Shown: positions 1 through 26,494 of the stretch, piece after piece
Layout of the letters: every line of letters begins with the position of its first letter
Numbering within the stretch: position 1 is the stretch's first letter
IMG/VR virus record: IMGVR_UViG_3300046517_001221
Coordinates: 1-26,494 of that record
Reading direction: 5' to 3' (one strand)
Length of the DNA stretch: 26,494 nt
From: a virus
The notes under the pieces: model-generated
What the model was told of the DNA's origin: nothing
Database searches by the model: none
What the model saw: only the letters and a program-made list of their open reading frames with translations
Program-made: the position numbers and the translations under genes

Positions 1-1
1 T

Positions 2-982
2 GCCGACGACAACGATTCTGGCCGCGCCATGAGCGGGCGACGCCTATTCTCTGAGCGCAACCTTCTTCTGTTCGCCCGCGCGTTGCTCGCCCGCCAGCCT
101 GCCGCTATCGACAAGCAAGAGGCGGTGAAACTGTCCGTATGGTACGGACCGATGCCCGAGAGCAACGGTAAGAGCAACTGGACGGCCATTCTCCATAACG
201 GCGACATTGCCAGTGGCATCACGCTGGACCGATCTGAATACCCGGACCGCGTTCGCTATGAGGCTGATCGTGCGCGCTGGCTGATTGGCGAGCTTCCCGA
301 AGAACCGTTCATTCTCAATTACGACGCCGACAAGCACAGCGGGTATGTTAAGCCTGCCGCGCCATCGGTCGAGCAGGACGAGCGCGGGGCGTTTGAGGAA
401 TGGGCGCGTGAGCGGTTCCCCGCCAAACACCTTTCTACCGGCCCAGACAGCCGGGCAATGGATGAAGCGAGGGAGTTCGCATGGGAAGGGTGGGAAGCCC
501 GCGCCGCATCAACTTCCGCCAATGTGGCGAGCAAACCTGCCGCGCTCGATCAAGGGTATGTGACGGTGCTTATCAAGCGGATGCAGGATTACTGCGACTC
601 GCTAGCGCCGCCGATGGCACGCGGGCTAATGGCGGAAGCAGTAAGAGCACTTCGCGCCGCATCAACTTCATCGGGACGGTGCTTCTTTTGCGGCGAACCG
701 ATGGACGGGGAGCATGAGCAAGATTGCCCGCAAGCGGACAAATCCGCCAATGTGGCGCAGGGTGCGGAGGCGGTGACAGCGAACGGGAAGCCTGCGTCTC
801 AGTACTTCCGGGCCGGTCGCAATCAGGGTCTACAAGAGGCGCTTTACGCGTGTAAGCGCGAACACCTGGAAGAGCCCACTGCTACCGCCGATGACATTGC
901 GTACACCAACGCCATCGATGACTGCCTGAAGGCTATCGGCAGACTTCTCGCCGCTCAATTCGCAAGCGGAGACACGCAATGA
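2..982 (+). CDS. Phage early-region mosaic protein, 5' end outside window
   Basis: The frame is open to the left edge of the window. The first ATG inside is at base 29 and has no Shine-Dalgarno sequence, so the true start probably lies upstream. The protein looks like several short phage modules joined by linkers: an aromatic block ending in AWEGWEARAA (about residues 121-158 counted from base 29), an alpha-helical block (about 177-210), a Cys/His cluster with CFFCGEP followed by HEQDC (about 217-231), and a C-terminal helical block. Linkers reading AASTSANVA and KSANVAQGAEAV repeat between modules. No enzymatic function is recognised. The last four bases overlap the next gene as ATGA. Such mosaic proteins are common in early regions of Burkholderia phages, but that is from general knowledge only. 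Confidence 0.7.
   Translation, partial: ADDNDSGRAMSGRRLFSERNLLLFARALLARQPAAIDKQEAVKLSVWYGPMPESNGKSNWTAILHNGDIASGITLDRSEYPDRVRYEADRARWLIGELPEEPFILNYDADKHSGYVKPAAPSVEQDERGAFEEWARERFPAKHLSTGPDSRAMDEAREFAWEGWEARAASTSANVASKPAALDQGYVTVLIKRMQDYCDSLAPPMARGLMAEAVRALRAASTSSGRCFFCGEPMDGEHEQDCPQADKSANVAQGAEAVTANGKPASQYFRAGRNQGLQEALYACKREHLEEPTATADDIAYTNAIDDCLKAIGRLLAAQFASGDTQ
500..757 (+). repeat. Intragenic direct repeats separating protein modules
   Basis: A 17-base sequence, CGCGCCGCATCAACTTC, occurs at 500-516 and again at 653-669. A 15-base sequence, TCCGCCAATGTGGCG, occurs at 515-529 and 743-757. In the first copy the two elements abut. In the second they are separated by the segment encoding the CFFCGEP Cys/His module (about 73 bases). 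This looks like module insertion or duplication by recombination at short repeats inside the first gene. Confidence 0.7.
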
Positions 983-1530
983 CTGACACGATGACATTCG
1001 ACCCTGACGCGCTGCGCAAAGAGTTTGCCGATTACTGCGCCGATGTTGAGCCCGGCATCAAGGCGAAAGCGCCGCAGTTGAATCAGCTTGAAACCCTCGC
1101 GCTGATCGGCATGGCGCTATTTCAGGCGGCAAAGGAATTGAAGGCCGAGAAGGCGCAGCAGGCCGCCCGCATAGCCGAACTCGAAGCGCAGATCGCCACT
1201 GTAGCGCCAGCCGTCGATGCGCAGCCGGTGGCGTGGATGACAAAGGGAGACTGGAGGCCTTGGCTGACTACAACGCATCCTGAAGTTGCTGAATCATGGA
1301 GGCGGGACAAGCGTGAGGTATTCCCGCTCTACGCATCCGCGCAATCAGAGGGATTGAGGAAGGATGCGGTACGGCGCGAGGCGTTCTTTGAGGCGGCGTT
1401 ACGTGCGTCGATCCACTCGCAGTATCCGGTAACGACAGAGTATGACCGGGGCTATGCCAAGGCTCGCGAAGACGCAGCCGCCGCTATTCGCGCTCTGTCT
1501 CAAAAGACGGCAGAAGGAGAGAAGAAGTGA
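979..1530 (+). CDS. Phage protein with QPVAWM/FPLYA module and coiled coil
   Basis: The start codon overlaps the preceding stop as ATGA. The 183-residue product has a helical N-terminal half. It contains a Lys/Glu/Ala-rich coiled-coil stretch at about residues 51-73. This is followed by the phage module that begins QPVAWM (82-87) and closes VFPLYA (114-119), seen in many accessory phage proteins of unknown role. The C-terminal segment contains YDRGYAKAREDAAAAIR. No catalytic motif is visible. The sequence upstream of the next start, AGAAGGAGAG, lies inside this gene's 3' end, so translation is probably coupled. Function unknown. Confidence 0.75.
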   Translation: MTDTMTFDPDALRKEFADYCADVEPGIKAKAPQLNQLETLALIGMALFQAAKELKAEKAQQAARIAELEAQIATVAPAVDAQPVAWMTKGDWRPWLTTTHPEVAESWRRDKREVFPLYASAQSEGLRKDAVRREAFFEAALRASIHSQYPVTTEYDRGYAKAREDAAAAIRALSQKTAEGEKK

Positions 1531-1664
1531 TCCGTAACGCGCTCGCCTTCATCGGTGGCTGCATAGTCGTTCTCTACCTGCTCGGCGCGGTCGGCATCGG
1601 CAATTTCCGTGTGTACTACGGAAGTGATCTACCGGCGCAATGGTGCGCTAAGGAGCAACTGTGA
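1527..1664 (+). CDS. Small single-span membrane protein (GTG start)
   Basis: This 45-residue reading frame starts with GTG at 1527 and overlaps the preceding stop as GTGA. An excellent ribosome-binding site (AGAAGGAGAG) lies just upstream. It ends by overlapping the next GTG start, again as GTGA. The protein has a Met-Ile-Arg-Asn start, one strongly hydrophobic segment (about residues 5-25, AFIGGCIVVLYLLGAVGIG), and a short polar tail with one Cys near the C-terminus. The start/stop overlaps at both ends and the signal-anchor composition support a real gene. Its role is unknown. An N-in single-span inner-membrane topology is an inference. Confidence 0.72.
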   Translation: MIRNALAFIGGCIVVLYLLGAVGIGNFRVYYGSDLPAQWCAKEQL

Positions 1665-1855
1665 CCCACCACAACAGCCGCCGAGCATTCGAAGAATCGC
1701 ACCGCTCGTTCTCGCTGGCAAAGCAGCCGACCACGCATCAGGTGCATGACCTGTGCGGGAAGTTCGCCCAGATGATCGCCGACGACTCGCAGGACAGGGT
1801 TGCGGTGGCGCTGTCTGCGGCGGGGATTAATGTGGTCAGGGAGCCGAGGAAATGA
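1661..1855 (+). CDS. Small hypothetical phage protein (GTG start)
   Basis: A 64-residue product with GTG start at 1661, preceded by the ribosome-binding site AAGGAGC and overlapping the previous stop as GTGA. It is basic and His-rich at the N-terminus (THHNSRRAFEESHRS). A central helical part contains HQVHDLCGKFAQMIADDSQDRVAVALSAAGI. Its 3' end overlaps the next start as ATGA. I do not recognise the family. Its place in the tightly overlapped early operon is the main evidence that it is expressed. Confidence 0.65.
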   Translation: MTHHNSRRAFEESHRSFSLAKQPTTHQVHDLCGKFAQMIADDSQDRVAVALSAAGINVVREPRK

Positions 1856-2103
1856 GTGACATCAATCAATGCGACGGCTGCAGAGTCGACGCGCCGCTCT
1901 CGGAGCGAGGTAACCACATCATGCCGGACGGTGGATATATGGGATGCACAAAGGATCGGTACGCAGCGACGGATCTGCCAGAGATCAGGGCGGAACTGCG
2001 GTGGTGTATCGACAACGGGACATATGGGCCGCGAACGGGTGCGGCGCTGCAGTGGGCGCTTGAGGCGCTAGAACAGGTGGAAGCGCTGGAGGTGAAAGCG
2101 TGA
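1852..2103 (+). CDS. Small Cys-rich phage protein, possible zinc knuckle
   Basis: An 83-residue product starting with ATG overlapped as ATGA. The N-terminal half carries CDGC (residues 7-10), a Gly/His segment around GNHIMPDG, and YMGCTKDRY. That gives three cysteines plus a histidine that could form a small metal site. The C-terminal half is helical and Leu/Glu-rich. Proteins with this CxxC...H...C..DRY pattern occur in phage early regions, but no function is known to me. A 5' overlap with the preceding gene and a 3' GTGA overlap with the next gene support the frame. Confidence 0.7.
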   Translation: MSDINQCDGCRVDAPLSERGNHIMPDGGYMGCTKDRYAATDLPEIRAELRWCIDNGTYGPRTGAALQWALEALEQVEALEVKA

Positions 2104-2303
2104 AAGCCCAATTCAAGGCGGAATGCCCGAAAGAAATCCAGATGACCATGACGATCACCATGACGCTAGCCGAGTGGGCTGAAATCGCCGAGCACTTGAC
2201 CGACACTCGCCACTATCGGCCGGATGGGAAGTTGCTCGATGCAATTCGAACGATGACTCGCAAGGCGTCGCAACATTTCGATGAATCGACGGAGCAATCA
2301 TGA
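2100..2303 (+). CDS. Small hypothetical phage protein (GTG start)
   Basis: A 67-residue product using GTG at 2100, overlapping the previous stop as GTGA. An odd stretch of alternating Met and Thr (QMTMTITMTLAEWAEIAEHL, residues 15-34) leads into an amphipathic helix. The rest is polar and charged. No family recognised. The next gene begins in its stop codon (ATGA at 2300-2303). Confidence 0.65.
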   Translation: MKAQFKAECPKEIQMTMTITMTLAEWAEIAEHLTDTRHYRPDGKLLDAIRTMTRKASQHFDESTEQS

Positions 2304-2569
2304 GCACGAGCTACATCTTGTTCTGCGACGTCTATGACGATCCGGTTTGGGGCCCGCAATTCATCGAATATCCCAACTCCGGCTTGGTGAGGGTTTTCAG
2401 GAACCGTCTTCGCAAGGCCGTTTTCGAATACGTTGGCAACCCTGGGTTCCGGTTTGACCTTGAGGCGGTTCGCAAGCGATTTCCGGTATGCAAGTACGCC
2501 GATGCAAACGCAGGGCCGATTGCACACGGATATAGGTGGGCACCGTTGCCCGACAGGAGTCGCACATGA
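2300..2569 (+). CDS. Small hypothetical phage protein
   Basis: An 89-residue product, start ATG overlapping the previous stop as ATGA. It is rich in aromatic residues and Pro (YILFCDVYDDPVWGPQFIEY at the N-terminus) with basic patches in the middle (FRNRLRKAVFEYVG). The stop overlaps the next ATG. Function is not recognised. A compact globular fold is suggested only by the mixed hydrophobic and charged pattern. Confidence 0.65.
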   Translation: MSTSYILFCDVYDDPVWGPQFIEYPNSGLVRVFRNRLRKAVFEYVGNPGFRFDLEAVRKRFPVCKYADANAGPIAHGYRWAPLPDRSRT

Positions 2570-2802
2570 AAGCCTACGCCTTGGTTCAAGGGCCGCGCCG
2601 CAAGGTGCTTTATGTGTCGGATTCATGCGCGATGTTGTGGACGCTTGGCGCTGAGACGTTCGAGCCTTCAGGGTCCGTCAACTTCCGCCGCAATGAGCGT
2701 GCGATCTGCAAGAAGCACGACGCATATATCGTGCGTGTCGACTACCAACTAGGCGAGCCGATCACGGCGCCACGGAAGAAAGCGGAGAAGCAGGCGGCAT
2801 GA
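2566..2802 (+). CDS. Small basic hypothetical phage protein
   Basis: The start chosen is ATG at 2566, because it overlaps the previous stop (ATGA) and is preceded by AGGAG at 2554-2558. A longer reading from 2536 has neither. The 78-residue product has a beta-rich N-terminal half (AYALVQGPRRKVLYVSDS) and a strongly basic C-terminal tail (APRKKAEKQAA). A nucleic-acid-binding role is possible from charge alone, but no family is recognised. Confidence 0.65.
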   Translation: MKAYALVQGPRRKVLYVSDSCAMLWTLGAETFEPSGSVNFRRNERAICKKHDAYIVRVDYQLGEPITAPRKKAEKQAA

Positions 2803-2870
2803 CGGAAGCCGCGAAACGTGTAATTGAAGTCACACAACGGGAATGGTTTCGGAGGGAGGAAAGACCATGA
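2799..2870 (+). CDS. Possible 23-residue peptide gene linking the early operon to the excisionase gene
   Basis: This very short frame starts with ATG at 2799, overlapping the preceding stop (ATGA), and ends at 2870, overlapping the ATG of the next gene (ATGA). The peptide is charged (starts MTEAAKRVIEV, ends WFRREERP). Its last codons carry the strong ribosome-binding site GGAGGGAGG for the downstream gene. It may work mainly as a translational coupler. The two perfect start/stop overlaps are the only evidence. Confidence 0.45.
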   Translation: MTEAAKRVIEVTQREWFRREERP

Positions 2871-3079
2871 ATACAGTTTATTACCTGGACCTGCAGAGCG
2901 TCGCACAGTCGTTGTCGCTCTCGACGGCGACTGTGAAACGGTTAGTCGCCGCCGGAGATCTACCGAAGCCTCGCGCCCTGACGGGTAAGCGAGTCGGCTG
3001 GCTCGCTCGCGAGATTGAGGCGTGGGCTGAAGCGCGCCCAGCCTCAAGCGTCCTGCCGCCGCCCAGCAAGGCGGCATAA
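2867..3079 (+). CDS. AlpA/excisionase-like MerR-type helix-turn-helix protein
   Basis: A 70-residue product. The start at 2867 is chosen over the in-frame ATG at 2843 because it follows GGAGGGAGGAAAGACC directly and overlaps the upstream stop. The pattern is that of the AlpA/Xis winged-helix family: YLDLQSVAQSLSLSTATVKRLVAAG (helix-turn-helix), then LPKPRALTGKRVGWLAREIEAWAEAR (wing and last helix). Known relatives are excisionases or activators of integrase genes. It lies tail-to-tail with the integrase gene and the two coding regions overlap by 36 bases. A role as directionality factor (Xis) or regulator of integration is inferred from family and position. Confidence 0.82.
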   Translation: MNTVYYLDLQSVAQSLSLSTATVKRLVAAGDLPKPRALTGKRVGWLAREIEAWAEARPASSVLPPPSKAA

Positions 3080-4312
3080 CTCGACGTCCAGTTTCGTCAG
3101 CCATACGCGGCGCTCATTGTCGTAGCGGTGCCGGTTGTACACTCCGGCCACCCCGCCCAACACGTGTCCGATGATCGCCTCGGCGACCTCATGCGGGCAT
3201 CCCAGTCTAGCTAGCATCGTTCGGACAGTCCGACGCAAGTCGTGGCAGGCCCAATGCGTCACCGTCAACTTCGGCGTGTGGTATGGGTTCTTGACGTTGC
3301 CGTAGGGCTGGCAACGGTAAATCATCTCCTGGATCGTTTTCTGAATCGTATGTGATTCGGCCCGCTTCGCCGGAAACAGGTAGCCCGAGCCATGCTGCGT
3401 CTTGCGGCGTTCGACAATTTCGAGCGCTCTTCCGACCAAAGGCACGCGGTGATCGTTCGCGCTTTCTACGTTGGCATTCTTAGTCTTGGCTTTGGGAATT
3501 GTCCACCAGACGCCATCGCGCTCTTTCGTGATTTCGGAACCCTCAATCGCCATAATCTCGGCGCCGCGCGTGCCGGTCCACAGGTAGAGCGAGATCGCGT
3601 CCTGCAGTAGTTGCGGAGAGTGCGGGAGCCAAACAAGAAGTTCTGCCAATTCGTCGTCGCTCAGCACCCGCTTTTCTTTCGTGCGTTCGCCGGCGCGGAG
3701 GCGGCCAGTTGTCTTGATGCGTCCCTGCATAATCTGGCGCCACCAGTTTGGCGTGGAACTGGCTAACTTGTCGGCGTCCATAGCGAAATCCCAGGCAGCG
3801 CCAAGTTCGCTCCGGAGCCGCAGAGCCATTGTCGGGGATTCGCTCATGCCGCTTATCAGTGCGTAGGCCTGCTGGCGGGTAATCGAGTCTGGAGCGAGAT
3901 CGGCGATGGGTTTGATGCCTCGCCGAATGAGGCGCATGGCGTTCGCGCTGGCTGTAGGCCCGCGGTGCCGTTCGATGTGCCCCGCAATATAGTCCTCGCA
4001 TAGAGCACGGACGTTGTATGGCGGCTTGACCTCAGATTCGCCCCGTCTTTTCCTACGCTTTTCGGCGGAAATATCTACGCCGGAGCTGCGCGTAGTTCGT
4101 GCTGCTTCCCACGCTGCGATAGCGGAGGCGTAGGTCATCGCAGGCCATTCGCCAAGCTTTGTCTGTTTCATGCGCCCGTCAATGGGCGACTTGTAGCGGT
4201 ATGTCCAGCTTCGTTTGGCCGTCGTAGCCTCGATTCGGAGGCCTGGGAAGCCGTCGATATTGACGTGCGTTCCGGGCGCCATGAGCTTTATTTTGCGGGC
4301 GTCAAAGGCCAT
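3044..4312 (-). CDS. int: Tyrosine recombinase integrase (P4-type, DUF4102 arm-binding domain)
   Basis: A 422-residue site-specific recombinase. The N-terminal ~90 residues match the DUF4102 arm-binding domain (GFPGLRIEA, SWTYRYKSPIDGRMKQTKLGEWP), and about 100-195 form the core-binding helical domain. The catalytic part holds R249 in LWTGTRGAE, H357/R360 in HDLRR, H383 in IGHVLGG and the nucleophile Y392 in VYNRH. The H383-Y392 spacing of nine is as in lambda Int. All key residues are present, so it should be active. The leader has no Shine-Dalgarno sequence, hinting at weak translation. Upstream lie a candidate promoter and GCGTAGG boxes. The gene is antisense to read-through from the early operon. 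Confidence 0.95.
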   Translation of the reverse strand: MAFDARKIKLMAPGTHVNIDGFPGLRIEATTAKRSWTYRYKSPIDGRMKQTKLGEWPAMTYASAIAAWEAARTTRSSGVDISAEKRRKRRGESEVKPPYNVRALCEDYIAGHIERHRGPTASANAMRLIRRGIKPIADLAPDSITRQQAYALISGMSESPTMALRLRSELGAAWDFAMDADKLASSTPNWWRQIMQGRIKTTGRLRAGERTKEKRVLSDDELAELLVWLPHSPQLLQDAISLYLWTGTRGAEIMAIEGSEITKERDGVWWTIPKAKTKNANVESANDHRVPLVGRALEIVERRKTQHGSGYLFPAKRAESHTIQKTIQEMIYRCQPYGNVKNPYHTPKLTVTHWACHDLRRTVRTMLARLGCPHEVAEAIIGHVLGGVAGVYNRHRYDNERRVWLTKLDVELCRLAGRRQDA

Positions 4313-4343
4313 CTAGCGTAGGTTTGGCGTAGGAGGATGCGAA

Positions 4344-4372
4344 ATCCTACGCCGACACACTATCTTTGTCGA
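4344..4372 (-). promoter_or_regulatory. Putative sigma70 promoter of the integrase gene
   Basis: On the minus strand TCGACA (4372-4367; five of six matches to the -35 consensus) is followed after exactly 17 bases by TAGGAT (4349-4344; four of six to the -10 consensus). Transcription would start near 4337, about 25 bases before the integrase ATG. The -10 element lies in one half of the GGCGTAGGA/TCCTACGCC inverted repeat, so whatever binds that repeat could block the promoter. Consensus match only; no experimental support. Confidence 0.5.
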
Positions 4373-4504
4373 TGGCTCATGTCAGATCAGGAGCCCATTA
4401 TTATTTGAGGTAGAATCGTAGTTAGCCTCTACAGCAAAGGCTTTCAGGCCGACAACTCAATACTGGCGTAGGTTTGCGAGACTTCCGAAAAACCTTGCAG
4501 TAAT

Positions 4505-4532
4505 TTGATGATGGATGTGCAGAGTGTATATG
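4505..4532 (+). promoter_or_regulatory. Weak promoter candidate for the GIY-YIG gene
   Basis: TTGATG (4505-4510), a 16-base spacer and TATATG (4527-4532) give a modest sigma70-like match pointing toward the GIY-YIG gene. Transcription would begin just before the tandem inverted GCGTAGG boxes at 4552-4575, so a protein bound there could act as a roadblock. Weak evidence. Confidence 0.25.
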
Positions 4533-4631
4533 TGACGGGCCTCGGTCACGGAACCTACGCTTTAACCTACGCCTTGAATTTGAACGTCGCCGCCGCGGCG
4601 GATTTGCTCAAAAAACAATATCACGAGTGTT

Positions 4632-5156
4632 ATGACGATCGAAGAACTGAGAAAGATCTTGCCTCCAAACCTGTTCGTAAATGCAACGGCAGACCGATAC
4701 CACTATCGCGATCCCCGTACCGGCCGGATGAAGAGTCTGGGAAGCGATCGGGAATCGGCTATCGCTTTCGTCACCGAGAAGAACATCACCAACGGGATAT
4801 TCAAAAAAGGAGATGTTGCGAAGCGGTTTGTTAGATCGGCAGCGTTTGTCGAGGAAAAGGACCTGCTTTCTGAGGCCGAACTTAATGTCATTGCGCAGCC
4901 CATCCGGCAGTTGTGTGGCGTCTATCTGCTAATGAGCGAAGGGCGCGTGGTGTATGTGGGGCAGTCGACAAACTGCCATGGACGGATAGGGACGCACTTC
5001 GCAGAGCGCAGTAAGAAATTCGACTCCTACCACATCATTGAGTGCAGGCCGAAAGACCTGACGCGACTTGAAACCCAGTACATCGCCAAATTCATGCCGA
5101 AGTACAACATCCTAGTCCCTAAGGCGATCGGCAAAATGATGAGCGAGGCGTCGTAG
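4632..5156 (+). CDS. GIY-YIG nuclease with lambda-Int-type arm-binding N-terminal domain
   Basis: A 174-residue two-part protein. Residues about 10-50 (LPPNLF, YHYRDPRTGRMKSLGSDRESAIAF) closely resemble the N-terminal arm-binding domain of lambda integrase as I remember it (LPPNLY, YRDPRTGKEFGLGRDRRIAI). Residues 95-160 form a GIY-YIG nuclease: GVYLL at 96-100, YVG at 108-110, R118, H122, E147 in LETQYIAKF and N159 in KYNI. All catalytic positions look filled. The known family cuts DNA by metal-dependent hydrolysis. The inference is that the N-terminus directs the nuclease to repeats like the GCGTAGG boxes directly upstream. The start at 4632 has only a weak ribosome-binding site. A homing-endonuclease or att-related role is open. 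Confidence 0.85.
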   Translation: MTIEELRKILPPNLFVNATADRYHYRDPRTGRMKSLGSDRESAIAFVTEKNITNGIFKKGDVAKRFVRSAAFVEEKDLLSEAELNVIAQPIRQLCGVYLLMSEGRVVYVGQSTNCHGRIGTHFAERSKKFDSYHIIECRPKDLTRLETQYIAKFMPKYNILVPKAIGKMMSEAS

Positions 5157-5173
5157 GAAGCTAGAATGGTCCG

Positions 5174-5386
5174 ATGGGCCTCTTCAACGAACAAGGTACG
5201 GATCGCCACTGCATCGGCTGCGAACACTTCACGGAATGGCGCGCGGGCGGTTCAGTCATCCTTTGCATGCACGAAGGCAGGCCGTATGTGCAGGCGATGC
5301 CGGATCGCGGGTGCGTGCACTGGGTTCGCGCGATCGGCGCCGACGACGAAGGCCCGATTCATGCTGGTCCGCGAACGAGGAGGTGA
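5174..5386 (+). CDS. Small Cys-rich, probably metal-binding protein
   Basis: A 70-residue product starting with ATG at 5174, 17 bases after the nuclease stop. It holds CIGCEHF (Cys 14 and 17), ILCMHEG (Cys 31) and RGCVHW (Cys 47), a CxxC-H...C-H...C-H pattern that would suit one zinc site. It is a familiar type of small phage protein but has no assigned role that I know. It sits between the nuclease and ligase genes in the same direction, so it may share their transcript. Confidence 0.65.
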   Translation: MGLFNEQGTDRHCIGCEHFTEWRAGGSVILCMHEGRPYVQAMPDRGCVHWVRAIGADDEGPIHAGPRTRR

Positions 5387-5390
5387 CGCC

Positions 5391-5579
5391 ATGTTCGAGT
5401 ACCGCAACCCTGAAGCGATTCTGGAAGTCGTCCTGCCCGACCGGACCAAGCGGAACGAGCACGGGCATACCCTTGACGAGGACTTTGCCCATCTGTGTGA
5501 CGTGACCGGCTGCCCGAAGGATGATGCATGGGCCAAGCTGGCGCTCGCGTGGGCCTGGACGTCTCGCTACCGTGATTGA
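5391..5579 (+). CDS. Small acidic hypothetical phage protein
   Basis: The start at 5391 is chosen because GAGGAGGTGA, a near-perfect ribosome-binding site, lies directly upstream. Longer readings in the same frame start inside the preceding gene. The 62-residue product is acidic (HTLDEDFAHLCDVTGCPKDDAWAKL) with a Trp-rich C-terminus (LAWAWTSRYRD). Its last eight bases overlap the GTG start of the ligase gene, implying coupled translation. Function unknown. Confidence 0.65.
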   Translation: MFEYRNPEAILEVVLPDRTKRNEHGHTLDEDFAHLCDVTGCPKDDAWAKLALAWAWTSRYRD

Positions 5580-6201
5580 CGCCTCGGATTTGATGCTGGC
5601 GACTCTGCACCCGCGACCATTCTCCGATCCTGACTGGCTGTTTGAACTCAAGTACGACGGCTTCCGCTGCCTGGTCGTGAAGGAAGGCGAGCAGGTGAAA
5701 CTTTTGAGCCGCAACGGCAACATGTTCAACGGATCTTTTCCTGAGGTCGCGCAGGCGGTCGAAAATGTGCCCGGCGACTTCGTGTGGGACGCCGAGTTGA
5801 CGGTCGACGATGACACCGGGCGATCCGACTTCGAGAGGCTCCGACAGCGCGCGGTCACGAAGACGCCGAAGAATGTCCGCGCCGCGGCGAAGTCTGATCC
5901 GGCCCGGCTCTATGTATTCGATGCGCTATCGATTGACGGCGCCGACATTCGCTCCCTGCCTCTCACCGAGCGCAAACTCCATCTTCGCAAATCGTTCGAC
6001 AATTCGAATATGCTGATCTACGCGAGCGGGATTGAGGACGAAGGAAAGCTTGTCTTTGAGCACGTCAAAGAACTTGGCCTTGAAGGGATGATCGCCAAGC
6101 GGATGGACTCAACGTATCAGCGCGGAAGATCGAGGGATTGGCTTAAGATCAAGTACCAAGGGTATGGGCGGCCGGCGGCTTTGGGCTGGGGCAGGAAGTG
6201 A
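5572..6201 (+). CDS. Minimal ATP-dependent DNA ligase (adenylation domain only)
   Basis: The start is taken as GTG at 5572, giving a 209-residue protein that begins MIDASDLMLATL. Earlier in-frame starts fall within another gene. Nucleotidyltransferase motifs are in order: motif I ELKYDGFR with adenylated Lys27, motif III WDAELTV (Glu75), motif IIIa LYVFDALSIDG (113-123), motif IV EGMIAKR (171-177) and motif V DWLKIK (189-194). The protein ends about 15 residues later, so the usual OB-fold domain and motif VI are missing. Family knowledge says the enzyme seals nicks through a ligase-AMP intermediate. Without the OB domain, activity may need a partner or be limited to adenylation. It resembles the LigD-type ligase domain. 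Confidence 0.88.
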   Translation: MIDASDLMLATLHPRPFSDPDWLFELKYDGFRCLVVKEGEQVKLLSRNGNMFNGSFPEVAQAVENVPGDFVWDAELTVDDDTGRSDFERLRQRAVTKTPKNVRAAAKSDPARLYVFDALSIDGADIRSLPLTERKLHLRKSFDNSNMLIYASGIEDEGKLVFEHVKELGLEGMIAKRMDSTYQRGRSRDWLKIKYQGYGRPAALGWGRK

Positions 6202-6218
6202 CCACTCATGGAGGAAGT

Positions 6219-6512
6219 ATGACGCACGACGAACTTCACCAGATGCTTACCGAGCAGCTTCCGACGATGCCGCCCGGCACTTCCGCCGACATCACGGACT
6301 TCGCCATAGCCTACTGGGACGGGCACAAGGTCGTGTATGCGTTTCTGCGCGATGAGGGCTGCGGACGGGTCGAAGAAGAGTTCGACTTCACCGAGCACGA
6401 GTTCGAGCAGTGGGCCGATGCCTTGGCGGACTGGAAGAAAGAGCCGAAGTTTTCGGTGCGACCGGAGATTCTGGAGTGGCTTAAGGATGCGCCGCCGTAT
6501 GAGGCGGGATGA
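6219..6512 (+). CDS. Acidic hypothetical phage protein
   Basis: The start is placed at ATG 6219, four bases after GGAGG. An alternative GTG at 6198 overlaps the ligase stop as GTGA and would add seven residues. The 97-residue product is acidic and rich in Trp and Glu (GHKVVYAFLRDEGCGRVEEEFDF, then HEFEQWADALADWKKEPKF), suggesting a compact alpha/beta domain. I do not recognise the family. Same direction as the ligase gene, so likely the same transcript. Confidence 0.6.
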   Translation: MTHDELHQMLTEQLPTMPPGTSADITDFAIAYWDGHKVVYAFLRDEGCGRVEEEFDFTEHEFEQWADALADWKKEPKFSVRPEILEWLKDAPPYEAG

Positions 6513-6545
6513 TTTGATGTGCGCTTAGGCACGGGAGGCGGAGGG

Positions 6546-6818
6546 ATGGATGAACCAACGTTGCAACAGGTGATCGACGGCTTTCGCTATGGTCCGCTGC
6601 TGGGCGGGATAGATGATCGCGCCAAGGGCATTGCGGCCTACCTTTCGCGCGGAAATACGTTGGTTGCCGTGGAGCGCATCGAGGGCACAGTTGCACACTT
6701 TGCCCAGCGGACCATGATCGAAGATCCGCTGTTTCATCTAAGCGGTGGCATGGGTGACGCGTATCGCTTTGAGGACAGCAGGTTTGAGATTGATATGGCG
6801 CCGCAGAACGCGGCCTAA
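6546..6818 (+). CDS. Small hypothetical phage protein
   Basis: ATG at 6546 follows GGGAGGCGGAGGG, which decides this start over a GTG at 6519. The 90-residue product mixes helix and strand (LQQVIDGFRYGPLLGGIDDRAKGIAAYLSRG; FRYGPLLGG is distinctive) and ends in an acidic segment. No function recognised. It is the last + strand gene before the orientation switch and is followed by an inverted repeat that probably ends its transcript. Confidence 0.6.
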   Translation: MDEPTLQQVIDGFRYGPLLGGIDDRAKGIAAYLSRGNTLVAVERIEGTVAHFAQRTMIEDPLFHLSGGMGDAYRFEDSRFEIDMAPQNAA

Positions 6819-6827
6819 AGAGGGGTG

Positions 6828-6857
6828 CGTCCGAAGCGTGTAGCGTTGCTTCGGACG
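6828..6857. terminator. Hairpin between convergent operons
   Basis: CGTCCGAAGC (6828-6837) and GCTTCGGACG (6848-6857) form a perfect 10-base stem with a 10-base loop. It lies between the convergent genes ending at 6818 (+) and 6867 (-). No clear T-run follows on either strand, so it may act as a weak or factor-dependent terminator, or protect transcript 3' ends. Confidence 0.55.
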
Positions 6858-6866
6858 GAGGTTACT

Positions 6867-7241
6867 TCAAGCTACTTGTGGATTCCAATGTGATCCGCCG
6901 CCCAAACGGACGCCAGCCCAGATGATCCAGCGACGCCAGGCGGGAACGCCAGTTACCGCCGACGCTTCTTTAAGCACTGCATCAGCAGTTGCGCGGTCGA
7001 CCGGATGCGTGCTGTAAATGAAGTCATGCACGACGCTGGCTTCATTGGAAGTGCCACCAGCGAGCAGGTAGGCGATCGGCACGCGGGGCACGGAGGCCAG
7101 ATCCGTGATGAACCCGGCTGGCACCGTGAACGTCATCTTCGCGACGTCCGACTGATAGATCAATGGCGCCGTAAGACGCCACAAACCATCATCGCGCGGT
7201 GTTGCGTTCTCCATCTGGAGTTCAGACAGGAAAGCGCTCAT
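6867..7241 (-). CDS. DUF1353 family phage protein
   Basis: The start is ATG at 7241, overlapping the upstream stop (TGATG). A longer in-frame reading is antisense to nothing useful and runs through the neighbouring lipoprotein gene. The 124-residue protein shows the DUF1353 pattern: VPAGFITDLASVPR, VVHDFIYST, a central ADAVLKEA helix and WAGVRLGG. Conserved Asp and His residues in TDLASVP and HDF suggest a metal or hydrolase-like site, but the family's biochemical role is not established. It is commonly found near lysis or tail genes. Here it is the last gene of the lysis transcript. Confidence 0.85.
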   Translation of the reverse strand: MSAFLSELQMENATPRDDGLWRLTAPLIYQSDVAKMTFTVPAGFITDLASVPRVPIAYLLAGGTSNEASVVHDFIYSTHPVDRATADAVLKEASAVTGVPAWRRWIIWAGVRLGGGSHWNPQVA

Positions 7242-7663
7242 CACACACCCGATGCAGCCGACGCAGGAACCGCCGCAGCGGGAAGGGCAGCCAGCACGCT
7301 CGACAACACGATCTGCGCAACGGTCAGGTCGATGCCAATCTTCGTCTTGTCCTGGTCCGAAAGCGGTGAGGCGTTGACCACAGCCATGACGGCCGGCAAT
7401 GCAGTTGCACCGAGCGACTTCAGATCGGCGACGTTGACGCTCGAGCCAGCAGAGCATACGGCAGCCACAATCGGCGCGGCGTCGGCGAGCTTGGCCTTGG
7501 CATCGTCACTGAGACCAACGACGGCTTGCAGAGACGTGATTGCGGTCTGAGTCGGGGGACATACCTGCGACGCAATTTGAGCGGGAGTCTGAACGGTGCC
7601 AGTGGTGGCGCAGCCAGAGACGAGCGCGACAAGGCCTGCCGCGAGCAGCATTAATTTCTTCAT
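7241..7663 (-). CDS. Putative phage lipoprotein
   Basis: A 140-residue protein with a clear lipoprotein signal: MKKLMLLAAGLVALVSGC, with the lipobox Cys at position 18. The mature part is rich in Ala and Val with two long hydrophobic helices (AAPIVAAVCSAG; LTVAQIVLSSVLAALPAAA), which may associate with membrane. AGGA lies nine bases ahead of the ATG. Its place in the lysis module could fit an outer-membrane spanin partner, but it is much longer than typical Rz1 and not Pro-rich. Function is therefore left open. Confidence 0.75.
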   Translation of the reverse strand: MKKLMLLAAGLVALVSGCATTGTVQTPAQIASQVCPPTQTAITSLQAVVGLSDDAKAKLADAAPIVAAVCSAGSSVNVADLKSLGATALPAVMAVVNASPLSDQDKTKIGIDLTVAQIVLSSVLAALPAAAVPASAASGV

Positions 7664-7673
7664 TTCGGTGATC

Positions 7674-7979
7674 CTAGGGAGTGAGTTTGACGATGGCCGC
7701 GGCAGCTTGGCCCGCAGCGTTTGCTACGTTGGAAACGACTGCGCCTTGGGCGGTGACGGGGGCCGTAGCGCCTACGCCGGTCTCGTTGAAGTGGACCGTC
7801 ACGACGCCATCAGCCGAGGTCGTCAGATCGAACGAGAGGACGGCAATGTCCTTCGAGTTCAGCGCAACGGCTTCACAACAGACCATGCGTTGCAAGCTGG
7901 GCTCATAGAACGGCTTGACCGAATAGGCGGCTTGGCCGGCGCATCCCGTCAGACATAGCGCCAGCAGAGCGGCTTTCAT
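7674..7979 (-). CDS. Putative small phage lipoprotein
   Basis: A 101-residue product starting MKAALLALCLTGCAGQ, a short lipoprotein signal with the lipobox Cys at 13. The mature part has a paired Cys (MVCCEAV) and a beta-rich centre (IAVLSFDLTTSADGVVTVHFNE), and ends with an Ala-rich helix. The ATG overlaps the upstream gene's stop (7976-7979, ATGA), so it is translated with the holin-like gene. It could act in envelope disruption or in exclusion of other phages. Neither can be shown from sequence. Confidence 0.7.
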   Translation of the reverse strand: MKAALLALCLTGCAGQAAYSVKPFYEPSLQRMVCCEAVALNSKDIAVLSFDLTTSADGVVTVHFNETGVGATAPVTAQGAVVSNVANAAGQAAAAIVKLTP

Positions 7980-8191
7980 GCTGCGGGCGGTACCGAGGAA
8001 TCGTCGGCTTTCTTCGCCGTCGAGTTCGTCACCACGTGGTAAAGCCCAAGGCCGCCAAGCCCGATCTTGATGTTCTCTACGTAATCTGTTGCCGGGACCT
8101 TCCCCGTGTAGACCAGATACGACCAGGCCGCAAACAGAACGCCACCGACGATCAGCTTTTGCGTTACTGGCGATATGTTGCTGAGGTTCAT
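7976..8191 (-). CDS. Holin-like small membrane protein
   Basis: A 71-residue protein with a hydrophobic segment at about residues 13-31 (LIVGGVLFAAWSYLVYTG), a second weaker one at about 42-55 (IGLGGLGLYHVV), and a charged C-terminus. The size, the hydrophobic segments and the position in the lysis region fit a holin, which would release the signal-less endolysin through the inner membrane. It overlaps both neighbours by ATGA. The assignment is by topology and context, not by a family motif. Confidence 0.6.
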   Translation of the reverse strand: MNLSNISPVTQKLIVGGVLFAAWSYLVYTGKVPATDYVENIKIGLGGLGLYHVVTNSTAKKADDSSVPPAA

Positions 8192-8733
8192 GCTTGCTCC
8201 TTGTGGAGTGACTTCAGTTCATCGGGTGAGTAGACAAAGCCGGGGACCAGAAACGCTTGGACGCTCCAAACTGGATCGCTTTCTTCGTGGCGTCCATGAC
8301 CCTTGCCGCGGTGATGAAGCTCGCAGAGGGGTAACTGGTTGTAGATCGAGTCCACAAATGTTTCGGGCTTGGCCGGATCGAACGATTCCCAATCGAAGCC
8401 CTGCGTCAAACGGATCAGGTCCCAGACCGGATGCTTTTTCGGGATCGGCACCACGCGGCCCAACTTGTGCGAGTGCATGACGTCGGTCTGGTTGAGTGCG
8501 ACCGATCTAATCCAGGCGAAGTCGACGGCGTGGCTGTACGCCCACTCGAAAAATCGGTGATGCGACTCGACCTTCTCATCGTCTCCGCACACGGCGCACA
8601 CATAGCCGCCTTCGGCTTTGAGTTCGTGTTTGCTAGCGCGGAAGATGGCGGATTCGGTGCGGGGCTCATGGCCAGGATAAAAGACGTCTTCGGTCAGAGT
8701 CCGATGCGTCTCATGCGTGTCTTGTGCGGTCAT
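8188..8733 (-). CDS. HNH-like zinc-binding protein within the lysis region
   Basis: A 181-residue protein with CAVCG (Cys 46 and 49), SHHRF (His 58-59), and LPLCELHHRGKGHGRH (Cys 137, His 140-141, His 146). This Cys4/His arrangement is what HNH endonucleases and related zinc proteins use: two CxxC/CxxH knuckles and a central His pair. Between them lies a segment with KLGRVVPIPKKHPVWDLIRL. The usual HNH Asn is not obvious, so nuclease activity is uncertain. Lysis cassettes seldom carry such a gene. It could be a homing nuclease, packaging-related HNH or a domesticated zinc protein. It overlaps the holin-like gene by four bases. Confidence 0.65.
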   Translation of the reverse strand: MTAQDTHETHRTLTEDVFYPGHEPRTESAIFRASKHELKAEGGYVCAVCGDDEKVESHHRFFEWAYSHAVDFAWIRSVALNQTDVMHSHKLGRVVPIPKKHPVWDLIRLTQGFDWESFDPAKPETFVDSIYNQLPLCELHHRGKGHGRHEESDPVWSVQAFLVPGFVYSPDELKSLHKEQA

Positions 8734-8748
8734 TTTCGTTTATTCGTG

Positions 8749-8785
8749 TGGCGGATATTCTGCGAATATTCGGCTGGCGGATATT
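8749..8785 (-). repeat. Short AT-rich tandem repeats between endolysin and HNH-like genes
   Basis: TGGCGGATATT occurs on the + strand at 8749-8759 and 8775-8785, with GCGAATATT between. On the minus strand this reads as three spaced copies of AATATYCGC, followed by AATAAACG, just ahead of the HNH-like gene start. The repeats overlap the endolysin stop codon. They could be an operator or an mRNA element. Observation only. Confidence 0.5.
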
Positions 8786-9236
8786 AGGAGGGCATAGCGC
8801 CCGTCTCCATTGCCTGGGCGAGACGCTTGGCGCGTGCGCCGACTTGACCGGCCCACTTGGAACTAAGCATCCCTGCTGCAGCGACCGCATACGAGCCGCG
8901 TTGCATGGCCGCGAGCGTGTTCTTAAAACCGAGCAGGCCGCCGATTCCCAAGTTGAACGCCATGTTTGCGACAACGCGTTGGCGAACTTCGTCCAGCGAC
9001 CGCCACCAGGTCATAGCCTTGTCGAGCTTCGCTAGAGTGGTCTCGATGTCGCGCGCCAGAATCTGATTGACCTGCGCATCCGAGAGGGGGAATCTCCAGT
9101 CGGCAGGCAGCGGCGAGACGTCCATGTTGTGGCCTACTCCTACGGTGCGCTTAGGCGGCTTTGCGGTGTCCAGATACGGCATGTACCTGACGCCCTCGTC
9201 GCGGCGCAGTTCGGCCTCGAGAAGGGCGAGGTTCAT
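8784..9236 (-). CDS. Endolysin, T4-type lysozyme (GH24 muramidase)
   Basis: A 150-residue muramidase that cleaves the glycan strands of peptidoglycan. The catalytic segment reads RRDEGVRYMPYLDT with Glu14 and Asp23, then RTVGVGHN with Thr31, matching the E-8-D...T layout of T4 lysozyme (Glu11, Asp20, Thr26). RQRVVANMAFNLG and GGLLGFKNTL fit the C-terminal lobe. There is no signal peptide or SAR segment, so release depends on a holin. Translation is coupled with the upstream membrane protein gene (ATGA overlap at 9233-9236). Confidence 0.93.
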   Translation of the reverse strand: MNLALLEAELRRDEGVRYMPYLDTAKPPKRTVGVGHNMDVSPLPADWRFPLSDAQVNQILARDIETTLAKLDKAMTWWRSLDEVRQRVVANMAFNLGIGGLLGFKNTLAAMQRGSYAVAAAGMLSSKWAGQVGARAKRLAQAMETGAMPS

Positions 9237-9562
9237 TTGTCTGCCTTCGTATCGATCTTTCTATGCATTTCAGCGAAGCCGTCCCGTGTTTCTTTCGAGT
9301 TGAGGTTGACGGCCTCGATGAGACGTTCGATAGAGCGCTCCAGGCTGCCCACGGCCTTGGTCAGTTCCGTCTGCGTGACGTAGTGCTCAGCGACGTACAG
9401 GCGGTGTCCTTCAAGGGCTTTTGATACTTCCTTGATCGCCTCGCCTTGCTCTTGAATTACCTTGTCTCGCGCGGTCTCTGAGCGCTGCCAGAGCCACGCG
9501 AATACACCGCTAACCGCAGCGAATCCTGCGCACCCAACCTCAACAACGGCGGTGTAGTCCAT
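9233..9562 (-). CDS. Single-span membrane protein with coiled coil, first gene of the lysis region
   Basis: The start is placed at ATG 9562 (109 residues), preceded by GGGAA. A GTG at 9646 would make the terminator hairpin coding and is unlikely. The protein has an N-terminal membrane span (AVVEVGCAGFAAVSGVFAWLW) and a long charged coiled-coil region ending GFAEMHRKIDTKADK. This resembles small phage membrane proteins often found beside endolysins. Its coiled coil would face the cytoplasm or periplasm depending on topology. It could be an inner-membrane spanin (Rz-like) or an accessory holin; neither is proven. Confidence 0.65.
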   Translation of the reverse strand: MDYTAVVEVGCAGFAAVSGVFAWLWQRSETARDKVIQEQGEAIKEVSKALEGHRLYVAEHYVTQTELTKAVGSLERSIERLIEAVNLNSKETRDGFAEMHRKIDTKADK

Positions 9563-9574
9563 GCACATTCCCGG

Positions 9575-9601
9575 AAATAAAAAAGCCTCCGCGTGGGAGG
9601 C
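9575..9601 (-). terminator. Intrinsic terminator immediately upstream of the lysis genes
   Basis: On the minus strand, GCCTCC (9601-9596), a five-base loop and GGAGGC (9590-9585) form a GC-rich stem followed by TTTTTTATTT. This is a textbook Rho-independent terminator. It lies only 13 bases before the ATG at 9562, so any minus-strand transcript feeding the lysis genes must pass it. On the + strand no T-run follows. Confidence 0.85.
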
Positions 9602-9656
9602 AGTTGGTCTTGTTGTTAGCGCGGTCTTGGCCGCAAAAAAATTCACACTGAAACAC

Positions 9657-9686
9657 TTGACGGGACAAACCCTAGGGGGCTAATAT
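9657..9686 (+). promoter_or_regulatory. Sigma70-type promoter of the cargo cassette
   Basis: TTGACG (9657-9662; five of six to consensus), an 18-base spacer, and TAATAT (9681-9686; four of six, with the key T, A and final T) point right, about 100 bases ahead of the small regulator gene. This is the best promoter match found in the window. It would let the cargo genes be transcribed in the lysogen independently of the late phage operon, as expected for a moron cassette. Confidence 0.7.
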
Positions 9687-9785
9687 CCGTTCCAGAGGTA
9701 GCGCACCGCGCGACCCGAACAACCCGATAGGACGATCCAATGAAAATCAGCTTTCGCACGCGCCTTGACCGCGCACCCAGAAGAC

Positions 9786-10079
9786 ATGCCAATCCAATTC
9801 AACGAACCATCGACAGAAGACCTGGCGGAGCTCAAGCGCCGTCGCAATGCGACCGGGAAGGAGATGGCCGAGGCGTTCTGGCTGGGAAGCGATCAGCAAT
9901 GGCGCAAATATACGGGCGGCAAGGAACCTCGAAAGATGGGACCACACGTTGCGTTCGTGGGAGCGGCTCACATGGCATTGACGGAAGAAGAGTTCAACCG
10001 TGTGCTGCAGTTCATGGAGACGTTCGGCGCACACGTGAAGCAGGTTCCCGCTGGCGAGCAGGATTCGTCGCAGCCCTGA
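9786..10079 (+). CDS. Small putative DNA-binding regulator of the cargo cassette
   Basis: ATG at 9786 is used; a TTG at 9765 would add seven residues. The 97-residue protein starts MPIQFNEPSTEDLAELKRRR. Its central part (GKEMAEAFWLGSDQQWRKYTGG, then HVAFVGAAHMALTEEEF) has the look of a compact helix-turn-helix domain of the XRE type, where the first helices read as 'add a helix that is skipped unless a site is present'. DNA binding is inferred. It is the first gene behind the promoter at 9657 and could control it. Its 3' half overlaps the out-of-frame beginning of the next gene. Confidence 0.6.
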   Translation: MPIQFNEPSTEDLAELKRRRNATGKEMAEAFWLGSDQQWRKYTGGKEPRKMGPHVAFVGAAHMALTEEEFNRVLQFMETFGAHVKQVPAGEQDSSQP

Positions 10080-10834
10080 GCGTTTGCCTGGCTGCCTGTG
10101 GCGGCGGAGAGAAACCGGCTGACACCGCAGTTGCAAAGCCGATCATTCCGTCGACTGCTTTGCCAGCCTCGGCAGCATCTGGGGCGCCCGCGTCGTGGCC
10201 AACATCTACGCCGATCATCCATATCGATGTCTATGGCGACGACGCGGCGATGGGTCTTGCATCGTATGGCTTCGGCATTCCGGTCATCGTTAAACCAGCT
10301 TCGGCCAGCCTGCAAGATTCGCTGCAGAGGGAGTTCAACGATACCGGCATAACGGTCGCCAACCATGCGACCGGCGGGACGTCAGCGAGTCTGATGAACC
10401 TGCTCGACGGCATGGATGGCGGCGGCGCTCCGTTTGCTCAACGATTGGCATCGACGCAATCTACGATCGTCGTGATTAGTTACGGCCTGAACGAGCAGTA
10501 CGGCGGCGAAACAGTTTCCGATTTCTCGGGCTACCTTGCACAAGCCATCCAGACCGTGCGGGCTGCCGGCAGAAGACCAGTTCTTGAGACTCCGTCGCCA
10601 ACGTGCGACAGCGATCATCCGTTCACGGCAAGTTACGCCGCGGCGATCAAGGCGGCGGGAGTGACCTACGATGTGCCGGTGGTCGATAACCACGCTGCGA
10701 TTTCTGCTCTGGCGGATTGGGGTTCGCACATGGATGCGACATGCATATTGCCGGACGAGACATTGCAGACGCTCAAGGCTCAGCAGGAGTTGGCAGTCAT
10801 CGGCCCTATCGTTAAGGCTGAGTTCGGCGGATAG
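9899..10834 (+). CDS. SGNH/GDSL hydrolase-like lipoprotein (start uncertain)
   Basis: The recognisable protein begins with a lipoprotein signal ending LSVCLAAC (Cys codon at 10097), a low-complexity Ala/Pro/Ser linker, then an SGNH fold: block I VYGDDAAMG, block II NHATGGTS, block III SYGLNEQYGG and a late block WGSHMDATCILPDE. In the usual block I the second D is the catalytic Ser (GDS), so the nucleophile seems lost. Only ATGs at 9740 and 9899 are in frame ahead of the signal. No normal start lies close to it, and both would run through the regulator gene in another frame. A -1 frameshift from that gene, a non-standard start or a damaged start are possible. It would be anchored in the envelope. 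Confidence 0.65.
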   Translation: MAQIYGRQGTSKDGTTRCVRGSGSHGIDGRRVQPCAAVHGDVRRTREAGSRWRAGFVAALSVCLAACGGGEKPADTAVAKPIIPSTALPASAASGAPASWPTSTPIIHIDVYGDDAAMGLASYGFGIPVIVKPASASLQDSLQREFNDTGITVANHATGGTSASLMNLLDGMDGGGAPFAQRLASTQSTIVVISYGLNEQYGGETVSDFSGYLAQAIQTVRAAGRRPVLETPSPTCDSDHPFTASYAAAIKAAGVTYDVPVVDNHAAISALADWGSHMDATCILPDETLQTLKAQQELAVIGPIVKAEFGG

Positions 10835-10867
10835 ACGCCTGCGCTAGGCAAGCAAATCGCAAGAGCT

Positions 10868-10889
10868 GACGGATTCGGACGAATCCGTC
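10868..10889. terminator. Short hairpin between the SGNH-like and DUF2142 genes
   Basis: GACGGATTC (10868-10876), loop GGAC, and GAATCCGTC (10881-10889) form a perfect nine-base stem. The sequence after it (TCTCTCGATT) is only moderately T-rich. It could be a partial terminator or RNA-stabilising element within the cargo cassette. Confidence 0.4.
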
Positions 10890-10935
10890 TCTCGATTGCG
10901 CTATGATGCGCCCGAACAATTCAGGAATAAAGGCA

Positions 10936-12273
10936 ATGAATTCGCTGCGTCAATGGACAATTGCGTTTTTTTCCATCGTCATCATTGGCAGTTTTCTATC
11001 GGCAATCATACCGCCGATGCAGTCGCCAGATGAAAACGACCATATCAAGCGCGCATATCTGCTTTCTGTGCTATCGCAAACCGTAACAGAGCCGGGGCGC
11101 TCGACCGGAGGTTATTTCGACGACGCGTTGCAACAGTACCAGGTGCTGAACTTTCAGGCGCTTTCTACCAAGCCTAATGCCCGGTTTGATGCGAAAACGG
11201 CAGAGGCCGGTGCAGCCATAAAATGGAGCGGCGCTCGGAGTTACGTCGACATGGCCGGTGCTGCGCCATATTTCCCGCTAGGCTACCTCCCGCAAGCTGT
11301 AGGACTGCGGATTGGCGAATCATTGCACTTGGGTGTGGGCGCATCATACCGGCTTGCACGCGCGACAACTTTGATTGCTGTTGCCGTTATCATTGCTTAC
11401 GCATTCACGGTCTTCCCGCCGAATGCGTTGGTAATTTGCCTCCTAGCGCTGCCAATGACGATGTTCCAGTTATCGAGCGCGTCGGCTGACGGTATGTCGT
11501 TCGCCTGGACTGTGTTAGCAGCAAGCCTATTCCGCCGTGGCTTGGATCGAGAGCAGCCGTTTCCGCTTCTGTGGTCCTTGCTGCTGATCGTTGCGCCGTT
11601 CATGATTGCCACGAGTCGGCCGCAACTGATGGCGATCCTGATACTGGCACCAGTGGTTTTCTTCGTCCGAAAAGACCGCCGTGCGCTGGCTGCTTCTGTC
11701 ATCGCGGCGTTGCTCGCTGTGGGGTGGGTGATGTATGGAGCATCACACACCGTCGATCTGCGGTGGCCGCGCTCGATTACGACCGGTCAGGCCGTCTCGT
11801 TCTACATGCATCATCCCGTCGAACTGATAGAAGTCATTTGGCGAACGCTGTCGAACCCGGCAGTCATCGATTCGTACTGGCGTCAGTTCGTCGGCGTCCT
11901 TGGTTGGCTCGATCGGCCCATGCCGCCCGTTACCTACAAATTCGCGGGTGTTGGCTTGCTAATTGCATTGGTGATCTCCTGCTCCCGCGGGGTGGGGGCG
12001 CTTGCCCGGACGGTGCCGTTAATGGTCGCCGCGGCCGCGGTAATGCTTACCCTCGTCGCGCTGCTTGTCACTTGGACGGATCTTCACGCCCAACTTATCA
12101 TCGGTGTGCAAGGTCGTTATTTCACCGCTCCGGCCATCCTCGCTGCTTACGCCCTAAGTGATGCAGAACCTATGAAGCGGCGATCATCGGTGACCATGAT
12201 CGTTTGCGGCGCTTTTCTCGCATTCTCAATGTCGATGACTGTGTCGACGCTGATCTGGAAATACTATTTGTAG
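10936..12273 (+). CDS. DUF2142 polytopic membrane protein (GT-C glycosyltransferase-like)
   Basis: ATG at 10936 is chosen (AGGA ten bases upstream); upstream ATGs at 10903/10906 lack a site. The 445-residue protein has about ten membrane segments. After the first span it carries PPMQSPDENDHIKRAY, the acidic loop (PDE at 31-33, His36) typical of DUF2142, a group related to GT-C glycosyltransferases. By analogy it would use a lipid-linked sugar on the periplasmic side, for example to decorate O-antigen. The donor and acceptor cannot be told. Next to an acyltransferase and an SGNH-like lipoprotein, a role in lysogenic conversion of the host surface is likely. Confidence 0.8.
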   Translation: MNSLRQWTIAFFSIVIIGSFLSAIIPPMQSPDENDHIKRAYLLSVLSQTVTEPGRSTGGYFDDALQQYQVLNFQALSTKPNARFDAKTAEAGAAIKWSGARSYVDMAGAAPYFPLGYLPQAVGLRIGESLHLGVGASYRLARATTLIAVAVIIAYAFTVFPPNALVICLLALPMTMFQLSSASADGMSFAWTVLAASLFRRGLDREQPFPLLWSLLLIVAPFMIATSRPQLMAILILAPVVFFVRKDRRALAASVIAALLAVGWVMYGASHTVDLRWPRSITTGQAVSFYMHHPVELIEVIWRTLSNPAVIDSYWRQFVGVLGWLDRPMPPVTYKFAGVGLLIALVISCSRGVGALARTVPLMVAAAAVMLTLVALLVTWTDLHAQLIIGVQGRYFTAPAILAAYALSDAEPMKRRSSVTMIVCGAFLAFSMSMTVSTLIWKYYL

Positions 12274-12326
12274 ATCCCAGAATTCGTTAAGGCTGCGATT
12301 TTTTAGACCCAAAGAAGGCGAACGCG

Positions 12327-13535
12327 GTGCCTGATATATCCATTTTTTCGGTATGGCCCATGATGGCCATTGTCGGCCTGGTTGTGGTCGCGCTTTCCGG
12401 GCGATTCCTCCGGTTTCTGGACGTCAGTCCGACTGTATTTGCGCACCGACTAGATTCTATCGACGGCCTGCGCGGGATCCTTGCAACAGCCGTTGCATTC
12501 CATCATTTCGTGCTGCATGGATATGGCGCGAAGTTTGGAGTGGCTGCACCTTCCCATTTTTATATGTCTCTTGGGCCCGCAGCCGTAGCTATATTCTTCA
12601 TGATTACCGGCTACCTGTTCTGGAGTCGCCTTCTTGCTAAAGCCGATTCCGTGAACTGGGCGGAGTTATATGTCAACCGTTTCTTCAGGATCTATCCACT
12701 GTATCTTTTCCTGATTGCGTCGTACTTCGCAGTGGTTTTGTGCCGCGTCCACTTTGAGATCGACCAACCGTTCAAGCAAACTGTCTTTCAAATTGGCCAA
12801 TGGCTCGCACTCGGGGTCGTCAAGAATCCAACGCCTTTTTTGAACATGGATGCTGCGATGTCTGTAGTGGGACCTGTGTGGAGCTTGCGTTATGAGTGGC
12901 TGTTCTACGCAAGCTTACCGATATTGTCTATATTTGCTCGCCTCGGACGTCCGGTCGCATTGACGGCATCAGCACTGTTTCTTGTTCTGGCAGTCGACGG
13001 TCTGATCGCGGAGCCGTTCAGGTCGTTTCTTGCCGAATTTCTGTGCGGGATGCTCGCATCATCAATCATGCGCACGCGACCGGCCCTCAAAGGAGATGGA
13101 GCAATACGGTCCATCATCGCTTGCGCCTTGATCGTCGCCGCGTTTCGTGTCCCAGACATCATCTACTCGCCGGTTGGCACGTTGCTGCTCGGTGGATTTT
13201 TCATGATGATAGTTTCCGGAACGTCAATCTTCGGAGTGCTTCAAACGCGGGGCGCGCATCGCTTGGGTAACATGAGCTACAGCGTGTATCTGCTTCACAG
13301 CCTCGTCATTACGATGGTGATGACCCGTCCCGCTATTGTTTCCTATGCTCTCGGAAACAATTCTGCATTCTGGATCACCTGCGCCTTCATGTATGTCACC
13401 ACCGTCGCAATGTCGGTTGCAACGTTCTCGGCGATTGAACGGGTCGGTATCTCAATCGGAAAAGCCGCGATTACGCGGCTCAACCGGGCATCAGACGTTC
13501 ATCCAGGTACTGGAGTCACGACGGGGCAGCCGTGA
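12327..13535 (+). CDS. Acyltransferase-3 (OafA-like) membrane protein
   Basis: GTG at 12327 follows AAGAAGG. The 402-residue protein shows acyltransferase-3 signatures: LDSIDGLRGILA (42-53) with His59-His60 shortly after, FFMITGYLFWSR (90-101), and RFFRIYPLYLF (118-128), plus about ten membrane spans. Known relatives transfer acetyl or other acyl groups to LPS, O-antigen or exopolysaccharide. There is no fused SGNH domain; the SGNH-like lipoprotein upstream may take its place. Sampled lines here are poorer in GC (about 42-48%) than the early phage genes (about 60%), suggesting separate origin. Its stop is one base from the tail-spike gene's stop on the other strand. Confidence 0.88.
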   Translation: MPDISIFSVWPMMAIVGLVVVALSGRFLRFLDVSPTVFAHRLDSIDGLRGILATAVAFHHFVLHGYGAKFGVAAPSHFYMSLGPAAVAIFFMITGYLFWSRLLAKADSVNWAELYVNRFFRIYPLYLFLIASYFAVVLCRVHFEIDQPFKQTVFQIGQWLALGVVKNPTPFLNMDAAMSVVGPVWSLRYEWLFYASLPILSIFARLGRPVALTASALFLVLAVDGLIAEPFRSFLAEFLCGMLASSIMRTRPALKGDGAIRSIIACALIVAAFRVPDIIYSPVGTLLLGGFFMMIVSGTSIFGVLQTRGAHRLGNMSYSVYLLHSLVITMVMTRPAIVSYALGNNSAFWITCAFMYVTTVAMSVATFSAIERVGISIGKAAITRLNRASDVHPGTGVTTGQP

Positions 13536-13536
13536 C

Positions 13537-15282
13537 TTATTGAGAGCCGCCGCCGAGCGTATTGCCTGTACCGCTGTTCGAAATGTTGGTCGTGTTAGCG
13601 AAGTAGACATTCGATTGCACATTGACAGACTTGGAGCCCGACCCGAGGAGGATGCCCGTTGTCATTTCCTGAATCGCATTAGCCGTAATCACACCGGCGC
13701 TTGACGCCCAGGTGTCGATGTATATGCCGCGAGTACCAGTCGGAGATGCAACGGCAGGGTTGAACGTGTTACCGATGATGCTGAATGCGCTGTAGTTCTG
13801 CAACGAAATCCCGTTGCTGTTGTTCTGGACGAGAAAGAAATTGTTGGCGATCATGATGACGCCAACGTTCGACTGGGTAAGGATGCCGTTGTTGTAGGTG
13901 TTGAACTGACTATTCGTCACGCTCAACTGGTCGAGGCCTGCCTGACCAGTCGGGACGACGATCCCGTTGGTGTCGCCAGTGAAGTTGCTCTGGTTGACAG
14001 TGACTCCTTGCACATAGGCCGCGTAGTAAAGGCCAATGCCAAGATAGTTGAAGGTACAGCCCTGAAAGTTGTACACGACGCCCAAAGCGGTCGACGTGCC
14101 GTTCAGGATGACTCCGTACGATGCGGTTGAGGGTCCGATCGTAGTGAGGTTCGTGAAGTTGATGTTCGATACGCTCGCGACATTTACACCATTCGACCAC
14201 CCGTCAGTAACAACGTAGCCGTCAGCGCCGCGGGTCGTCACATTTGTGATATCCGAGAGAGCGGAGTTGGCCGGATTGGCGATGGTGCTCTGCTGCTGCG
14301 CCAGGTTGATTGCAACACCGGTCGGCGTTGATGCGGTTGTGGTGACTGATAGATCTCTGATGTGGATACCGGAAAACGGACCGTTTGCTGCGATGGATAT
14401 CCCGAATGACGTGGCGTTAAACTTCAGAATCGACGAGTCAGCCGCGACGCCTTTAATGGTTATCGAATTGGGGTTGGTGTTCGGGAACGTATATCCGATG
14501 CTTGATGCGAAGTAATACGTGCCTTGCGGAAAAAATACACACACGTTGCCCGTCGATTGCGCGGCCACCGCATTCGTCCATGCGGCATTGTTCGATACGA
14601 CTCCGCCGTTATTGCCGCCGTAGTCGAGGATGGAAGGGCAAGGAGCGTGAGCAGCGACAAACCCCGTGCTCGCCGCGAGCGTACTGTTGTTGCCGGCAGA
14701 TTGCGTCCCGACAATCGCATTGGAAAGCGTGGGGGACGTTGCCAGAACGGGACTACCACTGCCCGTCACTGCATTGGCGAGCGCCGCCGCCACGCCGGTT
14801 CCAAGACCGGATATGCCGGTCGACACGGGAAGTCCCGTGGCGTTCGTCAGTGTAGCCGCGGAAGGCGTACCCAAGTTGGGGGTGACTAGCGTAGGACTGG
14901 TCGCCAGGACTGCCGAACCAGATCCAGTCGCTGTTGACGAACCCGTTCCACCTTGGGAGACAGACAGCGGCGTCGTCAGGCCGGAAAGCGAGGTAATGTT
15001 ACTGTTAGCTCCTGCGGTAGCGCCACTGGAACTGTTCAGAAGGGTACCGCTGGTCGGCAACGTGATATTGGTGGGAGCTGTCGTATTGAGCACAAGCGGG
15101 TTACCGCCAGTGGTCGAAAAGCTTCCTCCAAGCGTGATCGTCCCGGAGTTCGCGACGCCGGTTCCACCGTTGGCCGGCGTCAACGGATTTTGAAGCGTAA
15201 TACTGTTGAACGTGGGTGAAGGGTAAGTCTGGGCGAGCGCCGCCAGCGGCGCAAACAGCGCCGCGATGATGATTTTCTTCAT
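13537..15282 (-). CDS. Tail spike/fibre with beta-helix (pectate-lyase-like) domain and signal peptide
   Basis: A 581-residue protein. Residues 1-18 (MKKIIIAALFAPLAALAQ) look like a Sec signal peptide, unusual for a virion protein. Residues about 20-210 are Gly/Ser/Thr/Ala-rich fibre repeats (GGTGVANSG, SGSAVLATSPTL, PNLGTPSAATLTNATGLP). From about 216 the ILDYGGNNGG...NNAAWTNAVAA...VFFPQGTYYF segment starts a right-handed beta-helix of the pectate-lyase type that runs to about 560. Such spikes bind and often cut surface polysaccharide; no catalytic residues could be assigned. It is the last gene of the tail operon and lies next to surface-modifying cargo genes. Confidence 0.8.
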   Translation of the reverse strand: MKKIIIAALFAPLAALAQTYPSPTFNSITLQNPLTPANGGTGVANSGTITLGGSFSTTGGNPLVLNTTAPTNITLPTSGTLLNSSSGATAGANSNITSLSGLTTPLSVSQGGTGSSTATGSGSAVLATSPTLVTPNLGTPSAATLTNATGLPVSTGISGLGTGVAAALANAVTGSGSPVLATSPTLSNAIVGTQSAGNNSTLAASTGFVAAHAPCPSILDYGGNNGGVVSNNAAWTNAVAAQSTGNVCVFFPQGTYYFASSIGYTFPNTNPNSITIKGVAADSSILKFNATSFGISIAANGPFSGIHIRDLSVTTTASTPTGVAINLAQQQSTIANPANSALSDITNVTTRGADGYVVTDGWSNGVNVASVSNINFTNLTTIGPSTASYGVILNGTSTALGVVYNFQGCTFNYLGIGLYYAAYVQGVTVNQSNFTGDTNGIVVPTGQAGLDQLSVTNSQFNTYNNGILTQSNVGVIMIANNFFLVQNNSNGISLQNYSAFSIIGNTFNPAVASPTGTRGIYIDTWASSAGVITANAIQEMTTGILLGSGSKSVNVQSNVYFANTTNISNSGTGNTLGGGSQ

Positions 15283-15292
15283 TGTTTTCGAA

Positions 15293-15508
15293 TCAGGAGA
15301 TTGAAACTACGCCGCCGTTGTTCCAGACGACGCCAGGGGCTGAGGGACGAGTTGTCGGTAGGCCGGAAGCGAGAGCGGTAAGGGTGATGACCGTAAGAAG
15401 GGAAGAAAGAGGCATCGTGCATAGGGCGGTTTGCCCGTTCTGTGTTTGCCTGATGGTCACCGTCTCGCTACCGGTAAGTGGCTGAGGTAATCCGAACACC
15501 TGACTCAT
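15293..15508 (-). CDS. Small tail-associated protein with C-terminal WNNGG motif
   Basis: A 71-residue product starting at ATG 15508, directly after the stop of the upstream fibre gene. The N-terminal part is polar (TGSETVTIRQTQNGQTA), the middle hydrophobic (LSSLLTVITLTALASGLP). The end reads APGVVWNNGGVVSIS, nearly the same as the C-terminus of the gpI-like protein (GQLWNNGGVISIA). The shared motif suggests a small module that joins tail-fibre components, but its role is not known. Confidence 0.65.
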   Translation of the reverse strand: MSQVFGLPQPLTGSETVTIRQTQNGQTALCTMPLSSLLTVITLTALASGLPTTRPSAPGVVWNNGGVVSIS

Positions 15509-16231
15509 TTAATATCCGATCGCCATGAAGTTGACCTGAGCGAGGTTGACCGGAGAGCCGTTGTTCGCAACTACAGCCACCAGGTTCAATCTCGTTGATA
15601 AATTGGAGAAAGAGGCTTGATTGTTGGTAACCGTTGTGCCGTTGTTCACGTAGTTTGCGACTCCAGACAGCAATGCATTCGGAAACGGCAAATCGAGCGT
15701 CAGAGTGGCAATCCCGGAGGCGTTAGTCACAGCCTGCCCCCACTGAAAGACCATCGGAACGAGAGCGCCCGCGACGGAGCACGGAATTACAAGGTGACCT
15801 GTTCCAGTAGTGTCCGCAGAGAACTGACCAAGATTCACCGCTTGTCCAGCGGAGGAAGCAGCCGCTACAGCCACAGGATCAGTGAACGTGTTTGGCCCCG
15901 CCCAGGTATTGGCCGCCGCAAGTTGTCCAAAGGACGACTGCTGTCCCGCAGTAGGAGGGCTGTAGGCGTAGTCTCCTGTTAGCCACGAAAGCGCTGCCGT
16001 GCCTTCCTGACCGCGCAATACTGTTAATGTCGATCCGGTCCTCGCGGTCGCATACACCACTTCGTAGTTCTGGCGCGTAGCGACGTCATTCAGCGTGATT
16101 ACCAGTACCTGGCCGGCAGGAATCGATGCCGGCAGGTTCGCGGTATTTGAAAGCGTTATCGAGGTGGCGCTGGACGAGACCGGTCCTGCCAACGTCGTGT
16201 TGACGTTGTTCGCGAACGTAAAAATTGTCAT
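15509..16231 (-). CDS. Tail fibre with gp53-like receptor-binding C-terminus
   Basis: The start is taken at ATG 16231, just after the upstream stop (16237); a longer frame would run into the neighbouring gene. The 240-residue protein begins MTIFTFANNVNTTLAGPVSSSATS, then a beta-rich shaft with QNYEVVYATARTGSTLTVLRG and ANTWAGPNTFTD. The C-terminal part (VFQWGQ, GIATLTLDLPFPNALL, VNFMAIGY) follows the gp53-like fibre tip pattern, a W-G and Phe-Pro repeat fold ending in an aliphatic-Gly-Tyr motif. It likely contacts the host receptor. Confidence 0.82.
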   Translation of the reverse strand: MTIFTFANNVNTTLAGPVSSSATSITLSNTANLPASIPAGQVLVITLNDVATRQNYEVVYATARTGSTLTVLRGQEGTAALSWLTGDYAYSPPTAGQQSSFGQLAAANTWAGPNTFTDPVAVAAASSAGQAVNLGQFSADTTGTGHLVIPCSVAGALVPMVFQWGQAVTNASGIATLTLDLPFPNALLSGVANYVNNGTTVTNNQASFSNLSTRLNLVAVVANNGSPVNLAQVNFMAIGY

Positions 16232-16236
16232 TGTCG

Positions 16237-17136
16237 TCAGGCGATCGAGATGACGCCGCCGTTGTTCCAGAGTTGACCGGTTGAACCCGGATTGATAAGA
16301 GGCAGATTTCCGCCGCCAAGGGCCAGCAGCCCCGAAGCGGTAAGTGTTCCGAAATAGACTGGCGGCGCCAGGGGATCGGGGGTGATGCCCGGAATCACAG
16401 AGACGGTGCCGCCGTTGTACCAAACGGAACCCGCTGCTAACCCTGTGGGGCTAGTCGGATAATTGAGCGGAGCAGTCATCCACAGAACACCGCCATCGTT
16501 AAAGAACCCGATATTGACGAATGCGAACGTGTACTGAAACGGAAACGCTAGAACACCGTTGTTCAGGCACTCCTGCAGGATCGTAAAGTTCGAATCCTCA
16601 AACGACGTAATGGTGAATACGTTCCCAGATACGGTTATCGATGGAGGATTGTCCAGTACCGTGTAGTCGGATCCATTCGCGCCGTTGAGGAACCTGTTGA
16701 CCCGGTTCTTGAGCCAGCCCATATTGAAAACCTGCCCGTCACCGCGATACAGGTTCCACGTCATCACACGTTTGTAGATGTCGTCCGAAGCGATCTCTGC
16801 GGTTCCAGACGATGAGTGGCTGAGGCCGTTGTATGGGACTGTGTTATAGGGGGCGGTGTTGTATCCAGCTATCGTTGTGGATGTTTGCGTCGACAGAACC
16901 GGGCGGGGAATTCCATAGACACCGTTACCTATCCAGTCCAACAGCGGGCCCGTTATGTTTGGCGACGTATAGAGGCCAAGCGGTGTGTCGTTGAACCAGT
17001 CGACATATCCTTGCGAAATCGAGTTGAACGCATCGACGAAAGCCTGAAGGTTCTCGTCATCGCTGTATTGAAGGTATAGGTAGCTCGGGATCGTTTTCTG
17101 AAGCGGCAAAGTCGAGAATGATTCGATATTGCCCAT
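16237..17136 (-). CDS. gpI-like (DUF2612) baseplate/tail-fibre attachment protein
   Basis: A 299-residue protein whose first ~200 residues have the DUF2612 look: LPSYLYLQYSDDENLQAFVDAFN, YVDWFNDTPLGLY, GPLLDWIGNGVYGIPRP, and IYKRVMTWNLYRGDGQ. In P2-like phages the corresponding gpI sits between baseplate J and the fibre, as here. The C-terminal ~90 residues contain three Gly/Asn repeats (FFNDGG 211-216, VWYNGG 238-243, LWNNGG 289-294). The ATG follows the J gene by two bases with an AAGGA site. It probably links the baseplate to the fibres. Confidence 0.8.
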   Translation of the reverse strand: MGNIESFSTLPLQKTIPSYLYLQYSDDENLQAFVDAFNSISQGYVDWFNDTPLGLYTSPNITGPLLDWIGNGVYGIPRPVLSTQTSTTIAGYNTAPYNTVPYNGLSHSSSGTAEIASDDIYKRVMTWNLYRGDGQVFNMGWLKNRVNRFLNGANGSDYTVLDNPPSITVSGNVFTITSFEDSNFTILQECLNNGVLAFPFQYTFAFVNIGFFNDGGVLWMTAPLNYPTSPTGLAAGSVWYNGGTVSVIPGITPDPLAPPVYFGTLTASGLLALGGGNLPLINPGSTGQLWNNGGVISIA

Positions 17137-17138
17137 GG

Positions 17139-18554
17139 TTATCCTTGAGTTACCGTGATCGCAGTTGCACTCGCAGAGAAGTAGCCCTCAACATCTCCGG
17201 CAATAATGCTGGTGCCGGCTGCGGGGGACGCCGGAACACCGTTGATGGTCACTGCAAACTGCAATGTGGTTATGTTGGACGCGGCGATAACTGAAGAAAC
17301 CGCACTCTGAAACACCGCCGTCATCTCGAGTTCGTTGATCGGCTGCCCGACGTAGATCGAGTTGATGTATGACTGGAGCGCTGGAGCTGCCAACTGGTTG
17401 ACCGACGTTCCTGCCGTGAAGTTGGGCAGAGTCGTATTCCACGTCACCGCTACTGTCACAACTTGCTGCGGAGGATTGACGAAGGTTATCGAATACGTAT
17501 CGGGATTCTGGAACAGGGACACCGTCACATTTCGAGGATTCGGACTGAGCGTGGCACCACCGACATATGCACCAAATCCGCTGCCGTTAGTCGTCGTCGT
17601 GATCGTTGTTGGCGTGACCGAGGCGATCGTATAGGTGCCGTTGTATGCGCTTGGCGTAGCCCCCGCCACTGTAACCGTGCCGCCCGCGACGTATCCATGA
17701 TTCAGGTTGGTCGTGACGACGACCGGGTTGGCTGCGGTCATTGTCGTGATCGACAATTGCGATCCCTTTAGCAGTGCTATGTCGCCGGCACCCTGAAGAA
17801 TTGCGTTCGCAACGGCGTAGGCATCACCGCCTCCGCAGATGACCTGCCAACCGCCTGAAACTGCGTTAATCGAAACTAGTTGCTGTTGAACGCCCGTGAT
17901 TTTGTAAAGCAGAGTCTTAAGGTAAGCGGGCGTTCCAGTAGCTGCTACCAACCCTGCCTGTAACACCTGCGCGCGATAGTCCGGCACGCTCTGTGTAGTT
18001 GTTGCAGCAGTTCCGGCCTCCGGGTTCGTAACCGTGACTGCATAAGCGCTTGGAACCGACGTCACCAACTGATTAACGGTGTTGGCCGGAATAGCGAAGC
18101 TACCGCTAGTCGTCGCTACCGCAAAAAGGAGCGGGCTTAGTCCGTTGGCCTGGATGACACCACCATCCTGAAGTGCGTACTGATTGGTCCCGTCACCCAC
18201 GACGAAGCCTTTCTGGAACACGTATCCAGCGGGACCAGCGAACTGCACATACACACTGCCGTTTGCGCCCACTCCTGGAGCGATCCCGAATTGAGCGCCG
18301 AGTTGGGCCAGCACAAAAGCATTGGCACCATATGGACTGACGCTGTTGATCGCATCAACTCGCGCCTGATCGATCGCGACGAGCGCGCCGGTATCGGTGC
18401 CCGCGACATCGTCGATCAGAGAGCCGGGAAGGTTAGCCGTGTAGCCGGGAACCTGATTGGCAACATAATTGATCAGGGTGTCGTACAGCGTCGCCACGGG
18501 AGTCGCCTGCGGCCCTGCCGTCGTCATTATCAGTGGAATAGACGTTGTGCTCAT
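17139..18554 (-). CDS. Baseplate J-like wedge protein with inserted domain
   Basis: A 471-residue baseplate wedge protein. The N-terminal block (ANLPGSLIDDVAGTDTGALVAIDQARVD, then LAQLGAQFGIAPG) and the later block (NPRNVTVSLFQNPDTYSITFVNPPQQ; INSIYVGQPINELEMTAVF) are typical of the J/gp47 family. Between residues about 269 and 336 sits an extra beta-rich segment with NHGYVAGGTVTVAG and YNGTYTIASVTPTTIT, typical of an immunoglobulin-like or tail-surface module. It is part of the baseplate ring that triggers sheath contraction. Confidence 0.85.
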   Translation of the reverse strand: MSTTSIPLIMTTAGPQATPVATLYDTLINYVANQVPGYTANLPGSLIDDVAGTDTGALVAIDQARVDAINSVSPYGANAFVLAQLGAQFGIAPGVGANGSVYVQFAGPAGYVFQKGFVVGDGTNQYALQDGGVIQANGLSPLLFAVATTSGSFAIPANTVNQLVTSVPSAYAVTVTNPEAGTAATTTQSVPDYRAQVLQAGLVAATGTPAYLKTLLYKITGVQQQLVSINAVSGGWQVICGGGDAYAVANAILQGAGDIALLKGSQLSITTMTAANPVVVTTNLNHGYVAGGTVTVAGATPSAYNGTYTIASVTPTTITTTTNGSGFGAYVGGATLSPNPRNVTVSLFQNPDTYSITFVNPPQQVVTVAVTWNTTLPNFTAGTSVNQLAAPALQSYINSIYVGQPINELEMTAVFQSAVSSVIAASNITTLQFAVTINGVPASPAAGTSIIAGDVEGYFSASATAITVTQG

Positions 18555-18621
18555 GCGGCGTAGTGGTCAGTTCAGCAATGGAAGTTGCCGTCGCAGGGCG
18601 AGCGGCTTGGTATGCATGGTC

Positions 18622-19986
18622 TTAGCGGCGGCGTGCCTGAATGTTTCCGTACGCCGCCATCGTGCCTCCGGAGAACGTCACGGAGCCGGACAGATAAAGT
18701 GTCGTGGTTGCTGAAACATTGATCCGACCCATGCCGGTTTGTACGGCGGTCCCCTGACTGGCAGTGAAGGCAGTCGACATGAAGAACCACGGTTTCGCCG
18801 GATCAGAATCCGTTGGCATCGTCGCGGACGTTGTGCTAAGCCATGCGGAAATCAGGGCAATGGAGGTCACGCTGCTAGGCTTGGTAATAAATTGCCCCCA
18901 GATGTCCCAGTCGCCCGGCGTCAGAGTGATCGACGTGACGTTGGTCGATGTCTGGTTGGGGAAACTTACGGCCGAAGCTTGAAGGACGTTCGAGGAAATC
19001 AGTTCGCCAACACTGCCGGCCGTCACGTTGCTGCCAGTTGTGTTGCCTACGACGCCCGCGGGATACGCTGGCGTGATTGCGGACGTAGCTTGCAAGGTGG
19101 TGAACTTGCCGGCTGCCGCAGTGGTTGTGCCAATGGCGGGCGGAGAAGCAAGATATGCGCTAAATCCGGTTCCGCTGACCGTTCCACTCGATGAGAGATT
19201 GGTGAATGTGCCCGCGGCTGGCGCGGTGCCGCCGATCGCTGGAGGCGACGCGAGATACGTGCTGAAGCCAGTGCCGCTGACAGTACTGCTTGCCGACAGC
19301 GTGGTTGCGGCGACACTGCCCGCATACGACGATCCGGTGATTGTTGCCCCGCTGATTGCCGGGTTCGTACCGAACACCGCGGCGCCGCTGCCTGTTTCGT
19401 CCGACAACACGCCGGCCAGTTGTGCAGAGGTGGTGGATGCGAATTGCGCTAGTGTTCCGGTCGTCGTGGCGGAATTGGCGTAGCAGGTAAATCCCGTGCC
19501 GCTTGTGTACTGCAACGCACTGGTCGACGTCGAGCAACTCGGCATCGCGAACGCCGTGGGAGACGCGCTTGATGCCGTGACGTTCGCGAGTACCGTATTC
19601 GCCGCTTGTGACGCCAGCGAAGCGGGGGAGATTAAACCGGGAGCGGTGAACGTTCCAGTTACGGTCAGACCTGCAATTGTTGGAGCGGTGGCCAGGACCA
19701 CGCTTCCTGATCCGGTCGACGCGGTGGCGCCGGTGCCTCCCGATGCGACGGGAAGCGGTGACGTCAGCCCCGAGATTGTCCCGCCGGTTATGGCAGTACC
19801 CGACATCGTTCCACCGTTGATGGTGGCATTCGTAATCGAGCCGCCCGTGATCGCCGCAGCTGAATTGCTCGTCTTTGCGGCTAACGCGGCGTTAAGTTGA
19901 GACGCCGTCAGAATTTGACCGGGCGTAAACTGTGCGTTGGCCGTTGAACAAACAAACGCGAGCAGAAAGAGAGTGCGTCGAATCAT
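18622..19986 (-). CDS. Long tail fibre with N-terminal signal peptide and tandem repeats
   Basis: The start is ATG 19986, overlapping the upstream stop (ATGA). The 454-residue protein begins MIRRTLFLLAFVCSTANA, a typical Sec signal peptide, again unusual for a tail fibre. The body is Ala/Gly/Ser/Thr-rich with the TGSGSVVLATAPTI motif also present in the tail spike, and a 34-residue tandem repeat (TVSGTGFS at 235 and 269, each followed by YLASPPAIG). The C-terminal ~100 residues (TPGDWDIWGQFITKPSS, FFMSTAFTAS) are a globular, probably receptor-binding domain. The gene sits between gp25-like and J genes, an uncommon place for a fibre. Confidence 0.78.
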   Translation of the reverse strand: MIRRTLFLLAFVCSTANAQFTPGQILTASQLNAALAAKTSNSAAAITGGSITNATINGGTMSGTAITGGTISGLTSPLPVASGGTGATASTGSGSVVLATAPTIAGLTVTGTFTAPGLISPASLASQAANTVLANVTASSASPTAFAMPSCSTSTSALQYTSGTGFTCYANSATTTGTLAQFASTTSAQLAGVLSDETGSGAAVFGTNPAISGATITGSSYAGSVAATTLSASSTVSGTGFSTYLASPPAIGGTAPAAGTFTNLSSSGTVSGTGFSAYLASPPAIGTTTAAAGKFTTLQATSAITPAYPAGVVGNTTGSNVTAGSVGELISSNVLQASAVSFPNQTSTNVTSITLTPGDWDIWGQFITKPSSVTSIALISAWLSTTSATMPTDSDPAKPWFFMSTAFTASQGTAVQTGMGRINVSATTTLYLSGSVTFSGGTMAAYGNIQARRR

Positions 19987-20387
19987 GCCAGGGCCGATTG
20001 ATTGAGAATGAAAGTGCTGTCGAGTTGCGGAGCGTTGATCGATGAATCCACATACGGAGTCAGGATTGCGCCGCTGTGGCACACCGCACTGACGTTATAG
20101 ACGGGCGGAGACGAGCCCTGCACCCGGTTAATCGTGAGTGACGCGAAGTACTGCGAGAACTGCGTCTGCGTCTGCATAACGTAGTAATCAGGCAAGACCT
20201 GCGTCACGATCGTCTGGTATTGAGGGATACCGTAGTTCGCGTAGATCGGACTCTCGCCAAGATTCAGTTTCAGACATTGCGCGAGAGTAGTCAGATAAAC
20301 GTTGTCGTTGTATCCGTTCGCATCGGTCTCGACCACAACCCATGTTTTCGAACCGTCCTCGTTCAGGATTCGCCCATATGTGCGCAT
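19983..20387 (-). CDS. gp25-like baseplate wedge protein
   Basis: A 134-residue protein. The segment NVYLTTLAQCLKLNLGESPIYANYGIP, followed by a Leu/Gln-rich block ending PDYYVMQTQTQFSQYF and a beta-rich C-terminus, has the layout of the gp25/W wedge family: a N-terminal region followed by 'line-up' of the loop before a Y-G-I-P element. The assignment rests mainly on position, between spike and J in the baseplate cluster. Divergent from the + strand pair that starts at 20412 with 24 bases between. Confidence 0.6.
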   Translation of the reverse strand: MRTYGRILNEDGSKTWVVVETDANGYNDNVYLTTLAQCLKLNLGESPIYANYGIPQYQTIVTQVLPDYYVMQTQTQFSQYFASLTINRVQGSSPPVYNVSAVCHSGAILTPYVDSSINAPQLDSTFILNQSALA

Positions 20388-20411
20388 TTACTTGACCATT
20401 TCCATTTATCT

Positions 20412-21059
20412 ATGCCAGATACCCACTCACCAAGTTTCTTTGCGCACGACAATCTGTTGAGGACGTCGCGCGACTATCTGGTGCTCGTTCTGTTCCTGCG
20501 AAGTCGATCGGAGGCATTTCCGTGGGCCATGGAAGTGGCCAGGCGCGCAACGCTATTCGCAGAGCGAGACCTTGAGACCCTCAAGATTCATGTTGCGGGA
20601 TTCGCCAGGACGTTTGATGGTGCCACTCAGGCGATGGACCTTATCCACTACGTTCGAGGCTGGCGAGGTACTCATTTCTATGCGCAAGGGCGTATGGTCA
20701 TCGGCGAAATGGAGCCCGCGTTCGAGATCGAGGCGGTATTGAAATGTTTCGCCGATTCGTGCGCTGCTCGAGACCACAGGGCGCACTGCTTCAGGATGGT
20801 GGACGACCCATTCAATCCGCTGGCACCGCATCGGACGTTCGACCATATAACGCCGCACTTCAGGCACTACGAAGCGGCCTCAGAAAATGGGGTCTTCGTA
20901 TTCCCTTGTCGGCATATGCTGCAGTGGTTCCGGCCTCAGCGCGGGCATCCCGCATCAATATCTGATCAGATCCAGGCGGAGGGCGCAGCGCGGCACTGCG
21001 ACGTATGCCCGAGGTTCAATCCCGACGACTTCGGCGCAGTTAAAAAGGAAAGTGAATGA
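20412..21059 (+). CDS. Cys/His-rich hypothetical cargo protein inserted in the tail module
   Basis: A 215-residue product from ATG 20412; a longer frame from 20220 runs antisense through the gp25-like gene. It starts MPDTHSPSFFAHDN and includes a helical N-terminal half (YLVLVLFLRSRSEAFPWAMEVARRATLF), followed by a Cys/His-rich C-terminal half (CFADSCAARDHRAHCF, VFPCRHMLQWF, ARHCDVCPRF). Zinc binding is possible. I do not recognise the family. It is the first of a two-gene unit running against the tail operon, the mark of a moron. No clear promoter is visible upstream. Confidence 0.65.
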   Translation: MPDTHSPSFFAHDNLLRTSRDYLVLVLFLRSRSEAFPWAMEVARRATLFAERDLETLKIHVAGFARTFDGATQAMDLIHYVRGWRGTHFYAQGRMVIGEMEPAFEIEAVLKCFADSCAARDHRAHCFRMVDDPFNPLAPHRTFDHITPHFRHYEAASENGVFVFPCRHMLQWFRPQRGHPASISDQIQAEGAARHCDVCPRFNPDDFGAVKKESE

Positions 21060-21391
21060 TGCGGCAATTCGCGATTCTGCTTGCTATGTTGGCGACAAAC
21101 GCCAATGCGGTTGACCCGTCTGGCATCCCACAAAACTGCCAGGCTCCGCTCGCACACGACATGGAGATGGCGAACATCCCTTATCTTCTTGACCTCGGAC
21201 CAAGTGCTGCCCGAATCGAGTCTATTGAAACTGCAGCCGGAACGCCGGCCTACGAGTATTACCCCGGCCTGTATCGGATCGATTGCTATATCACGGTGCA
21301 TTGGAGCAACGGCACCATCGATTACATGCACAAGTTCAGCATGTGGCAGGACCGGTACGACGGGCTGAAGGGTTCATATACGCGCCGCTAG
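21056..21391 (+). CDS. Small secreted hypothetical protein
   Basis: A 111-residue product with ATG overlapping the preceding stop (ATGA). It has a Sec signal peptide (MMRQFAILLAMLATNANA, cut likely after NANA), then a mature domain of about 93 residues with two Cys (QNCQAPL; YRIDCYI) that could form a disulphide, and an aromatic C-terminal half (YEYYPGLYRIDCYITVHW). It is therefore probably periplasmic. A function in superinfection exclusion or envelope modification would fit its moron location but cannot be shown. Its stop shares the CTAG with the opposing spike gene's stop. Confidence 0.7.
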   Translation: MMRQFAILLAMLATNANAVDPSGIPQNCQAPLAHDMEMANIPYLLDLGPSAARIESIETAAGTPAYEYYPGLYRIDCYITVHWSNGTIDYMHKFSMWQDRYDGLKGSYTRR

Positions 21392-22095
21392 TTAATGGGT
21401 GGGTCGGTTTGCGCCTTCGAACCGGTGCCCGGGAAATAGCCGTGCGTGTGGTCCTCGTAACTCTCGCCGTTGATACTGAGTCCCGAGCCGTTCAGTACGA
21501 TAGTTTTCGACCCGAAGGTCATGGTAATACCGCTGGCGTTCAGCACCAGAGAAGTGGTGGCACCGTAGCTCAACGCGGTTTCGGTAGCGTTCACCACCAC
21601 AGTACTGTCGCCGAAGGTTACGGTCGTTCCGGTCGTGTCCGTCACGATCTGGGAGGTGGTACCTTCCGTCGTGCGAATGATGGCGCCGTTGGGGCCCTGA
21701 ACCTGCGCCGCGTTTTGATCAATCGGTGGCGATCCCGAGTTGCTGATCGGAACAAACACCAGGGCGCTCAAATTGCCCGGCCTGGTCAGAGTCGCTACTC
21801 CGCCACCCAACCCTGAGACACCACCCAGGTACGCGTCCGCGGGCATCGTGACGCCCTTGTCACCAACCTGTGTCGGCATCCTTATCCACGGGCTCTCGGC
21901 CTTTGGAATGGTGATATTTGGCAGTGTGTAAGGGGCGGCATTGACCTCAAAGGCCACGGTGACGATCGATCCGCTCACCTTAACAACGCGGCAAGGTAAT
22001 GCCCGGCCAAGATTCTCAATGGCCTGTTGAGCGCGATTGATTGCGGTCTGGTTGGCGCTGCGCTGTACCCACAGTTTGGCGTAGTTCTCTGACAT
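21388..22095 (-). CDS. Baseplate spike protein (gpV/gp138-like) with HxH tip motif
   Basis: A 235-residue spike protein. The N-terminal OB-like part (LPCRVVKVSGSIVTVAFEVN; SPWIRMPTQVGDKGVTMPAD) matches the Gp138/gpV-type domain, followed by a repetitive beta-helical region (TVTFGDSTVVVNATETALSYG; SGITMTFGSKTIVLNGSGL). The C-terminus has DHTHGY with His216 and His218, the HxH pattern that binds an iron ion at the tip of P2 gpV-like spikes. Acting as the trimeric needle that pierces the outer membrane. Located between the hub and the + strand moron pair. Confidence 0.85.
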   Translation of the reverse strand: MSENYAKLWVQRSANQTAINRAQQAIENLGRALPCRVVKVSGSIVTVAFEVNAAPYTLPNITIPKAESPWIRMPTQVGDKGVTMPADAYLGGVSGLGGGVATLTRPGNLSALVFVPISNSGSPPIDQNAAQVQGPNGAIIRTTEGTTSQIVTDTTGTTVTFGDSTVVVNATETALSYGATTSLVLNASGITMTFGSKTIVLNGSGLSINGESYEDHTHGYFPGTGSKAQTDPPIN

Positions 22096-22098
22096 CGC

Positions 22099-23058
22099 TT
22101 AGCTCGGAAGGACGATGCAGTTCGCTATCGTTGACCATTGTGCCGCGTCCGCTGACCGGTAGTTACCGATCTGGCGCAATTCGTTGATGATGAAATTATT
22201 CTGGAACGTTGTTTGATATTTGATGCTTGATGGATAGGCCGCTGCGGTTGTCTTGATGTATCCCGGTGCGTTTTGAAGACCCTCTGGCATCTTGACTATC
22301 GCGCCCATTTGCAAGTCTGCTCGAGCTACCATCTTCGTCTGAATCGTATTTACGCCGATCCACGTCGGTTGGCCCACGAGATCATTGAAGTTCAGCTGGA
22401 TTGGGTTTGGCTTGTACGTACTGTCATAGACGACGATCTGTCCCGCCTGAATCCCGATAGTCACCCGGTTGTCAAACACGCCTTCGGTGATGTCTCCAAC
22501 GAGTTGAGCTAGTTGATCCAGCGTCCCGCAAATATGCGGCTCATCGTGGCTCTGCACAAAATCGCCACTGATATTCATTGACACCTGAAAGCCTGGGTAC
22601 GCCACCGAGAACGTCTGCTTCAGCGCATCGGCGAGCGACATACCGGCGCTCCAGTCAAGCAGGATGTTGCCCGGATTTTCAACCGTGTAGACGCCGGGAA
22701 TCACGACGAAGTCGAGCGTTTGGTCGACGCCCTCCCAGTTGCCGAACGACTGGAAGATCGTTCCCTTCAAGATCGTGCCCGCTTGCGCCGGGTTGACCAG
22801 CGGCAAGCCAGCGCGCATGCCGGCCTTGAGCTCCAGCGTCATGCCGGCGAATTGTTGTGCCTGCGTCAGATCCTGAAGCGGGATGCCGTACACCGTAATA
22901 GTGGACGCGCCGCTCGGCGTGCCATACGGGCCTATCAGCGCGTCGTACTCTATGTTCAACGCTGCTGGATCGTAAATGTTGTTCGGATGTGAGGTGTACG
23001 TCCTGAAAGGCGTCGTGCTGCCTGCCGGCGTGATCGTCAGGGAGTAGTATCGACTCAC
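22099..23058 (-). CDS. Baseplate hub protein (gp27/gp44-like)
   Basis: A 319-residue protein, ATG at 23058 overlapping the stop of the plug-like gene. Segments such as PSGASTITVYGIPLQDLTQAQQF, GTIFQSFGNWEGVDQTLDFVVIPG, and a C-terminal part with PTWIGVNTIQTKMVARADLQMGAIV resemble the hub proteins (gp27/gp44/GpD-like) that sit under the spike in contractile tails. The order tape measure - tail protein - plug - hub - spike supports this. It would form the trimeric hub connecting tail tube to spike. Confidence 0.8.
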   Translation of the reverse strand: MSRYYSLTITPAGSTTPFRTYTSHPNNIYDPAALNIEYDALIGPYGTPSGASTITVYGIPLQDLTQAQQFAGMTLELKAGMRAGLPLVNPAQAGTILKGTIFQSFGNWEGVDQTLDFVVIPGVYTVENPGNILLDWSAGMSLADALKQTFSVAYPGFQVSMNISGDFVQSHDEPHICGTLDQLAQLVGDITEGVFDNRVTIGIQAGQIVVYDSTYKPNPIQLNFNDLVGQPTWIGVNTIQTKMVARADLQMGAIVKMPEGLQNAPGYIKTTAAAYPSSIKYQTTFQNNFIINELRQIGNYRSADAAQWSTIANCIVLPS

Positions 23059-23336
23059 GAACTAACCTCGAAGTTACCGGTGTCCGCCCGGTACAGGAGC
23101 GTGCTTGACGTGAAGATACCGGGCGCCAGCAGGATGTCGTACCCGAGTGGAGAGCCCACCAGCGCCCCGGACCATATCGCAGTGCCGGATTGATCCTGTA
23201 ATGAAGCAAACCAACGCTGCCCTGCAATGTTCCAGGTAACGATGAGTTGGTAGCTGACGTTGTCGAGCGTGACCGTGGTTGAGAAGGGTGGCGACGCCGA
23301 GTTATTCGGCGAAAATGCGATCAGCGTAGTGCTCAT
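23055..23336 (-). CDS. Baseplate plug-like small protein
   Basis: A 93-residue beta-rich protein with VTLDNVSYQLIVTWNIAGQRWFASLQDQSGTAIWSG, which resembles the small plug protein of simple contractile-tail phages (for example Pam3 gp18), where it occupies the tube-hub junction. Both ends overlap neighbours by four bases (ATGA), consistent with fixed ratios of these baseplate proteins. The identification is by pattern and gene order. Confidence 0.65.
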   Translation of the reverse strand: MSTTLIAFSPNNSASPPFSTTVTLDNVSYQLIVTWNIAGQRWFASLQDQSGTAIWSGALVGSPLGYDILLAPGIFTSSTLLYRADTGNFEVSS

Positions 23337-24073
23337 AGCGGCGCCGAGAGGTATTGATTGACCACGCCAGTCAGACTTGTGGCGTTGGACACTGCGTTTT
23401 GCGCAGCGGTGCCAACGGCGGTCGCTGCGCTAGACCATATCGAGGTGCCTGCGGTGGTCGATGGCGTGACTTGCGCTCCTGACGACAGTTTGCTCATCAG
23501 CGAGTTGTAAGCGCTATCGGCCTGCATCTGGGTGACGAGCGGTTGCACGAAGTCCCACTGAGCCATGATTTGCTGCTGTTTCCCGTCTCCACCTGTCGTG
23601 TCAGCAATGCTTTGCAACAGGCAATCGGTGTATATCCGCCACGGCGTTGCGACGTGATACCGGCCGCCGGCCGCGTTATGTGCAACCAGCGAACTCTGCA
23701 GCGATGTCCATATCGCGAGTTTCGTCAGATATCCCGCAGTGTCCTTCACCGGAGCGATCATTCTCAGCGAGATCGTCAACGGCTGCTGGATCGTTGAATT
23801 CGCCGCCACCGCCTGATTGGCAAATGGATATGTCGCAATCTGCTGGCTGATCAGCGTCGAACCAGGAATCGGCACATAGGTTGCGAAGAAGTCGTCGGTC
23901 GACAGGCTGCCACTCGTCAGTGCGCCCTGGACCGCGCCAAGCGCCTGACCGCCCAACGCTATGATTGGAAGCATGCCGCCGAGAGTGTTCGACGCGATCC
24001 CGCCAACCAGAATGATGGGGCTGCGCTGGAAGGCGAGGTCGTAGGTGGACCGGAATGCGTCGGAGATTGCCAT
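23333..24073 (-). CDS. Tail/baseplate protein next to the tape measure
   Basis: A 246-residue protein with a hydrophobic, Gly-rich N-terminal region (IILVGGIASNTLGGMLPIIALGGQALGAVQG), a central part (ATYVPIPGSTLISQQIATYPFANQAV; TISLRMIAPVKDT), and a polar, Ser/Thr-rich C-terminus. Its place between tape measure and plug/hub corresponds to the tail initiator or tube-baseplate adaptor in related phages. No precise family is recognised. Starts one base after the tape-measure stop on the minus strand. Confidence 0.65.
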   Translation of the reverse strand: MAISDAFRSTYDLAFQRSPIILVGGIASNTLGGMLPIIALGGQALGAVQGALTSGSLSTDDFFATYVPIPGSTLISQQIATYPFANQAVAANSTIQQPLTISLRMIAPVKDTAGYLTKLAIWTSLQSSLVAHNAAGGRYHVATPWRIYTDCLLQSIADTTGGDGKQQQIMAQWDFVQPLVTQMQADSAYNSLMSKLSSGAQVTPSTTAGTSIWSSAATAVGTAAQNAVSNATSLTGVVNQYLSAPL

Positions 24074-24074
24074 A

Positions 24075-25694
24075 TCAGTGCTGCGCTGCGTTCATTGAAG
24101 TCGCGACACGGGCGGGCGTCGAGTTGGTGATGTTGATGTTGACGTTCTGGCCTTGTCGAAGCATCAGTTGCGTGATTTTGGCGATATAGTCGCGGGTCTC
24201 TCGCGGCGCATGTGATTCCCAGTTTTCTCCGTTCTTCGCGACGTCCTTGTCAAGGTTGCCCATACCCCAGTTGTAGGCAGCGAGCGCTTTCCTCACATCT
24301 CCGCCGTAGCGTTTCAGGAGGAATGCGTCATATCGTTGCGCGGCGTCCTGGGAATCTTTGAGATTGTTGACATCGCCATGGCCCCATTGCTTCCAGGTGT
24401 CGGGCATAAACTGCATCGGCCCCATCGCACCTTTGGGCGACAGCAATTTCTTGCCGCGCGCAGACTCAACCGTGTACTGGGCATCGATGATGCCGGCCAT
24501 CGTCGGTGCGCCTAACGTCCCGAAAGAGTCCGGGCCCGAATCCGAGAAGACGTTCCGCAGCCCGGGAATCTTGTCGCGCAACCAGTAACCTGCCGTCGCG
24601 AGTCCGCCCACAACGCCGCCTTTTGCGGCAGTGTCGCGAGATACCGGAGGCCCCTGCAGAGCATCAATAACCGCCTTAGCCTCTGGACCGGCGACCTTCA
24701 GAAGGTTGACGGCGGCCGCTGCGGCAGCGTCGCCCATTGTCTTCAATTCAGGCGCCATCTGAGCCAACTGTCCGTTGAACTCATTCATTACCTGAGCCCA
24801 ATCCGACTTCAGCGCAGCCTTTACGTCAGATGCCTGATCTGCGGTGCCCTGGTCGATCGCGTTGCGCTTCGCATCGGCAATTTCCTTCTGCTGCGCCTTC
24901 ATCCAGTCTGAGTCGCTGTAACTTGCGCCTGTGCGTAGCTGCTGAAGCGAGAGCAGATCGGTGAAGCCGTACGCCTGAGCCATGGATGCGGCCGGCATGC
25001 CAGATTTTTGCCACTCACGGAATTTCCCGCTGGCCGCCCGGGCGAAGTCATAGGTGAGTTGCTCCGCATCCTCGTTCTGAATCTGATCTGGTGTCAGGCC
25101 GGCAGCCATGAAAGCGCGCCATTTGCTGACGTCGCCTTGTGCATTCGAAACATTCCCGAGGTCTGACGAGCCGAGACCAAACTTCTCAAAATTCGCTCCA
25201 AACGCCTGCGTCTGGCCGATTCTCAGACCAAGCCCACGGGCCTGAAGGTTTTGCCCCGCGAGCGCATTGGTCGACGCAAAGACGGCGGCCGGGAATGACA
25301 GCAACGATCCGCCAACAGCCCCCAGTTTCAGGAGCACGCTGCTCATCTTCGAGATGTCTTTATGGACTTCCTTCGAGAACTTGGCCATGCGGCCCATCTG
25401 GAGGGCGCCGTCTTTCGTCTTGGTGTTGAACTTGTCCTGCGCGCCGGTTGCCTTTTGCAGGCCTTGAGTGATTGCATTCGCCTGAATGGCGGCAATCATC
25501 AGAAATTCTTTCGAGAGCTTCGACGATTTCGAGAAGTCCGCCATCCCGACGCCTGCATCGTCAATCGAGCCGGTGACCTTCGCCCAGTCCTCGGGCATCG
25601 CTTCTAGCTTCTTCTGGTAGTCGCTAAAGAGGGCGTGAAACTCGCGAAACTGCGAGTCATTAAGCTCAATATCGACGATTGCTTTTTGCGTCAT
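24075..25694 (-). CDS. Tail tape measure protein with C-terminal lytic transglycosylase domain
   Basis: A 539-residue protein. The N-terminal ~150 residues contain helices with charged/hydrophobic patterns and a hydrophobic stretch (LLKLGAVGGSLLSFPAAVFAS). The middle is helical. The C-terminal domain, about 395-515, is a soluble lytic transglycosylase: Glu410 in YTVESARG, GPMQFMPDTWKQW (425-437) and ALAAYNWGMGN (470-480). It would both set tail length and open peptidoglycan at DNA entry. At about 0.15 nm per residue its length would suggest a short tail (near 80 nm); this is only a rule-of-thumb estimate. ATG overlaps the chaperone extension's stop (ATGA). Confidence 0.88.
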   Translation of the reverse strand: MTQKAIVDIELNDSQFREFHALFSDYQKKLEAMPEDWAKVTGSIDDAGVGMADFSKSSKLSKEFLMIAAIQANAITQGLQKATGAQDKFNTKTKDGALQMGRMAKFSKEVHKDISKMSSVLLKLGAVGGSLLSFPAAVFASTNALAGQNLQARGLGLRIGQTQAFGANFEKFGLGSSDLGNVSNAQGDVSKWRAFMAAGLTPDQIQNEDAEQLTYDFARAASGKFREWQKSGMPAASMAQAYGFTDLLSLQQLRTGASYSDSDWMKAQQKEIADAKRNAIDQGTADQASDVKAALKSDWAQVMNEFNGQLAQMAPELKTMGDAAAAAAVNLLKVAGPEAKAVIDALQGPPVSRDTAAKGGVVGGLATAGYWLRDKIPGLRNVFSDSGPDSFGTLGAPTMAGIIDAQYTVESARGKKLLSPKGAMGPMQFMPDTWKQWGHGDVNNLKDSQDAAQRYDAFLLKRYGGDVRKALAAYNWGMGNLDKDVAKNGENWESHAPRETRDYIAKITQLMLRQGQNVNINITNSTPARVATSMNAAQH

Positions 25695-25981
25695 GCTGGC
25701 CTCTTGAGCGCCTCGATCAGATACCGATGACGGAACTGCTGCGCTGTTCGATATGGGCTGTCGTACCGCTCAAACACCTCGCCGAATCCCTCAGTGGCGA
25801 TGTAGTTCAGGATGGAATCGACGATGGTGTCTTTGTCGTAGGCGCGGCCTGCGTCAATGTCGGCAAAGAGGCGATGAATTCCGTAGGCGTGGATGACGTG
25901 ATCGACGCACCCAGAAAGGATGCTGTTCCCTTCGCTGCCGTCTCGCGATCCGCCTTTTTCGCCATCGCATAGTGACAGGTA
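25691..25981 (-). CDS. Tail assembly chaperone C-terminal extension (reached by -1 frameshift)
   Basis: This frame continues the chaperone after slippage at 25987-25981. The expected extension is 96 residues (YLSLCDGEKGG..., VDHVIHAYGIHRLFADIDAG, then EGFGEVFERYDSPYRTAQQF), giving a 259-residue fusion. It is analogous to the lambda gpG/gpGT arrangement, in which the longer product binds the tape measure during tail assembly. The downstream part reads as protein-like sequence in the -1 frame. No convincing start codon with a ribosome-binding site lies just before it, which favours frameshifting over separate initiation. Confidence 0.75.
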   Translation of the reverse strand, partial: YLSLCDGEKGGSRDGSEGNSILSGCVDHVIHAYGIHRLFADIDAGRAYDKDTIVDSILNYIATEGFGEVFERYDSPYRTAQQFRHRYLIEALKRPA

Positions 25982-26469
25982 AAAAAAGTGACGGCGGCGA
26001 CCGTTTCCTCCCAATCCTCGGCGTCGATCTTTCCGCTCGAGATGGCCGTCTCTACGGGTAGCATGTCCCAGCCGGTCGGGCTCGGGCAAAGAACGGTCGT
26101 GAGACGCTTGAACTCAGCGAAGAGTGCATCGGTGGACTCGTCGTGAACATTCCCTCGCTCGTCGACCATGCCCAAACTAGCCGCCTCTTTTCGCCCTTCG
26201 TCTTTCAGGGTCAGCGCCGCGATCCGCGGGCCAGCGCCCATCAGGTAGTGCGCACCCTTGCTTGACAGCGAAGCCTTGGTGGCAGCGAGAACACGGTAAT
26301 GCTGCTCGAAGATGGCGCGGGAGACGGGAGTGTGGAAGGCATAAATACGGACCACATCTTCCGTTACTTCCTCGGGCACGTCTTTTCCGTCGACCTGCTT
26401 TATGACTTTCTTCGTGACCTTATCTGTCACGACGGGCAGAACCAGATTCCGCCGTTCGTCGATCTTCAT
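25807..26469 (-). CDS. Tail assembly chaperone (gpG-like)
   Basis: A 220-residue product starting at 26469 (ATG after GGGATTGAG). N-terminal part: beta-rich and charged (NLVLPVVTDKVTKKVIKQVDGKDVPEEVTEDVVRIYAFHTPVS broken by me into segments). Then a helical region (SRAIFEQHYRVLAATKASL; LFAEFKRLTTVLCPSPTGWDML). Position directly ahead of the tape measure and the in-register slippery site near residue 163 mark it as the short tail assembly chaperone. The in-frame C-terminus after the slip site (TPTEFIASLPTLTQAAP) is Thr/Ala/Pro-rich and reads as a tail. The upstream tail tube gene is outside the window. Confidence 0.78.
   Translation of the reverse strand: MKIDERRNLVLPVVTDKVTKKVIKQVDGKDVPEEVTEDVVRIYAFHTPVSRAIFEQHYRVLAATKASLSSKGAHYLMGAGPRIAALTLKDEGRKEAASLGMVDERGNVHDESTDALFAEFKRLTTVLCPSPTGWDMLPVETAISSGKIDAEDWEETVAAVTFFTCHYAMAKKADRETAAKGTASFLGASITSSTPTEFIASLPTLTQAAPTTKTPSSIPS
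25981..25987 (-). promoter_or_regulatory. T7 slippery heptamer for programmed -1 frameshifting
   Basis: On the minus strand the codons are ACT TTT TTT ACC. The heptamer T TTT TTT is in the exact X XXY YYZ register. Slipping back by one moves reading into the downstream frame (offset 2 of 3, that is, -1). A second A-rich site, GAAAAAG at 25960-25954, is also in register but pairs less well. Confidence 0.75.
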
Positions 26470-26494
26470 CTCAATCCCTTTAACTGAGCCTTAT

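Follow-up and report, generated by a model that had tools for sequence, protein, structure and literature searches.

A KS9-type phage attachment site beside a gene for a putative nuclease with an integrase arm-binding domain

The window, by which we mean the whole stretch of DNA analysed, spans the 26,494 bases of a linear viral record. Its intergenic region at 4313–4631 separates the start of an integrase gene (int, minus strand) from a divergent gene at 4632–5156 that encodes a GIY-YIG protein. The features of the locus are listed below, with box positions given relative to a predicted core; L002 and L003 are viral contigs from IMG/VR with closely related integrases.

2843–3079, plus strand: AlpA/excisionase-like regulator (PF05930, 7e-8, and PHROG excisionase families), convergent with int, an arrangement as in Acidovorax phage Aval
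3044–4312, minus strand: tyrosine integrase of 422 aa (Arm-DNA-bind_3 plus Phage_integrase; Pfam PF13356, 3e-9, and PF00589, 1e-10), 51% identical to the integrase of Burkholderia phage KS9
4316–4322, plus strand: candidate P′ arm box GCGTAGGTTT, core+170, conserved in L002 and L003
4327–4333, plus strand: candidate P′ arm box GCGTAGGAGG, with a degenerate tail, core+159
4346–4352, minus strand: candidate P′ arm box GCGTAGGATT, core+140, found in KS9 and Aval at core+144
4466–4472, plus strand: extra box, core+20, present in the group formed by the window, L002 and L003 and not in KS9 or Aval
4493–4515, no strand assigned: predicted attP core (crossover region) CCTTGCAGTAATTTGATGATGGA, position approximate
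4554–4560, minus strand: candidate P arm box, core−38
4566–4572, minus strand: outermost candidate P arm box, core−50; homology to L002 and L003 stops at 4573
4574–5173, plus strand: exchangeable nuclease cassette defined by DNA homology comparison, GIY-YIG in the window, HNH (HNH_3) in L002 and neither in L003
4632–5156, plus strand: 174-aa protein with a lambda-Int-type arm-binding domain (residues 8–52; PF09003, 1.4e-9) and a GIY-YIG nuclease domain (residues 95–159; PF01541, 8e-7)

Beyond the cassette, 5521–6201 encodes a short ATP-dependent DNA ligase adenylation domain that is also present in L002 and L003. Genes for a GDSL hydrolase, a DUF2142 membrane protein and an acyltransferase lie beside lysis genes at 9740–13535, a set typical of a lysogen that modifies surface polysaccharide.

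A sequence-only reading had described six GCGTAGG boxes, in both orientations, in non-coding DNA beside int and had proposed the region as an attP candidate. All six are exact matches, and their number within 4313–4631 compares with a Markov mean of 0.04 (maximum, 2 in 20,000). The whole window holds 13 copies against 2.9 expected, a count reached in none of 100 shuffles. That reading left unmentioned three of the seven remaining copies, which fall within the coding sequence of int (3861–3867, 4052–4058 and 4128–4134); L002 keeps the 4052 and 4128 copies and L003 the 4052 copy. The box also accompanies the integrase family, as GCGTA[GA][GC]TTT occurs less than 130 bp upstream of int in 57 of the 65 usable related host-genome loci, compared with 0.4% of control windows. 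GCGTAGG boxes are predicted to be arm-type sites bound by the integrase N-terminal domain, and a putative arm site for this family is now defined from sequence.

The attP sites of KS9 (FJ982340) and Aval were rebuilt by joining the ends of their records, which appear to have been opened at the attachment site; the far end of each record carries two further boxes. Relative to the core, boxes lie at −50, −38, +144, +174 and +205 in KS9 and at −53, −41, +144 and +173 in Aval, where a further loose match occurs at +186. The corresponding positions in the window are −50, −38, +20, +140, +159 and +170, so that P-arm spacing is identical in the window and KS9 (50 and 38 nt between box and core). This geometry, together with conservation in L002 and L003, places the core of the window at approximately 4493–4515. 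Two possible core segments had been suggested earlier; the one at 4477–4551 holds the predicted core, while that at 4354–4464 turned out to be the P′ arm.

Arm-type repeats thus flank the core beside int, as they do in a KS9-type attP, and 4313–4573 is almost certainly an undivided attP, an ordinary site of a known type, from a temperate phage whose tyrosine integrase is of the KS9 type. Its layout would consist of two P-arm boxes, three P′-arm boxes and one extra box beside the core. Recombination with a bacterial gene would leave the integrase at one end of the prophage and the 4632–5156 gene at the other. If the boxes were instead a transcription operator with no part in att, the P′ boxes, which lie in the int leader, could autoregulate int, a role they might also have within an attP. 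The P-arm boxes argue against a purely regulatory function: they lie past the core, where there is no reason for an int operator, and in KS9 and Aval they are found at the other end of the prophage. We regard the operator explanation as scarcely credible.

Relatives of the integrase show where such phages insert. The three close IMG/VR integrases, L002, L003 and L004, are 87%, 82% and 63% identical over the best segment, and L002 and L003 retain the box array; among named phages, KS9 (51%) and Aval (49%) were identified. Among 84,980 host species genomes scanned, 80 loci were found, with a best integrase identity of only 55%, and hence no known lysogen of the window's own group. In related prophages the genes directly past the array are host genes, namely the 3′ end of GTP cyclohydrolase II, the 5′ end of mutS, the 5′ end of a DeoR-type regulator and the 3′ end of maf. 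Prophages of this integrase family occur at the mutS 5′ end in many beta-proteobacteria (L016, L017, L020, L022, L024, L026–L030, L036, L046, L050 and L069), where they appear to give mutS a new start; other members insert at an end of ribA, of maf or of a DeoR-type gene. The junctions of these relatives therefore fall at the core, as seen in the KS9 and Aval record ends and in the host genes beyond the array. The sequence-only reading had proposed looking for related prophages and for host identities to the core. Related prophages bore the site out, but the host-genome search gave no plausible attB: a 22-base core query allowing 3 mismatches found six matches in 399 Burkholderiales genomes, two of them the same ileS-internal site and the best ones otherwise random. 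Across viral contigs, the core pattern had no matches beyond the two known relatives.

As had been pointed out earlier, phage genes continue on both sides of the site. The contig is viral rather than a lysogen junction, and attP stays whole in virion or replicating DNA, which accounts for the undivided state. Undivided sites were also found in other metagenome virus contigs (L002, L003, L004, L006, L092, L120 and L128). Four of these, L006, L092, L120 and L128, are unrelated viral contigs with a tRNA-3′-end-like core, GGTGCC[CG]GGGACCGG..., between int and a gene for a GIY-YIG protein with an arm-binding domain, again with phage genes on both sides. The free phage put forward as one possible origin is thus sufficient, whereas a phage-plasmid, also put forward, is neither shown by this 26.5 kb fragment nor needed. 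A phage-plasmid would keep attP intact because it does not integrate, in keeping with an undivided site among phage genes, and ParB-like genes are present in KS9 and Aval. However, KS9-type relatives adjoin host genes at the expected junction, and an undivided attP is expected of any virion or replicating phage DNA, making this origin very improbable.

KS9 is like the window in its integrase, box, P-arm spacing and a nearby AlpA-like regulator, and unlike it in having a different core sequence, no core+20 box and no chimeric GIY-YIG gene beside att. The window shares with lambda Int and its attP a bivalent logic in which arm sites flank the core, but differs in the arm class of the integrase (PF13356), in box sequence and in having att upstream of int. 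It is the neighbouring gene, not int, whose N-terminal domain belongs to the lambda arm-binding family.

Also overlooked was the product of the gene across attP, a predicted nuclease bearing an arm-binding domain of integrase type. The protein matches the N-domain of lambda Int (1kjk) by phmmer at 4e-6. Its AlphaFold model (mean pLDDT 88.7, with a flexible linker) was matched by Foldseek to 1kjk (TM 0.83 by target), to 2wcc (lambda Int DNA-binding domain on P′2 DNA) and to 1yd6, the UvrC GIY-YIG domain. The N-terminal domain has the three-stranded sheet and helix of 1kjk and 2wcc, and the GIY/YIG, R, E and N catalytic positions are invariant in 12 such proteins. We are highly confident that the product is a chimera of an arm-binding and a GIY-YIG domain, hereafter arm-GIY; nuclease activity is predicted from sequence and model.

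The arm-domain class of the nuclease differs from that of the neighbouring integrase, and the same mismatch occurs in L005, L006 and L092. Binding to the GCGTAGG boxes is therefore not implied, and the obvious target would be the boxes of a rival rather than those of the phage itself. A lambda-type arm consensus, AGTCACTAT, was absent from the window.

The gene occupies an exchangeable position. DNA homology to L002 and L003 extends a single base beyond the outermost box, to 4573, and picks up again at 5174 (L003) or 5503 (L002). Such presence/absence polymorphism at one site, which is characteristic of homing endonuclease genes, occurs here at the very edge of attP. Like free-standing GIY-YIG and HNH homing endonucleases, arm-GIY is an exchangeable cassette between neighbouring genes and has GIY-YIG catalytic residues; unlike them, it would read DNA through an integrase arm domain and is strongly linked to int.

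Recurrence of this linkage was surveyed among 80 GIY-YIG loci from IMG/VR, with integrases detected by an iterated profile and PF00589. Lambda-class arm N-termini were found on GIY-YIG proteins in L005, L006 and L092–L095, and other integrase-type N-domains in L120/125/126, L128, L134, L149, L151 and L166; by sequence similarity, the fusions use arm domains of at least two integrase classes. After removal of similar proteins and contig-edge cases, arm-GIY genes adjoined int in 9 of 9 representatives, compared with 8 of 25 for GIY-YIG genes that have no arm domain (Fisher p 9e-4, which is indicative, as the representatives are still related). In five phages the arm domain resembles that of the adjacent integrase (identity 55% in L128, 50% in L120, 48% in L134, 45% in L094 and 34% in L166). 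For L128 the assignment of an arm domain rests on this similarity, because Foldseek gave a good match for the GIY-YIG half alone. The L005 provirus represents the integrated state: at its left end arm-GIY adjoins a tRNA-Leu, and at its right end int adjoins rnr. Direct repeats between its ends gave short, weak matches only, and its att core is therefore not fixed. Two genes lie apart from any integrase neighbour: a chromosomal arm-GIY gene (L204:9565–10539, G047), possibly a stray or relic, had no integrase detected within about 10 kb, and a GIY-YIG protein whose N-terminus is like the Arm-DNA-bind_5 integrase class (L163:4653–5210) is encoded about 34 kb away from the integrase on its contig.

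The full fusion was absent from 50,697 phage records, where the two halves occur only separately, and in 72,556 plasmid records the halves were likewise found only apart. Matches in a phylum-wide search of 399 genomes covered the nuclease half or the linker, never the arm domain, and a literature search found no paper linking GIY-YIG with attP or arm-binding domains. Arm-GIY thus recurs beside attachment sites in unrelated phages, with no annotated precedent in the literature and databases searched.

These observations bear on what the protein does. It may be an ordinary free-standing homing endonuclease with an AP2-like DNA-binding fold, whose target is unrelated to att and whose place beside attP reflects nothing more than a spot that tolerates insertions. 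The exchangeability of the spot, with HNH_3 in L002 and nothing in L003, the GIY-YIG genes adjoining int in the armless group, and the precedent of nuclease genes at phage exchange boundaries (PMC10448857) all fit that explanation. A generic target would not, however, predict N-domains specifically of integrase arm classes, five of which resemble that of the adjacent integrase. We consider such an enzyme a real possibility, though not a probable one.

Arm-GIY might instead regulate its own phage by competing with Int for arm sites or by nicking its own att, favouring integration over excision, and may repress its own promoter. In L128, similar repeats flank the unrelated attP (4527–4556 and 4743–4773), with the outer copies immediately 5′ of where arm-GIY begins, which suggests possible autoregulation, and arm domains matched to the adjacent integrase are also compatible with such a role. 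It is made unlikely by the class mismatch with the resident integrase in the window, L005, L006 and L092, by retention of catalytic residues that a pure repressor would not need, and by the lack of the cassette in L003.

The nearest proven parallel is Odn, the origin-directed nuclease of phage ICP1. This GIY-YIG-superfamily enzyme has a DNA-binding domain that mimics the one in the replication initiator of a satellite, and it cleaves that satellite's origin (PMC8263062). Arm-GIY similarly joins a GIY-YIG-superfamily nuclease to a DNA-binding domain borrowed from a mobile-element protein. Identity to the domain model is 42% for Odn (PMC8263062) and falls within 34–55% for the five arm-GIY relatives (L094, L120, L128, L134 and L166) whose domain is homologous to that of the neighbouring Int, which would make them Odn-like if the targeted element carried such an Int; in the window the classes differ. 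Arm-GIY differs in that its domain comes from integrases rather than a replication initiator, in usually being encoded beside int and att, and in having a putative activity. By analogy, arm-GIY would cut att arm sites, its arm-binding domain delivering the GIY-YIG catalytic domain to arm-like sequences. Cleavage could serve to spread the cassette into related phages, as homing beside attP, or to damage the att sites of rival phages or satellites, two actions that are inseparable by sequence. Of the actions considered, att-directed cleavage is the most likely, though we put it at somewhat under an even chance. The locus as a whole is probably best explained as a KS9-type attP with a neighbouring chimeric, putatively att-directed, nuclease.

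The attP itself is ordinary, and what merits further attention is the nuclease family linked to it. We tentatively propose a recurrent class of GIY-YIG enzymes that reside beside attP and have acquired their arm-binding domains, on repeated occasions, from integrases of different classes; they may cut the att arms of rivals or satellites, as Odn cuts satellite origins, or drive exchange of int-att modules. Such action could explain module exchange between otherwise similar phages, as in the window and L005, whose arm-GIY proteins are 55% identical and whose integrases are different. The existence of arm-GIY proteins points to phages converting the DNA reader of the integrase into a nuclease, in direct conflict over integration sites.

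Follow-up and report, generated by a model that had tools for sequence, protein, structure and literature searches.

The window, the whole stretch of 26,494 nucleotides analysed here, carries two tail-fibre-like genes on its minus strand, a spike (13537..15282) and a long fibre (18622..19986), both inside the tail operon with baseplate genes adjacent. Between them, on the same strand, lie a signal-less tail-fibre gene with a gp53-like C-terminus (MTIFTFANNV..., 15509..16240), which is a second receptor-binding protein candidate, a phrog_8212 protein gene (16237..17136) used as a neighbour anchor, and a gpJ-like baseplate wedge gene, BpJ (17139..18554; phrog_6, E=2.4e-22). Upstream of the fibre is a phrog_7986 protein gene (19983..20387, minus strand), labelled W25-like on position alone. 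The fibre gene is optional, the slot between the phrog_7986 and BpJ genes being occupied in 8 of 43 distinct loci. On the plus strand, a gene for an Acyl_transf_3 O-acyltransferase (12327..13535), likely involved in surface-glycan modification, adjoins the spike; this arrangement is also seen in phage QDWS and in loci L187 and L203. The phage is temperate, as it encodes an integrase (3044..4312, minus strand), and the named hosts of its relatives are mostly Burkholderiaceae. It is best explained as a temperate, contractile-tailed phage of Burkholderiaceae, going by those relatives. Its hosts are soil bacteria, and the two tail-fibre-like proteins bear genuine export signals; the system is also carried by prophages of the soil hosts Paraburkholderia dilworthii WSM3556 and Caballeronia glathei DSM 50014 (loci L215 and L216).

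The spike ORF (581 aa, ATG at 15282) begins MKKIIIAALFAPLAALA|QTYPSPTF. The first 17 residues, MKKIIIAALFAPLAALA (15232..15282, minus strand), form a signal peptide with a predicted cleavage site at ALA|QTYPSP, and the mature N-terminal module, QTYPSPTFNSITLQNPLTPANGGTG (15157..15231), is conserved from position +1, with 92% identity over 26 residues to QDWS. A fibre repeat at residues 98–132 (14887..14991) is followed by a right-handed beta-helix at residues about 214–578 (13549..14643), a high-confidence structure prediction. The domain match is a NosD-type beta-helix (E=4.9e-6) and the family match is tail fiber phrog_11393. Foldseek matches of the model include AlgE4 and the Dettilon and Sf6 tailspikes; against solved structures, only a repeat match to 7z47 (E=2.6e-6) and weak matches were obtained. 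The fold is like that of Sf6/P22-type and other beta-helix tailspikes, and a polysaccharide-type target is likely. Three cysteines follow the signal, and the CX16C pair described below is absent from this protein.

The long fibre begins MIRRTLFLLAFVCSTANA|QFTPGQ and is 454 aa long, counted from the ATG at 19986, which overlaps the stop of the upstream phrog_7986 gene. A longer mechanical ORF starting at a GTG at 20082 was judged wrong, since that start falls within the upstream gene and the ATG is the one retained in relatives. The 18-residue signal peptide (19933..19986, minus strand) has a predicted cleavage site at ANA|QFTPGQ and is followed by the mature N-terminal module QFTPGQILTASQLNAAL (19882..19932), a repeat common to the spike at residues 70–104 (19675..19779), a near-invariant (alignment A2) CX16C pair, C151 and C168 (19483..19536), and a C-terminal tip at residues 307–453 (18628..19068) that resembles the tip of fibre gp47 (PDB 8vbx, E=2.4e-8). 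Only this tip is well predicted in the structural model, which is poor elsewhere (mean pLDDT 57.6), so the beta-hairpin predicted around the cysteines with moderate confidence, for which Foldseek matches are weak, is no more than suggestive. The repeats of the two proteins align at 22 of 35 identical residues (E=1e-8), bearing out the sequence-only reading that they are shared. The fibre repeats and a receptor-binding C-terminal domain resembling known virion fibres are as expected of a tail fibre; unlike leaderless tail fibres assembled in the cytoplasm, both proteins carry a signal peptide.

That both proteins begin with Sec-type signal peptides had been proposed from the letters alone, and it holds: the ORF positions are correct and each start has a basic n-region, an uncharged hydrophobic core, alanine at -3 and -1 and glutamine at +1. 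Neither has a lipobox, which rules out lipoprotein signals and assigns both to the SPase I type. A Tat signal was rejected by judgement; the fibre has an RR pair but does not fit the Tat motif, and its core is short and strongly hydrophobic.

Signal peptides were called (SP+) by a rule of our own rather than by SignalP. Applied to the fetched loci without a 60-codon limit, the rule identifies a signal in 98 of 103 distinct N-terminal modules. Three of the other five are signal-like by eye and two, L202 and L212, lack a signal, start at about the predicted cleavage point and retain the following module. With a 60-codon limit, the rule fires on 89 of 100 module-bearing ORFs versus 68 of 1240 other distinct same-locus ORFs of at least 150 aa, a rate that rules out chance signals. 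When loci were retrieved by their neighbouring baseplate genes, 29 of 34 spike slots were SP+ (29/35 if L212, dropped by de-duplication, is included). A relative of BcepC6B gp19 is present in 25 of 299 whole genomes of one family (that of G001), an even draw from a larger group; in those genomes, 17 of the 19 ORFs matching the N-terminal part are SP+ by rule, one (L338) has a signal-like start without a start codon and one (L308) is cut off by the locus. Among the 30 ORFs listed by this search, seven without a called signal match only the C-terminal part of the query: three of them (L320, L326 and L329) seem genuinely to lack a signal, L319 has a signal-like start, the locus of L328 ends within the ORF, and L314 and L315 are ambiguous. 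The relative sets comprise the best 80 of 469 in one search and the best 80 of 211 in another.

Comparisons of these relatives provide evidence that, judged from sequence, the signals are kept by selection across a large set. Simulated neutral drift to the observed divergence left the rule satisfied in 204 of 1440 trials in one set and 426 of 3000 in another (14%), versus 98 of 103 observed, as expected under purifying selection. Mean pairwise identity is 0.47–0.52 in the signal helix versus 0.69–0.75 in the residues after the cleavage site. Only sequences that passed the rule entered the set used for the drift test, and the YPSPTF pattern required glutamine at +1; the residue counts at -3, -1 and +1 and the scarcity of acidic residues therefore follow in part from how the set was chosen, and only the identities and the drift figure do not depend on this choice.

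The CX16C pair is associated with the signals at the sequence level. It occurs in 59 of 83 SP+ fibres versus 2 of 57 nominally SP- fibres, and both exceptions (L044 and L019) are misclassified SP+ proteins on inspection. Even and odd cysteine numbers stand at 58:25 in mature SP+ fibres, 129:137 in same-locus controls and 15:29 in SP- fibres, with Fisher p-values of 7e-4 and 1e-4 that overstate independence because the rows are related. An independent interior scan found 61 distinct ORFs covering the cysteine region, of which 57 are SP+, two signal-like, two cut off and none signal-less; the loose 'SP-like' pattern also tagged six plainly non-signal N-termini in the non-cysteine group, and its label is relied on only for the two cysteine-bearing ORFs read by eye. 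A stricter CX16C motif gave 60 proteins with a signal and three nominally without (L021, L044 and L159), all three signal-like by eye. Counted by pattern, any CX16C occurs in 16 of 307 same-locus controls.

The sequence that follows the cleavage site varies with tail type. In fibre-anchored loci, YPSPTF modules occur with contractile-tail genes 23:1, PGQxLTA modules with contractile-tail genes 8:0, and PVQLLxP modules with podovirus genes 21:0, counts that exclude the 43 of 127 module instances lacking a tail-type marker. This link may arise from descent alone. The C-terminal domains are shared, and the tip and beta-helix are also found on signal-less fibres; a domain similar to the beta-helix of the window spike is present on the signal-less spikes L075 and L076 (among the best 80 of 469 relatives). 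One SP+ relative carries a T4 Gp34 trimerisation domain. The closest named counterparts are BcepC6B gp19 and Xanthomonas phage PBR31 gp35, which have a signal peptide, the module ATLNPIQLLNPAGSTSGQ, the CX16C pair and a similar C-terminal half, but differ in that their N-terminal module is of podovirus type. In the PBR31 paper, neither section 3.3 nor the hits of a term search mention gp35 or its signal.

Given the signals, the drift result, the cysteine association and the link to tail type, it is very likely that both proteins are exported, which was one of three readings offered earlier; the other two, a hydrophobic baseplate anchor and production in two forms, fare poorly, as set out below. 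A fuller scheme, to which we assign a probability of about 0.48, is that spike and fibre are Sec-exported receptor-binding proteins. They would be translated alongside the baseplate genes and moved into the periplasm, with cleavage after A-x-A, and in most relatives and the window fibre the CX16C disulfide would form in that oxidising compartment. When lysis mixes cytoplasm and periplasm, at that point or later, the mature N-terminal module (QTYPSPTF.. or QFTPGQILTA..) would dock on the tail, so that the mature proteins enter the virion. The scheme draws on the signals, the selection on them, the cysteine-pair association and the module–tail type link; a search for proteomics placing any SP+ member in a virion found none. 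In classical phages, fibres and tailspikes are able to attach to completed particles in a lysate, so the earlier argument that an exported protein is lost to assembly is not compelling.

The strongest alternative, which we consider unlikely, is that these are exported non-virion proteins of the periplasm or cell surface, made late or by the lysogen, that bind, mask or trim host polysaccharide so that progeny avoid sticking to debris or superinfecting phages are excluded. It accommodates the real signals, the polysaccharide-type beta-helix of the spike, the O-acyltransferase gene adjoining the spike in the window, QDWS, L187 and L203, and the optional fibre gene (8/43), and mere release at lysis needs no export signal. 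The window operon also encodes a separate signal-less fibre (15509–16240), and in BcepC6B and PBR31 the SP+ fibre is accompanied by a signal-less spike; the virion could thus do without the exported proteins. However, a free protein has no need of a mature N-terminal module that follows tail type, the C-terminal domains are of the virion-fibre type, the genes are embedded in tail operons, and the signal-less fibre module of L202 occupies the usual position of the gp53-like fibre gene.

It is improbable that the signals are mimics which do not lead to export in practice, with the hydrophobic helix packing into the baseplate or delaying folding. Export is read here from sequence, and tailed phages normally make their virion proteins without a leader. 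A packing helix should, however, conserve its sequence; here signal properties are kept while the helix varies, conservation is higher beyond the cleavage site, the CX16C pair accompanies the signal, and two natural variants drop the helix and retain the following module. Less probable again is export for folding only, in which disulfide formation and periplasmic chaperones replace a phage fibre chaperone, whatever the role after lysis. The CX16C pair and even cysteine numbers suit this explanation, but the pair is missing from 24 of 83 SP+ fibres and from the window spike, and disulfides are therefore not the sole reason for export. Least probable is that two forms are made, the full-length protein for export and another, started internally, that stays in the cytoplasm for the virion: some relatives have downstream in-frame ATG, GTG or TTG codons, but start codons at any one position reach at most 14/54 (YPSPTF), 9/25 (PGQxLTA) and 14/48 (PVQLLxP), no start beyond the cleavage site combines conservation with an SD-like motif ahead of it, and almost no internal start has such a motif. 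This is weak evidence, since in two of the three classes few genuine starts have one either (6/54 and 0/25).

Assembly of tailed phages is taught as cytoplasmic until lysis, and Sf6/P22-type tailspikes are leaderless and assembled in the cytoplasm, whereas the window spike has a cleavable Sec signal and a different N-terminal module. In filamentous phages, the receptor-binding virion protein pIII is Sec-exported, loses its signal and is disulfide-stabilised before joining the particle; pIII is, however, unrelated to the window proteins, and the filamentous particle is extruded through the membrane rather than released by lysis.

Host export pathways are used by other phage proteins, including Lom of lambda (PMC12309495), Spackle of T4 (PMC7677548), SAR endolysins and Rz1, but no tail fibre or spike is among these. 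The window proteins are not Lom-like lysogenic-conversion proteins, as they lack a lipobox and have a beta-helix and fibre repeats rather than an outer-membrane barrel. A search of the open-licence PMC literature found no published account or precedent of a signal-bearing tail fibre in tailed phages, and none is described in the available portions of PMC12309495, PMC3765740, PMC12923769, PMC10975493, PMC9144972, PMC3426561, PMC3517404, PMC3556154, PMC5567305, PMC3483164 or PMC7696170.

Our results suggest that in some tailed phages the receptor-binding proteins leave the cytoplasm rather than being assembled there. We tentatively propose, as a possible generalisation, a two-compartment assembly that crosses lineages, in which contractile and short-tailed phages, mainly of Burkholderiaceae, gain Sec-exported, cut and disulfide-bonded receptor-binding proteins only at lysis. 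If so, some phages would mature these proteins in a compartment other than the cytoplasm, which bears on fibre folding in the absence of phage chaperones, on the way in which such fibres are best expressed for study, and on whether infected cells expose receptor-binding proteins before lysis. In annotation, the protein is overlooked or mis-called, for example in QDWS, and BcepC6B gp19 and PBR31 gp35 are annotated only as tail fiber or putative structural protein.

The integrase gene at 3044–4312 marks the phage of this 26,494 bp IMG/VR virus record as temperate. Its tail operon runs on the minus strand and encodes, in order, a phrog_7986 protein (19983–20387), the fibre (18622–19986), a gpJ-like baseplate wedge (17139–18554), a phrog_8212 protein (16237–17136), a gp53-like fibre (15509–16240), a 71-residue ORF (15293–15508) and the spike (13537–15282). 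As the sequence-only reading had proposed, spike and fibre both begin with textbook Sec signals (MKKIIIAALFAPLAALA followed by QTYPSPTF, and MIRRTLFLLAFVCSTANA followed by QFTPGQ), and the fibre repeat said to be common to them is borne out by identity at 22 of 35 residues. The 71-residue ORF and the phrog_8212 protein have a common C-terminal motif (VWNNGGVVSIS and LWNNGGVISIA). Beside the operon, on the opposite strand (9740–13535, +), lie consecutive genes for a GDSL-type esterase, a DUF2142 membrane protein and an Acyl_transf_3 acyltransferase, a likely surface-glycan conversion cassette. Acyl_transf_3 genes also adjoin the spike in the related loci L187 (13824–14894), L203 (13327–14778) and L002, Shewanella phage QDWS (6003–7055); in locus L191 such a gene (11808–13001) occupies the spike's place.

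An in-house signal rule was applied to N-termini in loci taken from IMG/VR, from phage records and from genomes; it requires a positive n-region, a core free of charges whose mean hydropathy over 9 residues reaches 1.9 or more, a small residue at both −3 and −1, and no acidic residues past the first positions. Three mature modules (QTYPSPTF.., QF.PGQILTA.. and ATLNPVQLLNPAG..) occur on 103 distinct N-termini, 98 of which satisfy the rule; three more (loci L021, L039 and L159) are signal-like with a charged residue inside or ahead of the core, and two (L202 and L212) have no signal. These loci contain 1240 other distinct ORFs that are 150 residues or longer, of which 68 pass; several of the 68 encode additional fibre-like proteins that have a fourth module, QTFxVQNL. 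In loci retrieved via neighbour genes, and so not chosen by the spike or fibre themselves, a signal is present at the spike position in 29 of 34 distinct cases (29 of 35 including L212). Named hosts of these relatives are Paraburkholderia dilworthii, P. phenoliruptrix, P. phenazinium, Caballeronia glathei and C. calidae; three metagenome bins also contain them. A relative of phage BcepC6B gp19 is found in 25 of 299 genomes drawn from the family of P. dilworthii (genome G001, locus L215), and 17 of the 19 ORFs matching its N-terminal part pass the rule; of the other two, one begins like a signal but has no start codon, and one is cut by the locus end. By these counts, the predicted signal peptide is a family trait of these spikes and fibres. 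Outside the main families, loci L091, L060 and L127 each contain 2–4 adjacent fibre-like or large ORFs that are signal-bearing by the rule.

In the fibres, a cysteine pair is associated with the signal. Mature signal-bearing fibres, dereplicated (n=83), have even versus odd cysteine numbers at 58:25, against 129:137 in same-locus controls (Fisher p=7e-4) and 15:29 in signal-less fibres (p=1e-4), p-values that are too small because the rows are related. A CX16C pair, typically PSC-X16-C with exact spacing, is present in 59 of the 83 versus 2 of 57 nominally signal-less fibres, and both of the latter (L019 and L044) prove signal-bearing on inspection. Motif-like instances in signal-bearing proteins number 57, with both cysteines in 49, one in 1 and neither in 7, these last being by eye mostly chance pattern matches. 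In an independent scan whose query was the interior module of the window fibre alone, the best 80 of 211 relatives include 61 distinct ORFs spanning the cysteine region: 57 signal-bearing, 2 signal-like, 2 cut off and none with a signal-less N-terminus. The adjoining cysteine-free repeat occurs on both kinds (of 13 ORFs, 3 signal-bearing, 7 signal-less on inspection, 3 cut off). In the window fibre the pair (C151 and C168) comprises the sole cysteines after the signal, and the simplest reading is that it would form a disulfide in the periplasm. The signal-less L212 protein has no cysteines, and that of L202 has ten but no CX16C. The window spike lacks CX16C and has three cysteines after its signal, which is an argument against extending the disulfide reading to the spike.

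The favoured model, with a probability of slightly under one half, is that spike and fibre would be exported via the signal, the signal cleaved and, in the fibre, the disulfide formed, and that the mature proteins would dock at lysis. Several indirect points suggest a virion role. First, the fibre's C-terminal tip resembles the gp47 fibre of solved structure 8vbx (E=2.4e-8), and this tip is also present on fibres that lack a signal, in genomes from the same host family. Second, the spike beta-helix region shares 62–65% identity with the C-terminal part of spikes (L075 and L076) that lack a signal and have another N-terminus, and one relative contains the T4 Gp34 trimerisation domain. Third, and most telling, the mature N-terminal module goes with the tail type: in loci found via fibres, contractile-tail genes accompany YPSPTF 23:1 and PGQxLTA 8:0, and podovirus genes accompany PVQLLxP 21:0 and QTFxVQNL 2:0, counts that leave out 43 of 127 module instances without an assignable type. 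An N-terminal module that follows tail type with a freely swapped C-terminus would fit the usual docking-domain pattern, although common descent could yield the same. Counting against a virion role, the window phage, BcepC6B and Xanthomonas phage PBR31 also encode a signal-less fibre or spike, and the window fibre is optional, with a gene inserted at its position in 8 of 43 distinct loci. The main rival, in which the proteins are exported for a non-virion role on glycans of the host itself, is made attractive by the acyltransferase adjoining the spike in some phages; it is a serious but rather unlikely explanation.

What is conserved in the signals is their character as signals, not a fixed sequence, and an unexported N-terminal helix is improbable. 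Mean pairwise identity of the signals is 0.47 for PGQxLTA (n=24) and 0.52 for YPSPTF (n=50), against 0.75 and 0.69 over the first 17 mature residues, the opposite of the pattern expected of a structural helix. Random nucleotide drift to equal divergence keeps the signal rule in 14% of trials versus 98 of 103 real N-termini. The signal-less variants start 2 (L212, MSAYPSPTFQN..) and 6 (L202, MTVESNFVSGQVLTAAQLN..) residues ahead of the module pattern match, so the module is a unit of its own to which the signal is added. Proteins need no signal to be released at lysis, and export must thus matter before lysis or for folding; that it serves folding alone is quite improbable. Production in two protein forms is the least credible, and all three readings are less likely than either docking at lysis or the non-virion role.

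The nearest mechanistic parallel is pIII of filamentous phages, and a search of open-licence PMC papers for a signal-bearing tail fibre found none; what would be new here is a route of biogenesis differing from that of known tail fibres and spikes. BcepC6B gp19 and PBR31 gp35 belong to the same type of protein as the window's signal-bearing pair; their annotations are tail fiber and putative structural protein, and their genes have that of a signal-less spike on one side and the holin gene on the other. Neither gp35 nor its signal is mentioned in section 3.3 of the PBR31 paper or among term matches in its text (PMC10975493), which does note the signal peptide of esterase gp40, a neighbour of gp35. 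Section 3.3 reports a signal peptide for the SGNH esterase at 6188–6835 (−) of PBR31 (L224), near the exported fibre (PMC10975493); the region around this fibre may have more than one exported gene product. In passages on BcepC6B from a neural-network study, gp18 and gp16 are the only previously identified structural proteins named.

The signal-bearing spike of QDWS (OK094664) is a single open frame of 687 residues at 3947–6010 (+), annotated as an antisense ORF (UEP18737) and a truncated C-terminal part (UEP18758). OK094664 and OP650936 give identical matches and are both 47,902 bp long; they are credited to Shewanella baltica and a Tenericutes bacterium, respectively. Both have tail genes similar to the ones in Burkholderiaceae prophages, and the host labels may be wrong.
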